A stretch of 64,000 bases of DNA from Xenorhabdus cabanillasii (GTDB lineage Bacteria; Pseudomonadota; Gammaproteobacteria; Enterobacterales; Enterobacteriaceae). A program made the position numbers and the translations under genes. The stretch's first letter is position 1. Each line of letters starts with the position of its first letter. This document shows, piece after piece, positions 1 through 64,000 of this stretch. The notes beneath the pieces are model-generated. The model was not told where the DNA came from and did no database searches. It saw nothing but the letters and a program-made list of their open reading frames with translations. Where the stretch lies: NCBI RefSeq assembly GCF_003386665.1, contig NZ_QTUB01000001.1, positions 1,054,001-1,118,000 on the forward strand, written 5' to 3'.

Positions 1-219
1 GAGCTGATGGGGGAACTGTCCGCGATGTTTGACTGTGAAATCCGTCACTGGTACAGCGACGCGTCAGGCAGTCTCAAAGGCTACGACTGTTATGACCAGG
101 GCGAGCATGTGGACAGCGGCTACGGGCAATCAGGCCAACACCGACCGGCACTGTATCTGGTCACCAATGAGCAGGCGGAAACGGCTCCGGCCTTGCCGGC
201 GATTGCCGTCGGGCAGTAA
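1..219 (+). CDS. Unidentified protein, C-terminal part (5' end outside window)
   Basis: The frame is open from the first base and ends at a TAA at 217-219, so this is the last 72 codons of a gene that begins upstream. An ATG at 7 lies in the frame but has no visible ribosome site ahead of it. The visible part is acidic and soluble, with no membrane segment, and I recognise no family. It precedes the methylase-like gene on the same strand and, by position, belongs to the accessory end of the left-hand ICE. Confidence that it is coding rests mainly on the uninterrupted frame and its ICE setting. Confidence 0.45.
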   Translation, partial: ELMGELSAMFDCEIRHWYSDASGSLKGYDCYDQGEHVDSGYGQSGQHRPALYLVTNEQAETAPALPAIAVGQ

Positions 220-338
220 CCGGTTATTTTACTGATTCACTTTATACGCATTGACCACGTCAACCGAAAGGGGAACCGTTTCCCTTTTCGGGGCGTGTTT
301 TCCTTTTTTCACTTTTTGTTCTGCAAGGAAAACACGTA

Positions 339-1025
339 ATGGCATCCCGTACGGATCATCAGAAAGCCTTTATTTCACTGTTTAAGCAAACGGCCCGTTA
401 TCAGACCCGGTATCAGGTTTTCCGGGATTTTTGCAACTGCGCCATGGCGGCGATCCACAATCAGTATTGTTTCAGTGAAGAGCTGGAGCAGTATTACCTG
501 AAAACCATTAACAGGTACGAGCGGGCCGATATGAACCGGATCGTACAGCTATTTTCCCATGTGGTACTCGGACTGGCGCAGGAACCCAATGATTTTCTCG
601 GCAGTGTGTTTATGCAGCTGGAATTGGGTGATAAAGATCTTCAGCAATTCTTCACGCCCTGGAGTGTGGCCAGAATGATGGCAAAACTGGAGATGGCGGA
701 TATTTCTGCCTTATTGCAGGAAAAACCGTTTGTCACATTACAGGAACCGTGCTGCGGTGCGGGCTGTATGACACTGGCGGTGGCTGAAGAGCTGAGAGCG
801 CAGGGGCATGATCCGTTGTGCAGCCTGTGGGTTCACGTCATTGATATTGACCCGTTGGCAGCTGTGATGGCCTACATCCAGCTCTCGCTGACCGGCATTC
901 CGGCCAGAGTCACTATCGGGGATGTCCTGAGAGAGCCGGACAGTTCGCGTCACCGTTATACCCCCGCCCATTATCTGGGTAACTGGTCTCAGCGCTTGCG
1001 GGAAGCGGAGCTTATCGCCGCCTGA
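339..1025 (+). CDS. N-6 adenine DNA methylase-like protein of ICE
   Basis: This 228-residue protein resembles the SAM-binding half of N-6 adenine methylases. It has an FFTPWSVARMM stretch (residues ~106-116), as in HsdM-type enzymes, and motif I as EPCCGAGCM (~134-142). An acidic VIDIDP follows at about 168-173, where motif II is expected. No clear NPPY/DPPF catalytic motif is visible, so it is shorter than functional methylases (about 400-500 residues). It may be inactive or need a partner. Similar short methylase-like genes are common in the accessory part of PFGI-1/SPI-7 elements. A hairpin with a T-run (1045-1072) follows the stop. Confidence 0.72.
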   Translation: MASRTDHQKAFISLFKQTARYQTRYQVFRDFCNCAMAAIHNQYCFSEELEQYYLKTINRYERADMNRIVQLFSHVVLGLAQEPNDFLGSVFMQLELGDKDLQQFFTPWSVARMMAKLEMADISALLQEKPFVTLQEPCCGAGCMTLAVAEELRAQGHDPLCSLWVHVIDIDPLAAVMAYIQLSLTGIPARVTIGDVLREPDSSRHRYTPAHYLGNWSQRLREAELIAA

Positions 1026-1044
1026 ACGTCTTTTTTCAACCATC

Positions 1045-1072
1045 ACGCCTTTCGGGGCGTTTTTTATTTTTA
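1045..1072 (+). terminator. Rho-independent terminator after methylase-like gene
   Basis: A 5-bp GC-rich stem (ACGCC at 1045-1049 with GGCGT at 1056-1060) is followed at once by a T-rich tract to 1072. It sits 20 bp after the methylase stop and would end that transcript before the relaxase-like gene. Confidence 0.7.
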
Positions 1073-1097
1073 AATGACGTTAAACCCGATGGTGATG

Positions 1098-1159
1098 ATG
1101 AAAATTAAGCAGATGGGTTAAGTGGATCAGGGGATGAATCGAATCCGCTTAATTTTCAT
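1098..1159. repeat. 13-bp inverted repeat upstream of relaxase-like gene
   Basis: The arms ATGAAAATTAAGC (1098-1110) and GCTTAATTTTCAT (1147-1159) are perfectly inverted around a 36-bp centre. No T-run follows, so it is not an ordinary terminator. It lies between a terminator and the TraI-like gene at 1237. An operator, or a nicking/recombination-related site near the ICE end, are possibilities, but neither can be chosen from the sequence. Confidence 0.55.
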
Positions 1160-1236
1160 TTCCGTAAAAAGAGTTGTGACTTGTTTCCGACCGGGATTCA
1201 CCGACACTGAGCCACCTTTGAACCGAAAGAGGAAGC

Positions 1237-2151
1237 ATGATGTTTCAGCGTTTTAAATCCCGTTTTACCCGTACTCCCTTCCTGTCACAAGCAATACCTG
1301 AACATGTACCTGAAATAGTACGTGATAAGGGCGGCTATTTTCGTCCGCAGTCAGCAGAAACGCTGCTGGCAACCTCCGAGCGTGACCAGTATCTCCGGCA
1401 ACTGTGGGAAAACAGTGCGCTGCCTGCTGGGCTGTACCAGCAATTTTATCTGGCGCTGCTCCGGCAATTATGCGCCCGCGTGCAGCATGTCCCCGCTGTA
1501 CAAGAGGGTGTCTGGTCTTATCGTAGCGGGTTTATTGACCTGACTCTGCAATTCACCGCCTGTGCCGTGCGGCTGGCGAAAGGACATATGCTGCCGCCGG
1601 GAGTGGCGCCGGAAACACAGGCAACGCAGAGTCTGCTGTGGCAGGCAGTGGTGTTTTGGTCGGCACTTTTTTATCACTTGCCCCTGTTGCAACAACTGGA
1701 AGGAGAGCTGGAAGACGGGCATCACTGGCAACCGGGATTGTGGATACCTGAACGCCGTTTCCGTTTCCGGTTTCAGACCTCGCGATGTGAGTCCCCGATT
1801 TCCTATAAAACATTGCTGGCTGCCCGTTTGTTACCGGAGGAAGCAGTTACCTGGCTGTCTTTAGTGCCCGGTGCATGGCAGTGCCTGATGTTGCATCTTG
1901 GCGGACACCCGTCCTCTGTCCCGTTGACAGACTCCCTGCTTCAGTCAGCCGCTGAGCAGGTGCAATCGCCATTGCTGAACCCTGTTGATTCTGCTGAAAC
2001 GAGGGCTGCTGCCGTTCAGTCACCAACGGAGTCCGAGCCAGTTATTCCGGCTGCCACACCGGGAACCGCGTTTGTACCCGACGTCGCTGAGGATACCCGG
2101 ACATTACTGTCATTGTTTCAGATACAAACAGAAAATTCTGATAAGAAATAA
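1237..2151 (+). CDS. TraI_2 (MobH relaxase N-domain)-like protein, truncated and without HD residues
   Basis: The 304-residue product aligns by eye with the N-terminal domain of MobH relaxases (TraI_2). It shows an LLAT..R..YL..LW start, a QHVPA segment (~85), a LLPPGVAPETQA-type block (~127) and an RFRFRF segment (~182). In active MobH proteins a histidine cluster and an HD(I/L)GK motif bind metal. Here the matching stretches read VWSYRSG and FYHLPLL, so those residues are missing. The protein also ends after the first domain, followed by a low-complexity tail, whereas family members are about 600 residues. It is therefore probably a non-nicking paralogue or remnant. It stands just upstream of the integrase, the place where the relaxase sits in this ICE family. 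The ATG at 1237 has GAGGAAG upstream. Confidence 0.68.
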   Translation: MMFQRFKSRFTRTPFLSQAIPEHVPEIVRDKGGYFRPQSAETLLATSERDQYLRQLWENSALPAGLYQQFYLALLRQLCARVQHVPAVQEGVWSYRSGFIDLTLQFTACAVRLAKGHMLPPGVAPETQATQSLLWQAVVFWSALFYHLPLLQQLEGELEDGHHWQPGLWIPERRFRFRFQTSRCESPISYKTLLAARLLPEEAVTWLSLVPGAWQCLMLHLGGHPSSVPLTDSLLQSAAEQVQSPLLNPVDSAETRAAAVQSPTESEPVIPAATPGTAFVPDVAEDTRTLLSLFQIQTENSDKK

Positions 2152-2341
2152 TGCAAAGCATAACAATAACGATTTGAAATTACCCAAATGCACCGTATCA
2201 GCGCCGGAAAGCCTTGTTTCCGCAATGTGCAAAAGGTCATTATATGAAAAACAAAATAATTCAATGTATTAATCAATTTTGCAGTTTATCAATGGGGCGT
2301 TTCTGTACCGGGACACAACTTTACACACTAAGGAAATCATA

Positions 2342-3349
2342 ATGTTAAATAATGAGGAAAAAATGAGCTGGGATGTGTTGCTGGACGAGTATTTTTTCTC
2401 GCGGATGTTACGGCCGGCAACCGAATGGAGTTATCGCAAGGTGGTGCGGGTCTTTATCCGGTATATGGGGGAAACGAGGTCGCCGGAGAGTGTGACCCAC
2501 CGGGATGTTCTGCGCTGGCGACGTCATTTGCTGATAGAGAACAATCAGTCCGGCTATACGTGGAACAATAAGGTGGCGCACCTGCGGGCCATTTTTAATT
2601 TCGGCATGGAAAGAAAACTGTTGTCACACCCCAAAAATCCGTTTAATGACGCCGCGGTCAAAAAAGAGAAGAAAAAGAAGAAGACCCTGAGTAAGGCGCA
2701 AATAACCGGGATTTACCTGCGGATGCAGCAATATGAAGAGGAAGAGCGTCTACAGGTCACTCCCCGGGGAGGACGCTGCGCTCTATACCCGACGGGGTAC
2801 TGGCTGGCGGTACTGGATACCTTCCGGTTGACGGGGATGCGCCTGAACCAGTTGCTGCATCTGCGGTTACGAGATATTAATCTGGACAGCGGCTACATTG
2901 AATTGCGTGTGGAAGGCAGTAAAAACCACAGTGAGTGGCGGGTGCCGATGATCCCGCAACTGAAACCCCGGCTGACGCAGCTGGTTGAACAGGCAAAAGT
3001 GTGTGGTGCGAAAGAGAATGATCAGCTGTTTGATTTAACCCGCCTGCGTTTTCGTCATCACGGACGCAATGTCAGTCATCAGTATCATCATGACAGAGAA
3101 AAGCAGCATCTCCGTTCTTTCTTTAACCGCTTGTCGAAAGAATGTGGTTTTGCTGTGTCTCCCCACCGCTTTCGCCATACGCTGGCAACCGAGCTGATGA
3201 AAGCGCCCGACCGTAATTTACAGCTGGTCAGGTGCCTACTGGGGCACCGCAGTGTGGCGACCACGATGGAGTATATTGATATCGATATGGACATCGCGGG
3301 TAAAACGTTGGCGAATGAATTGGCGTTTTATCTGGATATTGCAGTGTAA
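2342..3349 (+). CDS. int: Tyrosine recombinase (XerC-type ICE integrase)
   Basis: A 335-residue phage-type integrase. The N-terminal SAM-like arm/core-binding domain covers residues ~8-110 and the catalytic domain ~130-330. Catalytic-type residues are visible: Arg in LTGMRLNQLL, HRFRH (HxxR), the LLGHRS motif, and the Tyr nucleophile in TTMEYIDI. The start chosen is the ATG at 2342, because AAGGAAA lies 7-8 bp before it. A longer open frame from 2279 has no good ribosome site. The gene points toward the tRNA-Phe att site 360 bp downstream. This fits an integrase that inserts the element into the 3' end of tRNA-Phe. The protein ends at the usual distance after the Tyr and looks intact. Confidence 0.93.
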   Translation: MLNNEEKMSWDVLLDEYFFSRMLRPATEWSYRKVVRVFIRYMGETRSPESVTHRDVLRWRRHLLIENNQSGYTWNNKVAHLRAIFNFGMERKLLSHPKNPFNDAAVKKEKKKKKTLSKAQITGIYLRMQQYEEEERLQVTPRGGRCALYPTGYWLAVLDTFRLTGMRLNQLLHLRLRDINLDSGYIELRVEGSKNHSEWRVPMIPQLKPRLTQLVEQAKVCGAKENDQLFDLTRLRFRHHGRNVSHQYHHDREKQHLRSFFNRLSKECGFAVSPHRFRHTLATELMKAPDRNLQLVRCLLGHRSVATTMEYIDIDMDIAGKTLANELAFYLDIAV

Positions 3350-3365
3350 TCCATTAATGTGAGGT

Positions 3366-3401
3366 AAAAAAACAGGGCAAGATATCAGTAGGATTGCCCT
3401 G
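3366..3401 (-). terminator. Minus-strand Rho-independent terminator
   Basis: CAGGGCAA (3373-3380) pairs with TTGCCCTG (3394-3401). Read on the minus strand, the hairpin is followed by a run of seven T (A-run at 3366-3372 on plus). It would stop transcription entering int antisense from the att side, rather than end the int mRNA. Confidence 0.65.
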
Positions 3402-3593
3402 ACTGTGTCACGGGATAATAAGATGGTTTGGAGGAAGGGACACAAAACGAAGAAACCAGGAAGTTGACTCAAAGGCCAATTCTGAAATCACCTGACTTGA
3501 CATCAGAATCAATTACTGAAATCATTACTTTCAACGCAAAAAAGGCGAGCACAAAAATGTGATCACCTAAATTCGTAAAGTGGCTGTTTTTAG

Positions 3594-3772
3594 TTTATTA
3601 ACTTACGCAATGCATGAATACACATTCATTAACATTCGCTTAACAGCACTGATTTCTGACTCATCTGTTAAGTTACTGATATCACTTCAACAAATGAGTT
3701 TTAAAATTGGTGCCCGGAGGCGGAATCGAACCACCGACACGGGGATTTTCAATCCCATCGTAAGTTAATAAA
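3594..3772. repeat. 14-bp inverted repeat bracketing the att core
   Basis: TTTATTAACTTACG at 3594-3607 recurs inverted (CGTAAGTTAATAAA) at 3759-3772, with the tRNA-Phe-derived att core next to the right copy. Perfect arms of this length on the flank of an att core look like arm-type sites for the integrase or an excisionase. This is inference from position. Confidence 0.6.
3708..3756 (-). other. ICE attachment site: 3' half of a tRNA-Phe gene
   Basis: Read on the minus strand this 49-bp stretch is the 3' part of tRNA-Phe: anticodon stem-loop with GAA, variable loop, T-arm with GGTTCGATTCC, acceptor strand and CCA. The 5' half (D-arm and start) is absent, because homology stops after GGGATTGAAAATCCCC-type pairing at 3756. 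SPI-7-like ICEs use exactly this end of tRNA-Phe as att. It lies between int (upstream) and parA (downstream), the order found at the joined ends of such an ICE. It is not a functional tRNA gene. Confidence 0.88.
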
Positions 3773-3789
3773 ATGTAAAATTCACTAAT

Positions 3790-3824
3790 TTGACAATTTG
3801 TACACTTAACTAATTGAATTTATT
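3790..3824 (+). promoter_or_regulatory. Possible parA promoter
   Basis: A consensus TTGACA (3790-3795) stands in AT-rich DNA upstream of parA, with only weak -10-like hexamers after it (for example TTTATT at 3819). Only the -35 match is strong. Confidence 0.35.
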
Positions 3825-3835
3825 GAGTGTGCAAA

Positions 3836-4723
3836 ATGATAATTCTTCCTATAATTTCCCCCAAAGGGGGCGAAGGTAAATCGACCCACGCCGCTAATCT
3901 GGCCGGTTTTTTTGCCGATGCCGGTTTACGCGTTCTCCTGATTGATGCGGATTATTCGCAACCCACGTCCAGCAGTATTTTTTCCCTGAGCTATGAAGCG
4001 CCCGCTGGTTTATATGAGTTGCTGATGCAGACGGTGGATCTGCGCCAGCCTGAGCAAATCATTTCCCGTTCGGTCATCAAAAACCTCGATATTCTGATCT
4101 CCAACGATCCGGATGAACTTCTGCCGACGGCAATGCTGCACGCGCCCGACGGGCGTTTGCGTCTGCGCAATGTCCTGCAACATCCCCTCTTCAGTCAGTA
4201 CGATATTATTTTCATTGATTCCAAAGGGGCGACCGGCGTGATGAGCGAGCTGGTTGTACTGGCGGCCACGCAGGGCGTTCTGGGGGTTATCAAGCCTATT
4301 TTACCCGACGTCCGTGAGTTCCTGCGCGGCACCCTGCGGATGCTGACCCGGCTCCGGCCCTTTGAAAACTACGGTATCCGGCTGCCGGCTATTCAGATAC
4401 TGGTCAACGGGATTGAAGGAACGAATCTCGACCGGGATACGCTGAGTGAACTGACCGACATTATCGATAACCGACGCTATGACGCTTCCGCACTGGGCGG
4501 CAGGCAGGTTTATCAGTTGCTGGAAACCCGGATAGACCTGCTGGATATCTACAAACTGGGGCATGTCCGTGCCCAGCCCGTTCATCGTCTTGAGTATAAA
4601 ACCACCCGAAAAAGCCCGGCTGCCGCGCAAACCATGCACCGCCTCGCCTGTGAGTTAGTGCCCTTATGGGCGGAAAAATTCGATGCGGTACTGACTGAAC
4701 AACCGACGGGAGACGCGCAATGA
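3836..4723 (+). CDS. parA: ParA/Soj family ATPase of ICE
   Basis: A 295-residue Walker-type partition ATPase. The deviant Walker A KGGEGKST is at residues ~10-17, LLIDADYSQP (switch I/A') at ~36-45, and the Walker B-like IIFIDSKG at ~124-131. It starts the second ICE, 80 bp from the att site. This is the usual first gene (soj) of SPI-7/PAPI-1 elements, where Soj-like proteins help keep the excised circle. Two starts are possible, GTG 3827 or ATG 3836. The ATG is preferred because it puts the ATPase motif right at the N-terminus as in the family. The stop overlaps the next start (ATGA), so it heads an operon reaching at least to parB. Confidence 0.9.
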   Translation: MIILPIISPKGGEGKSTHAANLAGFFADAGLRVLLIDADYSQPTSSSIFSLSYEAPAGLYELLMQTVDLRQPEQIISRSVIKNLDILISNDPDELLPTAMLHAPDGRLRLRNVLQHPLFSQYDIIFIDSKGATGVMSELVVLAATQGVLGVIKPILPDVREFLRGTLRMLTRLRPFENYGIRLPAIQILVNGIEGTNLDRDTLSELTDIIDNRRYDASALGGRQVYQLLETRIDLLDIYKLGHVRAQPVHRLEYKTTRKSPAAAQTMHRLACELVPLWAEKFDAVLTEQPTGDAQ

Positions 4724-5109
4724 ATGTTATCTGGCGGGCGGTCTGTTTTCGTTATGAGCGTGTTGAATTACTGTTCAGTGATGATGAGTGGTTTGTTTTT
4801 GTGGATGCGCCGGATCGTGAAACCGCGCAGGCGAAACTTCAGGTCTTATTGCCGGCTATTCTCGACGTTTCCCCGGAAGGGGTAGAGCACTATTATCCCC
4901 GCAATGAAGCGGAGCTGCGCAGGCAGGCCATGCGCCCCGATGCGTCTCCGGATTTGGCGTTGCTGGAATGTGGCTGGGAAAATGACCAGCCGCAGTATCT
5001 GACCGAAAAAGAAGTGCTGTTCTGGGTTTCTTCCCCTCATCTGCAACAGCGTTTAATCGCTGCCCTGAATGCGCTCAGCAGGGAGGTCGCCGATGAATCT
5101 GCCGCATGA
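4720..5109 (+). CDS. Conserved ICE protein of unknown function
   Basis: This 129-residue acidic, soluble protein is coupled to parA by a 4-bp ATGA overlap and overlaps the start of dnaB by 17 bp. I recognise no domain. There is no signal peptide or membrane helix, and the C-terminal half is mainly helical. Its fixed place between parA and dnaB suggests a role in replication or partition of the element, but that is context only. Confidence 0.7.
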   Translation: MNVIWRAVCFRYERVELLFSDDEWFVFVDAPDRETAQAKLQVLLPAILDVSPEGVEHYYPRNEAELRRQAMRPDASPDLALLECGWENDQPQYLTEKEVLFWVSSPHLQQRLIAALNALSREVADESAA

Positions 5110-6469
5110 ACATTTACAGATCATCAGTGAAGAGGTGCCCAGCTATGCGTATGCCGAAGTGGGGGTATTGGGGGGGCTGATACTGGAGAATGAGCGCTGG
5201 GATAGCGTTGTCCAGCTATTGGCTGCTGATGATTTTTACTTTCCGGCCCACCGGATCCTGTTTCAGGCCATCGCGGAACTGAGTGAACAAAACTGCCCGT
5301 TCGACCTGATCACCCTGACCGATATACTGACCCAACGCGGGCACATCGACCGGGCCGGCGGGTTTGCCTATGTGGCAGAAGTGAGTAAAAACACCCCGAG
5401 CGCGGCCAATATTGAGGAATACGCCCGTATTGTGGCGGAAAAAAGCCGGTTACGTCAGTTAATGGCACTGGGGCATTCCCTCAGTGCGGATGTCCTTCAG
5501 CCGAACAGCCAGTCAGATACGCTGATTGCGCAGGCGGAAAGCCAGCTGTTTACGCTGGCGGAAAAAGGCACGGCCCGGCAGCAGCAGGAAATGACCCTGT
5601 TGCAGGGGGCGGAAAGTCTCATCACCCATCTGGAGCGCATACAGGGCAGTAACGGCATTACCGGGACGGCCACCGGATTTCAGCTTCTCGATGAGAAAAC
5701 CTGTGGCTTGCAGGCGGGGGACCTGATCCTGCTGGCCGCCCGCCCTTCCATGGGAAAAACCGCACTGGGACTGGCCTGTTGCCTTGGTGCCCTGCGACAG
5801 CGGGAGGAGGCCGTAGTACAGATTTTCAGTCTGGAAATGTCAACGGCCCAGCTGATGTTGCGGTTTACCGCCATGGAAGGTGGCGTGTCTCTGAGCGCAC
5901 TGCGCAACGGGATACTGGATGATGAACAGTGGAGCCGCATCAGCCAGAGTCTGGCGCAGTTCTCCCGCTGGGATCAACGACTGATTATTGATGATTGTAG
6001 TTACCAGACACCCGCATTACTGCGGGCCCGTGCCCGCCGCTATACCCGCAAATACGGTCAGCCCGCCCTGATTATGGTGGATTATCTCCAGCTGATGAGT
6101 GCGCCCGGACAGGAAAACCGGACGCAGGAGATTGCCGATATTTCCCGCAGCCTGAAAGCGCTGGGCAAAGAGCTGGACTGCCCGGTGCTGGCACTGTCCC
6201 AGCTTAACCGGCAGCTTGAAAGCCGCTCTAATAAACGCCCCAATAACGGTGACTTACGGGATTCCGGCTCGCTGGAGCAGGATGCCGACCTGATATTGCA
6301 CCTTTACCGTGATGAAATCTATCACCCGGATACGCCGGAGGCGGGGATAGCCGAAATCATTATCGGCAAGCAGCGGCAGGGACCGACCGGCACGGTACGG
6401 GTGCGGTTTGACGGGCAATATACGCGCTTTTCAGACTTATCAGCAGGCCACTCTGGTGGCGGGAATTAA
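5093..6469 (+). CDS. dnaB: DnaB-like replicative helicase of ICE
   Basis: 458 residues with the two DnaB domains. The N-terminal helical domain (~12-115) starts EVGVLGGLI, and the RecA-like hexameric helicase domain (~185-450) follows. Walker A is ARPSMGKTALG (~217-227), with FSLEMS nearby, Walker B LIMVDYLQLM (~325) and the arginine-finger region GDLRDSG..EQDAD. ATG 5093 is chosen because GGGAGG stands 7 bp before it; an upstream start at 5069 lacks a site. The gene sits between the unknown gene and parB. It probably supports autonomous replication of the excised ICE circle. Confidence 0.93.
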   Translation: MNLPHEHLQIISEEVPSYAYAEVGVLGGLILENERWDSVVQLLAADDFYFPAHRILFQAIAELSEQNCPFDLITLTDILTQRGHIDRAGGFAYVAEVSKNTPSAANIEEYARIVAEKSRLRQLMALGHSLSADVLQPNSQSDTLIAQAESQLFTLAEKGTARQQQEMTLLQGAESLITHLERIQGSNGITGTATGFQLLDEKTCGLQAGDLILLAARPSMGKTALGLACCLGALRQREEAVVQIFSLEMSTAQLMLRFTAMEGGVSLSALRNGILDDEQWSRISQSLAQFSRWDQRLIIDDCSYQTPALLRARARRYTRKYGQPALIMVDYLQLMSAPGQENRTQEIADISRSLKALGKELDCPVLALSQLNRQLESRSNKRPNNGDLRDSGSLEQDADLILHLYRDEIYHPDTPEAGIAEIIIGKQRQGPTGTVRVRFDGQYTRFSDLSAGHSGGGN

Positions 6470-8059
6470 ATGATGACACGGCAAAATCTCAGTCTGGGCA
6501 ATGCCCTGTTACAACAAGGCCGACAGGCCGTCGCCACTCTCAATGACAACCCGCCGATGGCCGAAATGCCGATGGTTCTGACGCTGGATCAACTGCGTCC
6601 CAATCCGGATAACCCCCGTACCGGGCGGAATCCGCGTTACGACGATATCAAAGCCTCCATCAAAGCGCGCGGGCTGGATACGGTACCGAAAGTGACCCGG
6701 GATCCGCAGGGTGAGGATGTCTATATTTTCAGCGATGGCGGTAACACCCGCTATCAGGTTTTATCTGAACTGTGGCAGGAAACCGGCGATGCGCGTTTCT
6801 ACCGCATTCACTGCCTGTTTAAACCGTGGCCGGGCCGTTTGCAGTGTGTCATCGGGCATCTGGCAGAAAATGAACTGCGCGGGGAACTCAGCTTTATTGA
6901 AAAGGCACTGGGGGTTCATAAAGCCCGAAGTATTTATGAAGAACAGCAACAGCGAAAAATCCCCATGCGGGAGCTGGCCACCCTGCTGAGTCAGGCGGGA
7001 TTTCCGGTGAGTGCCAGTCATATCAGCCGGATGGAAGATACCGTGGAATACCTGTATCCGTGGATCCCCAACCTGCTGGGATCGGGGCTGGGGGTTTCAC
7101 CTGTCCGGACGTTGCTGGCTTTGCGGCAGGATGCGGAGGCTGTCTGGCTGCAACATGTTGTCAGTGCAACATCAGAGCCCGTCTGTTCCTTTGGCGCGAT
7201 TTTTGGTGCCTGCTGTCGCAAATTTGACGCGCCGGAAACCTGGTCACCGGACATGTTCCGGGATGAACTGATTGGCGATTTATTACAGGCACTGCCGCAC
7301 CCGCAGCTGAATTATGACCGCTGGATACTGGAACTCGATCCGAAGGAAAGTAACCGCCGGCAACTTTTTGGCGAACAGTCCACGGCGGTTGATGGTGTGC
7401 CCGTGCCGGAAGATGCGGAAACGAAAAGAACGGATATACCTGAAACGGATCGGATTCAGTCGCCAGACAGGGGATCGCATCCGCGAATAAGGGTTCAACC
7501 TGTTACGGAGGCGGTGTCAGCATCGGAGACAACGCACGCGCCGGTCGATAACATCCCCGTCCCGTCCTGCCGGAACACGCCGGTGATTCCGCCTTATCAA
7601 CCGGCTGACCAGACTGAACCGGCTCGCCCTGAAGCCGAAACTTTGGCTTTTGCCCGGACCGGTCTGGAGCCGGTCAGTTCGGTCTGGGAAATCTCACCCA
7701 TGCAGGATGATATTGATCACCTGCAAAACATGGTATTTCGCCTCGCCTTTGAACTGGCAGAAACCCAGCAGTGTGAAAATGCGGTGATGCCGGCATCGGA
7801 TGTCCAGTCGGTGGGATGGCTGGCTGAACCGCTGTCTGCTCAGCCTTTTGCTCTGCTGCTGTTGTCCCTGAGCGGTGAAATGCCACTGACAGCCGCCCCC
7901 CTGACACTGACCGACCTGTTACTGGGGAGCACTTTGCCGGACGGTTTTCCCTTACTGGATGACAGCCAGACGGTGAAGTTTTTACGTCTGATACGCCTTA
8001 TCCGCCGCCTGCGCGAGCTTCAGCGCAGGATGTCACCTGACAGCCCTGAGGGGTCATGA
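6470..8059 (+). CDS. parB: ParB family protein, PFGI-1 class
   Basis: A 529-residue protein with a ParB/Srx N-terminal domain (~35-120: LDQLRPNPDNPR, then ..FSDGGNTRYQVL). A helix-turn-helix part follows (~140-200, with ELATLLSQAGFPVSASHISR). The long C-terminal region (~290-400) is proline- and charge-rich, of the type seen in the ICE ParB family (TIGR03764). It begins directly at the stop of dnaB (TAAATGATG) and is part of the parA-dnaB-parB operon. It should bind a centromere-like site and work with ParA. No parS was found by eye, though palindromes at 10267-10325 are candidates. Confidence 0.88.
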   Translation: MMTRQNLSLGNALLQQGRQAVATLNDNPPMAEMPMVLTLDQLRPNPDNPRTGRNPRYDDIKASIKARGLDTVPKVTRDPQGEDVYIFSDGGNTRYQVLSELWQETGDARFYRIHCLFKPWPGRLQCVIGHLAENELRGELSFIEKALGVHKARSIYEEQQQRKIPMRELATLLSQAGFPVSASHISRMEDTVEYLYPWIPNLLGSGLGVSPVRTLLALRQDAEAVWLQHVVSATSEPVCSFGAIFGACCRKFDAPETWSPDMFRDELIGDLLQALPHPQLNYDRWILELDPKESNRRQLFGEQSTAVDGVPVPEDAETKRTDIPETDRIQSPDRGSHPRIRVQPVTEAVSASETTHAPVDNIPVPSCRNTPVIPPYQPADQTEPARPEAETLAFARTGLEPVSSVWEISPMQDDIDHLQNMVFRLAFELAETQQCENAVMPASDVQSVGWLAEPLSAQPFALLLLSLSGEMPLTAAPLTLTDLLLGSTLPDGFPLLDDSQTVKFLRLIRLIRRLRELQRRMSPDSPEGS

Positions 8060-8118
8060 TGCGCGTTTTCCGAATATATTCCTGTCGTTCTGACGGGCCT
8101 GATAGTGGGAGGAAGTGT

Positions 8119-8517
8119 ATGAATCATTTATCGCAAGCCACCAATAACCTGCTGATGCAGATGGTGATGGATTTAAAGAACGGGTATATCCGCCGGTGTG
8201 AATCGCTGGGCATGACCCCGACGGAAATGCAGATGTTACAAAGCCTGACTATTGAGGATTTGCACTATTTAGGCAACAGCCCGGTATCGGTGCTGACGGT
8301 GCATATTCACCACAGCAACCTGGCCCGTATCCTGCATCAGGCCCGGATTGAACAGCAGCGGATGCAGCGCATTGACCGGGCGCTGATGCTGGGCGGTTCG
8401 ATTGAAATGATGCGGTATTTTTTCGGCTTATCCAGTCTGGAAATCGCAGCGCGCCGGCGGATTGCCGGTATTGCGGTGCGTGCCGGACGGGGGCTGGTGC
8501 TGAGCGACTGGATATGA
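8119..8517 (+). CDS. DUF2857 domain protein of ICE (possibly shortened)
   Basis: 132 residues. The pattern matches the DUF2857 family of SPI-7/PFGI-1 elements, notably the RRRIAGIAVRAGRG segment at ~115-128. The ATG at 8119 has GGGAGGAAG 5-10 bp before it. A longer frame from 8056 would overlap parB without a site. The protein ends soon after GLVLSDWI, earlier than I expect for the family. The next small frame (8514-8633) reads like its missing C-terminus, so a frameshift is suspected. The function of the family is unknown. Here it sits with the replication genes. Confidence 0.72.
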   Translation: MNHLSQATNNLLMQMVMDLKNGYIRRCESLGMTPTEMQMLQSLTIEDLHYLGNSPVSVLTVHIHHSNLARILHQARIEQQRMQRIDRALMLGGSIEMMRYFFGLSSLEIAARRRIAGIAVRAGRGLVLSDWI

Positions 8518-8633
8518 TGATGGCGGTGGCAGAGCGTAATGACGTGTCATTAACGTCTGTCTGGAATGCCGTGCGGGAGTGGTATCCCGCCGGGTCAGCG
8601 GACACCGGCCCCGCCGTTCGTGAGGGAGCATAA
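8514..8633 (+). pseudogene. 39-codon frame, possible detached C-terminus of the DUF2857 gene
   Basis: ATGATGATGGCG begins inside the stop of the DUF2857 gene and runs to a TAA at 8631. The product, with VSLTSVWNAVREWYPAG at its centre, is helical and tryptophan-rich, unlike a random frame. It lies in a different frame from DUF2857, which fits loss or gain of a base near 8510. It could instead be a real small coupled gene. The evidence is position and composition only. Confidence 0.35.
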
Positions 8634-8634
8634 G

Positions 8635-8916
8635 ATGGTGCAGAAAATTGCGGTGTCAGGACGATTAAGGGAACTCATCCCGGGGCTGGGGCTGTATGTC
8701 CCGCCGCGGGTGCCGGTGCTGTACTGCCAGAAAGCCTGCCATCAGGTGCGGCGATTCCGGCGGGGCGAGCGGAATTACATCCGGCTGAAAGAAAAGGGCA
8801 CCGGTTACCTGAAAATCAATATCAGCCTGTCATGGCGGTTGTTAAGCCGTGATGCCGGTCAGCACTGGGAACTGATGCACCACGAGCGCTACAACAATGA
8901 AATCCGCAAGGCCTGA
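8635..8916 (+). CDS. Small basic ICE protein of unknown function
   Basis: 93 residues, strongly basic, without membrane segments. It starts at ATG 8635 after GAGGGAG, 1 bp past the stop of the small frame before it. A longer frame from 8566 would overlap that frame and lacks a site. The charged RRFRRGERNYIRLK stretch suggests nucleic-acid contact, but no family is recognised. Same-strand position between DUF2857 and the STY4528-type gene places it in the replication block. Confidence 0.62.
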   Translation: MVQKIAVSGRLRELIPGLGLYVPPRVPVLYCQKACHQVRRFRRGERNYIRLKEKGTGYLKINISLSWRLLSRDAGQHWELMHHERYNNEIRKA

Positions 8917-9016
8917 ATTCTGAAGTGTTGTCATTCTGCATCCGGCCGCGAAGTGAAGACCGGGTGCAGCCCTGAGAATATTTTTTGACGTATTAACCCC
9001 GGAGATAAGCAAAACC

Positions 9017-10249
9017 ATGGCCCTGCCCGCAGACAGTTTACTTGCCCATACGATTGATAAAATGAAAAACCGGCTGGCCGCGCGGGCGGACGACGATGTT
9101 TCACAACTGCGCAGTGGTCTGCTGTTTATGGGCAACATTCAGGATGCCTATCCCCGGCGTTTGTTGCTGGATAATCGTTTGTCCCCGCTGGATAAAACCG
9201 GCTGGATGATGATACGCCTTTATGCGCAGCAAAATGAGGGCGCGGTTTTTCCCAGTTACGATGAATTGCAGGTGTTGCTGGCGTCACCCTATAAAGGGAA
9301 AGCGTCCCGTGAAACCGTCAGCCGGGTGTTACTGATGCTGCGAATAACCGGCTGGCTGAGTCTGTGCAAACGGATCCGTGATGACAACGGGCGGGTCAGG
9401 GGCAATATCTATGCCCAGCACGATGAACCGCTGACCTGCCGCGATGCGGAAACCTTCGATCCCGGCTGGCTGGAGACGGTTTCTGAAGCCTGTCGCAGTA
9501 AAAACAGAACCCTCAGCCAGACCGCCCGGGATGTCCTGACGGAAATCAAAGCTGACCCGCAGATGCGCCATCGCCACAGTCATATCAGTTTGCTGGAAGC
9601 AAGGCTGGGGGCCGCGCAGACGCCACAGCAGGCGGTGATGCGTCAGACCCTGAAAACAGCGTCATCCGATGCTGACATTCAGACCGAACGCCGTCAGTCA
9701 GTACCGGGTCCGGCTGCCGGACTCAGTCAGCAGGCACCCTCAGAGACACAGAATTCGGAAACCGAACTCAGTCTTAAATCAACAGGTTATAGTCAAACCA
9801 CTAAACCGAACTGTTATGTACGTTCTTTCACACAGAGTGTGAATAAAAAAACATACGTAGATCAGTCATCCGCTATTTTTCTGCCCGAAGGGCTGTGCCG
9901 GCAACTGGAGTCGGACGATGTGACCATGCTGACCAGTCAGTTACAGGCGCTGCCTGCTGAACAGGCGCAAACGGTACTGAGCAGTCTGGATAACGCCCTG
10001 CGGACAGGCAGCATCGGCAATCCGGTGGGCTGGCTGCTGACCGTCATGAAACGGGCACGGGAAGGGAAATTATTTGTGCAGCCGGGGCAGACCGGTGTTC
10101 CCGCCACGGTGGCAGTCCCCGCAAGACGACCGACTGAGCCTGAACAGCCTGTTTCACGTCCGGTGCAACCAGCTTCACCGGCACATGTCCGCAACGTGGT
10201 GAGTGAGATCCGTCAGCAGATGAATCTGGCGAAATACTACCAGAAGTAG
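9017..10249 (+). CDS. STY4528-family ICE replication protein
   Basis: A 410-residue protein whose N-terminal ~150 residues carry a winged-helix look (LDKTGWMMIRLYAQQ, then SYDELQVLLASPY and KASRETVSRVLLMLR). This matches the STY4528 family named as pathogenicity-island replication proteins. The central part (~190-270) is polar and low in complexity. The C-terminal part ends in a conserved-looking helical segment (QQMNLAKYYQK). GGAGATAAG precedes ATG 9017. It may initiate replication of the excised ICE. The two palindromes directly downstream (10267-10325) could be its or ParB's binding sites. Confidence 0.8.
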   Translation: MALPADSLLAHTIDKMKNRLAARADDDVSQLRSGLLFMGNIQDAYPRRLLLDNRLSPLDKTGWMMIRLYAQQNEGAVFPSYDELQVLLASPYKGKASRETVSRVLLMLRITGWLSLCKRIRDDNGRVRGNIYAQHDEPLTCRDAETFDPGWLETVSEACRSKNRTLSQTARDVLTEIKADPQMRHRHSHISLLEARLGAAQTPQQAVMRQTLKTASSDADIQTERRQSVPGPAAGLSQQAPSETQNSETELSLKSTGYSQTTKPNCYVRSFTQSVNKKTYVDQSSAIFLPEGLCRQLESDDVTMLTSQLQALPAEQAQTVLSSLDNALRTGSIGNPVGWLLTVMKRAREGKLFVQPGQTGVPATVAVPARRPTEPEQPVSRPVQPASPAHVRNVVSEIRQQMNLAKYYQK

Positions 10250-10266
10250 TATGTATGAAAAATGTA

Positions 10267-10325
10267 CTGTGTTGGAGGGTCCAACACAGATTAAAAATCA
10301 TACTGTGTTGGAGGGTCCAACAAAG
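10267..10325. repeat. Two direct copies of a palindrome (iteron-like or terminator-like)
   Basis: CTGTGTTGGA-GGG-TCCAACACAG (10267-10289) is a perfect 10-bp inverted repeat with a GGG centre. A second copy at 10303-10325 differs at one base, with a 36-bp period, and a degenerate third (AACAGGTTCAACAAG) follows near 10347. There is no T-run after either. Regular spacing right behind a replication gene suggests protein binding sites (iterons or parS-like). A double-hairpin transcription stop remains possible. Confidence 0.6.
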
Positions 10326-10442
10326 TGTAAAAAACACACAATATTAACAGGTTCAACAAGCTGGGTAAAAAACTGGCTTTGAAGGGAATAAAAATGTGAA
10401 TGTTATCTGTTTACATCAGAGCGTTATCAGCATTGCATATCT

Positions 10443-11084
10443 TCAAGGTAATCCTACGAAGCCAACAGGGAGATTACGTGGAATGTATTCTCTCCATAAC
10501 ACTGCTCCATTTTCCTCCCAGGGGGGAATAGTAGGCTCCAAATTTTTCCAAAACTGTATCTTTCTTTTGACTTGAGGGTGCTCCTTATTTCTGAAGATCC
10601 ACCTTAATTCACTTGCTGTTACATTTGATTCAGCTCCTGGGTATTCCTTTTTCTTCACGACATATTCCATGTCTATATCATCAAGTATGAAATGAATATG
10701 CATATCTTCGGTCAGATTGTTATTCCCTATGGTTATCCATGATAATGAACCCTTACATTTTCTGCCTGATATACGGGATGGATGTTCATTGGGATATGTT
10801 AGTGCAGTACGGTATTTGGGATGTTCTGATAGGTGGGAAAGAAAATTTTGAAAATAAGGGAGGTTTTGGGGCAGAGTCATATTATAAAATTGGCGTTGTC
10901 CCGTTTTTATTATATCAACCTCCCGTGGAACTACATATTGATCAACTATTGATGCTCGTACATTGTACTGATCTAATCTTATCTCAATACGTAATAATCT
11001 AGCATATATCGTCCTTTGAAGTTGTAAACCATATATTAAATCACCAGGTGAAAATTTTTGGGTGAAAGGGGGCTTAAATGGCAT
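10443..11084 (-). CDS. Unknown cargo protein, AT-rich, minus strand
   Basis: A 213-residue protein with a clear ribosome site (AAGGAGA, 6 bp before the ATG at 11084). It is soluble, with no signal peptide or transmembrane helix. The C-terminal 70 residues contain SELRWIFRN, VKRKIQFWKN and PPWEENG, a pattern I half-recall from uncharacterised enterobacterial proteins but cannot name. Its strand and base composition differ from the surrounding ICE backbone. It sits between the replication gene and TIGR03761, so it is a cargo insertion. Confidence 0.65.
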   Translation of the reverse strand: MPFKPPFTQKFSPGDLIYGLQLQRTIYARLLRIEIRLDQYNVRASIVDQYVVPREVDIIKTGQRQFYNMTLPQNLPYFQNFLSHLSEHPKYRTALTYPNEHPSRISGRKCKGSLSWITIGNNNLTEDMHIHFILDDIDMEYVVKKKEYPGAESNVTASELRWIFRNKEHPQVKRKIQFWKNLEPTIPPWEENGAVLWREYIPRNLPVGFVGLP

Positions 11085-11343
11085 TTGTCTTCTCCTTGTA
11101 AATTCAGGATGAAACTCAACAGATAATTAAGTCAGGTAGTATTATCCTTTAGACATGAATCCAGAATGGATCATTATCATACAATGTTGGCAGTGCCAAT
11201 ACTGGCTAAAAAGACACCTTTTTTGACAGTGAATAAAACCCATCATTTTTCTCTTTTTTCATAACTGGTTATCTATTGAGTCTTTGTCTCCTCTGCCCTG
11301 ATAGTTTGACTGACTTATCAAGGCCAAACAGGAGTCGTTGTAC

Positions 11344-12068
11344 ATGTCTGATGCAGAAGATAAATCATCATCCCAGTCACATTTACGCGCCGGGGTATTA
11401 ACCTCTTCATTAACGATTGAACTTCACACCCACTACGCCATCCGCCTCTGGGCAGGGCGTAAAAAAGAAGACATCACCGGCCGCCGTCAATACCCGGACA
11501 TTATCGGCATGCCGCAGGTAATTAAACGGGCGGGCACCATCAGTGAGGATGCGGCTGCCGATAACCCGTATGCCGACAGCTGGCTGATGAAACTGGAACA
11601 GGCCCTGGTGGCGGCCTCGGCCAGCCTTCAGCAGAGTATTGCCACCTTGCAGGAAACACTGAACGCCCTGCCGGCACAGGTGACGTTATCCGCGGTTTCC
11701 TCTGTTGAACCGATGAATATCGGGGTCTACAGTCACTCCCCGCTGGGTTACCGCTGTGTCTGGCTGTTGTCGGTTTCGACCAGCTGGCGATGAAAACCTT
11801 TCAGGAGTTTCATTACGGTTTTATTTCTCGTTCAGAGCGGGATGCGTTGCTGCATAACGGCAGTCGGGTGATCCGCCAGATTTATGGTCTGGTGCGTTCT
11901 TACCGCCCTCTGAAGGTGACCCGTGCGGATATTGAGGAAAAAACGCCGGCAGGCCTTGAAGCCATTAAATGGCTGGGCGAACCGGACCCCGATATTCTGT
12001 CGGGCCGGCTGCGTTCTGATTTTTCACCCCCCCTGCGCACGGTGGCTCAGGATGCAGGGAGGGGGTGA
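11344..12068 (+). pseudogene. TIGR03761-family ICE protein, frameshifted
   Basis: The first part (11344-11793) gives the N-terminal ~140 residues, ending MNIGVYSHSPLGYRC-VWLL. The second part (11790-12068) continues as MKTFQEFHYGFISRSERD through to PPLRTV, typical of TIGR03761 proteins. The two join if one base, probably a G in CTGTTG-TCGG near 11770, is added back, restoring WLLVGFDQLAMKTF. So a single-base deletion splits one gene. The family is a fixed part of PFGI-1 elements and lies just before topB; its function is unknown. ATG 11344 has AGGAG 9-10 bp before it. A sequencing error cannot be excluded. Confidence 0.8.
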
Positions 12069-12069
12069 T

Positions 12070-14064
12070 ATGCCACTTTATTTATGTGAAAAGCCCTCTC
12101 AGGCCAGAGATATCGCCCGGGTGCTGGGTGTGAAACAGCGAGGGCAGGGTTATCTCTTTGGCGGCAGTATTACAGTCACCTGGGCTATCGGGCATTTACT
12201 GGAAATGGCCGCACCGGAGCACTATGGTGAACAATTCGGCCCGCCGTGGCGCATGGAACCCCTGCCGGTACTGCCTGTGCAGTGGCAATGGACAGTGAAG
12301 AAAGAGACTGCCGATCAGTTTGCTGTGATCAGACAGTTACTGAAACAGGCCAACGAAGTGATTATCGCCACCGATGCCGACCGTGAAGGGGAAGTGATCG
12401 CCCGTGAACTGCTGGAATTCTGCCGTTTCACCGGTCCCGTCAGGCGGCTGTGGCTGTCTGCACTGGATGAAACCAGTATCCGGCAGGCTCTGGCCGCGTT
12501 ATTACCGGGGAAACAAACGGAACCGCTTTATCAGGCCGGGCTGGGTCGGGTACGTGCTGACTGGCTGATGGGCATCAATCTGACCCGCCTGTATACCCTG
12601 AAAGCACAGGCACAGGGATTTGGTGAAGTGTTATCCATCGGACGGGTTCAGACGCCGACACTGGCGCTGGTCGTAAACCGCGATAATGCTATCGGCCGGT
12701 TTGAACCCAAGCCTTACTGGCAGGTGATGACCACATTACAAAAAGAGAATATGACCTTTCGGGCCAAGTGGCTGCCCGCCCCCGATGCGTGTGATGAAGA
12801 AAAACGCTGTAGTCGGGAGGATATCGCACATCGTGTGGTCAGAGCCTGCCAACAGACACAACATGCTGTGGTGACAGAACTCACCCGGAAACGGGAGAAA
12901 ACCCCGCCGCCGCTTTGTTTTGATTTGGGGACACTCCAGCAGGTGGCTTCCCGCCAGTGGGGCATGGGGGCCGGTCAGGTGCTGACGATTGCCCAGTCGC
13001 TGTATGAAACCCATAAAGCGACCACCTATCCGCGCACGGATTGTGGTTATCTGCCGGTTTCCATGCGGGCAGATATTCCGGCGGTTTTTACCGCACTGAC
13101 CCGTACCGACCCGGCGATGAGCGGCATTATCAGCCAACTGGATGCCAGCCTGCTTTCCCGTGTCTGGAATGACAGCCAAATCACCGCACACCATGCCATT
13201 ATTCCGACCCGCCACACGTTTGATATGACAAAACTGACGGCAGACGAATTAAAAGTCTATCAGTTGATCCGCCAGTATTATCTGGCGCAGTTTCTGCCTG
13301 CGCAGGAAACGGATGTGACTAACGTGACATTGAATATCGGCGGTCAGTTATTTCAGGCGAAAGGGCGGGTGGGTGTGGTCACAGGCTGGAAGGCCTTGTT
13401 TGCCGATGAAAAACAGGTGCAGGAGCAGGACGACAATACCGCTCTGCCTGCATTGAAAAAAGAGGAAATCTGCCCGGTACTCCGTGCAGAAATACAGCCC
13501 CGGCAAACCCGGCCGCCTGCGCCTTTTACCGAAGGTACGCTGATTGCCGCCATGAAAAATGCCGCTGCGTTTATCCACGATCCGAAGCTTAAAAAAGTGC
13601 TGCGGGAAAATGCCGGGCTGGGCACGGAGGCTACCCGGGCAGGTATCATTGAAGCCCTGTTTAAACGTCAGCTGCTGGCGCGAAAAAAGAAAAACCTGCA
13701 TGCAACGCAGCTGGCGCAGGAGCTGATTGCCGGGCTGCCGGACGTCCTGACCCATCCGGGCATGACGGCACTCTGGGAACAGTCACTGGACGACATTGCC
13801 CGGGGCCGGGCCACACTGGATGGCTTTATGCAGAAACAGGCGCAATGGCTGGTGCATTTAGTGGAAAAGGGCAAAACACAGCCGATCCGGTTTACCCTGC
13901 CGAAAACCCCGGCGTGCCCGCGCTGTGGCGGCCCGATGCAAAAACGGGCGGGAAAAACAACCCCGTTCTGGGGCTGCACCCGCTATCCGGCATGCAAAGG
14001 GATGCTGAACGCTAACGCGGTGACCGGCTCCCGAAAAACCCGGCGGGGAAATTCGCCGGACTGA
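12070..14064 (+). CDS. topB: DNA topoisomerase III (TopB)
   Basis: A 664-residue type IA topoisomerase. The Toprim domain at the N-terminus (LYLCEKPSQARDIA, residues ~3-16) has acidic residues in ATDADREGEV (~100). The active-site Tyr lies in TTYPRTDCGY (~318-327). The C-terminus holds one four-cysteine zinc motif (CPRCGGPM...WGCTRYPACKG). ATG 12070 is taken because the protein then starts exactly at the Toprim strand and a purine-rich GGGAGGGGG precedes it; the frame is open further upstream. It decatenates or relaxes DNA, and in this ICE class topB stands with the ssb and STY4534 replication genes. Confidence 0.95.
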   Translation: MPLYLCEKPSQARDIARVLGVKQRGQGYLFGGSITVTWAIGHLLEMAAPEHYGEQFGPPWRMEPLPVLPVQWQWTVKKETADQFAVIRQLLKQANEVIIATDADREGEVIARELLEFCRFTGPVRRLWLSALDETSIRQALAALLPGKQTEPLYQAGLGRVRADWLMGINLTRLYTLKAQAQGFGEVLSIGRVQTPTLALVVNRDNAIGRFEPKPYWQVMTTLQKENMTFRAKWLPAPDACDEEKRCSREDIAHRVVRACQQTQHAVVTELTRKREKTPPPLCFDLGTLQQVASRQWGMGAGQVLTIAQSLYETHKATTYPRTDCGYLPVSMRADIPAVFTALTRTDPAMSGIISQLDASLLSRVWNDSQITAHHAIIPTRHTFDMTKLTADELKVYQLIRQYYLAQFLPAQETDVTNVTLNIGGQLFQAKGRVGVVTGWKALFADEKQVQEQDDNTALPALKKEEICPVLRAEIQPRQTRPPAPFTEGTLIAAMKNAAAFIHDPKLKKVLRENAGLGTEATRAGIIEALFKRQLLARKKKNLHATQLAQELIAGLPDVLTHPGMTALWEQSLDDIARGRATLDGFMQKQAQWLVHLVEKGKTQPIRFTLPKTPACPRCGGPMQKRAGKTTPFWGCTRYPACKGMLNANAVTGSRKTRRGNSPD

Positions 14065-14126
14065 AAATGGGATTAAGGATTGACCGCACGGACTGGTGCT
14101 TTAAAAATCATGCTGTTTTAGCCGAA

Positions 14127-14196
14127 AACTCCCGTAGCCTGAAAGGGAGCGCATGATTGCGGTACATCTGCCCACCTTTGAAAGCAGATATTGTCA
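14127..14196 (+). ncRNA. STAXI-like structured RNA element, copy 1
   Basis: Two adjacent hairpins: CTCCC (14129-14133) with GGGAG (14145-14149), and ATCTGC (14166-14171) with GCAGAT (14184-14189). The first loop has GTAGCC, which can pair with GGTAC at 14161-14165, as in a pseudoknot. A second copy with the same stems is at 46978-47050. Placement between topB and ssb here, and before a XerDC-type integrase there, matches what I recall of the STAXI motif (Ssb, topoisomerase, antirestriction, XerDC integrase). Assignment is from memory and context. Confidence 0.6.
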
Positions 14197-14340
14197 GTCC
14201 AGTGGCAGTGAAGGTTTTTTATTCTTTATCAGCACGTCAACAACGTATGCGTCTGACGCCCGGCGGGAAAAATCATTCCCGTCAGGGAACCGGATTTTCT
14301 CCGTCATCCCTTATTTTTTTACCTCCATGGAGAACATCGA

Positions 14341-14805
14341 ATGTCTGAGAACACCGCATCCTTAACCAAAAACGACTATTTCAACCTGAATATTAAAGGA
14401 CTGGGTTACCTGCATAATATCCGCCATGTCAGCACCGCCAGCGGGACGTTCCTGAGCTGTGTGATCAATGCGCTGAACGGGCCGGGTGATAGCCCGGTCT
14501 ATGTGCGTTTTGATATCACCGTGGTCGGCAAGGAGGCGACCAGTCTGATCGGTCGTTGCCAGAAATCTGTAGACGAGGACAAAAAAGTGTTGCTGGGCTT
14601 CACCTTAAGCAATCCCTCCACCGATATTTTTACCCTGAAACGCGGAGATCATGCCGGTGAACAGCGCGTCAGCCTGAAAGCCCGTCTGATCAAGGTTGAC
14701 TGGATTAAAATCGGTCAGGAGAAAGTGTATCAGGCCGAACAATCCGACTCGATGCCGCCTCAGAACGGCATCACGCAAAAAGAATATGCAGAGAACTCTT
14801 TCTGA
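14341..14805 (+). CDS. STY4534-family ICE replication protein (DUF3577)
   Basis: 154 residues matching the DUF3577/STY4534 family by its opening (YFNLNIKGLGYLHNIR) and the core VVGKEATSLIGRCQK. There is no signal peptide and it is mainly beta. It lies between topB and ssb, its standard place in SPI-7-like elements, and is thought to help process or replicate the element. The ATG at 14341 follows CATGGAGAACATCGA. A hairpin stands 24 bp after the stop. Confidence 0.85.
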   Translation: MSENTASLTKNDYFNLNIKGLGYLHNIRHVSTASGTFLSCVINALNGPGDSPVYVRFDITVVGKEATSLIGRCQKSVDEDKKVLLGFTLSNPSTDIFTLKRGDHAGEQRVSLKARLIKVDWIKIGQEKVYQAEQSDSMPPQNGITQKEYAENSF

Positions 14806-14828
14806 TATTCCTTTGTTATTCCGCTGAC

Positions 14829-14850
14829 CTGCCCTGAGTTTTCAGGGCAG
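14829..14850 (+). terminator. Hairpin after the STY4534-type gene
   Basis: CTGCCCTGA (14829-14837) pairs with TCAGGGCAG (14842-14850), a 9-bp stem with a 4-nt loop, followed by a weak T-rich stretch. It is probably a terminator or attenuator before the next small gene. Confidence 0.55.
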
Positions 14851-14883
14851 TCCCTTTATTATCAAAGACAACAGGATACCACT

Positions 14884-15093
14884 ATGAATGTTGCACCGAT
14901 TGGGGTTCTGGCCCTGCAATATTGCCATAAACAATTACCGTTAATCGTTTTGCGCCGCCGTGCGGGGTTTTATATCGGCACGATGGATGGAGGTACTCTC
15001 TGCTCCCGTGAGTCGGTAGAATATTTTGTCCGACGTGAGCAGGCGGAATTTGCCCTGAAACAGGGACAATGGACACAACGTCAGTCAGTTTAA
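14884..15093 (+). CDS. Small ICE protein upstream of ssb
   Basis: 69 residues, basic, soluble, no recognised domain. It contains [16 protein letters not shown] and a serine-charged middle. AGGATACCACT precedes ATG 14884, and the gene ends 17 bp before the ssb start, so the two are probably cotranscribed. Similar small genes next to ssb are common in this ICE family. Confidence 0.6.
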
Positions 15094-15110
15094 CCGATAA
15101 GGAAATGGGT

Positions 15111-15623
15111 ATGTCTTCACGCGGAATCAACAAAGTGATTTTAGTCGGCTATCTGGGGCAGGAGCCGGAAATCCGTTACCTGCCTGCCGGTGGCACAGTG
15201 GCAACGCTTTCTCTGGCCACCTCAGACAGCTGGCGGGATAAACAAACCGGTGAAGTCCGGGAGAAAACCGAATGGCACCGGGTGGTAATCTTCGGCAAGT
15301 TAGCAGAAATTGCCGAAGAATATTTGCAGAAAGGGGCACAGGTCTATATTGAAGGCCAGCTGAAAACCCGCAAATGGCAGGATAACCAGGGCCAGGATCG
15401 CTATTCAACGGAAGTGGTAGTGAATGTGAATGGTTCGATGCAGATGTTGGGAAGTCGTGGGGATTCGAAGCACGCGGCATCTCAGCAGGCTGGGCATAAG
15501 CCGGCACAGAAGCAGCCATCAGCTCAACCTGTTAATCAGGAAAGAAAAAAAACACAGCCAGTACAGGTCTCAGTGTTACCGGAAAAGGATGACACCGACT
15601 GGGATTCGGAAATTCCGTTCTGA
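15111..15623 (+). CDS. ssb: Single-stranded DNA-binding protein
   Basis: 170 residues. The OB-fold fills residues ~5-110 with the classic start [31 protein letters not shown] and [14 protein letters not shown] flexible Q/P-rich linker follows, then the acidic tip [11 protein letters not shown], which recruits partner proteins in SSBs. ATG 15111 is chosen because AAGGA lies 8 bp ahead and the OB-fold starts directly; an in-frame ATG at 15105 is also possible. It protects single strands during ICE transfer and replication. A GCCCTG-CAGGGC hairpin follows at 15649. Confidence 0.95.
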
Positions 15624-15648
15624 ACGGTGTTTTCTTCATTAACGTATT

Positions 15649-15670
15649 GCCCTGTTATCACAGGGCTTCT
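15649..15670 (+). terminator. Terminator-like hairpin after ssb
   Basis: GCCCTG (15649-15654) pairs with CAGGGC (15661-15666), followed by TTCTT. The short T-run makes it a modest terminator. It lies between ssb and the convergent restriction gene. Confidence 0.5.
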
Positions 15671-15743
15671 TAAACTGGCTAAAGCCATAAAAATGGAGTC
15701 GATGTTCGGGTTCCATTAATCATTGTATGATTAGTTCGTTTGC

Positions 15744-18233
15744 TTAAGTGTGTGGGCCAAGGAATCGATCGCCATTCAAATGTATCATGTGAGTCGGAGC
15801 ATCAGCGACCCAAACCTCCGTTTCCCACGATAGATCCATAAGATACTTTGCCATCGTTTTACGGTCAGGGAATGCGGTGACATATACCAATCCGGGTTTA
15901 GAATTTGCAAATAATTTTGCTAATTCGCCGTGGCGTTTTCCATCAACTGGACCATGAGATGTGACAGACTCGATTAACAGTAACCAATTACGCTCTTTCC
16001 AATAAAGAACAACATCAGGCAATTTTCCTTTACGGTCAACAATGACGCCCAACTCAGCAAGTCGCTCCTTACGGAAATGAGCTTCTTTCGCACCGGTATC
16101 TCCGATATATATAACTTCGGCTTCTGGGGCGAAGCGAGGTCCAAACTCAACAATGATATCCTTGATCAGCTGGCTATGGGCTCCAGGGCTTAAGATTAAA
16201 TCCGTACCATCGTTCAGCTTTAGAGGGATCATTTCCATTTTTCTCGCCATAGCATATTGTTCAACCAAGGTGGAAATATTGTCCATATGCTCCTTAATTG
16301 ATATATCCCATTCAGGAGTACCGTAAGTTAACAGTACAGCGTGTAATTCAGATGCTAATTGATAACAGGATTTAGGTGAGTTAACAGCCCGATCAGGTTC
16401 ATCAGGATTGTATAAAGCGATTCCGCCATCACAGAATTGGTGAAGTGTTTGTCGGCGGAAAGTTTCACGTGTGTTCGGCGCATATTCTTTGCCGTATACA
16501 TCTCTGCACCAATCCATGATCGGAGTAACACCTAACATAGGCCTTCGTATTTTTTCCCAACTCCCATCAGGATGAAGGTCAAGTAGCGCGAGTAAGGTCA
16601 GAGCTGAACGTTCATTTATTTGAGCACGAGGCATTCCCAGTAAGCGCAATATTTCAAGAGATTGCTCGATTTTTTCTTGCGCTTTAAGTGGATCAGTAGT
16701 TTTTCCTTCTGTCATCAAGTCTAACTCCCTATTAATGATTTCATCAATGTGGTTACTATTAAGAATTTCATCGCCCACCTCACGGCCCATTTTCCGTAAA
16801 ACTTTCAGTGAAGGATAGTGAATTGATCTCAAATCTGTGGCATTTACTTGGGTATGCCCCCCAAATTGGCGGTAGTATTTGTCCAGTAAAGTGCAATTCA
16901 AATAGGCATAAAGCCCACGTGCAAGATCTGCATCCATACCAGTTTTTTTAATATGGAAAACGTTGGTTTTATTTTCAAAACCGATCAAATCACCCGGAAG
17001 GGATGAATCATACAATGTAGCCATGATTCGCTTTTTTTCATCCTTGCTACTAAACCTTTTTATAATCAAGAAGTAACCTTCATTCTTCCAAAGCCATGGC
17101 CGCGATGAATCGGAGACCCTTATAGCATTTGGTTTTTTCCCGTCGAGAGGCCAATGAACTTTCCCATTTAAATGCTGGGGGAAAATAAGCGGCACTGATT
17201 CAGAGTCCAAATTTTCGCGGAGGTCGTCTCGAAGTCGGAAGTTGACTACCGGCCCTGTGCTAACCTGAATTTTTAGATCATCTAAAGTTGATGTGAAAGG
17301 TGACAATCTTTCAATAATATGTTGTTCTCTTGGGCTTGCTGCGATATGAATGAATTTTTGTTTATCCGCAGGATTTACTATCTTGTCGATGGAAACCTTA
17401 CGTTGAGTCATATCCGTTGCTGTTATTTGCCCAGTCTCTTCATCAAGATGAAAATCGGATGTTGGGCTTGAAGTGATTGTTACTTCACCCTGTGAAACAC
17501 CTTTGATACAGTGAATGATAATATTTTCTTGAAGAACTTTATCTTCTGCAAAAGCAGTATTACGAGAGTCAAAAATATGGATGTGCTTGATGGACGTTTC
17601 TGAAAGTAGTTGTTCACGGAAAGGTTGATAATACGGGCCATTACAGAAAGACCGTGGAATGATTGCCACCAACTCGCCCCTCTGCCTCAACTGTTTTAAA
17701 GCTAAGGCAACGAATCCTGAGTATAAATTAACCGTTTCTATGCCTGCATTGCTCAGCGAAATTCGATGAGCGCTGGAAGATAGAATTTTTTTGTATGGCG
17801 GGTTCATAATTACATGACTATACGTTTCAATCTCTTCACTATTGGAAAGGTTTTTCACGAATAGACTTGTATCAATAATGTAGTCTGTTTTGTTAACCTT
17901 ATATGAAAAATTTTTCCCAAACTCCTTACTACAGGCTTCCAGTGTTTTATCTAGGAACGGTAACATCACATCTTCGATGTCGTAGACATCAAGCTCTACT
18001 CTTTCGACTCCCAGGCTCAACGCTCGATCGATAAATGCAGCAGAAAGCGACCCCACGCCACAGCCGGGGTCAAGTAGCTTTACGTTACTCTTGATGTTGT
18101 CGAATAGACTTGCCAAGAACAAACAAATTGGTGCAGGGGTCATAAATTGACCGAGCGCTGATTTGGTCTTAGGATTGAGCAGCTTATTCGCTTCTTTTCT
18201 GTTTTGTTCAGCCAATTTCAACAGGCGCATCAT
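15744..18233 (-). CDS. Fused adenine methyltransferase and BsuBI/PstI-type restriction endonuclease
   Basis: An 829-residue single-chain restriction-modification enzyme. Residues ~20-500 form an Eco57I-like N-6 adenine methyltransferase: TPAPICLFLAS, motif I LDPGCGVGSL (~54-63) and the catalytic NPPY (144-147). Residues ~515-650 resemble the BsuBI/PstI endonuclease N-terminal helical domain. Residues ~690-829 resemble the nuclease domain (IYIGDTGAKEAHF, LPDVVLYWKERNW, LIESVTSHGP). In BsuBI and PstI the two activities are separate proteins cutting CTGCAG, so a fusion is unusual. The specificity here cannot be inferred. It is AT-rich cargo, opposite to the backbone, between ssb and pilL. Confidence 0.85.
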   Translation of the reverse strand: MMRLLKLAEQNRKEANKLLNPKTKSALGQFMTPAPICLFLASLFDNIKSNVKLLDPGCGVGSLSAAFIDRALSLGVERVELDVYDIEDVMLPFLDKTLEACSKEFGKNFSYKVNKTDYIIDTSLFVKNLSNSEEIETYSHVIMNPPYKKILSSSAHRISLSNAGIETVNLYSGFVALALKQLRQRGELVAIIPRSFCNGPYYQPFREQLLSETSIKHIHIFDSRNTAFAEDKVLQENIIIHCIKGVSQGEVTITSSPTSDFHLDEETGQITATDMTQRKVSIDKIVNPADKQKFIHIAASPREQHIIERLSPFTSTLDDLKIQVSTGPVVNFRLRDDLRENLDSESVPLIFPQHLNGKVHWPLDGKKPNAIRVSDSSRPWLWKNEGYFLIIKRFSSKDEKKRIMATLYDSSLPGDLIGFENKTNVFHIKKTGMDADLARGLYAYLNCTLLDKYYRQFGGHTQVNATDLRSIHYPSLKVLRKMGREVGDEILNSNHIDEIINRELDLMTEGKTTDPLKAQEKIEQSLEILRLLGMPRAQINERSALTLLALLDLHPDGSWEKIRRPMLGVTPIMDWCRDVYGKEYAPNTRETFRRQTLHQFCDGGIALYNPDEPDRAVNSPKSCYQLASELHAVLLTYGTPEWDISIKEHMDNISTLVEQYAMARKMEMIPLKLNDGTDLILSPGAHSQLIKDIIVEFGPRFAPEAEVIYIGDTGAKEAHFRKERLAELGVIVDRKGKLPDVVLYWKERNWLLLIESVTSHGPVDGKRHGELAKLFANSKPGLVYVTAFPDRKTMAKYLMDLSWETEVWVADAPTHMIHLNGDRFLGPHT

Positions 18234-18538
18234 ATTCCTACCTAGTTACAAAAGTTCAAAACTACAAATTGTTCTTTCCCAGAGATGATCCCGAGAGTCA
18301 ACACGCTTCACTGGATGGCAATGTTACTACAAATAGATAATAGAAGAAGATTGATCTGACCCAAGATTAGACACAACGCTTAATTAGTAATGTCCTCTTT
18401 TGGTTGTGAGTTCAATTGGCTCATGCAACTTAAGTGTTTTATTTAAACAGCACCAGTCATTCAAATAATTCAATTTACTTGTAAAACTTACACGTTCAAT
18501 TATTGAATTAGATAACGTAATTCGTTAAAGTAGAAATG
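18234..18538. promoter_or_regulatory. Divergent intergenic region with palindromes
   Basis: This AT-rich stretch separates the restriction gene (minus) from the regulator leader (plus). TTCAAT-T-ATTGAA (18495-18507) and TAACG-CGTTA arms (18513-18527) are operator-like palindromes close to where the leader transcript should start. No open frame with a ribosome site was seen. Confidence 0.4.
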
Positions 18539-18714
18539 CTATCGGCAAAATCCGATAGTCAGGGATTAGCAACCCTGAGAAACACTCCACTGGTAGGATA
18601 TTTCTACCAGTGTGTCTGCTATCACCCTTTCAATGGTGGTTCAGGCAGGGGAGACTCACGTCTCGCCGGTCGAGTGTTTCCGGTATTGCTAACCCTGTCT
18701 GAACTACCACCAAT
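18539..18714 (+). ncRNA. C4-antisense-like structured leader of the Nlp-type regulator
   Basis: Three successive perfect hairpins occur: CTATCGG/CCGATAG (18539-18558), TCAGGG/CCCTGA (18559-18578) and CACTGGTAG/CTACCAGTG (18588-18612). In addition, CAGGGATTAGCAA (18560-18572) is complementary, with one bulge, to TTGCTAACCCTG (18686-18697). AATGGTGGTTCAG (18632-18644) is complementary to CTGAACTACCACCAAT (18699-18714). A processed 5' RNA pairing at two sites with the downstream leader is the layout of the C4 RNA of phages P1/P7 and the CI RNA of P4. The target ends 24 bp before the regulator start. Confidence 0.65.
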
Positions 18715-18737
18715 AATCTACAGAAAGGGAAGCAGGT

Positions 18738-19019
18738 ATGACTATGACTCACACTCAGAAAGACTGGCACCCAGCCGAAATTATTTGTGCATTACGCAAA
18801 CGTGGTACAACCCTCGCCGCCGTCTCCCGCGAAGCCGGATTAAGCTCCTCAACCCTTGCCAATACCCTGTCACGCGCCTGGCCAAAAGGGGAATGGATCA
18901 TTGCAAATACCCTTGAGATCCATCCTTCCGAAATTTGGCCAAGTCGTTATTTTGATCAGGAAGGGAAATTGATTGAACGTACAACACGCAAGACGGTGTC
19001 AGTAAAAATCGCAGAATAA
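18738..19019 (+). CDS. Nlp/Ner-type DNA-binding transcriptional regulator
   Basis: A 93-residue helix-turn-helix protein of the Ner/Nlp (SfsB-like) family. DWHPAEIICALRKRGTTLAA, SREAGLSSSTLANTL (recognition helix region) and LEIHPSEIWPSRY together are diagnostic of this Mu Ner-like fold. AAGGGAAGCAGGT precedes ATG 18738. It follows the antisense-type leader, which probably controls its translation. It could regulate ICE transfer genes downstream or the divergent restriction gene, as in phage-type lysis/lysogeny switches. Confidence 0.85.
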   Translation: MTMTHTQKDWHPAEIICALRKRGTTLAAVSREAGLSSSTLANTLSRAWPKGEWIIANTLEIHPSEIWPSRYFDQEGKLIERTTRKTVSVKIAE

Positions 19020-19127
19020 TAAGTGATAAGATTTTTATTTCCTAAAAGGCAGTTTCAGTTGTTGATTGAATAAATCCTGTTATTTCCTGCACATTGAGGC
19101 TTTTATTGCCGGGCAGGAATAACAGGA

Positions 19128-19658
19128 ATGAGAATAACCCTATTAATGGGCATATTGGCCACTCTCCTGACGGGATGTCATTCCCCGTCCAAACAACCCC
19201 AACCCATCTCCGAACAGGTGGTTTCTGCAACGCAGGTCACGCGCACTATTCAGCCTGTTCCTTCTGATATTTATCAATCCACGCCGGAAGTTATTCGTCA
19301 TGACCGATATCTGTTGATCAGTATCGACCCGACAGCCGCACAGCGTGACCCGCTTTCCCAGTTGATTGAGGTGCGTCTCCCTGCTTCCCAGAAGCCTACG
19401 GTGGGCGATGCCCTGCGTGATGTCTTGCGCCAGTCGGGCTATACCTTGTGTGCACCTGAAAAAACCAATGACATTTTATATCGTCAGCCGTTGCCGTCCG
19501 TGCACCATCAGTTCGGCCCTGTCCGGCTGCATACGGCTTTGCAGCTTATGGCAGGCCCGGCCTGGCAACTGGACGTGGATGCGGTACAACGTCAGGTTTG
19601 TCACCATCTGCGACCGGGTTATCAGCTCCCACAGCCCCCACAAGGAAAGCAGCCATGA
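19128..19658 (+). CDS. PilL N-terminal domain-like conjugation lipoprotein (TIGR03748)
   Basis: 176 residues beginning with a lipoprotein signal, MRITLLMGILATLLTGC, with Cys17 as the probable lipid site. The body holds VGDALRDVLRQSGY and VRLHTALQLMAGPAWQLDVD, a secretin/PilL-like small domain as in TIGR03748. Full PilL proteins of SPI-7 are longer, and no other type IV pilus genes follow. So this is the short ICE form that opens the conjugation block. It is predicted to sit in the outer membrane facing the periplasm. The stop overlaps the next start by 4 bp. Confidence 0.8.
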   Translation: MRITLLMGILATLLTGCHSPSKQPQPISEQVVSATQVTRTIQPVPSDIYQSTPEVIRHDRYLLISIDPTAAQRDPLSQLIEVRLPASQKPTVGDALRDVLRQSGYTLCAPEKTNDILYRQPLPSVHHQFGPVRLHTALQLMAGPAWQLDVDAVQRQVCHHLRPGYQLPQPPQGKQP

Positions 19659-20353
19659 AATGGTCTCAAAGGGGGCTGATGGTGTGGGTCGTACTCGGCA
19701 ACCCGGCATGGGCAGATGCACCGACACCTTTAACGTCACAGCAGACGCAAACGGTGGAAAGCCAACCGCAAACGTTGAAAACACCAGCCGGGCAATGGGG
19801 ACTGAAGGCAGATGAATACCAGCGTTATCAGCATCTGATGATGGGGCCAAGAGGAATTCAATCGCCGGGACTTGATCCGCTGACAACCTTGGGCATTGAG
19901 GCTGAAAATGAGGCCGAACGCCGTCGTTATGCTGAACAGTGGGTCAAAACAGAATTCGCTCGCACTGAAAAAGAACTGCGCTTTCAGCGAGAAGTGAATG
20001 CGGCCTGGCAGCGGCTGTTTCCTGATGTTCTGCCCGTTAACATGGAAAAATCACGGGAGATAAACGGCCGTCTGGCCCTGTTTGTCAAAGCGAAAGATTG
20101 CCTGTCGTGTGAAACCTGCTTGGCTGAAGTGTTGGCTGCGAAGCAATCTGTTGATATCTATCTGGTCGACAGTCAGGGGAATGATAGCTTGTTGCGGCAA
20201 TGGGCCAAAAAACATCAGATCCCCGTTGAGTGGGTACGCAGCCGACAAATCACCCTGAATCATGATGCGGGGTACTGGTTCCGGTTTGGCAAGGGTCGGA
20301 TGCCGGTCTTGTTGCGGCAGGGAGAGCAGGGATGGCAGATCACCTCATTATGA
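19655..20353 (+). CDS. TIGR03759-family ICE protein
   Basis: 232 residues with a cleavable signal (MKWSQRGLMVWVVLGNPAWA). A helical region (LKADEYQRYQHLMMGPRG, ~50-67) is followed by a C-terminal thioredoxin-like part with the paired cysteines CLSCETC (~149-155). It matches TIGR03759 (PFL_4693 type). The export signal and Cys pair suggest a periplasmic disulfide-related role in transfer-apparatus assembly, which is inference. ATGA coupling joins it to both neighbours. Confidence 0.82.
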   Translation: MKWSQRGLMVWVVLGNPAWADAPTPLTSQQTQTVESQPQTLKTPAGQWGLKADEYQRYQHLMMGPRGIQSPGLDPLTTLGIEAENEAERRRYAEQWVKTEFARTEKELRFQREVNAAWQRLFPDVLPVNMEKSREINGRLALFVKAKDCLSCETCLAEVLAAKQSVDIYLVDSQGNDSLLRQWAKKHQIPVEWVRSRQITLNHDAGYWFRFGKGRMPVLLRQGEQGWQITSL

Positions 20354-20871
20354 AACCGCTGAACTTATTCCCCGTTGTGGGTTTATTATGGATGACAGCT
20401 TGCCATGCCGAACTGAATGTCATTGCCGATTTAGGCGGCAAAGATGCCTCGCCCTTTTATGACAGCATTAATGCCGAACAACATGATGCGTCTCTACCAT
20501 CGGCACCGTCTTTTTCTCCCGAAGTAATAGGTGAATCTGTCATGTTGCCTGTCAGCACACCGGAACTGTCACCGGGGAAAGTCGCCAGCAGATCACTGCA
20601 ATTGCCGGGGATTGGCGCTCTGTTTCTGATTGGGGATGATCCGGACTCACGCCAGTGGTTAAGCCAATATGCGGCCACATTGATGAAACTGAATGCCGTG
20701 GGTCTGGTCGTCAATGTCAGGGAAATGGCGGGTTTACAGGCATTGCGCGCATTAGCCCCGGGGTTACTGCTGTCACCGGCTTCCGGCACCGAACTGGCCC
20801 GTCGGTTGCAGTTGCAACATTATCCGGTGTTAATTACCGACACCCAGCTTGCTCAGCAGTTATCACCATGA
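20350..20871 (+). CDS. TIGR03765-family ICE protein (PFL_4695 type)
   Basis: 173 residues with an N-terminal signal sequence (LNLFPVVGLLWMTACHA). The mature part (SQWLSQYAATLMKLNAVGL-like block and LLLSPASGTELARRLQLQHY) is characteristic of TIGR03765. ATG 20350 overlaps the previous stop and the gene's own stop overlaps traD. In many relatives a lytic transglycosylase gene lies between TIGR03759 and this gene. It is absent here. Confidence 0.8.
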   Translation: MKPLNLFPVVGLLWMTACHAELNVIADLGGKDASPFYDSINAEQHDASLPSAPSFSPEVIGESVMLPVSTPELSPGKVASRSLQLPGIGALFLIGDDPDSRQWLSQYAATLMKLNAVGLVVNVREMAGLQALRALAPGLLLSPASGTELARRLQLQHYPVLITDTQLAQQLSP

Positions 20872-20972
20872 ACCGCCGTTATGTGGTTGAAGCCTTGCTG
20901 CGTCCGGCCGTTGAACTGAATACGGCGCTGGTCGCCGCCGTTGCGGCATTTGTCTGTATCCGGGCTCCCTAG
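20868..20972 (+). pseudogene. traD: Detached N-terminus of traD, ended by an in-frame TAG
   Basis: ATG 20868 overlaps the preceding stop in the usual coupled way and encodes MNRRYVVEALLRPAVELN followed by the first membrane helix. Codon 35 (20970-20972) is TAG. The same frame continues past it as AIALTPSVSYVMAGSF and into TraD. A TGG to TAG change is the simplest explanation. Confidence 0.82.
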
Positions 20973-21005
20973 GCCATTGCACTGACACCTTCAGTCAGTT
21001 ACGTG

Positions 21006-22931
21006 ATGGCGGGCAGTTTTGCCGCACTGGCGATAGTGCGCACCTGGCAGGGCATTCAGGTCATCCGCTATCGCAGAAACCTACGCCGCCTGCCGCGTTA
21101 CCTGATGAGTACAAAGCACATTCCTGTCAGTCACCGGCGATTGTTTTTGGGGCGGGGATTTCGCTGGCAGCAGAAGCATACCCAGCGTTTGCAGGATACA
21201 CGACGACCGGAAGTGGAACGATTCGTGCAGCCGCCCCGGGTTTATCAGTTTGCCCGCGAACTGGAACGCCGAACTGAATACCGCTGGCCGACATTATCTG
21301 CGCTGTTGCGCAAGGATTCGTTGTTTAATCCGGTGCGCCCGCTGCCCCCGGTGGGCGGCAATCCGGCACTCCACGGCATTGAGCCACAGGAAGCGGACGT
21401 GTTTATGGACTTGCGCGAACGGGTTGGGCACACCTTGGTGATGGGGACAACCCGGGTAGGAAAAACCCGGTTGGCTGAACTACTGATAACGCAGGATATC
21501 CGACGCGGCGAGGTGGTGATTGTGTTTGATCCCAAAGGCGACGCTGATTTGTTAAGGCGCATCTGGGCAGAGGCGCACCGGGCAGGGCGTGGTCATGAAC
21601 TGTCCCTCTTTCATTTGGGCTGGCCGGAAATCTCTGCCCGTTATAATGCCGTCGGGCGGTTCGGCCGGGTATCCGAGGTGGCCTCCCGTCTGGCGGGGCA
21701 GCTCAGCGGCGAAGGCAACAGTGCTGCGTTTCGTGAATTTGCCTGGCGGTTTGTCAATATTGTCGCCCGTGCACTGGTGGCACTGGGGTACCGGCCGGAT
21801 TACCAGCTGATTACCCGCTACGTCAATAATATCAGTGAATTGTATCAGCGTTATGCCACTAGAGTGATGGAAGAGAGGCAACCGGAACTGCTGGCGCAAA
21901 TCAATCACTCTCTCAGCAAACTGAAAGAAAAAGACATTCCGCGCAATATGCAGGGGCAGCCCGATGCCCTCCGGCTCTGGGCCATGGAAATGACGTTGAG
22001 TTCTGAGGCGGGCAAACAGCTCTATGACCCCATTCTGGACGGGCTGCGTTCTGCCGTGCGATATGACCGTACTTATTTTGACAAAATTGTCGCATCCTTA
22101 TTGCCGTTGCTGGAAAAACTGACTACCGGCAAAATCGCAGAATTATTATCACCGGATTACCTCAATATGACTGACTTGCGACCCATTTTCGACTGGGAGC
22201 AGGTGATCCGCAAAAACGGGATTGTTTATATCGGGCTGGATGCGCTGTCTGACAGCGATGTGGCCTCCGCCGTGGGCAACAGCATGTTTGCCGATCTGGT
22301 CAGTGTCGCGGGGCAGATTTACAAATATGGTATGAACGCGGGGTTACCGGTTCGCCATGACGGCAAGCTGGCGATTAACCTGCATTGCGACGAATTCAAT
22401 GAATTGATGGGCGATGAATTTATTCCGCTCATTAACAAAGGCGGCGGTGCGGGCATGCAGGTCACGGCGTACACCCAAACCTCTTCTGATATCGAAGCCC
22501 GTACCGGCAGCCCGGCCAAAACCGCACAAGTGGTGGGGAACTTCAATACCCTGATTATGTTGCGGGTACGGGATAACCGGACGGCGGAGCTACTCACCAG
22601 TCAGCTGCCGGAAGTGGAAATCTACAGCAAGACACTGGTATCGGGGCATTCTGATATTGCCGATGTTGAACAGGGGCAGGATTTTACCTCGTCCACTCAG
22701 GACAGGGTCGGCACCGTCAAAACCCCGCTGGTGACGCCGGCGGAGATGATTAACCTGCCGAAAGGGCAGGCATTTGCACTGCTGGAAGGCGGGCAGTTGT
22801 GGAAAATCCGCATGCCGTTGCCCACAGGCGATGACGATGATGCCCTGATGCCGGCCAGTTTGCAGCACATTGCCGAACAGATGCGCCGGCACTACCGCAC
22901 CAGTGAAAACTGGTGGGAAGAGAAGGGGTAG
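21006..22931 (+). CDS. traD: TraD-type coupling protein (T4CP), N-terminus lost to an amber codon
   Basis: The conjugative coupling ATPase links the relaxosome to the secretion channel in the inner membrane. From the internal ATG 21006 it has 641 residues: one membrane helix (MAGSFAALAIV), Walker A GTTRVGKT (~140), FDPKGDADLL, Walker B NLHCDEFNEL (~458) and a C-terminal VTAYTQTSSDIEAR block. The normal start is ATG 20868, but an in-frame TAG at 20970 cuts off the first 34 residues and first membrane helix. Restart at 21003/21006 would leave a protein with a single helix, perhaps poorly anchored. Amber suppression or a sequence error are alternatives. Confidence 0.92.
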   Translation: MAGSFAALAIVRTWQGIQVIRYRRNLRRLPRYLMSTKHIPVSHRRLFLGRGFRWQQKHTQRLQDTRRPEVERFVQPPRVYQFARELERRTEYRWPTLSALLRKDSLFNPVRPLPPVGGNPALHGIEPQEADVFMDLRERVGHTLVMGTTRVGKTRLAELLITQDIRRGEVVIVFDPKGDADLLRRIWAEAHRAGRGHELSLFHLGWPEISARYNAVGRFGRVSEVASRLAGQLSGEGNSAAFREFAWRFVNIVARALVALGYRPDYQLITRYVNNISELYQRYATRVMEERQPELLAQINHSLSKLKEKDIPRNMQGQPDALRLWAMEMTLSSEAGKQLYDPILDGLRSAVRYDRTYFDKIVASLLPLLEKLTTGKIAELLSPDYLNMTDLRPIFDWEQVIRKNGIVYIGLDALSDSDVASAVGNSMFADLVSVAGQIYKYGMNAGLPVRHDGKLAINLHCDEFNELMGDEFIPLINKGGGAGMQVTAYTQTSSDIEARTGSPAKTAQVVGNFNTLIMLRVRDNRTAELLTSQLPEVEIYSKTLVSGHSDIADVEQGQDFTSSTQDRVGTVKTPLVTPAEMINLPKGQAFALLEGGQLWKIRMPLPTGDDDDALMPASLQHIAEQMRRHYRTSENWWEEKG

Positions 22932-22940
22932 TTTCCGGTT

Positions 22941-23699
22941 ATGGCACAGTCAGAAAAACAATCCCGCCAACCTTCCCAACTGCCCCGCAAGTATGGCCTG
23001 CTTTATCGTCTGTTATGGGAATGGCCGTGGCAACTCATTGGGTTTATTGTGATGTCCTGGCTATTCAGCCTGTTACTGGAATATCTCGGTATGGCTTTTT
23101 TCTGGCTGGAAGAGGGTGCGACTCACAGTCAGAATATGATGAAAATTGAACTTAAATTTTTATCCACGGAATTTACCCGAAGCCTGTTGTTGGCTGAGCC
23201 TTCACAAACCGTTTCGGCAGGGTTGGCGCAAACCTATAACTGGTTGTTTGTAGACAGTGGTTTTATGAGCTGGGTTCAGGGACAGTCGCAATACCAGTTC
23301 AATAGTCGTAATGATTTTATGCGTGAATTCAATACGGTATTACAGGGTATATCGGGGCATTTGCGGGAGTATTGGCTGGCCACGGTGTTTATCACGATGG
23401 TGACGTTGACCCGGCTGGTAATTTTGTTGTTATCCGTCCCCTTGTTTGTGATGGTGGTGATAGTTGCACTGGTTGATGGGCTGGGGCGGCGGGACTTACG
23501 ACGTTACGGAGCCGGGTATGAATCGAGTTTTGTTTATCACCATGCCAAACGAGGGATTAAACCGGCCTGCACCATTCCTTGTGTGCTGTATTTATCGTGG
23601 CCGGGTGTGGTGTATCCTACGGTGATATTGTTGCCAGCAGCGCTACTTTTAGGTATGGCAGTGGTGATCACCACATCGATGTTTAAGAAATACCTTTAA
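22941..23699 (+). CDS. TIGR03747-family ICE integral membrane protein
   Basis: 252 residues with about four membrane segments: LIGFIVMSWLFSLLLEYLGM near 38-57, then LVILLLSVPLFVMVVIVALV near 173-192, and two near the C-terminus. The YESSFVYHHAKRG segment is typical of TIGR03747. It follows traD as in PFGI-1 and is thought to be an accessory of the coupling protein. The cargo insertion begins right after its stop. Confidence 0.85.
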   Translation: MAQSEKQSRQPSQLPRKYGLLYRLLWEWPWQLIGFIVMSWLFSLLLEYLGMAFFWLEEGATHSQNMMKIELKFLSTEFTRSLLLAEPSQTVSAGLAQTYNWLFVDSGFMSWVQGQSQYQFNSRNDFMREFNTVLQGISGHLREYWLATVFITMVTLTRLVILLLSVPLFVMVVIVALVDGLGRRDLRRYGAGYESSFVYHHAKRGIKPACTIPCVLYLSWPGVVYPTVILLPAALLLGMAVVITTSMFKKYL

Positions 23700-23708
23700 G
23701 TGCGCTGG

Positions 23709-23749
23709 GCAATGGAGTGCAAAACGTTTTTTGTTTTGTACTCCATTGC
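23709..23749. terminator. Long hairpin after TIGR03747 gene
   Basis: GCAATGGAGT (23709-23718) pairs with ACTCCATTGC (23740-23749), and an inner CAAAAC/GTTTTG adds six pairs (23720-23725 with 23733-23738). The structure lies 10 bp after the stop and at the left edge of a cargo insertion. No T-run follows, but the loop is T-rich. Confidence 0.5.
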
Positions 23750-23879
23750 TAGCAGACAAGCCGCACAGCGGCGCGTCAGTTTGCAACAGATATTAGTTTT
23801 TGTGATAAAGAAGATATCAACAAAAATGAAAAAATATTTAAATCTTATGGATGGCTTTTATTAGGAAAGATTTTTGGAA

Positions 23880-24740
23880 ATGGATATGAAAAAACCGAAG
23901 AATATATATGTCGTGACATACTCTGAGACCGGGACTGATGGATGGGCATATGGAAGACCTTCTGGTATTCAACCCTGGCAATGGCCAAGAAGCCGGGTTA
24001 ACGGTGTACCAATGGCACATATTTTTACCGTGAAAATTCCTGCTGAATATAATGTGAGAAGTTCTGATGTAGAATATTTATCTGTTTTTCAGGGCGATGA
24101 TTTTGAAGATGACGATAAAGAAGGTGTAAATGAGTTTTTAGAGGAAGGAGGAGAAGCTTTAGGCGATGACGCTTTTTGGCAGGAATTGATCCTATACCGT
24201 AACAATAGGCATCTGCGTGAAGTGTATCAGGTTGACGATATAGGTGGAAGTTGGTGTTTTATTTATCTGACCGAAGAGGAATGTTCGGGAAAACAGTGCG
24301 AATTACCCAGTAAAGATTGCATGCCTGTTGATTATGAATCAATGCATGAAACCCATTGTTTCTCCTCTGATCAGCCAGCAAAATATTTCAGTTTAGTACC
24401 ACAGTCTGATGATCCTAATGTAGGAATAAAGCCAGAAGAATATCCGGATTGGTTAGATGCTATTGAAGATACAGAAGCTATTGATAGCTTGAAAGTAGAA
24501 GATATTCAGGGGTATATACCGATATTTCATGGAGTCAGTGGGAAACTGAATCTTAATTTAGATAAGTATTTTTATGATCACCATTTTGGTGGGACTGCAC
24601 ACCCAGCGCAATCTATTCCGGATGACTTGAGCGAGTTTTATTTTGAATTTGATGAAAGTCTGGGTGATCCCAATCTAGGCGGGGATGGTGTAGCTCAAAT
24701 AGATTTGTTAACGAATAAAATTCATTGGGCCTGTGCTTAA
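23880..24740 (+). CDS. Unknown acidic cargo protein
   Basis: 286 residues, very acidic (for example GDDFEDDDKEG and YFEFDESLGDP), soluble, no signal peptide. AGGAAAG stands 10 bp before ATG 23880; ATG 23886 is an alternative start. I know no family. Acidity and small beta-rich segments would suit an immunity-type or DNA-mimic protein, but there is no partner gene to support that. It is AT-rich compared with the ICE backbone and, with the next gene, interrupts the TIGR03747-RAQPRD order. Confidence 0.7.
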   Translation: MDMKKPKNIYVVTYSETGTDGWAYGRPSGIQPWQWPRSRVNGVPMAHIFTVKIPAEYNVRSSDVEYLSVFQGDDFEDDDKEGVNEFLEEGGEALGDDAFWQELILYRNNRHLREVYQVDDIGGSWCFIYLTEEECSGKQCELPSKDCMPVDYESMHETHCFSSDQPAKYFSLVPQSDDPNVGIKPEEYPDWLDAIEDTEAIDSLKVEDIQGYIPIFHGVSGKLNLNLDKYFYDHHFGGTAHPAQSIPDDLSEFYFEFDESLGDPNLGGDGVAQIDLLTNKIHWACA

Positions 24741-24808
24741 CAGTAATTATGTCAGTTACTATTTGAATATATGATTAACCCAGTGGCGGTCTTTATCATT
24801 AAAAACTA

Positions 24809-24841
24809 AGATTTGATGTGGCTACAAACCGCATCAAATCT
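24809..24841. terminator. Bidirectional terminator between convergent genes
   Basis: AGATTTGATG (24809-24818) pairs with CATCAAATCT (24832-24841), a 10-bp stem in the space between the unknown acidic gene (plus) and the DUF5710 gene (minus). Confidence 0.6.
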
Positions 24842-24857
24842 GGATCTGAATGCAGGA

Positions 24858-25550
24858 CTAATGGCGATATACGGATGGGGTGTTAACCACTTGCGCCATC
24901 CATTCAAACCAGTCACAAGCCTGACAGGCTCGGCTGCTTCCCTTCGGATCGAAATAGTAGTGATGATCCGAAATATCTTCACAATACCCGACAAACGGCT
25001 GATCGATACGATGCAGCTGAATAGCTGCCGCTTGCTCTTTGGAAGCAGGAAAGAACGCCCCATTGATTTCGGCAAACAGTTCGGTATCATCCTGCTGTAC
25101 GTCACAGTGTTCGCAGTGGTTTATCCAGTGCTGCCGTTGTAGTGGCTGGTTGACGACTTTGCGCAGGCGGTGGTGAAAGCCGGGCAGCACGCTACGCACA
25201 AGGGTGGGAAGATCGGCGAGATAAAACAGGAACGCCGGTCTGTCCTGCTCGGTATAATCAATTTCGGTATCGGGTTTATCGTTGCTGTCCACTTCCAGCA
25301 GCTGATGACCGGCAGGCAGCATAAAAGCCGTCGCTATGGTGTTTCCCTGACAGTGCGGGCAGGTAGTCTGAGTCTGGGCGAGATACCAGTATTCCGCATG
25401 AACATTGTAAAACGGCAGCCAGTTGATAAACGGCGTCGGGTCAATGCTGTTATCGATATACCAGATTTGTTCAACGGCATCCCAGTGCGCACCCAGCTTC
25501 CGTGCCTTTTCGTATTCATCATCGGGGACGTTTAAATCAATCCGCAGCAT
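24858..25550 (-). CDS. DUF5710 domain protein with cysteine pairs
   Basis: 230 residues. The N-terminal ~50 residues (IDLNVPDDEYEKARKLGAHW, then WYIDN) match DUF5710, a small domain often joined to nucleic-acid-handling proteins on plasmids and ICEs. The rest has three Cys-x2-Cys pairs (CPHC, CEHC, CQAC), probably zinc ligands, and ends YRH. GC content is close to the backbone, unlike its neighbour. It runs opposite to the transfer operon. Similar genes occur as accessory genes in enterobacterial ICEs. The function is unknown. Confidence 0.75.
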   Translation of the reverse strand: MLRIDLNVPDDEYEKARKLGAHWDAVEQIWYIDNSIDPTPFINWLPFYNVHAEYWYLAQTQTTCPHCQGNTIATAFMLPAGHQLLEVDSNDKPDTEIDYTEQDRPAFLFYLADLPTLVRSVLPGFHHRLRKVVNQPLQRQHWINHCEHCDVQQDDTELFAEINGAFFPASKEQAAAIQLHRIDQPFVGYCEDISDHHYYFDPKGSSRACQACDWFEWMAQVVNTPSVYRH

Positions 25551-25698
25551 GTGTTTTCCTTCATCATTAAGTTTTGGCTGAATAAGTTAGCCAGACTATT
25601 TAGCTAATTTTCACCAAAGCAGAAAGAGTTTATTGCTGATTTGACCTGAAAAACCCCGCATCCTCGGCCTCCTGAAATCCATAACGAGGTAAGTGTTG

Positions 25699-26028
25699 AT
25701 GCGTGGTGACTTTTCTTTGTCCCGTTCTGCCTGTCTGCTGGGGATGATTGTATTGTGTATACCGCTTGCGCAGGCGGCTGAAAAAGACGAACTGGCGAGT
25801 GCAAAGCGTTTGATTGAGCAGGTACAGATAGCATTGGAGCGCGCAAGCCTCGCCGAAAAGCAGTCTGACACCCCAACCCGCCCTCGCTATGACTTTGATT
25901 ACCTCCGTATCAAAACGGATCTCAACACCATCAAAGCCGGTATTGATCACTACCTGACCCCTTCCCGCGCCCAGCAGCAGGCGTCAGGCAGTGTATCCGG
26001 TCATTACCGGCAGGAACATCCGCAATGA
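25699..26028 (+). CDS. RAQPRD-family ICE protein (TIGR01690)
   Basis: 109 residues with a signal peptide (SACLLGMIVLCIPLAQA), then a helical pair ending in YLTPSRAQQQ, where the family name motif is RAQPRD. Here the motif is partly altered (RAQQQA). GAGG is 10 bp before ATG 25699. It is a periplasmic protein of unknown role in the transfer apparatus of this ICE class, coupled to the next gene by ATGA. Confidence 0.8.
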   Translation: MRGDFSLSRSACLLGMIVLCIPLAQAAEKDELASAKRLIEQVQIALERASLAEKQSDTPTRPRYDFDYLRIKTDLNTIKAGIDHYLTPSRAQQQASGSVSGHYRQEHPQ

Positions 26029-26261
26029 CCGAAGCACAACGCACTGCCTTTACCGTGGCCTCGGGGCACTTTGATATCACTTTTCTGTATCTGGTCTGCG
26101 TCGGATTTTTCTTAGCCACCCTGTTTCTCTGGGCAGCCTGGGCCGCGGTCGATGTCTGGAACGGCTGGGCGAATGAAAAAGTACGTAACCAGACAATCAG
26201 CCAGTTTGCTATGCGAACCGCCATCTTACTGGTGGTTGCGGTCTGGATGTTTGCCAGCTGA
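26025..26261 (+). CDS. TIGR03758-family ICE membrane protein
   Basis: 78 residues with two membrane helices (FLYLVCVGFFLATLFLWAAW and AILLVVAVWMFAS). The SGHFDITFLY opening fits TIGR03758. It overlaps RAQPRD by 4 bp and is followed 35 bp later by TIGR03745. By size and order it acts near the pilin-like TIGR03745 in the mating-pair apparatus. Confidence 0.8.
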   Translation: MTEAQRTAFTVASGHFDITFLYLVCVGFFLATLFLWAAWAAVDVWNGWANEKVRNQTISQFAMRTAILLVVAVWMFAS

Positions 26262-26296
26262 TGCAACGAACATAATGAAAAAGGAATGAATTGAAC

Positions 26297-26674
26297 ATGA
26301 AGCCAATTTTTACCGTTTGCCGTCGTATCAGTGCGAATCTGATAACCAGAATAAGTACCGTTTTTTTGCTGTCCGGTCTTTTCTGTCAATCAGCCCGGGC
26401 CGATTTGCCGGCTATCGAACCGCCAAAAAGTGGTGGCGGGGGCGGATTACTGGGACAGGTGAAGGGCTATGCCCAGGATGGTATTGTGATTGGTGGGCTG
26501 ATCCTTTCGGCAGTGGCGTTTTTTAAGGTCGCCTCGGCGGCGGTTGAAACCTTTTCGGAAGTGCGGGACGGCAAAGCCACCTGGACACAGTTTGGCTCGA
26601 TCATCGTGGTCGGCGTGGTGCTATTGGTTGCGGTGATTTGGCTGCTGGCGAAATCGGCCGGCATTATTTTTTAA
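26297..26674 (+). CDS. TIGR03745-family ICE membrane protein (pilin-like)
   Basis: 125 residues. A long signal/leader (ISTVFLLSGLFCQSARA) is followed by a Gly-rich stretch (PPKSGGGGGLLGQVKG) and two hydrophobic helices (IVIGGLILSAVAFFKVASAA and IIVVGVVLLVAVIWLLAKSA). Small size, Gly-rich start and two helices resemble TraA/VirB2-like pilins. ATG 26297 is taken; TTG 26291 is closer to AAGGA and possible. Confidence 0.8.
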   Translation: MKPIFTVCRRISANLITRISTVFLLSGLFCQSARADLPAIEPPKSGGGGGLLGQVKGYAQDGIVIGGLILSAVAFFKVASAAVETFSEVRDGKATWTQFGSIIVVGVVLLVAVIWLLAKSAGIIF

Positions 26675-26683
26675 GGGGCGCAC

Positions 26684-27040
26684 ATGCAGACGATCCCGTT
26701 CTTACCCGATCGCTTAAACGCCGAACCGGTGGTCTTTCGCGGCTTCACCACCCCGGAGATGGGGCTGGCGGCAGTAGCCGGAATAGGCGTCGGGCTGATG
26801 GTGAGCCTGCCTTTTATCCCGTTAGCGGGCTGGGTGATGATCCCCACCGGCATGCTGGTCATGCCTTTGTTGTTAATTAGCTTTGGCGGGCGCTGGCTTG
26901 CGCAGTTTAAACGCGGTAAACCGGAAAATTATCTCTGGCTGAAATTGGAAGAAAAAAAACGGCGGTTGGGGATCGGTGATCCGACGTTGGTTATTGCGGC
27001 GCAGGGCTGGTCATTACGGCGCAGCAGGAGCGCACGATGA
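26684..27040 (+). CDS. TIGR03750-family ICE membrane protein (TraL-like)
   Basis: 118 residues with a short cytoplasmic start (FLPDRLNAEPVVFRGFTTPE), two adjacent helices (GLAAVAGIGVGLMVSLPFI and WVMIPTGMLVMPLLLIS) and a basic C-terminus (RWLAQFKRGKPENYLW). This layout is like TraL/VirB3, an inner-membrane partner of the VirB4 ATPase. Coupled to the next gene by ATGA. Confidence 0.82.
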   Translation: MQTIPFLPDRLNAEPVVFRGFTTPEMGLAAVAGIGVGLMVSLPFIPLAGWVMIPTGMLVMPLLLISFGGRWLAQFKRGKPENYLWLKLEEKKRRLGIGDPTLVIAAQGWSLRRSRSAR

Positions 27041-27693
27041 GCCGGTTTCGACATGCACTGAAAAACCGTGACCAGCATATTCTGACCCTGCGACTTGCCT
27101 GCGGGGTACTGGTGCTGGTCTTATTGATCTCGCTCACGGGCTGGATGACGGCACCGCGCAATCTCACCATTCATAACCCGCCGGATTTACGCAGTGGCAG
27201 CACCCGGGCGTGGTGGGAAGTTCCGGCACCGAGTGTCTACAGTTTTGCGTTTTATATTTTCCAGCAACTGAATGCCTGGCCGAAAAACGGGGCACAGGAT
27301 TATCCGGCCAAAATTGTGGCCTTATCGCCCTATCTGACCCCTGCCTGTCAGGATTTTTTGCAGGAAGATGCCAAAATCCGGGCCGACAGTGGTGAGTTGC
27401 TCGACCGGGTGCGGGTGGTATACGAAATTCCCGGTCGGGGCTATGAGACAAACAGTGTGACGGTACACAACCGGGATAATTGGAGGGTGCGGCTGGATTT
27501 GGTGGCGGATGAATATTATCACGCCGAACCCGTTAAACGAGCGCTGGTGCGTTATCCCCTGAAAGTGGTGCGTTGGGAGGGGGATGCCGAGCGTAACCCG
27601 TTCGGGTTGGCACTGGATTGTTACGATGGGATGCCACAACGGTTGGAAGCCATGCCGCAACCCGTGGAAGAGAAAAAAGGGATGTTTCAATGA
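27037..27693 (+). CDS. TIGR03746-family ICE protein (TraE/VirB5-place, PFL_4703)
   Basis: 218 residues, bitopic: one N-terminal helix (LACGVLVLVLLISLTGWM) and a periplasmic domain with IHNPPDLRSGSTRAWWEVP and VYSFAFYIFQQLNAWP, as in TIGR03746. Function by analogy is TraE/VirB8-like assembly of the channel core. ATGA overlaps on both sides. Confidence 0.83.
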   Translation: MSRFRHALKNRDQHILTLRLACGVLVLVLLISLTGWMTAPRNLTIHNPPDLRSGSTRAWWEVPAPSVYSFAFYIFQQLNAWPKNGAQDYPAKIVALSPYLTPACQDFLQEDAKIRADSGELLDRVRVVYEIPGRGYETNSVTVHNRDNWRVRLDLVADEYYHAEPVKRALVRYPLKVVRWEGDAERNPFGLALDCYDGMPQRLEAMPQPVEEKKGMFQ

Positions 27694-28523
27694 AAAGGTT
27701 GCCTTCTCTCTTTACCTGTTTGGGACTGATGCTAAGTAGCGTGTTGTTGTCCAGTTTTGGAGCGAACGCAGATGAATTGCTGACCTGGGAACGCATTCCG
27801 TTACCGGTGACGCTGCAAGTCGGTCAGGAACGGATTATTTTTGCTGACCGGAATGTACGGGTCGGGTTGACGCCGTCACTCAGCGATAAATTGCGGGTGC
27901 AGAGTGCAGGCGGGGCGATTTACCTGAAAGCCCGTCAGGCTTTTCCGCCGACCCGTCTGCAATTACAGGACAGTGAAAACGGTGAAATTATTCTGCTGGA
28001 TATCCGTACTGCTAAAACGGCCCCGGACGAGCCGGTACGCCTGATTTACGCGGATGAAAAGTCGACTGTGTCAGCCGAAAAATCCCCTTTGCAGAGCCAA
28101 GACACATTATCTGCGCCCGTGCCGGTGGTGTTAACCCGCTATGCCGCGCAGCAGCTGTATGCACCGCTGCGCACCCTTGAGCCGGTCACTGGCATTCATC
28201 CGGTCAACCTGCACTTACCTTCGATCATCACGACACTCTATCTCTCAGCGCCGATAGCCATCTCTCCGCTGGCAGGCTGGGCTGTTAAAAATTATTCCGT
28301 CGTGGCGCTGAAATTGCGCAATATCGACAAACGCACGCTCACGCTCGACCCGCGCGCCTTGCAGGGGCAATTTGTGGCCGCGACGTTTCAGCATCGCTGG
28401 CTGGGAGCCGCCGGGACACCGGAAGAGACCACGGTGCTATATCTGGTGGTCAAAGGGCAGCCGGAAAACGCCTTTATCCCTGAGCCAGCTTTGAAAAAAT
28501 CTGGAGTCCGCCATGCAGATTAA
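27690..28523 (+). CDS. TIGR03749-family ICE protein (TraK-like, PFL_4704)
   Basis: 277 residues. Signal peptide (LMLSSVLLSSFGANA), then WERIPLPVTLQVGQERIIF, typical of TraK-like core proteins, and a C-terminal beta domain (TFQHRWLGAAGTPEETTVLY). It is probably a periplasmic ring component between inner and outer membrane. The stop overlaps the next start by 11 bp. Confidence 0.83.
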   Translation: MKRLPSLFTCLGLMLSSVLLSSFGANADELLTWERIPLPVTLQVGQERIIFADRNVRVGLTPSLSDKLRVQSAGGAIYLKARQAFPPTRLQLQDSENGEIILLDIRTAKTAPDEPVRLIYADEKSTVSAEKSPLQSQDTLSAPVPVVLTRYAAQQLYAPLRTLEPVTGIHPVNLHLPSIITTLYLSAPIAISPLAGWAVKNYSVVALKLRNIDKRTLTLDPRALQGQFVAATFQHRWLGAAGTPEETTVLYLVVKGQPENAFIPEPALKKSGVRHAD

Positions 28524-29943
28524 GTCCAACAGCCTGGTGAAAATACTGGTGCCGGCGGTGCTGATGATCGGCGGGTTTATCGGCATCAAAAGTTGCAGTT
28601 CAACAGACACGGTTGCGCCCGCGACACCGCCCAATCATGCCCTGGCCTCGCTGTCCCCGGAGGAGTTACAGGCACTGGGGATTGGCGGCGATACGCCGGA
28701 AGATACCCTGCGAACGCTGGTCGGCACACTCAATCAAGTGCGGACAGAACAACAGCGGTTAACTCGGCAGAATGCCGATATCCTGAAAGAAAATGACCAG
28801 CTCAAAAATCAGCATCACGATGTGGCCAGTCAGATAGACGCAGCGGTTGCCACTATCCGGCAGGATGATGAACAGCGCCGGCGCGACCTACAGGATGAAC
28901 AGCAGGGATTACTGGCACAGATTGATTTACTGACCGAGCGGCTGAATTCAACCCCGCTGACTACGCCCGACAGTCCGGTACCGCTGGGCGCGGGAAGCCA
29001 TCCCTATTCAGTAAATACAGGCACCGGGCAGGATGACCTTATCTGGATAACGCCGGCCGATGAAAAACCGGCAAACGGGCAGGGCATCGGCCATGGCCAT
29101 ACCTCGGCACAATACCCGACCTCATTTTTAAGTGAACAGCCCACTGCCGGGCAAAATAAATCCCAATATGCTGCGCTTCAGAACCCCCCGAAGGAAGAAA
29201 ACGAAAAACCGGTCTATACCCTGCCGGAAAATGCCACGTTAGTGGGCAGTCAGGCGATGACCGCGTTATTAGGCCGGGTGCCGGTCAATGGGACGGTGAC
29301 TGACCCTTATCCGTTCAAAATTCTTATCGGCAAAGACAACCTGACGGCCAACGGCATTGAACTGCCGGAGGTGGAAGGGGCGGTGGTGTCCGGCTCGGCC
29401 AGTGGTGACTGGACGCTTTCCTGCGTGCGCGGTCAGGTTAATTCCATCACGGTTGTCTTTCAGGACGGCACGGTGCGTACCCTGCCGGGCGCAGGGCAAA
29501 ACACCCACAGCAGTGCGGACGGCATCGGCTGGCTGTCCGATGAAAACGGCATTCCCTGTATCAGCGGTGAACGCAAATCCAATGCCAGCACTTATCTGCC
29601 GACCCTGTTTGCCCTCTCGGCCATGAATTCGGCCGGCGATGCCCTGAGTGAAAGTCAGCATACCGCCCAGACCAACGGCACAGGCGGTATCACGACCGCG
29701 TTAACGGGCAATGCCGGACAGGCCGCATTAGGCAAAGCGATGTCAGGTGGCATGAATGACATGAGTGAATGGCTCAAACAGCGCTACAGCCAGACGTTTG
29801 ATGCGGTTTACGTCCCGCCCGGTGCCCGTGTTGTGGTGCATATCACACAACGCCTGGCGATTGATTATGAAACGAAAGGACGTAAGGTGCGCTACGGCGT
29901 GAGTGAGCCAGCCCAACGTGATAATCAGGAAGCATTAGATTAA
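28513..29943 (+). CDS. TIGR03752-family ICE protein (TraB/VirB10-like, PFL_4705)
   Basis: 476 residues. One N-terminal membrane helix (LVKILVPAVLMIGGFIGI), a coiled coil (~70-140, QRRRDLQDEQQGLLAQIDLL), a linker and a C-terminal VirB10/TraB-type beta domain (ATLVGSQAMTALLGRVPVNG, ...YVPPGARVVVHIT). It spans the periplasm as the core scaffold of the channel. Length is normal for the family. Confidence 0.88.
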   Translation: MQIKSNSLVKILVPAVLMIGGFIGIKSCSSTDTVAPATPPNHALASLSPEELQALGIGGDTPEDTLRTLVGTLNQVRTEQQRLTRQNADILKENDQLKNQHHDVASQIDAAVATIRQDDEQRRRDLQDEQQGLLAQIDLLTERLNSTPLTTPDSPVPLGAGSHPYSVNTGTGQDDLIWITPADEKPANGQGIGHGHTSAQYPTSFLSEQPTAGQNKSQYAALQNPPKEENEKPVYTLPENATLVGSQAMTALLGRVPVNGTVTDPYPFKILIGKDNLTANGIELPEVEGAVVSGSASGDWTLSCVRGQVNSITVVFQDGTVRTLPGAGQNTHSSADGIGWLSDENGIPCISGERKSNASTYLPTLFALSAMNSAGDALSESQHTAQTNGTGGITTALTGNAGQAALGKAMSGGMNDMSEWLKQRYSQTFDAVYVPPGARVVVHITQRLAIDYETKGRKVRYGVSEPAQRDNQEALD

Positions 29944-30299
29944 TGGAAAAGACCCCTTCTCAGTGGATATTCAGTGCGGGTTCCCCGTATTGCCTGCAAG
30001 TGTCGGTGATGTCACTGACTGAACCCGCACGGGTGCAGCTTTACTGGCGTGCGGTGCGTAAAAAAGAGTGCCGGTTGTACCTTTCAACCGGCAGAGAATG
30101 TCAGCCGTTGAGTGACGGAGATTTTACTGTCTTTCGTCTGACGGAAACCCAGTGGCAGGCGGTGGTAGAAGGCAAAGCCAGCATGGCACCTGAACAGTGG
30201 GTGCCTTTGCCCTTTACCTTATCAGAATTGGCAGTACATCCGGAATTTGCCATGTTTACTGCTCTTGGTATCCCGGAGGCCGCCGTATGCGGAAAATAA
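29943..30299 (+). CDS. Small ICE protein between TraB- and TraV-place genes
   Basis: 118 residues, no signal or membrane helix, one ATG-TAA overlap with the gene before (TAATGG) and overlap with the lipoprotein gene after it. I recognise no family. Its tight coupling on both sides makes it real and part of the transfer operon. Confidence 0.68.
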   Translation: MEKTPSQWIFSAGSPYCLQVSVMSLTEPARVQLYWRAVRKKECRLYLSTGRECQPLSDGDFTVFRLTETQWQAVVEGKASMAPEQWVPLPFTLSELAVHPEFAMFTALGIPEAAVCGK

Positions 30300-30688
30300 A
30301 ATATTATTGGCTGTTGGGGTTGGCAGGGCTATTAGTCGGATGTACCACTTCGAAAGACGCCTTACTCCCTGCCGGAAAGCAGACAGTACTGGCAATGTGG
30401 CAGGGGAATAAGGCAGGTCATGCCACCGAATCGGCAAGGGAAACACTGCGCCGTTCTTTAACTGTATCTGAACGGCTCAGGGCTCTGGAAGAACCTTATC
30501 ATTACAGCCGTTCAGCCGCGCAGGAAATCAGCCAGCAGTTTCCCCGCTTACCGAATCCCGATATGGTGATGTATATCTTCCCACATCTGGTTGCCGGCAA
30601 CACGCCGATACCGGGCTACAGCACGGTATTTCCGTTTTATCAGCAGGTACAGTATGCCCTGCCGGGTGAACGCACGGAGGCACTGTAA
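30287..30688 (+). CDS. TIGR03751-family conjugation lipoprotein (TraV-like)
   Basis: 133 residues with a lipobox LAGLLVGC (Cys18-19 region), then TTSKDALLPAGKQTVLAMW and, near the end, PRLPNPDMVMYIFPHL, as in TIGR03751. It is predicted in the outer membrane as part of the core ring. The ATG at 30287 lies inside the preceding gene. The stop overlaps virB4 (TAATGG). Confidence 0.85.
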   Translation: MRKIKYYWLLGLAGLLVGCTTSKDALLPAGKQTVLAMWQGNKAGHATESARETLRRSLTVSERLRALEEPYHYSRSAAQEISQQFPRLPNPDMVMYIFPHLVAGNTPIPGYSTVFPFYQQVQYALPGERTEAL

Positions 30689-33453
30689 TGGAAAAACTCA
30701 AGGCACTGAACCGCCCCGGCAAACTGCGTGAAGCGGATGAAGCCGCCATTTATCAGGCCAATCCTTCTATTATCGATTACCTGCCCTGGGTGGAATATCT
30801 GGAAGACGGGCAATGTTTATTGTTGGATGACGGGATTTCCGTCGGCGCGGTCTATCAGATTGAATCCATTGCCACCGAAGGCCGTCCCGCTGAGCGGTTG
30901 ACTGAAATCCGGGATCAACTGGAAGATGCGATCCAGGACAGTCTGGAAGAGGACGATATTTCGCCATGGGTGGTGCAGTTTTTTTGTCAGGATGAAGATG
31001 ATCCTGCTGACTATCTCAACACCTTGCGGGGCTATGTGAAACCCTGGGCACAGGGAACACTGTTTACTGACGCCTTTCTGGCGGAATCTGAGCATCACCT
31101 GAACAGCATTGCCCGGCCTGACGGGATATTTCAGGACATCTTAATCACCGGGCAACCGTGGCGGGGCCAGCAGCGCCAGACCCGTATGGTGGTTTACCGG
31201 TGGCTGCCTGACGGGCGCAGATCCCCTGTCAACCATCTGACCTTATCGGCGGTGGCTGCGCTCAATCAGGTCTGCGAGCGGCTGGTTTCATCACTGGCTG
31301 CTGCCGGTGTGATTGCCCGCCGACAACATGGCGGGCAGATCCACCGTTGGTTGCTGCGTCATTTTAATCCGGCGCCGGATTGGGGGATGGCAAAAGCCGA
31401 TTTTTACCGTACCGTCAGTTATGAAGCCCCTACACAATCGGATCTCCCCGTCAGTAATGACTTTGCCGAAAGCCTGTGGTTTACTCCGCCGGTGTCTGAT
31501 CCCGATGCAGGAGTCTGGTGGTTTGACGGCCTGCCGCACAAAGCGGTGCCGGTCGAACGTCTGCGTCGTCCGCCGGAGCCGGGTACGCTGACCGGCGAAG
31601 TGAAACGGGGTGACAATATCAATACTCTGATGGATATGATGCCGGAGGGCACCGTGGTCTCACTGACGATTGTGGCGCAGGCACAGGACTGGCTGGAAGA
31701 GGATTTTACCCGGCTGGCGAAAAATGCCGTGGGGGAAAACACCGAATCACTGCGCGTCCGGCAGGATGTGCAGGAAGTCAAAGCACTACTGGGTCGACGG
31801 CATAAACTGTACCGCAGTGCGCTCACGTTTCTGGTGCGCGGCAAGGATGTTTCTGATCTGGACCATCGGGTGCACCAGCTGTCTTCCACCCTGTTGACGG
31901 CAGGGTTACAGCCTGTCCGACCGGAATTCAGTGTCTCCCCGCTGAATGCCTATTTACGGGCACTGCCGATGTGCTTTAATCCGCTAAAGGATAAAAAACA
32001 CTGGTACAGCCGGTTGACCTGGGTACAGCATCTGGCCGGGTTGCTGCCGGTCACGGGGCGTTCGACCGGCACCGGGCATCCGGGGTTCAGTTTCTTTAAC
32101 CGGGGCGGGGCACCGCTGACCTTCGATCCGATGAACAAACAGGATCGCACCCAGAATGCCCACCTACTGCTGTTTGGCCCGACCGGTGCCGGGAAATCCG
32201 CCACGCTATGCGCCTCGCTTATCCAGTTAATGGCCATACACCGGCCGCGCCTGTTTATTGTGGAGGCGGGCAACAGTTTTGGTCTGCTGGCCGATTACTA
32301 CGAAAGTCTGGGGCTGACGGTGAATAAAATTGGCATCAGACCGGGCTGTGGGGTCAGTCTGGCGCTGTTTGCCGATGCGCATCAGTTGCTACAACTCAGC
32401 CCCAGGCAATTGCGCATTCATGAAACCGACATTCCTGATATGGATGGGCAACCGGAAGAAGAGGGGGATGAACAGCGCGATATTCTGGGCGAGATGGAAA
32501 TTGCTGCCCGGCTGATGATCACCGGCGGTGAAAAAAGAGAAGAAGAGCGGCTGACCCGTTCTGATCGGGAGCTTATCCGCGAAGCCATTATGCAGGCGGC
32601 TCAGACCAATTTTGCAGAGTCACGCCAGATGGTAGCATCAGATTTGCAGAATGCATTGTATGCCACCGCCCGCAATCATCAGCTGGATGAACATGGGCAG
32701 CCATTAATCACAGCCCACCGACGGGCACGAGCCGATGAAATGGCCAGCGCCATGTCAATGTTTACCCAGGGATTTGAGGGAGAACTGTTTAACCGTCCCG
32801 GCACGCCATGGCCGGAAGTGGATGTCACCCTGATTGATTTGGGCACACTGGCGCGGGAGAACTACTCGGCACAAATGGCACTGGCGATGGTGTCACTGAT
32901 TAATAAAGTCAATAACCTCGCCGAACGGGATCAGTATCAGGACCGCGAGCTGCAACTGGTGATTGACGAAGGCCATATCACCACCACCAACCCGTTGTTA
33001 TCCCCCTATATGACCAAGGTGGTGAAAATGTGGCGTAAACTGGGGGCCTGGCTGTGGCTTGCCACGCAAAACCTGGCGGATTATCCGGATACCGCCGAAA
33101 AGATGCTGAATATGGCAGAATGGTGGTTGTGTCTCACTATGCCACCGGATGAAGTGGAACAGATTGCCCGGTTTAAGAAACTGACGGAAGAGCAAAAAGC
33201 GGTACTGCTTTCCGCCAGTAAATTGCCCCGCTGTTATACCGAAGGGGTGGTGCTGGCGAAAAAAATTGAAGCCTTGTTCCGGGTAGTGCCACCGAGCTTG
33301 TATCTGGCACTGGGGATGACGGAAAAAGAAGAAAAAGCGGAACGGAGGGCGTTGATGCGGAAGCATCAGTGCAGTGAACTGGACGCCGCTGTTCTGGTTG
33401 CAAAGAAGATGGATGTGGCTCGGGGGTTGCGGGCTGATCCTGATACTGCGTGA
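30688..33453 (+). CDS. traC: VirB4/TraC-type conjugation ATPase (TIGR03744)
   Basis: A 921-residue secretion ATPase that powers pilus and channel assembly. Residues 1-450 are the family N-terminal part (PWVEYLEDGQCLLLDDGISV). The ATPase domain has Walker A LFGPTGAGKSATL (~491-503) and Walker B LQLVIDEGH (~751-759), then WLWLATQNLADYP. The length agrees with PFL_4706-type TraC and no lesion is seen. Immediately after its stop the transfer operon is broken by the T6SS cassette, resuming at 41152. Confidence 0.93.
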   Translation: MEKLKALNRPGKLREADEAAIYQANPSIIDYLPWVEYLEDGQCLLLDDGISVGAVYQIESIATEGRPAERLTEIRDQLEDAIQDSLEEDDISPWVVQFFCQDEDDPADYLNTLRGYVKPWAQGTLFTDAFLAESEHHLNSIARPDGIFQDILITGQPWRGQQRQTRMVVYRWLPDGRRSPVNHLTLSAVAALNQVCERLVSSLAAAGVIARRQHGGQIHRWLLRHFNPAPDWGMAKADFYRTVSYEAPTQSDLPVSNDFAESLWFTPPVSDPDAGVWWFDGLPHKAVPVERLRRPPEPGTLTGEVKRGDNINTLMDMMPEGTVVSLTIVAQAQDWLEEDFTRLAKNAVGENTESLRVRQDVQEVKALLGRRHKLYRSALTFLVRGKDVSDLDHRVHQLSSTLLTAGLQPVRPEFSVSPLNAYLRALPMCFNPLKDKKHWYSRLTWVQHLAGLLPVTGRSTGTGHPGFSFFNRGGAPLTFDPMNKQDRTQNAHLLLFGPTGAGKSATLCASLIQLMAIHRPRLFIVEAGNSFGLLADYYESLGLTVNKIGIRPGCGVSLALFADAHQLLQLSPRQLRIHETDIPDMDGQPEEEGDEQRDILGEMEIAARLMITGGEKREEERLTRSDRELIREAIMQAAQTNFAESRQMVASDLQNALYATARNHQLDEHGQPLITAHRRARADEMASAMSMFTQGFEGELFNRPGTPWPEVDVTLIDLGTLARENYSAQMALAMVSLINKVNNLAERDQYQDRELQLVIDEGHITTTNPLLSPYMTKVVKMWRKLGAWLWLATQNLADYPDTAEKMLNMAEWWLCLTMPPDEVEQIARFKKLTEEQKAVLLSASKLPRCYTEGVVLAKKIEALFRVVPPSLYLALGMTEKEEKAERRALMRKHQCSELDAAVLVAKKMDVARGLRADPDTA

Positions 33454-33464
33454 CCCTGTAAATA

Positions 33465-33532
33465 ATTCTGTGTATTTACTTTGAAGGGCGTCTGTCTAAT
33501 GTGATAACGACTAAATTATCGTGACACAGAAT
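33465..33532. repeat. Inverted repeats at the left edge of the T6SS cargo
   Basis: ATTCTGTGT (33465-33473) is inverted at 33524-33532 (ACACAGAAT), with GTAAATA/TATTTAC nested on the left arm. A second pair, GGGCGT (33486) and ACGCCC (33538), overlaps. Such packing is typical of the end of an insertion sequence. A short open frame from GTG 33521 runs into the cargo but is not recognised. Confidence 0.4.
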
Positions 33533-33608
33533 ATTGAACGCCCTCGAAAAAACAGAACTTCAGGTGATGGCTTAAACCGATCTCAGGTTAATTATATAGA
33601 TGACATGA

Positions 33609-34244
33609 TCAAAACTCATGTATATCAGGTTCGGAGAATTGGCGTAAAATATCAAAATGAATATGCATATTCAGTTTTCTCACGTTTTCAACTTTGATCT
33701 CACCACCTAAAGAAATTGCTGGTTCAAAACCAAATATTTCATTTTCATTTAATAAACCATGATTTTCTATAGCTTTTGAAAAAATACTTGTGTTTGATTC
33801 TTCGGTTAGGTCAAGTGAATCTATATTTTTACTTGAAAAAAAAGTGGAAATATCAAAATCCAACTCTTTTTTTGTTTTCTCTGATGAGTCTTCTTTATCA
33901 TAGAAAATAGTATTAAAGATACATGATATTGACAATATTGTACCAGTCTTTTGCCCGCAGAGATAAAGTTCACCAAAACCGCTTCTAGCGATAACATGAT
34001 AGGAGTCCATGGATTCAAAGGGGGTATCTTCCAGCCACATATCAACAATATCTTCATAATCGTCAGGATTGACAATGCTGAATAAGCCATTTTGATAACT
34101 GTTCCAACCTTCTGTTTTCCAATAGTACAATAGCTGCCCAGGTAATTTTCCCAGCCATTTCTCTATAGATTCAACTGGTACAGCTCTATGTTGAGTTGCT
34201 TCTCCCCATTTTTTTATAAAATACTCAAAATCTTCATCACGCAT
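33609..34244 (-). CDS. GAD-like/DUF1851 protein, Tdi1-type T6SS immunity protein
   Basis: 211 residues, acidic and soluble. The N-terminal GAD-like part (~20-125, with WLGKLPGQLLYYWKTEGWNS, NPDDYEDIVDMWLEDTPF, FGELYLCG) and a DUF1851-like C-terminal part (~150-211) give the order seen in Tdi1. Tdi1 neutralises Tde1-type DNases. Its start codon overlaps the effector stop (TAATG), so the pair is translationally coupled, as toxin-immunity genes usually are. AT-rich. Confidence 0.82.
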   Translation of the reverse strand: MRDEDFEYFIKKWGEATQHRAVPVESIEKWLGKLPGQLLYYWKTEGWNSYQNGLFSIVNPDDYEDIVDMWLEDTPFESMDSYHVIARSGFGELYLCGQKTGTILSISCIFNTIFYDKEDSSEKTKKELDFDISTFFSSKNIDSLDLTEESNTSIFSKAIENHGLLNENEIFGFEPAISLGGEIKVENVRKLNMHIHFDILRQFSEPDIHEF

Positions 34245-35614
34245 TATTTATTCCTCTTCTTACGTTTTTGAGGTTTCTTTTTATTATTTCGACACACTTC
34301 TAATTGAACATTCATCTTAGCGTCACTCAAACCACTGTCAATGGCTTCTTGGGCTGCTTTATCTAATGTTGATATACGATAAGACCAACTTTTCCCAATA
34401 GCGCTGTTCACGTTAGTACTACCGGCTCTTGTGGGCTTAGGATGATTTTGCCCTCCCGCCGACATATCCGGTTCGTGCAAGGCAGCCAGCCCATCCATTA
34501 TTTTATCAGTTTTATTTTTTGCTAGTTCTTCTGCTTTATTTGGTAAAACGCCTTTATTTCTTTGACTCTTATATATTCGTTTGAATATTTTATCGCTTAA
34601 AGATTTTCTAAATTTATCCTGTGCAGGAGCAGCTGCCGTATTACGACCAATACCTTTGTTACTATCCTCTTTTGCTTGTTTAAAGGCTTTTCTAGCAGCC
34701 TGAAATTCAGCAGGTGTCATTTCATTAATTGCATCCTGCTGCCTGCGAAGTTGAGCCTCATACTCTTGTACATAGGCTTTTCTTTCTTTGTCTGTTTTTA
34801 ATGATTTATAATGCTTTCCATTATAGGGGTTAAAACAAGAGGGTTTTGTTTTCTTAACGCCTTTGATCTTACCCCCTTTATTTTGCTGGCTCTCTTTTAG
34901 CTCCTTTTTAAGCTCTTCTGGATTTTTTTGGGGTGTTTTTTCATCTCTTTTCTCTGCTCTTTCCTGTCTTCGCCTGGCTCGGGAGTTCTTCCGCGCTTCT
35001 CCCTTGCCGGAGAACATTGACATCACTTTTGACCCGCCCTTAGCGATACCTTTAACCATTCCCTTGACTATTCCTTTCGGGTTTAAATCACCCAGTACTG
35101 CACCGAGTTCCTGCTCAGGATTATCTAATGTCATCCTGAGTACATCAAGATTACCGGTGGCTGCCATTTCCCTGGCCTCTTCAGCAGCTTCCGATAACAC
35201 CTTTGCATGCTCTTTATTGCCGAAGAGTTTATACCATCTTGCCGCGTCTTCCATATCACGAGCTGCCTCCCGTTGGGCAGCCGGATACGCAAGTTCTGCA
35301 ATATCAACCCCAAAATTCCAGGTATCTTTTGCCGTCCCTTTGCCCATTTCGGCAGCACTTTTACCCCCCTCAACAACCGCATTTTTCGCGCTGTCATAGG
35401 CGCGAGCGGAAAAACTTTTTTCGGTTTGTGTGCCGGATTTGAGGATTGGACTTGCTTCACCGGGGGCTTTAGTGACCTGAGGAGGTTGCCCGACAATTTC
35501 ACCTATTGTGTTGCCTTCCCCTGTTGGGGAATCATTGCGCGCCTTTTTCTCCAGCAAAGGCTGATCACTCACCGTAGGCGGTGTTTTTTTTGTTTTTTGT
35601 GGTTTCTTGGCCAT
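34244..35614 (-). CDS. T6SS DNase effector with Ntox15 domain (Tde1-like)
   Basis: 456 residues. The N-terminal half is helical and low in complexity, with a Gly-rich GIVKGMVKGIAKGGSKVM part (~182-199) such as binds membranes or chaperones in Tde proteins. The C-terminal half (~258-425) fits Ntox15: SCFNPYNGKHYKS, a basic helical middle, and the signature HxxD as AALHEPDMSAGG (His380, Asp383). That motif is needed for DNase activity in Tde1. AAGGATAC precedes the start. Placed after vgrG, DUF2169 and a PAAR-like gene and before its immunity gene. It is probably injected into rival bacteria. Confidence 0.85.
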   Translation of the reverse strand: MAKKPQKTKKTPPTVSDQPLLEKKARNDSPTGEGNTIGEIVGQPPQVTKAPGEASPILKSGTQTEKSFSARAYDSAKNAVVEGGKSAAEMGKGTAKDTWNFGVDIAELAYPAAQREAARDMEDAARWYKLFGNKEHAKVLSEAAEEAREMAATGNLDVLRMTLDNPEQELGAVLGDLNPKGIVKGMVKGIAKGGSKVMSMFSGKGEARKNSRARRRQERAEKRDEKTPQKNPEELKKELKESQQNKGGKIKGVKKTKPSCFNPYNGKHYKSLKTDKERKAYVQEYEAQLRRQQDAINEMTPAEFQAARKAFKQAKEDSNKGIGRNTAAAPAQDKFRKSLSDKIFKRIYKSQRNKGVLPNKAEELAKNKTDKIMDGLAALHEPDMSAGGQNHPKPTRAGSTNVNSAIGKSWSYRISTLDKAAQEAIDSGLSDAKMNVQLEVCRNNKKKPQKRKKRNK

Positions 35615-35624
35615 AGCCGTATCC

Positions 35625-35981
35625 TTATGCGCCGTTCATCCAGAATTTGTCACCGTGTCGCAGTAGAAGCCTGTTGCCTGCCCGGACACTTTTTGAGTGC
35701 TCTTTAGGATGGCACTTGCCTCCCACGGTGCCGCTTTTGATGCCATTGGCAACGCCGGGTTGGTCGCCCAGTGTCTGGGGCACAAAGCTTTGTGCGAAAA
35801 CCACCAGGGGTTTGCCGTTTGCTCGCACAGATTTGACCGGCACAGAGCTGTCTGCCAGTTTGGCCACGACCGGATAGGGAATGGGTGGCGTTGAGGCACC
35901 CATCGGTGTTTTGCACACATCCGGCACTATACTGACGACCATCCATTGCGTTGCCGTTCGGGCGAAGTAGTTATCAGCCAT
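35625..35981 (-). CDS. DUF4150 PAAR-like T6SS spike-tip protein
   Basis: 118 residues. The DUF4150 pattern is clear: VPDVCKTPMGASTPPIPYPV near 23-42 and GGKCHPKEHSKSVRAGNRLL near 83-104. DUF4150 proteins cap the VgrG spike like PAAR domains. ATG at 35981 (overlapping the DUF2169 stop by 8 bp) is preferred to 35999. It carries no toxin domain of its own. The toxin is the next gene. Confidence 0.85.
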   Translation of the reverse strand: MADNYFARTATQWMVVSIVPDVCKTPMGASTPPIPYPVVAKLADSSVPVKSVRANGKPLVVFAQSFVPQTLGDQPGVANGIKSGTVGGKCHPKEHSKSVRAGNRLLLRHGDKFWMNGA

Positions 35982-37200
35982 AATGCAGCTCCTTGCCATC
36001 GCCTAAATCGATCCTGACCAGAGGGGCATCCGGCTTCATTTCAAACCGCGCCTCCATCAATCTGATAGACTCGTCAATTTCGGCGTGATAGCGGTAGGTC
36101 ATGGAAAGGGTGAGCGCTTCGCTGTCGATAATTAAGGTATCCAGATACATCAGGTCAGGTATCATTTCGCCATTCATCATTCTCAGTAGCATAAAGGGGC
36201 GGTGTCCCGGTAGCTGCACTCGCAGTATGCCTTCACGGGTTAAGTGGAACAGGCTGATACGGATATTGTTATCGGGATGGTCGATTTGCTGGTCTTCCGG
36301 CGCGTTATTCCAGTAACCAAAATCAAAATCGTCAGGCAAATACGGATGACGCTCTTCCAGCCAGGTTTCATCATAGGTGCCCGCTTTGGTTCGGCGGGGT
36401 AACCAGGGACGGCCAATGATACCGAAACCCGCAGGTTGGCAGCTGGGGTCGGTGATAGGCGTTGGCGGTTCTGTGTTGTAGGAGAAGTTTTTCCCAGTGA
36501 TAGGTGCATCCGGGTATTCAATACGGGGTGCAGGGTAGCGGGAAAGCGCTTTCGCTTCCGCATACCAGGGGGTGACAAATCCTGTACCAATCGGATTGTA
36601 TTCGAAAGTGGCATGAGCTATCGGAGGTGCATCTTTTTCCGGATGCAGTTCCCGTTGCTCAGCGGACAACCTGAATTCAGCAGCTACGGCAGCGGCTGTC
36701 TCATCGTCATCATAGATTCTGCATTGCCCTCCAAAGGCGTATTGGTAGTCTATCGGCAATTCCGTGAATTTTTGCGGTGATGTCAGTTGCCATTCGTCCT
36801 CTGACGTACGTTGAAACTCGCGTTCTCCCCAGACCAGCAACGTTTTGTCGATAAGGGGCTGCCGGTCTGCTGTGGTGACGAGTAATCGTATGGGGACTCT
36901 TTCGGCGGGAATGCCGCCCTGCGCATAGGCCACGCCGTTGACAATGACATCACATTTCGGCTTTAACGGTGCCAGATCGCTTTCCTGTAGGACGGAGGAC
37001 TGGTTGAGTTCGCCACTGAATTCATCCTGCAATGCCAGCTCACCAAATGGTTCGGTTAAGACGGCCTGATAATACGGTCCGTCGCCGATAGGCTGGAGCT
37101 GATAGACGATTTTCATCGCCACAACATGATATTCTTCGTCTTCGGTATCGAGCATCTTGTAGTGCATAACCGAAAAAGGGGTCAGATTTTTAAATTCCAT
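35974..37200 (-). CDS. DUF2169 T6SS effector adaptor
   Basis: 408 residues starting MEFKNLTPFSVMHYKMLD, typical of DUF2169 proteins, with PIDYQYAFGGQCR, EYNPIGTGF and RPWLPRRTKAGTYDETWLE. DUF2169 adaptors sit between vgrG and PAAR/effector genes and are needed to load the effector on the spike. 11 bp from vgrG, so in one operon. Confidence 0.88.
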   Translation of the reverse strand: MEFKNLTPFSVMHYKMLDTEDEEYHVVAMKIVYQLQPIGDGPYYQAVLTEPFGELALQDEFSGELNQSSVLQESDLAPLKPKCDVIVNGVAYAQGGIPAERVPIRLLVTTADRQPLIDKTLLVWGEREFQRTSEDEWQLTSPQKFTELPIDYQYAFGGQCRIYDDDETAAAVAAEFRLSAEQRELHPEKDAPPIAHATFEYNPIGTGFVTPWYAEAKALSRYPAPRIEYPDAPITGKNFSYNTEPPTPITDPSCQPAGFGIIGRPWLPRRTKAGTYDETWLEERHPYLPDDFDFGYWNNAPEDQQIDHPDNNIRISLFHLTREGILRVQLPGHRPFMLLRMMNGEMIPDLMYLDTLIIDSEALTLSMTYRYHAEIDESIRLMEARFEMKPDAPLVRIDLGDGKELHYG

Positions 37201-37211
37201 CTCTAAGCTCC

Positions 37212-39053
37212 TTAGTTCAGGTCGATGTCCTGCGCGCTGATTTGAATGGCATCACTGGCCTGGAACAGGAAATTATTCCCCTGAATGGTGACATTACCCA
37301 GTTTGTCCATGCGCAGAACACTGCTGCCACAACGCAGTTCAATAACCGTACCTGCGGTAATGGATAAAGACTCACCGACGTCAAGTGTATCCGTCAGGCC
37401 AATGGTCTCTTCTCGGTGTTCATAGACTTCAATGTTCTGATTTTTCTCGATAGTTTCAGAATGGTTTGCCAGCACATGGGTATCACGGTCATTGAGTACT
37501 TTGGTATTCATGTCCTTCTGGGCATGGATAAACACTTCTTCACTGCCTTTCGCATCCTCAAACCGCAGTTCGTTAAAGCCTTTGCCTTTGTGGGTTTTGG
37601 TCTTGAACGTGGTGCGGGTTTTCTGCGAAGGCAAATCCAGCGGCGGGCGGTTCAGACCGTTGTAGACACAGCCGGTGACTATCGGGCGGTCAATATCGCC
37701 GTTCAGGTAAGAGACAATCACTTCCTGCCCGATGCGCGGGATGGCCATAAAACCAAATCCGTTTCCGTTCCAGCCCTGAGCCACGCGTACCCAGCAGGAG
37801 GCACCGTCATCCGCTTTGTCATAACGGTTCCAGTGAAAATGGACTTTTATCGCGCCGTCTTTATTGACGAAGATTTCTTCCCCTTCCGGGCCAACCACTG
37901 TGGCGGTTTCATCGCCATCGGCCAGTGGCTTGTAATGGAACGGCGGACGCCAGTCGGCAAGACCGTCGATAAAACTAAAGTGATTGCTCAGTGTGGTGCC
38001 CTCGCCGCCGTTATCGCCCATGGCTCCCGGACAGCGGCCGTGATGGCTGATCCCGACAATCTGCCAGCGGGCATTGAGCGGAGCGTGCGGGTGGCTGTTG
38101 ATTTCAAAGATTTTGCCCGGCATCAGTTTGATGCAGTTACTGCTGCCGCTGCCGGTCTTTTTCTGGTTATCCAGTGCCTCATGGCGGTATTTGAGGAACG
38201 GTTTGGCTGCCGCATCTTTTTGAAAACGCCCGTAACTTTCAAACACGGTATACGGGGTTTGGCTGCCAAAATCGCGGAAACCTTCACTGCTTTGCATATG
38301 CGAGAGGTGATAACGCGGATTGTCATAGTTAAAGTCTTTGTGGAGGCTGCGTTGCGGACTCATGCCGACACCCAGCCGCACCTGATAAATCGTATCGATG
38401 CCGTGGGCAGTTTCCGGTTGTGGGCTGTAGGTCAACGGTAATCCTGCGGTCATCCCTAAATGGCTGTCACTGAAAAAGGCCGTTTCATCCTCAAACCAAA
38501 AACTGATACCTTCTTCCGCCGCCAGTCGGCTGAAAAATCCATAGTCAGATTCGCGTTTCTGGGTCACGTATTCCCGGTCTTGATGAGGATCGTAGAGTTT
38601 CGAATCCGCCCGCACGTAATGTTTTTTCATCAAATCCGTCAGGATGGCAGGCACATTTTGCTGATGGAATATCCGGCTTTCCTGATTCAACGTCAGGCGC
38701 CAGAGTGCCGGCCGCACGGTCAGGGTATACAGGGTTTTATTGCCGTCGGTGCCGGCCCAGTCAGCATGAGAGATGATGCCGGTGATTTTGCGTTGCAGTT
38801 GTACGCCTTGGAAAACTTGCAACACCGCTTCCTGCATCAACAAGGCGGTTAAATCGATTTCTGGTTTAGGCCGAAAGGGGTTATCGGGCAGAGACTGAAC
38901 CAGTGTCAGATTGAGGGTAAACAGTTCAGATAATCCCTCTTGCAGGGAAAACTCCCCTACCGCAAACGTTGATTCAGGCAGCCCCGCGACCTGAAACGTA
39001 AACCGCAAGCCACTTTTGGCGGCAGGCAGCTTATCAATAATATTTTTCATCAT
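37212..39053 (-). CDS. vgrG: T6SS spike protein VgrG
   Basis: 613 residues. The gp27-like N-terminal part (~15-370) includes RESDYGFFSRLAAEEGISFW. The gp5-like OB/needle part includes VHFHWNRYDK, CWVRVAQGWNG and PRIGQEVIVSYLNGD. It ends in a beta-helix (IEKNQNIEVYEHREE) without a C-terminal effector extension. It forms the trimeric tip of the T6SS. The cargo therefore encodes its own tip, adaptor, cap, effector and immunity. Confidence 0.94.
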   Translation of the reverse strand: MMKNIIDKLPAAKSGLRFTFQVAGLPESTFAVGEFSLQEGLSELFTLNLTLVQSLPDNPFRPKPEIDLTALLMQEAVLQVFQGVQLQRKITGIISHADWAGTDGNKTLYTLTVRPALWRLTLNQESRIFHQQNVPAILTDLMKKHYVRADSKLYDPHQDREYVTQKRESDYGFFSRLAAEEGISFWFEDETAFFSDSHLGMTAGLPLTYSPQPETAHGIDTIYQVRLGVGMSPQRSLHKDFNYDNPRYHLSHMQSSEGFRDFGSQTPYTVFESYGRFQKDAAAKPFLKYRHEALDNQKKTGSGSSNCIKLMPGKIFEINSHPHAPLNARWQIVGISHHGRCPGAMGDNGGEGTTLSNHFSFIDGLADWRPPFHYKPLADGDETATVVGPEGEEIFVNKDGAIKVHFHWNRYDKADDGASCWVRVAQGWNGNGFGFMAIPRIGQEVIVSYLNGDIDRPIVTGCVYNGLNRPPLDLPSQKTRTTFKTKTHKGKGFNELRFEDAKGSEEVFIHAQKDMNTKVLNDRDTHVLANHSETIEKNQNIEVYEHREETIGLTDTLDVGESLSITAGTVIELRCGSSVLRMDKLGNVTIQGNNFLFQASDAIQISAQDIDLN

Positions 39054-39089
39054 AGTGTGTTTTGTTCCTTATTGTGATGAGTCAATGGC

Positions 39090-40848
39090 TTACATCTCCC
39101 TGCGTGTTCCGTAGACTTCCCGGAAAGCCCACAACACGCCGCGCGTGTCCGGGGTAGACACATCCAGCTTGACGAAGGTGGACTGGCTGATAAAACACGC
39201 CATGGCTTCATGGACTAACCGGCAAAAGCGGTACATTTCCCCCGCGTTGGCGTAACAATCGGGGTTGAGCGTCAGCCCTACCCAATGTCCGCGGACAGGG
39301 CGGCCGTATTTCAGGCGATCAGTGAGGTGTTCATCTGTCCGGACAATGCCATCGATATGTCGGCGGATATGGTGGCTGAGCGGGCGATTGAGTTCGGCGT
39401 AAGGGTCAAACTGGCGGAGAAACTGTTTCAGGCCGTCGGTGGCAAATAATAACACCGGCGGGCTGGAAAGACAGGAGAGCAATGGCCAACTGGCATTATC
39501 TTGCAGCAAGGGCGGATAATCGTCAGAGACCGGCAGAATATTGTGTACGCTGAGGTGGGCGGGTGAGCCTTCCTGTGTGATGGTAATGTCGCCGGGTTTT
39601 AAGGTCATGGCCTGCGTGTGGTAACCCAGAAAATCACCGACAACAGCGAGTTCAGGTAAGTGCAGTGCGGGTTTGCCGGTCAGATCAAAAAAAATGCAGC
39701 TGGTGTTTCAGCCTGCCCAGTAGATCCCGTTCACGGTGGTACAGGTAATAAAACGTCTCGGGTTCCCCTTCTTCCGCCAGTTCGGGGGTTGACGGCGTAA
39801 ACTGGTCGATGGGCAGATAGCGGTAGGGTGAGCCCCGTTGCTGGGTTTCATCAGGTTGCTGAACGACCTGAATATCACGCAGCCGGAATAACTGTACGGA
39901 TTCACCCAGGGACAACGGGTAGCGATGGTCGCCCTCACCCAGCGGCAAGGGTTGGCTGATCAAGGGTTCCAAATGAATAGCCGGCACACAGCCCAGCATA
40001 AAAGCATCGCTGACATCATCCAGTGGTAATTCGCCTTTAAAACGGAAAACCAACTCAAAACTGCCGTCGTCATTGAGCGGGACTTCACGACAACTGTCGC
40101 TGATATCTACCGTCATAAAGTTATACAAATGAGGCAGTGCATAATATTCCATCAGCAGTTGCATACCCGCGTAAGTGCGTTTTTCCATCGGCAGGATCGG
40201 AGTATCAAACAGGTTATGCCAGCCATACGGAAAGCTGCTCAGTTTGCGCTGTTCGCCTTGGGTTCTGAGGCTCATCTCACAGATATGTTCGTCCAGCCAC
40301 AGGCTTAATTGTGCTGCCCGCGCATTGTCCGTGCCGAGGAAAAAAGACAGCGCCCCGCTTGGCCAGACGGAAGAAGAAATACCCGCCTGGCAAAGCGTCA
40401 GCACGATTTCGCTGTGCGTACCGATTTTTTTGACTACCTTGCTTCGTACAATAAGGGGTTCGATATGCAGAGGGCGGCAGGTTTTAAAGGTGAGCAACTG
40501 GCCGTTGACTTCCGCAGAAATTGGCGTGCTGGCCGGAATGTCAACAGTGCCCTGATGTTCGCCGTCAATGGGATGAAACTGCATAATGGTTGTGGGCGGA
40601 ATGGGACTCAGGGCAGTAGGCCAGATACGGGACAGGATGCCGTGGGAGATTTCGGGGCAATCATCCTCAATTTTATCCCGTAAGTTGGCAATCAACAGGG
40701 CAAAAGCCTCGAAAACACGCTCAATGTCGGGATCATGGGAAGCAAACAGAAAATCAGCCAGATGAGGCGATGTTTTCGCCACGTATTGAGCCAGTTCGCG
40801 CAAATAGGTTCTTTCCCGCAGATACATGGACTCCTTGTTGTTTTTCAT
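39090..40848 (-). pseudogene. tssF: TssF T6SS baseplate protein, split by a frameshift in an A8 run
   Basis: The first frame (40848 to 39685) encodes the TssF N-terminal ~387 residues (LRERTYLRELAQYVAKTSPH, then LADFLFASHDPDIERVFEAF). The same protein continues in another frame (from 39684 down to 39090) with LPELAVVGDFLGYHTQAM, WPLLSCLSSPPVLL and the C-terminal baseplate part. The break is at a run of eight A (39687-39694; T on the coding strand). Removing one base restores HFFDLTGKPAL and a protein of about 585 residues, normal for TssF. No other baseplate or sheath gene is present, so the gene depends on a T6SS elsewhere or is a relic. Confidence 0.82.
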
Positions 40849-41151
40849 TGGCTTTCTCTTTTTATCCTAATGTACCGATGAATAGTTAATCGGCATGTTA
40901 TGCATAAAGTTTACATAAAATCAGTATGATGCTCGTAGAGGAAGGGTATTGTACGAAATTACTCATTAATATGTTTAATGCTATTCAGTTTTTTAATCAT
41001 TTAGGAAAAGTCTCATTCCTCGTTATGTGTCATGGTGTAGCGAAATCTGGGACAGGTGTTTTTTTGCATTTTGCAAAAATGAATTGTTTGCTGATTTTTG
41101 TCCCTATTTTCTTCACGCTGTTCCGATGTTTTGTGGCATGGAAAGGACGCG
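40849..41151. promoter_or_regulatory. Divergent region between tssF and TIGR03757
   Basis: About 300 bp of AT-rich DNA without a supported gene. It should hold the promoter of the T6SS cassette (minus) and one for the resumed transfer genes (plus). A strong small hairpin, TTTTTGCA/TGCAAAAA (41061-41079), lies inside GGGACA...TGTCCC arms. Confidence 0.4.
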
Positions 41152-41551
41152 ATGAAAAAAACGGGTTTACTGTTCCTGATGGGATGGATGGTGTCTCTGT
41201 CCTCGGGGGGCCAAAACGGTAGTGTACACTGACCGCCAGTACCCGCCGGTGAATCTGACACCGGACAGCCATGTGGTCTGGCTGGATGCGGCTGAACAGC
41301 ATCAGAAAAAAACCTTCCCTCAACTTTCCGCTGATCCCCAGCAGGCAACCCTTCAGGCACAGGCCGTGCTGCAATCGCCCCAATGGCGTCAGCAGGAACA
41401 GCTGCTTATCAACGCCTACCGTGATGTTGTTGAAGCCTGGCAACGGGGTGTGCGTCAGTACCCGGCGGTGGTCTTTGATGATCGTGATGTGGTGTATGGC
41501 ACCGCAGATGTGGCTAAAGCGGCGGCGCTCAGGGAGCAACACCGGCCATGA
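41152..41551 (+). pseudogene. TIGR03757-family ICE protein, frameshifted in a G6 run
   Basis: ATG 41152, after AAAGGACGCG, starts a signal-peptide frame (TGLLFLMGWMVSLSS) that runs into a stop at 41230. The mature protein lies in the next frame: AKTVVYTDRQYPPVNL, then VVWLDAAEQHQ, up to the stop at 41551. This is TIGR03757. The frames join if one G is removed from the run of six at 41205-41210 (SSG-AKTVVY). Without the fix the protein could start only at GTG 41222 and would lack its export signal. The 4-bp overlap with the next gene is normal. Confidence 0.75.
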
Positions 41552-42516
41552 ATCCGTCACATATTGCTTTTCCTGTGCTCATCACGCTGGTTGCGGCGTT
41601 TGCGCCGGCCACACAAGCCGCCATCAATACGGCCCAAATTGTGGCCGGCAGCCTCTCACCTGCCTGTATTCAGTGGCGGGTCAGCGGCATTTGTTACTGG
41701 CTGTTCTGTTCATGGCATGGCTGCACGGTAAAAACCTCGGTCAAAGTGACTCATTTCCTGCCGCAGACGGTGGTCTCCACCTATCATGCACCCGGCGGCA
41801 ATCCGTGGTCTGAAATGGCGCAAATCAGCGCCTTATCCGGCGGGCTGGAAAATACGGTGACCAGCGCCTTATCTAACTTCACTACCGGCGGGGGCAATCA
41901 TAATACTCAGGTTGCCGGAAAGCGCAGTACCCATCTGCGTTTCAAATACGCTGATGCTATCGGGCATCCCGCCACCACGCTGATAGGCGGGCAAATTCCG
42001 GGTTACTCCTGTAAAAGTGCAGCGACGCCACTGATGCCTTATTTCCTCAGCACGCTGGATACGGTGGCGTGGCGCAGCGGGTTGCCGGAGTCATTTTATC
42101 CAGAAGCTCTTATCCCTGGTCAGCGGGAACTGGGTAGCCAGATGCGTGGCAATATGTGGGGAAATCTCTACCCGCGTTCCGGTTTTGTTACGCAGGCGGA
42201 TGAAGATAAAGCCTCGGCGGTGGTGGCGCAGCGGGTGGCCGACATCATGACCCGTACCGGGCAACCCCATGTCTATCAGCCGCTGACCAGGCAACGCCGT
42301 GACGGCTACTGGCCACCGCCGCCGGTGACGGAAAATACCGGCACGAAAAATCATCAGTGGCAGCGGTTATCGCCACAGTTAAGTCAGTCTTGTGCCGTGT
42401 TTCCTGACGGAACACATTCCGCTGCCATGAATGGCAATCAGGCCTATGCCTTGTGGCAACCCTACAGCTGTTGCAAACGGCGCGGGCAGCGTTTTCTCAG
42501 CAGTACGGATATTTGA
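41548..42516 (+). CDS. TIGR03756-family ICE protein (TraU-like)
   Basis: 322 residues with a signal peptide (VLITLVAAFAPATQA). The cysteine-rich CIQWRVSGICYWLFCSWHGC (~44-63) is the hallmark of the TraU/TIGR03756 group, and more Cys occur near the end (CCKRRG). It is a periplasmic mating-pair stabilisation protein, probably held by disulfides. ATGA overlap with the gene before. Confidence 0.88.
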   Translation: MNPSHIAFPVLITLVAAFAPATQAAINTAQIVAGSLSPACIQWRVSGICYWLFCSWHGCTVKTSVKVTHFLPQTVVSTYHAPGGNPWSEMAQISALSGGLENTVTSALSNFTTGGGNHNTQVAGKRSTHLRFKYADAIGHPATTLIGGQIPGYSCKSAATPLMPYFLSTLDTVAWRSGLPESFYPEALIPGQRELGSQMRGNMWGNLYPRSGFVTQADEDKASAVVAQRVADIMTRTGQPHVYQPLTRQRRDGYWPPPPVTENTGTKNHQWQRLSPQLSQSCAVFPDGTHSAAMNGNQAYALWQPYSCCKRRGQRFLSSTDI

Positions 42517-42529
42517 ATCAGGAGGTCGG

Positions 42530-43966
42530 ATGACGACAAGAAACGCCTTATGGCTGGTCGTGGGTGCAATGATGCTGGGCCCGGTACAATCCCATGCCAC
42601 CGGACTGTCCCTCACCTTACCGCAGGTGAATCGAAGTGCCCTGGGCTATGGTGCAGAGGCCAGCGGGGCGGTTTCTGATACGTTGTTTTACACGTTGGGG
42701 GGCGGCTCGGTGATTTCGGAGCCGGCGAGTCGCGGGGGTTCAATCACCCTGGCCGGTCTGGAGCTGGGCTGGCGTTCGGATTTGATGTGCGGCAATTTCG
42801 ACCTGAAAACCACGATCAGCAATCAGCTTAATGGCATTACGGCGGGATTCAAGAACCTGATGAGTGATGTGGTTCAGGGGGCCACCGGAGCGGTTGCCAG
42901 CCTCCCCGCCATGATAATTCAGCGGGCCAATCCGGGGCTGTATGACATGCTGACCAACGGGGTATTGCAGGCCAATGTGGCGTTTGATAAAGCCCAGTTC
43001 AATTGTCAGAACATGGCGAAGAGAATGATGGATTTTGCGCAGAACAACAAATGGAGTCAATCAGCGGCTTTGCAGGAGTACAAAAATCAGGTCAACGGCG
43101 GGGATGGTGATGCTGTGCGTGTCAATAATGCCGGCACCAAAGCGACCGGAGCCAGCGGGCACCCGTGGATTGGCGGGCAACGACAGGGCGGAAAGGGGCA
43201 GAATGCCATTCGTCCGACCCGTGATTTAGCCAGCGCCGGGTTTAATATGATGAATCAGCTGCCGGTACTGAGCCAGTCATCGGTCAGCACCTTCAATTGC
43301 GAGGGCAGTGCCTGCCGTAAATTCAGCTCGGCGCGGGAAGCGGCCGAGGCGGTGGTTAGTGTACTGGGCGATCGGGCCATCCGGACCTGCGCGCAAGCCA
43401 CAGAGTGCACCAGTGGGGGCGAGCAACACCAGCCGGGGACGACGGTCGCAGGAACGGGGTTTGCCCCGATGCTGGAAGCCCATACCAAAACGAACGCCGA
43501 ACAACTGGTGAAACTGGTCAGCGGCACGGAGAAACCCACGCGGGTGAATCTCACCAAACTGAAAACCGGCAGTCTGGCCGTGACGCAAGGTGTCATTCAG
43601 GCGTTGCAGCGTGACCCCGATAAGGCCGCCCTGACTGCGCGTCTGGCGGGAGAACTGGCGATGAGTGAGACCATTGAAACCGCGTTACTGATGCGCCGAA
43701 TGCTGATCACTGGCATGTCCGAACCCAATGCGGCAGCACAATCGGAAGCGCTGGCAGAAGGCGACCGCCGGATTGCCGCCCTGGATAGAGAAATCAATGC
43801 GCTGAAAAATGAAATGGAGCTGAAGCAGGCCCTCTCGCGTAACTCCATTCTGACCATTATTGAGCGAGATACGCAGCGTATTCACGCTCATCCGCAAAAA
43901 CAGGTCGCGGACAGTCAGGATGCCCGTTTTTATCAGTTGGAAGCCCCCAACCGTGAGGTCAGGTAA
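42530..43966 (+). CDS. TIGR03755-family ICE protein (TraH-place, PFL_4711)
   Basis: 478 residues. Signal peptide (LWLVVGAMMLGPVQSHA) and a TIGR03755 body (GLELGWRSDLMCGNFDLKTT, AFDKAQFNCQNMAKRMMDFA). A long helical C-terminus (IAALDREINALKNEMELKQA) looks like a coiled coil. AGGAGG lies 5 bp before ATG 42530; longer frames upstream lack it. Periplasmic part of the mating apparatus. Confidence 0.86.
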   Translation: MTTRNALWLVVGAMMLGPVQSHATGLSLTLPQVNRSALGYGAEASGAVSDTLFYTLGGGSVISEPASRGGSITLAGLELGWRSDLMCGNFDLKTTISNQLNGITAGFKNLMSDVVQGATGAVASLPAMIIQRANPGLYDMLTNGVLQANVAFDKAQFNCQNMAKRMMDFAQNNKWSQSAALQEYKNQVNGGDGDAVRVNNAGTKATGASGHPWIGGQRQGGKGQNAIRPTRDLASAGFNMMNQLPVLSQSSVSTFNCEGSACRKFSSAREAAEAVVSVLGDRAIRTCAQATECTSGGEQHQPGTTVAGTGFAPMLEAHTKTNAEQLVKLVSGTEKPTRVNLTKLKTGSLAVTQGVIQALQRDPDKAALTARLAGELAMSETIETALLMRRMLITGMSEPNAAAQSEALAEGDRRIAALDREINALKNEMELKQALSRNSILTIIERDTQRIHAHPQKQVADSQDARFYQLEAPNREVR

Positions 43967-43974
43967 GTTCGACG

Positions 43975-44310
43975 ATGGCAAAAAAACGTGCAAGATTAAA
44001 ACGAGGCATCGGATTATCACTGATTATCGCTTTGGCGATGGTGGTGACGTTAGCTACCGGCTGGGCAGGGATGAATTATCCCGAAACCCTGTCTGCCTTG
44101 AATCGCGGGATGAAAAGGCATCAATCGTTTTGGCTGTTATGGCGGTTAAGTCTTTACGGCGGGCTGCTCTGGGGCGGTTGGAAAATCTGGCAAAGAGTGA
44201 AATATCAGGCGGAATATCGAACAACGCTGAGGCGGATGATGGGGGGCAGCCTGTTGTTTATCCTGCTGGGTGAATACGCCCTGTCAGCCAGTCAGGGAAG
44301 TGTGTCATGA
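43975..44310 (+). CDS. Small ICE membrane protein before traG
   Basis: 111 residues, basic, with about three helices (IGLSLIIALAMVVTLATGWA, WLLWRLSLYGGLLWGG, GSLLFILLGEYALSAS). It overlaps traG by 4 bp and its place is constant in PFGI-1-like modules. Function unknown. Confidence 0.72.
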   Translation: MAKKRARLKRGIGLSLIIALAMVVTLATGWAGMNYPETLSALNRGMKRHQSFWLLWRLSLYGGLLWGGWKIWQRVKYQAEYRTTLRRMMGGSLLFILLGEYALSASQGSVS

Positions 44311-45821
44311 CCACGAACAGTTATCTGGAATATTTCCTGACCCTGCTCGGCTGGGTGGTGAATAATGGCCTGTGGCATATTCTGATTGCCACGGGGTTGT
44401 TTACCCTGCCGTTAGTGGTCAAAGTGATTGCCATTTGGCTGAAAGTGCGGGAGTGCGGGGAGGAAGAAGGCCCTAATGGATTGCAGTCACTGGCCCGGAT
44501 TGAAAATACGTTCTACAGTGCGTTTTTTGTCATGGTGTTTTGCTGCGTGCCGCTGGTCAATGTCAGCTTCAGCACCCTCCAGTATGATACCGCCCGAACC
44601 AAAAGCTGTGGCACCTGGACACCCGGTGCGCCGGAGAACAGCGGTTATGCGCCGGTGATATCCAGCCTGAACAATCAAACGGCGGCAGTGCCGATTTGGT
44701 GGGCCGTGGTGCATCGGTTATCCAAAGGGCTGACGCAGGCGGCGGTGGCCGCCATTCCCTGTCGGCCGGATTTACGGCAACTGCGTTTTGACGTGCAGCA
44801 TACCCGTATCAAGAGCCCGGCACTGGCGGCCGAGTTGCAGGATTTTACCCACGATTGTTATGCGTTGGCATTGTACCAGTGGCAACAACGCGATCCGGAA
44901 CACACCAGCGACCCGATTATCCTGCATGATATCGGCTGGCTGGGCAGCCGTACATTTTTAGCCGGCGATTACCGGACGCTGCAATCGCGCACGCCCCGGG
45001 CTGATTTCCCATGGCAGGAGAGTCGAGACAACGGCCGGCCGTATACCGGGCAGGGCGGCTATCCGAGCTGTCAGGTCTGGTGGTCAGCCGCCAACATCGG
45101 CCTGAAAGATCGGGTACTGGCGCAGGCCGACCCGGGGTTGTGGCTGCGTCTGTCTGCGACACTGAAAATGTTGGGTAAAAACACGCCCGCATATCAGGAA
45201 GCGGTGATCCGCCGTCTGGTCAGCCCGGTAAACCTGACAGTGTCTCAAGCCGGTCAGGTGTATGCCGGCTATGGGGGGAATGCCGATCCCACGCTGTGGG
45301 ATGGCTCGACCCGGATAGGGGCCTCTGCCGGTGCGCTGTTGGGGGGCTTACTGGCTTATCCTATGTTCGATGCGGTACGGCAGGCCCTGCCAATGATGCA
45401 GGCGGTGATTTTGATGGCGTTGTATATCTTAATCCCGTTGCTGCTGTTGGTGGCCGTGTATGAGTTTAAGACCGTGTTTACCCTGACCTGTGTGATTTTT
45501 GCGTTGAATTTCCTGACCTTCTGGTGGGAACTGGCGCGCTGGCTGGACAGCCATTTGCTGGACGCCCTGTACGGCTCAGACACCCACAGCCTGTTTAATC
45601 TGGCGGGCATGCAGAACACCTCGGATGATTTAATCATGGGGCTGGTGATGGGGACGTTGTTTATTGTGCTGCCGATGATCTGGCTGGGGGCGCTGGCCTG
45701 GGCCGGCGTGCGGATGGGCGACGTCGGTGGCCTGATGAGTCAGGGCGTGGGACAGGTCAGGCAATCCGCCGGCATGTTTGGGCAGATGGTGATGCAAAAG
45801 ATGATGTCGAAAGGAAAGTAG
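44307..45821 (+). CDS. traG: TraG N-terminal domain mating-pair protein
   Basis: 504 residues, polytopic: two helices near the N-terminus (LIATGLFTLPLVVKVIAIWL and AFFVMVFCCVPLVNVSFS), a periplasmic middle with PGLWLRLSATLKMLG, then three or four helices near the C-terminus. It is a TraG_N (PFL_4713-like) protein in mating-pair stabilisation and entry exclusion. It ends the transfer operon, with a terminator 20 bp after the stop. Confidence 0.87.
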   Translation: MTTNSYLEYFLTLLGWVVNNGLWHILIATGLFTLPLVVKVIAIWLKVRECGEEEGPNGLQSLARIENTFYSAFFVMVFCCVPLVNVSFSTLQYDTARTKSCGTWTPGAPENSGYAPVISSLNNQTAAVPIWWAVVHRLSKGLTQAAVAAIPCRPDLRQLRFDVQHTRIKSPALAAELQDFTHDCYALALYQWQQRDPEHTSDPIILHDIGWLGSRTFLAGDYRTLQSRTPRADFPWQESRDNGRPYTGQGGYPSCQVWWSAANIGLKDRVLAQADPGLWLRLSATLKMLGKNTPAYQEAVIRRLVSPVNLTVSQAGQVYAGYGGNADPTLWDGSTRIGASAGALLGGLLAYPMFDAVRQALPMMQAVILMALYILIPLLLLVAVYEFKTVFTLTCVIFALNFLTFWWELARWLDSHLLDALYGSDTHSLFNLAGMQNTSDDLIMGLVMGTLFIVLPMIWLGALAWAGVRMGDVGGLMSQGVGQVRQSAGMFGQMVMQKMMSKGK

Positions 45822-45824
45822 ACA

Positions 45825-45902
45825 AACCCGTGTTTACAACGTCAGGGATACGCAGTTATCCCTGAATTGTCGTTTGGGTTTTAGGTCAATTTTCTATTTT
45901 TT
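45825..45902 (+). terminator. Terminator of the transfer operon
   Basis: TCAGGGATA (45842-45850) pairs with TATCCCTGA (45857-45865). An outer AAACCC/GGGTTT pair (45824 and 45874 regions) and T-rich runs up to 45902 follow. It ends the traG transcript. Confidence 0.65.
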
Positions 45903-46390
45903 TGCCTGTTTGATTTATTTATTATTGCCTCGTTCATGAAAAATAAAATAAAGATGTTTAACAAGATAGATAAATGAATCATTTAACGCCAATGCGTTAT
46001 TGATTTAATTTATTCTATTTTATGATGCAGGTCGGTTTTATATTGGTTTTTGTGTCGTTATATTTCATATTGGGATTTTAATACGCAATATTCATGAGGT
46101 GACTCACAAAAAAGAGAATAAACCCATGCCATTTTATTTCATGTGAATTACACTGTAAACGCTATAATACTTAACATGTTCTATATCAATAATGCCATTT
46201 CATTGATAGTAGACGATTTATAGAAACCTCAATGGTTGAAGCCATTGAGGTTTCGCCGTTTAGTGTCATGAAATAAATCTGAATGCATTCGACTTACCGA
46301 TTCAGTTTAATTTTTTCGCTATTGAATTCATGATAAAAAGGATTAAATTGGAACGCCTTGAATATCGTCTGAAAAGGCTCAGGGAAAGTC
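45903..46390. other. AT-rich non-coding stretch after traG
   Basis: No supported gene. It holds a perfect 13-bp inverted repeat (GAAACCTCAATGG at 46223-46235 and CCATTGAGGTTTC at 46242-46254) with a 6-nt loop, terminator-like or a binding site. The rest is very AT-rich and may hold the promoter of the next gene. Confidence 0.5.
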
Positions 46391-46813
46391 ATGCGTGATA
46401 TTGATAAAAATCACAAAAATAAAAAAGTCAAAAAACAATCCGATCATTTTATTCCTTACAAAACGACATATGATCTGCGGTTAACAAAAAGAGAGCCCAA
46501 TTTAATTAACATACTGATGCAAGTTCAGGGGTATGAATATGGCTTTTTGACGGTGTTAGGTGTCCGCCCTTTATCACAACGGGGTAACCCGAAAAGTACC
46601 TCCATTTATGTCGTGCGGTGTCGGTGTGGTAAATATGCCGTCAGGTCACTCAGGGCCATCAGAAATCCGGCGAATATGAATGACATGTGTGAGCATTGTC
46701 GTCACCTGTACAACCTGAGACGCAGAGCCCGCTTTCTTACTGAAGGGAAGGATGTTGATTTGTCAGAATTAACCGGCATTACCGATAAAAAGTCCCTGGA
46801 TATTAAAGAATAA
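46391..46813 (+). CDS. Small zinc-ribbon-like protein
   Basis: 140 residues, very basic at the N-terminus (KNHKNKKVKKQ). In the C-terminal half CRCGKYAVR and CEHCRHLYNLRRRARF carry two Cys pairs, probably one zinc site, so DNA or RNA binding is likely. AGGGAAAG precedes ATG 46391. I recall similar proteins from phage- and ICE-borne genes but cannot name the family. Confidence 0.7.
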   Translation: MRDIDKNHKNKKVKKQSDHFIPYKTTYDLRLTKREPNLINILMQVQGYEYGFLTVLGVRPLSQRGNPKSTSIYVVRCRCGKYAVRSLRAIRNPANMNDMCEHCRHLYNLRRRARFLTEGKDVDLSELTGITDKKSLDIKE

Positions 46814-46977
46814 AGGAAGGGTATTGCGCTTGAATCTGAACTACCTGAGCGCGTAAAAACCGTGGGGCAGAGATCATCGCACTGACATTGACCCGGTTTG
46901 ATGCACACGCTACCATCGAAATGTAATTATCAGTGATCTGTTCGCCTGTGAGGATCACCCATGCGATGGCGAAACAA

Positions 46978-47050
46978 AGCTCCCGTAGCCTGCAAGGGAG
47001 CGCATTACCCTGTGGTACATCTGCGCACTTTTGGAAGCAGATATCGTCAG
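46978..47050 (+). ncRNA. STAXI-like structured RNA element, copy 2
   Basis: The same two hairpins as at 14127-14196: CTCCC/GGGAG (46980-47000) and ATCTGC/GCAGAT (47019-47042). Loop sequences are partly changed, and the possible GTAGCC-GGTAC pseudoknot pairing is kept. Conserved stems with varied loops argue for selection on structure. It is followed about 560 bp later by a XerDC-type integrase gene. Confidence 0.6.
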
Positions 47051-47615
47051 ACAATAACCCGTCGTCCGACGATGAAAGTTATCCGGTGTGATTCACGACC
47101 GGCTTATCATGCAATACGAACAGCGCAGGCTTTGCGTTGTCCCGAATACCGACGATAAACGTCCTGAATGTTGTGCGGCGTCACTTGCGTAAAAGCAGCG
47201 CGATTACCAAGTGACGCCGCTAAGCGGCCAACGCCCAGAGCATATCCGGCCTGCCTTTACGACCCATTTGATCCCCGTATTACTCAAAGTCACCCGCTGT
47301 TACGGGCCTTTTTCTGTCTGAATCGACTTGCTTCGTTTGTTTTTTTAATCCACTGCCTGACAACAGGCTGATACCGAAAAAAGGAGAAATTACCCACGTC
47401 ACGATAATGAGGCGTTCACCCTGATTGCATCAGGCACTGAACGGGGAGCATGTCATCGCTGTGCTGAGCACGTTGCGAGCTCCTGCAAAAACTCAACACA
47501 ACCTCGCCCTTGCTACACATTGTCTGACGCACCACGGAACGGTGAACCTGAACCGACACGCAGGGATTTGTTTAAAAATGAATAAAATAAAAGCAAATGC
47601 TCAGGAGATGCGAGG
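47051..47615. promoter_or_regulatory. Non-coding stretch before the XerDC-type integrase
   Basis: Over 500 bp with no gene I can support; small open frames lack ribosome sites. It contains a perfect 13-bp inverted repeat, GCGGCGTCACTTG (47175-47187) and CAAGTGACGCCGC (47208-47220) with a 20-nt loop, and a CCGGT/ACCGG palindrome near 47095. The 13-bp repeat may be a recombinase or regulator site. Confidence 0.45.
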
Positions 47616-48584
47616 ATGGCGCAGAAATCGACACGTTCTAAAATCGAACGGTTCAGAAAAGAATTTATGACCCATGCCCGGCAAGCGGGCGGGAGTTTTG
47701 CGACGGTGGCGGATCGTGAGCGGATTGCCCGGCAGTTTCTTCACTTTCTGAAAGACAAGGGCATTAAGCTCCGGCAGATGGACAACCTCAAAACAAAATA
47801 TATCGAGCACTACATTGCCCAGCGAAAGGCTGACCCTATCAGCCCCCGGACACTGCAAAATGAGATGGCGGCGCTAAGAACCATTTTAACGCAGGCCGGG
47901 AAACACAAGCTGGCAGCAGCCGATAATCCGCGTCTGAGCAACCGGGCACTGGGTATTGCTAATACGGATCGCCGGGGAACAAAAATGGCGTTAACCCCGG
48001 CAGAATTTCAGGCGGCTTTTCAGCAAGTCGAACAAAAAGATCGGGGCGTGGCCGCGGTAATGCAGCTGGCGTATGCATTGGGGCTGCGTACCAAAGAAGC
48101 GGTGGAAGCAGGTAAATCCTTAGCCACCTGGAAAAAAGCGCTGGAAAACGGTCATACCTCCGTGCGAATAGTGTTCGGCACCAAAGGCGGGCGGCCAAGG
48201 CAGACGGTCATACTGGATCGGCAAGCCTTGCAACAGGCTATTGCCTATGCTGAGCGCGAACAGGCAAGGCGCAGGGGCAGATTAATAGATAAACCCACGA
48301 TCCATCAGGCGATAGATCGTTACCGTTACGTGGTCAGACGCGCCGGACTGGTGGGTAAGCTAGCGCCGCACAGCATGCGCTACCATTTTGCGCAGCAATC
48401 CGGGGCATATTACAAAGCACAGGGGTTCAGTGAGCAGGAAGTGCTGGCATTGGTATCAATGGATTTAGGGCATGGTGATGGGCGGGGGCGTTATATCCGG
48501 CAGGTGTATTACCAGAATGTTGAGGGTGAATACACGGAATTATTTACAGGGTCTGGAACATGTGACTCACAATATTTTAATTGA
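47616..48584 (+). CDS. XerDC-type tyrosine recombinase (Integrase_1 group)
   Basis: 322 residues. The N-terminal SAM-like domain (~5-95) and a catalytic domain (~125-310) have Arg in ALGLRTKEAV, a basic KGGRPRQTV, HSMRYHFAQQ (HxxR), LGHGDGRGRY (His) and the Tyr in IRQVYYQN. This fits the group of integrase-domain proteins found inside enterobacterial ICEs and plasmids rather than the att-flanking integrase at 2342. GAGG lies before ATG 47616. It may resolve circles or move the cargo that follows. Confidence 0.88.
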   Translation: MAQKSTRSKIERFRKEFMTHARQAGGSFATVADRERIARQFLHFLKDKGIKLRQMDNLKTKYIEHYIAQRKADPISPRTLQNEMAALRTILTQAGKHKLAAADNPRLSNRALGIANTDRRGTKMALTPAEFQAAFQQVEQKDRGVAAVMQLAYALGLRTKEAVEAGKSLATWKKALENGHTSVRIVFGTKGGRPRQTVILDRQALQQAIAYAEREQARRRGRLIDKPTIHQAIDRYRYVVRRAGLVGKLAPHSMRYHFAQQSGAYYKAQGFSEQEVLALVSMDLGHGDGRGRYIRQVYYQNVEGEYTELFTGSGTCDSQYFN

Positions 48585-48899
48585 CCTCAAAAATACCCGC
48601 TTCTCGCTCAAACCAGATCCCTGAGGCTTGCCTATGAGTATTTTCGTATCAAATCGGACGTTACATGTTCTGCCAGTATCCTTCCTGTTATAGACAATCT
48701 GGCATGTTCTCCATCACAATGGTTAAGTATATTAAAATTATTTATCCCTACACCGATTTTGTCTAATAAACTGTTGAACACATATTTAATGTGACATTTT
48801 TGCACTGATAAGTAGTATGTAGATAACATGCACTGAATTTGGCGCATATTTACTTTGTGCGAAGATAAACGCTATAAATTTTGTCAAGGGAGTGAATTC
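48585..48899. other. AT-rich intergenic stretch at a composition change
   Basis: After the recombinase the base composition falls to clearly AT-rich. A 71-codon minus-strand frame (48632-48847) lacks a ribosome site. I see no repeats. It is likely the left boundary of the cargo. Confidence 0.4.
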
Positions 48900-49907
48900 A
48901 TGTTATTGGAGAATAGTCTTCAACAAGACGTTATTGCATCTGTGAAAAAATCATTAACTTTTGATCATTTTTACCAAAGAATCAAACCCGATATATCATC
49001 ATTTATTAGTGTAACCTCAAAACTATCGCTAAAAAACCTCGATGATTGGGAGCGCTTAATTCGCTGGGAAATCTACTCATCGCTCCAGCAATATAACTCC
49101 CAAGCTACAGAAATTAAGAGTCAGTTAATTGGTTCTCTTAGATGGCTGGATTTATGCAATGCTGATGGCTTCAAGCGAGAGAGAGCACTCAAGATATTAG
49201 CAGGTGGAGCACCAAACAGCTTTCTACTTACTTTGGTATTCCGAAAACTGAATGACTGGGTACCACAGGTAAGAATTGCTGCACGTGATGTATTGCCATT
49301 AATTGTGGAACAATCAGATCCAGAGATTATCGTTGATGTCTTATTTATAATACTTCCCTATTGGAATTCATGGGGAAGAATGGGGGATGAAGAAAAACAA
49401 ATCCTACTGAATATTATTGCAATGAATCAAGTTGCCGAGTCCCTTAAGAAGCGACTTATCTTATCTACTTCTGGGCCTGCCGCTACTATATTTTCACAGG
49501 CTGGTCGTATCGATGCACTGGATACCTTTCTGGCTGAAATTGCAGAGTTATCAGTTCAGCCTGCCTTGCGAGCCAAAGCATATCGCTGCCTGTTAGAAAG
49601 CAAATTTGTTTGGGCTGAAGGAAATACATGGCAGTGGGCAGACAAAGTATATGGCATACGGCGACGTATTCCTGTTTTAAATGAAAGGATAGTAAGCACA
49701 ACAACCTCATTTATTGAGTACTTAAACATGGCAACAACTGACCGTTCCCCTATGGTTCGTCGTATTGCTGGAGAAATGCTAATTAAACAGTTAGAAAATA
49801 TTGGAGAAGAAGCGTTTAAATTGGCACAATTGCTAGCATCAGACAAATCAACAGCAGTGGCAGAACGAGGAAGGTATGTATTAACTGTTTTAGCAAAGTT
49901 AGTTTGA
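48900..49907 (+). CDS. HEAT-repeat-like protein of unknown function
   Basis: 335 residues, all helical. Repeating helix pairs such as DGFKRERALKILAGGAPNSF, WVPQVRIAARDVLPLIVEQ and DRSPMVRRIAGEMLIKQL resemble HEAT repeats. AAGGGAG lies 7 bp before ATG 48900. It is AT-rich. HEAT-type scaffolds bind proteins or DNA, and some act in defence or DNA repair, but no catalytic motif is seen and no partner is visible. An IS4 element sits just downstream. Confidence 0.7.
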   Translation: MLLENSLQQDVIASVKKSLTFDHFYQRIKPDISSFISVTSKLSLKNLDDWERLIRWEIYSSLQQYNSQATEIKSQLIGSLRWLDLCNADGFKRERALKILAGGAPNSFLLTLVFRKLNDWVPQVRIAARDVLPLIVEQSDPEIIVDVLFIILPYWNSWGRMGDEEKQILLNIIAMNQVAESLKKRLILSTSGPAATIFSQAGRIDALDTFLAEIAELSVQPALRAKAYRCLLESKFVWAEGNTWQWADKVYGIRRRIPVLNERIVSTTTSFIEYLNMATTDRSPMVRRIAGEMLIKQLENIGEEAFKLAQLLASDKSTAVAERGRYVLTVLAKLV

Positions 49908-49914
49908 GAAGATA

Positions 49915-51249
49915 GATAATGACAGCCACAAAATATAAGGTTAATTAATTTGTTTAAAGCACTCATCCAATATCATGTTTTTCCTGACTTTTCTTTGTGG
50001 TGTCTTGAAGGCATTTTGGGATAAGTATTCTTTCGCTTCTTCCAGACAAAAAATGATTTCTGACCAGGCCTTTTGAAGAACGCTGCTTAATATGGGGCGT
50101 AGCCAAATACAAGTATTATTAGCGGCTTTCAATAAGGATACTGTCGGCAGTAAACGTCTTGCTAGACTACGCCTGAACAGTAATCCTAATAAACTCAGCC
50201 AGATAAGATTTTCAACGATGGATTTGTGGCGGGTGGCATAGCTCCGCCAATTCGTATGTGATTTCAGTTCATTAAACAGTAATTCAACCTGCCAACGACA
50301 ACGGTAAACGACCATAATATCATCAGCGGTAAATTCAGTTGCAGATAAATTCGTCAGCCACAGACAGTAACGACGCTCTTCGGCCACCCAGCGCCGAATA
50401 ATACGAAACTCAAAACCGTCACGGCGGCAGGTCAAATCCAACACTTCCGAACGATTTTTTCGCCGTGTAATGTCTTTTAGCTTGAGAGCTCTCAGTTTAG
50501 GCAGCGATTTTCCCTGCCCATTTTTTGCGTCAATAATGAGTGGATTAAGTGACTTACCTCCCCGAACGATAAACGAACCACCGTACTGCGAGACCTGTTG
50601 GAAATAGGCGAAATCGGCATAACCTGCATCCGCCAAGAGCAACTGGTCTCGCAACATTTCCGGTGCAGGCAGGTAAGCGCGCTCAGAAGCGGTATCAGCG
50701 GTAATGGTCATTTCAGTCGGTACTTGTGTAAACAAATACAGGGTCATATGGCATTCAACAGCGGCCAGAGAAGGGCTGAACCGATAAGCAAATGTGCCTG
50801 ATAATGCAGAATGCACTTTGAATGAACTGCCATCCTGCAAGAGCACATTTTTAATCCGTTGAAATTTTTTGGGCGGCGGTATGACGTGTTTTTCAACAAA
50901 TTGAGCAATGGCAAATCTGACTAATATTTTGACAAAGTCAGTCAGGGCGGATTTTTTAAGATGATTGTAGAAAGGTCTGTATTGGATACGGTGTTTTTTC
51001 TCTGGCATCAACCCATTGATTTGTTGGTGTAAATGAGAAATTGAGGTGATATTTCCCGTACTGATTACTTGTATCAGGGCAAGAATAAACAGGCGGGGTT
51101 CAAGGCATCGGAGCCGTCGTGTAAAGCCACATCGGCGAGCCATTTTTTCTAAAAGAGCATCATTGAAGAATTGCATTAACTGGTGTTTTATAGCGATAAT
51201 TGTCATAGGCTTCATGCGTATTTGGGTGGTTTGTTTGGCAACAATTATC
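49915..51249 (-). mobile_element. IS4-family insertion sequence
   Basis: About 1.33 kb around one transposase. The ends share GATAAT...GCCA (left from 49915, right inverted to 51249) as imperfect terminal repeats. No clear target duplication was found, so the ends are approximate. It separates the HEAT-repeat gene from the biosynthetic genes. Confidence 0.68.
49941..51215 (-). CDS. IS4-family transposase
   Basis: A 424-residue DDE transposase. D in VLLQDGSSF (128), D in LLADAGY (196), and E in YRCRWQVELLFNELK (311), which is the Y-R-E-K signature of IS4. It is full length with no frameshift, so it may be active. Most DDE residues and both ends of the protein look intact. Confidence 0.93.
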   Translation of the reverse strand: MKPMTIIAIKHQLMQFFNDALLEKMARRCGFTRRLRCLEPRLFILALIQVISTGNITSISHLHQQINGLMPEKKHRIQYRPFYNHLKKSALTDFVKILVRFAIAQFVEKHVIPPPKKFQRIKNVLLQDGSSFKVHSALSGTFAYRFSPSLAAVECHMTLYLFTQVPTEMTITADTASERAYLPAPEMLRDQLLLADAGYADFAYFQQVSQYGGSFIVRGGKSLNPLIIDAKNGQGKSLPKLRALKLKDITRRKNRSEVLDLTCRRDGFEFRIIRRWVAEERRYCLWLTNLSATEFTADDIMVVYRCRWQVELLFNELKSHTNWRSYATRHKSIVENLIWLSLLGLLFRRSLARRLLPTVSLLKAANNTCIWLRPILSSVLQKAWSEIIFCLEEAKEYLSQNAFKTPQRKVRKNMILDECFKQIN

Positions 51250-51432
51250 CAATCACAAATGAGGCCTTTTTTCTATCTTAAATAAAGGGTTATCTCTTAA
51301 GATCCTGTATATGTGACAGGATTAAAGTTTTTAATTCTTGTTGAATGAAATGTGATGTAAGGTGATTTACAATCTTTTTTGTAGATTGCTCAGTGCTATT
51401 CTTCTGTAATAATTTTGGGGAGATATGTTTAT

Positions 51433-51594
51433 ATGAATTCTAATCTTCCTTGAATCAGTATTCATATAGCTACTGAATATTTAGTGAGACCTCATTTAAT
51501 ATCAGATGAATTTACCATCACATCAATTTATAATCACTTAACTTTCGAAGAATTAATTAAAGCTATTATGCGATCCATATCAAGGAAATTATAA
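51433..51594 (+). pseudogene. Small open frame interrupted by an in-frame TGA
   Basis: ATG 51433, after GGGGAG, gives MNSNLP, then TGA (51451), and the same frame continues as ISIHIATEYLVRPHL and SIYNHLTFEELIKAIM to TAA 51592. The downstream part looks protein-like. A TGG to TGA change in a 53-codon gene is one explanation. It could also be the tail of a gene damaged near the IS4 insertion. Confidence 0.35.
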
Positions 51595-51632
51595 AGATAA
51601 AGTATATTATGATGTTATCAAAAAATTAACAC

Positions 51633-51684
51633 ATTGTTAATGTGTTTACCTGAAGTAAATTGTTAATGTGTTTACCTGAAGTAA
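51633..51684 (+). repeat. Perfect 26-bp tandem duplication upstream of the biosynthetic operon
   Basis: The 26-bp unit at 51633-51658, which contains TTAATGTGTTTACCTGAAG, is repeated without change at 51659-51684, 40 bp before the diiron oxygenase start. It may be a doubled activator or repressor site, or recent slippage. The region around it is AT-rich and otherwise empty. Confidence 0.75.
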
Positions 51685-51724
51685 CCTTAGCGAAAATAAT
51701 TAATTATTGATAAATGGGCTGCTT

Positions 51725-52663
51725 ATGAGTATTGCGTTTACATCTAGACTAAATATTGAAGTAGTGGTTAACGGTTTACCAACAGCTCCGGCTGATAGTA
51801 AGTTTCGTTTTTTATATCATAATGCACAGAGTAGTAATTGGAATCCAGATCTAGATATAGATTGGATTGAAGATATTGAGTATGGTTCAGCTATATCCAA
51901 CATTAATCATACCGCTTTATTGGAATTCGCAAAATTCCAGAAAAAAGATACCAATATATTATTTTCCCAATTCCAATGGGAGTTACAATTTTGGTTAGTA
52001 TGTCAATTTTTGTATGGAGAACAAGCAGCGCTAGTCGGAGCTTCAGCTCTGGCAATGATTTTATCAGATAGTGACCAAAAATTAGTCTGCTCAACACAAG
52101 TTGCTGATGAAGCAAGACATGTCTTAACTTTTAGCAGATATGTAGACCGCTATATTAAGGAACCATATGGGATGTCAGCTCCACTCAAGAGCTTGCTTAG
52201 CGATGCATTGAATGCGTTTAGCTGGGATATGAAAGTACTTGGAATGCAAATTATCGTTGAAGGATTGGCTGAAGCAACTTTTCGACTTGGTGCTGCGATG
52301 TTCCATGATCCGGTTATCAGGCGCATTGTTGATTTAGTTTCTATAGATGAAAGTCGGCACGTTACATTCGGTATTCTCTTATTGCGGAAACATTATCAAA
52401 ATATTTCTTCTAGTGAAAAACGTATTAGAGAAGAGTTTGTACTTGATTGTGCGGAGGCAATTAAAAAAAGGTTTTTATTAACCGATATTTGGGAACGTTT
52501 AGATATTCCAAAATATCGAGGGATTGACTTTGTGAAGCAATCTTCAGTTATGATTGATTTTCGTCGCACTATATTTAGCAGAATCGGATTAGTATTGAGA
52601 AACTTAGATTTAATGAGTGACAAGATGAGAATGAAGTTACAAAAAATGCAGCTTTTACGGTGA
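51725..52663 (+). CDS. Ferritin-like diiron oxygenase
   Basis: 312 residues, all helical. The metal-ligand pattern of ferritin-like diiron enzymes is clear: Glu in LYGEQAALV, DEARHV, Glu in VEGLAEATF, and DESRHVTFG, i.e. E-ExxH-E-ExxH. AurF-type N-oxygenases have a related pattern, with an extra His in the second half that is absent here. So an oxidation of an amine, C-H or carrier-bound substrate is likely, but the substrate is not known. ATG 51725 is chosen over TTG 51707. It opens the biosynthetic operon. Confidence 0.8.
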   Translation: MSIAFTSRLNIEVVVNGLPTAPADSKFRFLYHNAQSSNWNPDLDIDWIEDIEYGSAISNINHTALLEFAKFQKKDTNILFSQFQWELQFWLVCQFLYGEQAALVGASALAMILSDSDQKLVCSTQVADEARHVLTFSRYVDRYIKEPYGMSAPLKSLLSDALNAFSWDMKVLGMQIIVEGLAEATFRLGAAMFHDPVIRRIVDLVSIDESRHVTFGILLLRKHYQNISSSEKRIREEFVLDCAEAIKKRFLLTDIWERLDIPKYRGIDFVKQSSVMIDFRRTIFSRIGLVLRNLDLMSDKMRMKLQKMQLLR

Positions 52664-52823
52664 TAGGTATTTCATACATGAGCTTAGTTCAGAAAATAAC
52701 AATAATAGCAACATATTATTTTTGAATGAAAAGGGATAACTGGTAGAAATATTATGGAAAAGAGTTCTTGATGTGTACCGTGATTTAGGCATGTTACATA
52801 CAAAATAAAAGGGCTTGTAAACT

Positions 52824-53744
52824 GTGATTAATGTTGAAAAACTAACAAAATCTTTTGCAAAAAAGAAAGTGCTAGATGAAATCTCTTTTAATGTTACAGA
52901 AGGGGAGTTTTTCGCTATCCTCGCTCCTAATGGAGCTGGTAAAAGCACAGTTGTGAAAATACTTACGACCTGTCTTATACCTGATTCGGGAACTGTTAGA
53001 ATTAATCGTTACGATTTGCGAACTCAAGCATCAAAAATTCGTAAATGCATTTCAGTAGTGAGTCAAAATACAGCTCTTGATGAACAGCTTACTGCTGAGG
53101 AGAACTTAACTTTCTTTGGTAGATTATTTGGTATAAAAAGTAAGAATCTCAAACAGATTGTTCATCAACAGTTAGTAAAATTTAACCTTGTTGATGAAGG
53201 TCATAAACGAGTAAGTAATTTTTCAGGTGGAATGAAACGTCGTTTAGATCTTGCTGTCGGACTAATTAATCAGCCTAAAATATTATTCTTAGATGAACCA
53301 ACGACAGGGTTAGATCCAATCAGTCGTCATGATTTATGGGAAACGGTCAAGGCATTAAAATCGAATAATACTACCATCATATTAACTACCCAATACTTGG
53401 AAGAAGCAGATCAATTAGCTGACAATTTAATTTTGATCAATAATGGTAAAATTTGTGCAAGTGGTAATCCAGAAAAATTAAAACATCAGTATGGTAAGTT
53501 TTCCGTGTCTGTTTACTTTTATCGCTATGAGAGTTTACTGGTTGCTCAACAAATTATGACTAAATTTGGTATTTCCTCTATAGATGCTCAACAGTTTTGT
53601 ATTAATATCGTTTTAACTCATGGAGTGGCTTCATTCATTGAGTTAATGAAAAATCTTGATAAAGCAGCTATTGAACTTTCTGATGTGAAATTTTTTCGCC
53701 CTTCTCTTGATGATCTTTTCTGTAAAATAACGAGCAATTATTAA
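52824..53744 (+). CDS. ABC transporter ATPase, DrrA-type
   Basis: A 306-residue ABC ATPase: Walker A APNGAGKSTVV, Q-loop VSQNTALDE, signature FSGGMKRRLDLA, Walker B ILFLDEPTTGLDP and switch His replaced region LTTQYLEE. This matches DrrA/antibiotic-export ATPases. It starts with GTG 52824, after AAAGGG. It is probably the exporter of the cluster product and gives self-resistance, together with the two following permeases. Confidence 0.9.
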   Translation: MINVEKLTKSFAKKKVLDEISFNVTEGEFFAILAPNGAGKSTVVKILTTCLIPDSGTVRINRYDLRTQASKIRKCISVVSQNTALDEQLTAEENLTFFGRLFGIKSKNLKQIVHQQLVKFNLVDEGHKRVSNFSGGMKRRLDLAVGLINQPKILFLDEPTTGLDPISRHDLWETVKALKSNNTTIILTTQYLEEADQLADNLILINNGKICASGNPEKLKHQYGKFSVSVYFYRYESLLVAQQIMTKFGISSIDAQQFCINIVLTHGVASFIELMKNLDKAAIELSDVKFFRPSLDDLFCKITSNY

Positions 53745-53805
53745 GAAGAACTTCGATTAGTAGGTTATTCTATTATCGACAATTTTAAAGAAGTACGAGG
53801 AGCTT

Positions 53806-54600
53806 ATGATGTTATTAAGAAAGGTTCCTAAGATTTTACATCAGTCAGGATTTATTTGTTTAGGTGCATTAACTGGTCGTATATTTAAACACTTACAAAT
53901 AAATATCGGGCAATGGGTTAGCTCAATTATTTTTCCATTAGTCTTTTGGGGGTTATTTTCTTTAATTATGAGTAAGATCATGTTTCATGATGGATTTGAT
54001 TATACTCAAATGTTACCTGCTTCTATTATTATTCAGGCTATCATATTCAGTGCCATGGCAAATGCTTCTTCGATAGCAAAAGATCACCAATCTGGCTTAT
54101 ATCAAAGATTTAAATCGATGCCAGTTAGCCCTATTTCTATAATATTTTCTCGGGTGTTTGGTGATATGATTAAAGGTATTGTTGCTATTATCGTGTTCAC
54201 TTTTATTGGATGGGTAAGTGGTATGCATTTTTACTCAGGGTGGTGTTCAATATTGCTTTTTACTCTGATACCTCTTCTATTCCTGATCACAGTGAATCTT
54301 GGAATGGGAATTATTGGTCACTGGTTAAAGATACAGGAGCATACATCAGCTATCGTCTCTATGATATATGCTCCACTGATGATGATTTCAACTGCATTTG
54401 CCCCTCTTAAGTCTTTTCCTGAGTGGATACAACCGATAGTTTACTACTCTCCAGTAACATCTGTTTTATCTGTAATGCGGTCAGCATTAAATGGGGAATT
54501 CAGTGCAGAGTTATATCTAATACCATTGATAAATTTATTAGTGTTAGTTATTATTTTTTCTGCTTTTCAATATCATATATTGAGAAGGAATTTACAATGA
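53806..54600 (+). CDS. ABC-2 type permease (DrrB-like) 1
   Basis: 264 residues with six membrane helices and the ABC-2 signature near the C-terminus (FAPLKSFPEWIQPIVYYSPV). GAGGAG precedes ATG 53806. It overlaps the next permease by 4 bp. It is one half of the exporter. Confidence 0.9.
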   Translation: MMLLRKVPKILHQSGFICLGALTGRIFKHLQINIGQWVSSIIFPLVFWGLFSLIMSKIMFHDGFDYTQMLPASIIIQAIIFSAMANASSIAKDHQSGLYQRFKSMPVSPISIIFSRVFGDMIKGIVAIIVFTFIGWVSGMHFYSGWCSILLFTLIPLLFLITVNLGMGIIGHWLKIQEHTSAIVSMIYAPLMMISTAFAPLKSFPEWIQPIVYYSPVTSVLSVMRSALNGEFSAELYLIPLINLLVLVIIFSAFQYHILRRNLQ

Positions 54601-55376
54601 ATATATTATCTCTGTTATTCAATAACACATTAACTCAGGTATTACGTTATATACTGCGATTCCTACGCATACCACCTTTGTTTGTTTCCTCTATTATTTT
54701 CCCAGGTTTACTACTTGTATTTTTCTATATGATGTTTAGCGGAGCGGTTTTGCGATATGAACAACAAGAATATATCCAAAGGTTGTTACCTGGAATTTTG
54801 GTTTCCAGTGCTCTGCTTGGTTCAATACCTACTGCGGTGAGTTTACAAATTGAAATTAATACAGTGATGTTTCAGCGGATTAGGTCCATGCCTATTTTAT
54901 GGATGAGTATACCCCTCGGGATTGTTTTTTACGAAGCTATTAGGGTGCTTATTTCATCAGTCTTTTTGATTCTTATAGGTTTAACATTAGGCTTCTCATT
55001 TAAGATAGCACCTTTGCCGCTCACTAGTTTTATGATTACGCTGATATTTGTTCCATTAACGTTAAGTTGGTTCAGTTTAATCATTGCAATGATTAATAAT
55101 AGCACAGAGCTTCTTACTATCTTATTGAATATACTTTTTTTGTTGGTGATATTTGGATCTCAAAGTATGGCACCATTAAACGCATTTCCAGAATGGATAC
55201 AACCACTGATATTCCATAATCCAGTATCTGTGTTTTCTGAAACAATGCGGCTTGCTGCATTAGGAAAAGAATATTCAGAGTCATTACTCACTGTAATTAT
55301 TTATTCAGTCATACTTTTGAGCATTGTAGTACCAGTTACTTGTTATGTTTTTAGTCGCAAGTGCAAAGCTGCCTAG
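54597..55376 (+). CDS. ABC-2 type permease (DrrB-like) 2
   Basis: 259 residues with six helices and MAPLNAFPEWIQPLIFHNPV, the same signature as permease 1. The start is the ATG at 54597 in an ATGA overlap; the longer open frame from 54423 lies inside permease 1. The two permeases form the heterodimeric membrane part, unlike the classic single DrrB. Confidence 0.88.
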   Translation: MNILSLLFNNTLTQVLRYILRFLRIPPLFVSSIIFPGLLLVFFYMMFSGAVLRYEQQEYIQRLLPGILVSSALLGSIPTAVSLQIEINTVMFQRIRSMPILWMSIPLGIVFYEAIRVLISSVFLILIGLTLGFSFKIAPLPLTSFMITLIFVPLTLSWFSLIIAMINNSTELLTILLNILFLLVIFGSQSMAPLNAFPEWIQPLIFHNPVSVFSETMRLAALGKEYSESLLTVIIYSVILLSIVVPVTCYVFSRKCKAA

Positions 55377-55419
55377 TTCATTTGGAATTTCAACAAATCA
55401 TATTAAGTGGTAGAAAGTG

Positions 55420-56400
55420 ATGAATAAATCGACACCTTGGTTTTTAGATGCTCAACTAGCAAGAGTTGCAAATATGATGCCGATCACAGATCTTGCTGAT
55501 TATCAAAAAGCAAGAGCTATGATTGAAAAATTTAAACATTTCATCGGTAAAGCTGAAAAAGATGAGCGCGTTGTTATTTCAGAATATTTTATTGATAGGT
55601 TAAAAGAGGATTCCGCGTTACGTGTTAGAGTCTATTCACCAGCCGGAAAACCAAATGATAAAAAGCCATGTTTGGTCTATATGCATGGTGGAGGATTTGT
55701 ACTTGGTGATCTGGAAGTGGAACATATGCGATGCCAGCGGATGTCGATAGAATGTGAATGCGTCGTCGTTTCAGTAGACTTTAGATTACCCCCTGAATAT
55801 CCTTTTCCTCATGGGCTAAACGATTGTTACCTTGCGTTGACATGGGTAGCTAATTCTGCGCACAAAATTAATATCGACTCAACTCGTATCGCTGTAGGTG
55901 GATGTAGCACTGGTGCAACCTTAGCAGCGTCACTCGCTTTAATGGCACGGGATAATGATGGCCCCAACCTAATATTTCAATTCCTGCTTTATCCGGCCTT
56001 AGATGACCGTCTAAACACAGAATCTATGTCTGAATTTGAGAATATACCTGGAGGTGATCGAATTGCAGCAGAGAGAATGTGGAAATACTACCTAACTGAT
56101 GTAGAAGGTGAGCCCTCTTACTTGGCCGTACCTAATCGAGCCGATGATTTAACTCGTCTGCCTCATACTTATTTAATGACGAATGATGTAGAAGTCTATC
56201 GTGATGAAGTCTTTTCCTATGCAAGCCGCTTACTAAAAGCTGGAGTACCTACTGAATTTCATTGTTATTCAGGTACATTTCATGCGTTTGAATATATGGT
56301 GCGTACCGCAGATATTTCAATAAAAGCTTTGGAACAGCAAATGTATGTTTTACGTCGAGCATTGCATTCACCACCTATGGCTAACATTAGAGAAAAGTAG
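55420..56400 (+). CDS. Alpha/beta hydrolase, HSL (hormone-sensitive lipase) type
   Basis: 326 residues. Oxyanion motif MHGGGFVLGD (~88-97), nucleophile elbow GGCSTGATLAA (Ser in CSTG, ~165; the common form is GDSAGG), and a C-terminal His in SGTFHAFEY. It resembles the acetylhydrolase group. In the cluster it could release or deacylate the product, or act as an acyltransferase. The elbow differs from the common form, so it may have shifted activity. Coupled closely to the monooxygenase gene. Confidence 0.82.
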   Translation: MNKSTPWFLDAQLARVANMMPITDLADYQKARAMIEKFKHFIGKAEKDERVVISEYFIDRLKEDSALRVRVYSPAGKPNDKKPCLVYMHGGGFVLGDLEVEHMRCQRMSIECECVVVSVDFRLPPEYPFPHGLNDCYLALTWVANSAHKINIDSTRIAVGGCSTGATLAASLALMARDNDGPNLIFQFLLYPALDDRLNTESMSEFENIPGGDRIAAERMWKYYLTDVEGEPSYLAVPNRADDLTRLPHTYLMTNDVEVYRDEVFSYASRLLKAGVPTEFHCYSGTFHAFEYMVRTADISIKALEQQMYVLRRALHSPPMANIREK

Positions 56401-56401
56401 C

Positions 56402-57634
56402 ATGAATACTGTCGATATATCTTCTCTACCATTATCTGTAATTGTTATTGGTGCAGGCCCTGTGGGGTTGGTATCAGCATTGGCACTTAAATCCTATGGT
56501 TTGAGTGTTCTGGTAATTGAAGCTGATGCTGAAGAGAAAATAAGACCAGGAAGTAGGGCTTTATTTTTACACCACGATTCGCTGAAATTGTTGGAACGTT
56601 TTTACCAACCATTGGCACAACGTTTTTTTGAAAAAGGATTTGTATGGCAAGAACGGCAAACTTATTTTTCAGGAAAGCTTGTGTATTCACAAAAGATTTC
56701 AACTGAAAGATTAGGGACAGAAATTTTTCCTCCGTTTGTTAGTTTGCGCCAAAGCGAAACAGAAAAGTTGCTGCGTGAAGCGTGTAATGAAACTGGAATT
56801 AATATTCTTTGGGAAGAGCCTGTACAGTCAGTCAATGCTGATAAACAAGGTGTTCGAATCGTTACTAATAAAGCAACATATTATTCAAAATATGCTCTTG
56901 GTGCTGATGGTGCATCTTCAGAGACACGTAATTCATTAAATATTAAACTGGTTGGGGATTCATCACCAGGAACTCATATCGTTATTGATTTTATTTCGGA
57001 AAATTCTCCCTATCAGCAAAAACGAACATTTCACTATAAACACCCTCAATTAGAGGGGAGAAATGTATTAATTATCCCTTTTGCTGGAGGTTGGCAAGTA
57101 GATTTGCAATGTAAACCAGATGACGATGTTGATTGGATGATAAGCCAGAAGGGGCTAAGATCTTGGTTATCAAATTTGATTGAAGAACGTTTTTTATCGA
57201 ATATAGATTGGGTATCCACTTATCGCTTTAATCAAGTCGTCGCTGAATGTTTTGTTGATGAATATAGACGTGTTTTGTTGGTTGGTGAGGCAGCGCACTT
57301 ATTTCCACCTTATGGTGCCAGAGGGCTTAATAGCGGTATCGCAGATGCGGATGTGGCTGCTCAAGCTATTACATTAGCCACAGTCTCAACTTCTGAATCT
57401 CGGCGTAAAGGGTGTATTAACGATTTTGATCTATCTCGCAGGACGGCAGCTATAGAAAATTGTCGCGCAGCAAAACAAGCATTGAATGCAATTCGAACCC
57501 CTCGGTTAATTGATAAAGCAAAACTTATTGCTGCCTTACTCCTGAGTAATGTTTATAAACCATCAGCTCGTTGGCTTGATGCTGCACCATACGGACCCGC
57601 ACTCACTCAAAAAAGATTTCCAACTCGTTATTGA
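56402..57634 (+). CDS. FAD-dependent monooxygenase, PHBH type
   Basis: 410 residues. The FAD-binding GxGxxG is VIGAGPVGLVSALALKSYG near the N-terminus, and the second FAD motif is LLVGEAAHLFPPYGARGLNS with GIADADVAAQ. This is the aromatic-hydroxylase group (UbiH/PHBH). ATG 56402 is chosen as it starts right before the Rossmann fold. It is a tailoring oxygenase, probably hydroxylating an aromatic or carrier-bound precursor. It overlaps the next gene. Confidence 0.87.
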   Translation: MNTVDISSLPLSVIVIGAGPVGLVSALALKSYGLSVLVIEADAEEKIRPGSRALFLHHDSLKLLERFYQPLAQRFFEKGFVWQERQTYFSGKLVYSQKISTERLGTEIFPPFVSLRQSETEKLLREACNETGINILWEEPVQSVNADKQGVRIVTNKATYYSKYALGADGASSETRNSLNIKLVGDSSPGTHIVIDFISENSPYQQKRTFHYKHPQLEGRNVLIIPFAGGWQVDLQCKPDDDVDWMISQKGLRSWLSNLIEERFLSNIDWVSTYRFNQVVAECFVDEYRRVLLVGEAAHLFPPYGARGLNSGIADADVAAQAITLATVSTSESRRKGCINDFDLSRRTAAIENCRAAKQALNAIRTPRLIDKAKLIAALLLSNVYKPSARWLDAAPYGPALTQKRFPTRY

Positions 57635-57651
57635 TGAAAGGTCAAATAAAC

Positions 57652-58344
57652 ATGAGTAAATATCGAGAGGCAGTTGTAGAAGAGTTATTAGAACGTCATG
57701 AAAGTGTGCTGCAAAACATCACCTTTTCATTGAACGGAATGACTTGGGATTTAATGCCTGGTGTGTATGCGCCACACTTAACGAGAGGTGCATTACTTTA
57801 TCCGAATTGGCTGCAATTCAATCAAGAAACAAGATTTTGTGAGATAGGTTGTGGAATGGGATATCTTTCCGTTTTAGTAGCACTTACTGGTTGTAAGCAT
57901 GTCCTAGCTACAGATATATCATCCGTTGCAGTTGAAAACACATTAAGCAATGTTAAGAGACACGGTGTTCAGGAACAAGTTGAGGTGATACAAAGCAATC
58001 TATTTAATGAAATTGAAACTGGTAGACAATTTGACATCATTTTTTGGAATTCCAGTTTTGTAGATGGGTTACCACAGCGACCAGAATCAGAATTAAATTC
58101 GGCTATTTACGATTATGGATATGAAACGCACAAACGTTTTTTAACTGAAGCGTTTAATTATTTATCTCCTATGGGAAAGGTTTTATTAGGATTTACTGAT
58201 CTAGGGGACTTCAATAAATTATGTCGTGAAGCAGAACGTTTGAATCGGCATATTTCTATTTTACGTGCAGCTTATGTAGATACTAAACTAGGTGGCTTAA
58301 CTTATCAATTACTTGAAATAACAAAAAAGTTGAAAGCAAAATAA
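57652..58344 (+). CDS. SAM-dependent class I methyltransferase
   Basis: 230 residues. The SAM motif I is CEIGCGMGYLSVLVALTG, then VLATDIS (motif II) and DIIFWNSSFV (motif IV-like). AAAGGT lies 9 bp before ATG 57652; ATG 57634 is a possible alternative. The acceptor (O, N or C) cannot be told. One of two methyltransferases in the cluster. Confidence 0.83.
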   Translation: MSKYREAVVEELLERHESVLQNITFSLNGMTWDLMPGVYAPHLTRGALLYPNWLQFNQETRFCEIGCGMGYLSVLVALTGCKHVLATDISSVAVENTLSNVKRHGVQEQVEVIQSNLFNEIETGRQFDIIFWNSSFVDGLPQRPESELNSAIYDYGYETHKRFLTEAFNYLSPMGKVLLGFTDLGDFNKLCREAERLNRHISILRAAYVDTKLGGLTYQLLEITKKLKAK

Positions 58345-58502
58345 TAAATAAACAAGATCCCACCTATTTTTCAGTTAAATAGAATTTCATGTTTATAAGG
58401 AATTACTCTTAATTATTATTTTAATCAATTGTTTTTCTGAATCACAAGTCGTAAGCATTGTTTAAATAATTAACTTAATATTAGCTTAAAATGGAGATTT
58501 AT
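58345..58502. promoter_or_regulatory. Intergenic gap in the biosynthetic cluster
   Basis: About 150 bp of very AT-rich DNA between the methyltransferase and carrier genes, the longest gap after the exporter genes. It may hold a second promoter. No hairpin with a T-run is obvious. Confidence 0.3.
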
Positions 58503-58778
58503 ATGGAAATCAATAGCATTGAACTTACAGAATCAATCAAAACATTGATTATTGAACTTAGCCCAATCGAAATTCATGATTTAAAGGGAGATGAACATTT
58601 AGTTGATCAACTAGGATACCAATCTTTATCCATGGCAGAGCTAGCGTTTGCATTAGAAGACAAGTTTAAATTAGCCCCCATTGATAGAGCGACTGCTCAC
58701 AGAATTCAAACAGTAGACAACATCATTGCCTACATTGAAGAGCAAATAAAACGAGAAGGGAATATTTATTATGATTGA
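58503..58778 (+). CDS. Free-standing acyl/peptidyl carrier protein
   Basis: 91 residues with the carrier fold: the phosphopantetheine Ser stands in QLGYQSLSMAELAFALEDKF (usual form is DSL; here QSL). GGAG is 7 bp before ATG 58503. The stop overlaps the O-methyltransferase start by 8 bp, which suggests the two work together on a carrier-bound substrate. A separate carrier in an NRPS cluster often holds a modified amino or aryl acid. Confidence 0.83.
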   Translation: MEINSIELTESIKTLIIELSPIEIHDLKGDEHLVDQLGYQSLSMAELAFALEDKFKLAPIDRATAHRIQTVDNIIAYIEEQIKREGNIYYD

Positions 58779-59811
58779 TTTAACAGAAAAAAAAGCTATC
58801 AGTAAAATAGAAGCAATTAGTCGGTTTACTGAGCTTGCTGATTACATTATTCCTTTTACTATCAGGTCTATTTCTGAACTAAAAGTTGCTGACTGTCTTG
58901 TAGATGGAGCTAAATCAGTCGCAGAGATTGCTAAAGAAGTTGGTGCTAACGAATTTGCTCTTTATAGAGCAATGCTGGCATTAGCAAGCAAAGGAATTTT
59001 TGCAGAGACAGATGAACCTGGGATATTTGAACAAACGGCGATGTCTGAATTATTAAGCACCCGCTCTACGCTTTCGCTTCGAGATGGATACCGTATGCTT
59101 CATGCAGACATTAAAGCTTGGTCTCGTTTTGATTATAGTTTGCGTACAGGAAAAGCTTGCTTCGATATAGTCCACGATCAAGATTACTGGGACTTTTGTG
59201 CTTCTCATAAAGATTATAGTCTGATGTTTGACAACGCTATGGCGACGTTTACTCCACTGGAATATCGTGCAATTTTAGCCGCATATGATTTCTCTGGTAT
59301 TGAAACTATTGTGGATATTGGTGGTGGAAATGGTAGATTATTATCTCTCCTCCTTAAATCTTTACCGCATGTAAAGGGTAAACTGTTTGATCAACCCCAT
59401 GTTGTTGATAAAGCTCATTTGACTCTGGAAAATGCAGGTGTCCTTTCTCGATGCGAAATCCACGGCGGCAGCTTTTTTGATACAGTACCAGAAGATGGCG
59501 ACCTCTATATTATTAAACGCGTGATTTACGATTGGGACGACGAACACGCTGGCAAAATCCTCTCAAATGTTGCTCAGGCTATGAACCCTAGCGGCAAAGT
59601 TGTTGTTATTGATCCTGTACTTATCCCTGGTAATAGTGCCGATCTAGGTACCACTTATTCTCGTATCTACGATTTATTAATGATGGCTATGGTTTCAGGC
59701 CATGCTCGTAGCGAAGAGCAGTCTGCAATGTTGTTTGATAAGGCTGGTCTGAAATTGACACGTGTAATCCCCACAATGTTATTCCCCATCGTGGAGGGGA
59801 TTAAGAAGTAA
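58771..59811 (+). CDS. O-methyltransferase (Methyltransf_2 family)
   Basis: 346 residues. N-terminal winged-helix dimerisation part (~10-105: VAEIAKEVGANEFALYRAML) and C-terminal SAM domain (~170-340): VDIGGGNGRLLSLLL, FDQPHV, and IKRVIYDWDDEHAGKIL where the catalytic His/Asp normally lie. This family methylates phenolic or hydroxamic OH groups, which fits the FAD hydroxylase next door. Confidence 0.88.
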   Translation: MIDLTEKKAISKIEAISRFTELADYIIPFTIRSISELKVADCLVDGAKSVAEIAKEVGANEFALYRAMLALASKGIFAETDEPGIFEQTAMSELLSTRSTLSLRDGYRMLHADIKAWSRFDYSLRTGKACFDIVHDQDYWDFCASHKDYSLMFDNAMATFTPLEYRAILAAYDFSGIETIVDIGGGNGRLLSLLLKSLPHVKGKLFDQPHVVDKAHLTLENAGVLSRCEIHGGSFFDTVPEDGDLYIIKRVIYDWDDEHAGKILSNVAQAMNPSGKVVVIDPVLIPGNSADLGTTYSRIYDLLMMAMVSGHARSEEQSAMLFDKAGLKLTRVIPTMLFPIVEGIKK

Positions 59812-59877
59812 AAATTTCCTTTTAATTACTTAACAATGCAATTACACCATTAGAAACTATTACTTGGTGGTTAAATA

Positions 59878-62800
59878 ATGAACTATCTTGATGAAGTACA
59901 TTTTAAGGATCAGGCAACGAGTCCATCAGGAGAAACAGCTATATTGCACAAATATAGTCAAGAATGGATATTAATGCGTAGAGCAATGAGTGATTTTGCT
60001 TTACGACTGCGACGTCAATTTTATTCACTTGAAGAACTAATAAGTGATCTAGCGAATATCTTAGGGATTGATACTGAAGATATAGATCCAAGTGATAGTC
60101 TTATTGAATGGGGGCTTGATTCAATCAGAACAATGGAATTGGCCAATATTTGGCAAACTAAAGGAATTACTGTCAAGTTTGCTGAACTTATGTCAAAACC
60201 ATATCTTGATGCTTGGCTTTCTATACTGAATAACGCTCCAATCGCCCAGTTACCGAGTGAATTGCCCTCTTCAGGAACAGGGCCTTTTGCTTTGACACCT
60301 GTGCAACATGCATATTGGATTGGTCGAGAAAACCATTTCGCCTTGGGGGGTGTGAGCGCACATTTTTATGTGGAATTTCATATTCGTGATTTAGATATTA
60401 CTAGGCTGAATATCGCCATTGCACATATGGTTGAACGGCATCCGATGCTATGTTGTCGTTTCTTAGAAGATGGCACACAACAGGTGATACAAAACTGGCA
60501 ATGGAAAGGAATCTCTGTATGCGATTATGGTGATGTGTCAAGTCAGTCTGAAGAGGGAAAATATTTCCTTCAACAGCTCAGGAAAAAATGGTCACATCGT
60601 AAGCTTGCAATAGAAGAAGGGATTGTATTCGATTTTAATATTAGTCGTTTCTCTGAAGAAATGATTATCCATTTTGAAGTGGATTTATTAGTTGCGGATG
60701 TGCTGAGTATTAGAATAATGCTTAAGGATCTTGCATTGGCTTATCAAAAACAAACCACGTTACCTGCCATTCGAGCTACTTTCTCAGATTATCTATTGTG
60801 GAAACAAAAGTATGATCGACAGGAATATGAACAAGCCAGATTATACTGGTTGGATAGAATAGAACGAATACCATCACAGATTGTTTTACCACTACAGACC
60901 ACTCCTGAATCAATTACCACTGTTCAATTTAAACGTCGTTCTCGTTGGTTATCTCATTATCATGTGCTTCAACTGAAACAAATGAGTATGCAGAATGGTA
61001 TTACATTACCAATTTTGTTCACGACAATTTATGGTCTTGTACTATCCCGATGGTCCAACATGACACATTTTTTTATTAATGTGCCAATTTTTGATCGTCA
61101 AAATATTCTTCCAGATATCAACCAAATGGTTGCAGATTTTACAAATATTTTAGTACTGGAACTAGACCTCAGAAATGTACAGACATTGCAACAAGCATGT
61201 GCAAAACAGCAGCGTATTTTTCAGGAAATTATGGGATATCAAAGTTTTTCTGGTGTAGAGATCTTGAGAGAGATTGTTAAACGGAATGGTGGGGAGTTTA
61301 TCACATCTGCTGTATTCACAAGTGGAATAGGCATGGGTGAATTAATTGATGAAGACGTCAAAGTAGTGTTAGGCAATCCTGATTATATGATTTCTCAAAC
61401 TCCGCAAGTTTTGTTAGATCACCAGGTTGTAGAATATAACGGAGGGTTACTAATTAATTGGGACAGTGTCGATGAGCTATTTCCGGCAGGATTATTAGAC
61501 GACATGTTCCACGCATTTGAACAATTGTTATTGCATGCATGCGAACAGTCTCATTGGGTGGAGCCCTTACCGGATATTTTACCTTCGCATCAACAGGCTG
61601 TTCGCCGGCAAGTAAATCATACCCAATACACCTTCCCGACCGCTTGTTTACATCATGGTTTTCTTGAACATGCCCGTATCCAACCTGAAGCCGTTGCACT
61701 GCAATGGGGGGATTCTGGCCGCTGGAGTTATGGTGAGTTACTCACACATGTTCAAGGTATCGCGGAAGCATTACAAGTCAATGGTGTATCAAGCGGTGCA
61801 TGTGTCGCAGTGTCATTACCCAAAAGCCCGGCACAAGTGGCCGCTGTTTTAGCTGTCTTGTCACTGGGGGCTGCCTATGTTCCGGTGGGAGTGGAACAGC
61901 CAACAGAACGCAGAAACAGAATCTATCGCAATGCGGGGTTGAGCGCAATACTCACGGAGCAGAAGCAAGTGGCGAGTCTCCAGAGAGTGAATGATTGTCC
62001 CGTTATCGCTGTGATGGATGAAGCAGGCACTTGTCTGCGTAGTGAGGTGCTCTTACCGAAGGTGACAGTAAATGAGCTGGCATTGGCCTATGTTATCTAT
62101 ACCTCAGGGTCAACGGGGGAGCCGAAAGGTGTTGAGATGACACATCAGGCAGCGTGGAATACGGTGGTGGGTATTAATGCCCGTTTTTCAGTGAATGCAT
62201 CAGATAAAATCCTGGCTCTTTCGGCGTTGGACTTTGATTTATCTGTTTATGATATTTTCGGACTGTTAAGTGTCGGGGGCTCTCTCGTGTTACCGGCAGA
62301 ATCGGAGCGCAGAGATCCCTATCGCTGGCAGGCAGACATTGCACGTTATGGGATCACCATCTGGAACAGCGTGCCGGCGTTACTGGAAATGTTACTCACC
62401 GTGGAAGAGGGCTCGCTGGCTACACTACGTTTAGCTCTGCTCTCCGGTGACTGGATTGGTCTGGATTTAGCCGAGCGGCTGAGATACCGCAGCCCCTCAA
62501 GTTGTTTTATTGCGTTGGGGGGTGCGACTGAAGCGGCTATATGGTCGAATTGGTACGAAGTCAAAGAGGCATCACCCGACTGGCTTAAAGTGCCTTATGG
62601 ATACCCTCTGAGTAACCAACAATACCGAGTTGTGGATAGCCAGGGGCGGGATTGTCCAGATTGGGTGAGTGGTGAATTATGGATTGGCGGTACAGGTATT
62701 GGTATAGGTTATCGTGGTGATGCGGCCCGGACATCTGAGCAATTTATCATATCCAATGGGGTTCGGTGGTATCGTACCGGGGACTTAGGACGCTATTGGC

Positions 62801-64000
62801 CGGATGGTTGTATAGAGTTTTTAGGACGTAATGATTTCCAGATAAAAATCCGTGGACATCGTCTGGAGCTGGGGGAAATAGAATCTGCATTATGCCGGCA
62901 TCCATGGGTCCGGGAAGCAGTTGTTTTAGTCATTGGTGAACGAAATAAACGTCTGGCGGCGGTGCTGTCATGTCAAGACGGTATTGAACACTCAGTATTA
63001 CAGGATTGCATTGGTGAATATCTCGTTAAGCATTTGGCGAGTTATGCATTACCGAGTCAATACATCGTGGTGGATAGTTTCCCGTTGACAAGTAATGGCA
63101 AGATTGATCGCAATGCCTTGATGTTGTTATGCCAACAACAGGTTGTCGGGCAGGCAATACCACCGGAAGGGGAGCTGGAACAACGAATTGCTTTGATATG
63201 GCAGGAGTTATTGGGGATTGAAGCGGTTAATCGGGATGACCACTTTATGAGCTTAGGGGGGAATAGCTTATTAGCCACCCAGTTTATTGAGATATTGAAG
63301 CGAAATGGTATTACAGGTGGAACGTTAACAAATTTTTTACGTCACCCAATACTCAAAGATTTTACTAAGACATTAAGATTATTAGATTCAACGAAAAATG
63401 CCTCCCGTAGTTATGTGATAGACCACGATTCAGTGAATCGTTTTCTGGACTTTGAAACCACTCCGGTACAAAGAGCATATTGGCTTGGGCGTTTGCCGCA
63501 TTTTGACTTGGGGGGGATTTGTTGTCACTACTATATGGAATTCATTGCTGACGATATTGATATTCATAAATTGCAATCAACACTTAATCAGTTGATCAAA
63601 CGCCATGATGCCTTACGAACAATATTTCCATCAGAAAGTCATCAACGTATCTTAGCAGAAGTTCCTGAATATATCGTAAAAGAAACCTATTTTAATGAAT
63701 CATTAGAATCTCAGATAGAGAATGTCAGGAATTTTTTATCTCATTATGTTTTTGATCCGACTCATTGGCCGCTATTTAATGTTCAGGTTGTAAGAACGCA
63801 ACATCAAACACGAGTGATGCTCGGTATTGATAATATCATTATGGACGCATTGAGTATCAATGTAATGTTGAACGAATGGAGTAAGTTATACGCAAGTCAG
63901 CCTATTGATAAATCACCAGCGATTAATTTTCGAGATGTTTTGCGTAATCGGAAAGAAGATCATCAACAAATACAGGCTGCATGGCAATATTGGTCGGAGC
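59878..64000 (+). CDS. NRPS ArCP-Cy-A(Cys)-PCP-Cy..., 3' end outside window
   Basis: 1374 codons are visible. Residues ~50-115 are a carrier of aryl type (EWGLDSIRTMEL, Ser82). Cy1 begins with LTPVQHAYWIGR (~139-150) and has the heterocyclisation motif DLLVADVLS (D269-S277). The A domain (~600-1080) has YTSGSTGEPKG (~741) and a ten-residue code that I read as D-L-Y-N-L-S-L-I-W-K, the known L-cysteine code of pyochelin/yersiniabactin synthetases. PCP Ser is in GGNSLL (Ser1130). Cy2 starts with TPVQRAYWLGR and has DNIIMDALS. The order follows yersiniabactin HMWP2. It should make a thiazoline from an aryl- or acyl-carrier starter. ATG 59878 has GGTGG ahead. Confidence 0.92.
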   Translation, partial: MNYLDEVHFKDQATSPSGETAILHKYSQEWILMRRAMSDFALRLRRQFYSLEELISDLANILGIDTEDIDPSDSLIEWGLDSIRTMELANIWQTKGITVKFAELMSKPYLDAWLSILNNAPIAQLPSELPSSGTGPFALTPVQHAYWIGRENHFALGGVSAHFYVEFHIRDLDITRLNIAIAHMVERHPMLCCRFLEDGTQQVIQNWQWKGISVCDYGDVSSQSEEGKYFLQQLRKKWSHRKLAIEEGIVFDFNISRFSEEMIIHFEVDLLVADVLSIRIMLKDLALAYQKQTTLPAIRATFSDYLLWKQKYDRQEYEQARLYWLDRIERIPSQIVLPLQTTPESITTVQFKRRSRWLSHYHVLQLKQMSMQNGITLPILFTTIYGLVLSRWSNMTHFFINVPIFDRQNILPDINQMVADFTNILVLELDLRNVQTLQQACAKQQRIFQEIMGYQSFSGVEILREIVKRNGGEFITSAVFTSGIGMGELIDEDVKVVLGNPDYMISQTPQVLLDHQVVEYNGGLLINWDSVDELFPAGLLDDMFHAFEQLLLHACEQSHWVEPLPDILPSHQQAVRRQVNHTQYTFPTACLHHGFLEHARIQPEAVALQWGDSGRWSYGELLTHVQGIAEALQVNGVSSGACVAVSLPKSPAQVAAVLAVLSLGAAYVPVGVEQPTERRNRIYRNAGLSAILTEQKQVASLQRVNDCPVIAVMDEAGTCLRSEVLLPKVTVNELALAYVIYTSGSTGEPKGVEMTHQAAWNTVVGINARFSVNASDKILALSALDFDLSVYDIFGLLSVGGSLVLPAESERRDPYRWQADIARYGITIWNSVPALLEMLLTVEEGSLATLRLALLSGDWIGLDLAERLRYRSPSSCFIALGGATEAAIWSNWYEVKEASPDWLKVPYGYPLSNQQYRVVDSQGRDCPDWVSGELWIGGTGIGIGYRGDAARTSEQFIISNGVRWYRTGDLGRYWPDGCIEFLGRNDFQIKIRGHRLELGEIESALCRHPWVREAVVLVIGERNKRLAAVLSCQDGIEHSVLQDCIGEYLVKHLASYALPSQYIVVDSFPLTSNGKIDRNALMLLCQQQVVGQAIPPEGELEQRIALIWQELLGIEAVNRDDHFMSLGGNSLLATQFIEILKRNGITGGTLTNFLRHPILKDFTKTLRLLDSTKNASRSYVIDHDSVNRFLDFETTPVQRAYWLGRLPHFDLGGICCHYYMEFIADDIDIHKLQSTLNQLIKRHDALRTIFPSESHQRILAEVPEYIVKETYFNESLESQIENVRNFLSHYVFDPTHWPLFNVQVVRTQHQTRVMLGIDNIIMDALSINVMLNEWSKLYASQPIDKSPAINFRDVLRNRKEDHQQIQAAWQYWSE

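What the first reader, a model, noticed from the sequence alone, without database searches (positions are those of the whole stretch)
51725..64000. Possibly undescribed thiazoline natural-product cluster carried with the ICE
An ArCP-Cy-A-PCP-Cy NRPS with a cysteine code is joined to a diiron oxygenase, PHBH-like hydroxylase, two methyltransferases, a free carrier protein, an HSL-like hydrolase and a three-part exporter. The HMWP2-like order suggests an aryl- or acyl-thiazoline. The tailoring set and antibiotic-type exporter, without siderophore receptor or reductase genes in view, do not match yersiniabactin, piscibactin, pyochelin or dithiolopyrrolone clusters I know. The starter unit may be built on the free carrier.
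Basis: partly seen in the sequence, partly recalled or inferred. Interest (0 to 1): 0.8.

Follow-up and report, generated by a model that had tools for sequence, protein, structure and literature searches.

The report
Mobile thiazoline cluster, thioesterase site lost
A mobile DNA element in an insect-symbiont-type bacterium carries an unusual, probably undescribed variant of a metal-binding natural-product pathway, in which the part that normally releases the product has lost its active-site residue and other genes may do that job.

Summary
Reading past 64000 completes the cluster. NRPS1 is ArCP-Cy-A-PCP-Cy-A-PCP; NRPS2 is Cy-A-MT-PCP plus a TE-like tail. Then follow a saccharopine-dehydrogenase-like protein, thiazolinyl imide reductase, type II TE, stand-alone C domain, two aryl ligases and a fused PabA-PabB aminodeoxychorismate synthase. 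All three A domains carry the cysteine code. This is the coelibactin/sorangibactin/mupirochelin kind of assembly line, not yersiniabactin, but without salicylate synthase or P450; PabAB suggests an aminobenzoate-type starter. New observation: here and in seven actinobacterial relatives the terminal TE lacks its Ser/Cys nucleophile. These eight loci carry an AurF-like diiron gene (8 of 8), a stand-alone C domain (7), an O-methyltransferase (7) and a free carrier (6). Twenty comparison loci with Cys/Ser TEs carry no linked AurF-like gene. I propose that release or capping has moved from the TE to this gene set. The association may reflect one evolutionary event. The product is unknown, and the salicylate-type ligase gene is frame-shifted, so the cluster may not work as it stands.

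The parts
3707..3756 (.). left attachment repeat (50 bp, 3' end of tRNA-Phe); partner at L015:6486-6535, giving an 86,829-bp element
51707..52663 (+). AurF-like nonheme diiron protein (ferritin-like); DExxH-type ligand motifs invariant or nearly so in a 17-row alignment
52824..53744 (+). DrrA-type ABC exporter ATPase (TIGR01188 292.9 bits, just below its cut-off of 312.45)
53806..54600 (+). ABC-2 type permease 1
54423..55376 (+). ABC-2 type permease 2 (ORF start overlaps permease 1, so the true start is probably later)
55417..56400 (+). HSL-like alpha/beta hydrolase (HGGG, GCSTG motifs)
56345..57634 (+). FAD-dependent aromatic hydroxylase-like protein (best solved relative PnpA 6ain, 70.8 bits)
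57631..58344 (+). MTS-type methyltransferase; among 28 compared contexts a relative (40%) only in the PabAB-containing cluster of G633
58491..58778 (+). free carrier protein (LGYQS)
58771..59811 (+). O-methyltransferase (Methyltransf_2 with dimerisation domain)
59878..64000 (+). NRPS1, runs on to window-equivalent 66552: ArCP-Cy-A(Cys)-PCP-Cy-A(Cys)-PCP, 2224 aa; A1 and A2 blocks 636 aa identical (3 differences in 1,907 nt). Downstream (window-equivalent = L014 + 64000): NRPS2 66549-71690 Cy-A(Cys)-MT-PCP-TE-like tail; saccharopine-DH-like 71687-72772; thiazolinyl imide reductase 72775-73794; type II TE 73805-74605; stand-alone C 74602-75891; benzoate-CoA-ligase-like 75904-77391; fused PabA-PabB 77408-79561; 205-aa protein of unknown family 79558-80175; VOC protein 80417-80794; salicylate-type AMP ligase, frame-shifted, 80842-82185; IS3-like transposase ORFs from 82737

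Best explanation
The locus is a coelibactin/sorangibactin-type aryl-oligothiazoline assembly line on an ICE, re-equipped at both ends. Shown by sequence: an ArCP followed by three cysteine modules with Cy domains, a methyltransferase set into the third A domain as in PchF, and the in-trans reductase and type II TE of pyochelin-like pathways. Inferred start: chorismate goes to aminodeoxychorismate (PabAB) and an aminobenzoate, is activated by the benzoate-CoA-ligase-like enzyme (or formerly by the salicylate-type ligase), possibly hydroxylated by the FAD enzyme, and loaded on the ArCP. Inferred end: the terminal TE has no nucleophile, so it does not release the chain; the gene set that accompanies such TEs (AurF-like oxygenase, stand-alone C domain, free carrier, O-methyltransferase) releases or caps it, most simply by the stand-alone C domain condensing it with a carrier-bound or free acceptor. 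The product, exported by the DrrA-type transporter, would be a metal-chelating aryl-(thiazoline/thiazolidine)3 compound.
For: Domains and motifs. The order NRPS1-NRPS2-saccharopine-DH-reductase-TEII is kept in five of six followed AurF-linked relatives, and the gene set matches sorangibactin's SrbC, D, E and I (PMC10127202, parts 1-3 of 5 read). PabAB: TIGR01823 451.0 bits (cut-off 442.55), PIKGT motif, near full-length match to 8hx6 aminodeoxychorismate synthase. PabAB and lig495 are also adjacent in a coelibactin-like cluster of G633 (40% and 37%). TE: nucleophile absent in 8 of 8 AurF-linked loci, present (19 Cys, 1 Ser) in 20 of 20 others. Accompanying genes in the 8: AurF 8, stand-alone C 7, OMT 7, free carrier 6; in the 20: AurF 0, OMT 2, free carrier 0, and no C domain outside an NRPS except in L158, where it belongs to a second, multimodular NRPS. 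AurF is absent (16) or not linked (3) in the 19 genomes behind the 20 rows. The AF2 model of the tail (pLDDT 79.3, pTM 0.72) has alternating strands and helices, as an alpha/beta hydrolase would (my reading of the strand order).
Against: The TE association may be one event: the NRPS2 tree needs one change, support 82/87, with this locus on a very long branch. The tail of this locus matches the seven other nucleophile-less tails only weakly (P 0.006) and the Cys-TE profile not at all (P 0.46); the AF2 model was fed an alignment holding TEs, and no fold search could be run. The stand-alone C of this locus does not group with the others with support (44), and it is missing from the G199 locus. 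AurF occurs in relatives without linked PabAB, so it cannot simply make a nitrobenzoate starter. No dedicated aminodeoxychorismate lyase was recognised. The salicylate-type ligase is frame-shifted.
Confidence: 0.55

Rival explanations
1. Oxidative release: the AurF-like diiron enzyme, not the C domain, ends the chain by oxidising the last thiazoline or thiazolidine, followed by cleavage, decarboxylation or amide formation. The nucleophile-less TE is then only a scaffold.
For: AurF-like gene in 8 of 8 such loci, a slightly better tracker than the C domain (7 of 8), though six of the eight were found by way of AurF. Precedents from passages read: LynB7, a diiron enzyme, oxidatively decarboxylates thiazoline-4-carboxylate (PMC10127204); proposed cleavage off-loading of photoxenobactins (PMC9396620).
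Against: LynB7 has a different ligand set, like PtmU3 (passages). It needs a free carboxylate and so a prior hydrolysis, which this TE should not give. It does not explain the stand-alone C, carrier and OMT.
Confidence: 0.25
2. Aryl N-oxygenation: the AurF-like protein converts a PABA-derived arylamine to a nitro (or hydroxylamine) group, giving a nitroaryl-oligothiazoline; the stand-alone C domain acylates or caps elsewhere, and the tail defect is incidental because the type II TE or hydrolase releases the chain.
For: AurF family (PF11583) and fused aminodeoxychorismate synthase in one cluster. A type II TE with GHSMG and an HSL-like hydrolase are present.
Against: Fused PabAB is in only 2 of 28 compared contexts, this locus and one without AurF; the other 7 AurF loci lack it in the stretches compared, although G202 has a fused PabAB on another contig. 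So AurF and PabAB do not travel together.
Confidence: 0.2
3. A decaying siderophore locus: a coelibactin-like salicylate pathway that has lost its aryl ligase, TE and receptor and makes nothing now.
For: Salicylate-type ligase frame-shifted, with its C-terminal part in another frame. No ORF of 600 aa or more in the element is left unassigned for a TonB receptor.
Against: The other cluster ORFs are open, including a 2224- and a 1713-aa NRPS, with the motifs checked intact. The TE defect is shared with relatives, so it is not fresh decay. The genome holds other intact aryl ligases that could act in trans.
Confidence: 0.2

Closest known systems
Sorangibactin cluster (Sorangiineae MSr11367; PMC10127202, parts 1-3 of 5 read)
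   Same: Seven-domain first NRPS, second NRPS of five domains ending PCP-TE, saccharopine-DH-like SrbE, Irp3-like SrbI, VOC protein SrbJ, alpha/beta hydrolase SrbA, two methyltransferases, aryl ligase
   Different: No salicylate synthase, no P450; PabAB, AurF-like, FAD enzyme, free carrier, stand-alone C added; TE lacks the essential Cys
Coelibactin and mupirochelin clusters (coelibactin through PMC10127202; mupirochelin PMC10080011, passages)
   Same: Same NRPS logic; saccharopine DH, VOC and thiazolinyl reductase in mch
   Different: mch has isochorismate synthase and lyase, P450 and TonB receptors; none of these recognised here
Equibactin on ICESe2 of Streptococcus equi (PMC3672683, abstract and passages)
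   Same: A thiazoline NRPS pathway carried by an ICE
   Different: Different element and host; salicylate-fed, with importer genes; no AurF, PabAB or stand-alone C mentioned in the passages seen
Photoxenobactin/piscibactin (pxb) (PMC9396620, passages)
   Same: Cys-derived thiazolines in entomopathogenic bacteria; unusual release
   Different: Hybrid PKS-NRPS, salicylate starter; no PKS domain found in this cluster. A salicylate synthase and ligase close to large NRPS genes, resembling pxb, lie elsewhere in this genome

Membership tests
Coelibactin/sorangibactin-type cluster | ArCP-Cy-A-PCP-Cy-A-PCP plus Cy-A-MT-PCP assembly line | tested here: met
   (first 2040 of 2224 aa of NRPS1)
Coelibactin/sorangibactin-type cluster | terminal TE with Cys nucleophile, essential in sorangibactin | tested here: not met
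   no Ser/Cys at the nucleophile column
Coelibactin/sorangibactin-type cluster | saccharopine-DH-like protein and thiazolinyl imide reductase | tested here: met
Coelibactin/sorangibactin-type cluster | P450 (SrbH/CYP105N1) | tested here: not met
   no P450 among the 20 cluster ORFs scanned
Coelibactin/sorangibactin-type cluster | salicylate synthase in the cluster | tested here: not met
   TIGR03494: the cluster hit is PabAB at 136.3 bits, below the cut-off of 325.15; the one over the cut-off (469.4) is at 3.03 Mb
Coelibactin/sorangibactin-type cluster | product structure | not testable with these tools
   needs isolation
Yersiniabactin/piscibactin | HMWP1-like PKS module | tested here: not met
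   no KS/AT family among hits of NRPS1 (first 2040 of 2224 aa) or NRPS2
AurF N-oxygenase | PF11583 over its cut-off with conserved diiron ligand motifs | tested here: met
AurF N-oxygenase | arylamine N-oxygenation | not testable with these tools
   biochemistry needed
Aminodeoxychorismate synthase (fused PabA-PabB) | full-length fusion, PIKGT motif, over curated cut-off | tested here: met
   (meaning of PIKGT recalled)
tRNA-Phe ICE | att repeats, integrase, conjugation genes | tested here: met
tRNA-Phe ICE | relaxase and actual transfer | not tested
   relaxase gene not looked for; transfer needs experiment

The most novel reading that the evidence does not exclude
A conserved, undescribed termination route for polythiazoline NRPSs: the terminal TE has become a catalytically dead platform, and a four-gene set (AurF-like diiron oxygenase, stand-alone C domain, free carrier, O-methyltransferase) finishes the chain with a second, separately carried building block. 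It is shared by actinobacteria and a gammaproteobacterial ICE, where it is combined with an aminobenzoate starter.
Probability: 0.3. Interest if true: 0.75.

Novelty: new variant of a known kind. Interest (0 to 1): 0.6.

Why it matters
Coelibactin-like clusters occur in myxobacteria, Streptomyces and Pseudomonas, yet coelibactin itself had not been isolated as of PMC10127202, and the unusual release step of its relative sorangibactin is not fully understood there. This locus marks a sub-family whose release domain lacks its nucleophile and names the genes that may replace it, so the question becomes testable by single-gene removals. It also puts such a pathway on a mobile element in a bacterium of the nematode-symbiont type, with a different, probably aminobenzoate-type starter.

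Tried and rejected
Salicylate siderophore of the yersiniabactin type: rejected (no PKS found, no salicylate synthase in the element). AurF as simply the maker of 4-nitrobenzoate from the PabAB product: weakened, because linked AurF and PabAB do not co-occur in the relatives compared. IS insertion as the cause of the short salicylate-type ligase: rejected; its C-terminal part follows directly in another frame, before the IS. The 205-aa protein after PabAB: no Pfam, NCBIfam or PDB match; one other homologue in a word-limited protein search (82%, Photorhabdus asymbiotica); in 246 family genomes only itself, and in the 12 genomes of the genus of G250 (chosen as the nearest other genus by trmB DNA) one 48-residue fragment with stops; the AF2 model is unusable (pLDDT 36.9). 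The protein after PabAB in G633 is an unrelated LuxR-type regulator. Stand-alone C tree: 4 of 12 own-genome C-domain rows (L002, L007, L008, L011) were wrongly extracted and are junk; the place of this locus's C domain is unsupported. One search also listed 28-33% matches of the Micromonospora stand-alone C query in 10 of the 20 Cys/Ser rows; one search shows that 9 of the 10 lie inside NRPS1 or NRPS2 and the tenth (L158) in another NRPS region. All-against-all gene clustering mixed in antisense ORFs and was used only for leads. Of the 80 AurF loci, seven were chosen by eye for strong NRPS1 matches or for an aryl ligase beside AurF; others with weaker NRPS matches (L027, L029, L030, L038 and more) were not followed. 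Viral-contig scans: reductase none; AurF many distant hits, not pursued. AurF on plasmids: 7 records, at most 33% identical. The Photorhabdus and metagenome relatives (P0072, P0042) were not available with their surroundings.
Full report
Observation. The window is C1:1054001-1118000 of a 4.34-Mb one-contig genome. I read on into L013-L015. From 51707 to window-equivalent about 82400 there is one block, all on the plus strand. In order: AurF-like diiron protein, DrrA-type ATPase and two ABC-2 permeases, HSL-like hydrolase, FAD hydroxylase-like protein, MTS methyltransferase, free carrier, O-methyltransferase, NRPS1, NRPS2, saccharopine-DH-like protein, thiazolinyl imide reductase, type II TE, stand-alone C domain, benzoate-CoA-ligase-like protein, fused PabA-PabB, a 205-aa protein of no known family, a VOC protein and a salicylate-type AMP ligase. 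In 2-kb bins its G+C content is 0.34-0.48, against 0.41-0.57 over the first 46 kb of the window.

Mobile element. A tRNA-Phe gene lies at L015:6487-6562. Its 3' end is repeated perfectly over 50 bp at window 3707-3756, which bounds an element of 86,829 bp. Among ten ORFs scanned are ParA, DnaB, a topoisomerase, TraD-, TraC- and TraG-type proteins, a TrbI-like protein below its cut-off and, beside the tRNA, a tyrosine integrase. I did not look for a relaxase. A second, XerC-like recombinase (43.1 bits, far below that model's cut-off) lies at 47616-48584, just before the cluster.

Assembly line. NRPS1 (2224 aa) is ArCP-Cy-A-PCP-Cy-A-PCP. NRPS2 (1713 aa) is Cy-A-MT-PCP plus a 225-aa tail, with a TubC-type docking segment in front. 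All three A domains show D-L-Y, N, L, S, L, I, W at the code positions (positions and meaning recalled; residues), the cysteine code. All three Cy domains keep DxxxxD, the carriers keep their serines, and the stand-alone C keeps HHxxxD. A1 and A2 are identical over 636 aa and differ at 3 of 1,907 nt. In nine other NRPS1 proteins measured, the A cores are 51-89% identical, so the identity here points to recent conversion or duplication.

Starter. PabAB passes the aminodeoxychorismate-synthase models TIGR01823 (451.0 against 442.55) and TIGR00553 (330.9 against 328.4), and matches 8hx6 over residues 1-701 of 717. The 495-aa ligase is closest to benzoate- and anthranilate-CoA ligases among solved structures. 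A cluster in genome G633 has the same NRPS pair with PabAB (40%), this ligase (37%), the MTS methyltransferase (40%), a salicylate-type ligase (38%) and the exporter ATPase (39%). So the starter genes recur as a set, though seen only once more. The aminobenzoate identity is inference. The second ligase resembles DhbE and salicylate ligases. Its reading frame breaks near its 3' end, with the rest following in another frame. A DHB-AMP ligase over the model's cut-off (838.7 bits) and a salicylate-synthase-linked ligase (592.1) lie elsewhere in the genome.

Relatives. I chose seven by eye (L017, L018, L019, L021, L023, L026, L034). Six of their genomes were held, and all six carry the reductase on the same contig as AurF (contig lengths). 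In five of them the order NRPS1-NRPS2-saccharopine DH-reductase-TEII is kept; in the sixth (Bailinhaonella) the saccharopine DH was not found. A separate search with the saccharopine-DH-like protein hit 29 of 394 genomes of the same class, at 30 places. Seven places are other kinds of NRPS without the MT-PCP-TE end (L157, L163, L165, L167, L168, L169, L171) and in one (L173) the NRPS is cut by the end of the stretch fetched; these eight were dropped from the TE count, leaving G201, G461 and 20 others.

The TE-like tail. In one search the nucleophile column reads Cys in 19 and Ser in 1 of the 20 loci without linked AurF. It is neither in 8 of 8 loci with linked AurF: this one, six reached through AurF (one of them, G201, also by the second search), and G461, found only by the second search. 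Counted from the carrier motif GGxS, the AurF-linked proteins have 236-334 aa left (this one 260) and the others 360-397. The G-x-H motif near the C-terminus, seen in all 10 Cys/Ser rows aligned (10 of the 20), is lost in 7 of 8; L100 keeps GDH. With one threshold, the 8 hold AurF 8, stand-alone C 7, OMT 7, free carrier 6; the 20 hold AurF 0, OMT 2, free carrier 0. C-domain matches in the 20 lie inside the NRPSs, except in L158, where they belong to another NRPS. In whole genomes, AurF is missing from 16 of the 19 genomes behind the 20 rows, is present but unlinked in G711 and G665, and matches weakly (23%) and unlinked in G649. The tree of NRPS2 without its tail makes the AurF group one side of one branch (82/87), with this locus on a long branch. 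So this is at best one evolutionary association, not 28 independent ones. The tail of this locus fits the other seven weakly (P 0.006, including a shared stretch ending in CLG) and ten Cys/Ser TEs not at all (P 0.46). A profile of all 18 tails matches TE domains of known structure. An AF2 model (pLDDT 79.3, pTM 0.72) shows strand-helix alternation as in an alpha/beta hydrolase, with the lost nucleophile between a strand and a helix. That model used an alignment containing TEs, and no fold search could be run.

Function. The scaffold (aryl plus three cysteine heterocycles, at least one reduced and one methylated) follows from established logic of pyochelin, yersiniabactin and sorangibactin enzymes. 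How the chain leaves is inferred. The commitment here is that the stand-alone C domain, with the free carrier and OMT supplying a second unit and AurF oxidising it or the chain, replaces the TE. Oxidative release by AurF and simple decay are the main rivals. Other AurF-linked actinobacterial loci carry thiolase-, SDR-, FabA-, CoA-transferase- and luciferase-like genes nearby, so their chains start or end differently.

Known kinds. The gene set is closest to sorangibactin (PMC10127202, parts 1-3 of 5 read) and mupirochelin (PMC10080011, passages). An ICE-borne thiazoline pathway has a precedent in equibactin (PMC3672683, abstract and passages). Uniformide A and transvalencin A are related zinc-binding products (PMC11364655 and PMC10080011, passages). 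It fails the Cys-TE, P450 and salicylate-synthase tests of the sorangibactin kind, so I file it as a variant. In searches of the held open-access library I saw no listed title or abstract on AurF-linked coelibactin-like clusters; several listings were capped at 20 and most papers of subscription journals are not held.

Distribution. The AurF-like gene was in 1 of 197 relatives' genomes (itself). The closest other reductase is 92% identical on a 9.5-kb metagenome contig, and the 205-aa protein has an 82% match in Photorhabdus asymbiotica, so at least parts of the cluster occur elsewhere. No near-identical DNA to L014:8000-18400 was found among 72,556 plasmids.

Noticed in passing
window 61390-63296 and window-equivalent 64525-66431: The two A-domain blocks of NRPS1 are 636 aa identical with 3 nucleotide differences in 1,907, although the flanking Cy domains differ; the A cores are 87-89% identical in two relatives and 51-61% in the other seven measured.
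   Followed up: partly
window 47616-48584: A second tyrosine recombinase (XerC-like, weak) sits upstream of the low-G+C cluster and a transposase-like ORF (49941-51215, minus), hinting that the cluster may be a nested insert in the ICE.
   Followed up: no
window 15744-18233: A single 829-aa protein matching a type II restriction-modification fusion (PADLOC MTase_II 1353 bits) inside the ICE.
   Followed up: no
window 37212-39053: VgrG/phage-baseplate-hub-like protein (Phage_GPD, Gp5 trimer) encoded on the minus strand inside the ICE between conjugation genes.
   Followed up: no
L014:15558-16175 (window-equivalent 79558-80175): 205-aa protein directly after PabAB with no Pfam, NCBIfam or PDB match and one other homologue found (82%, Photorhabdus asymbiotica); could be the missing aminodeoxychorismate-processing enzyme.
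   Followed up: partly
L217-L296: AurF-like ferritin-fold proteins (29-33% identical) are encoded on many IMG/VR viral contigs: 144 stretches confirmed in the scan, 80 kept.
   Followed up: no
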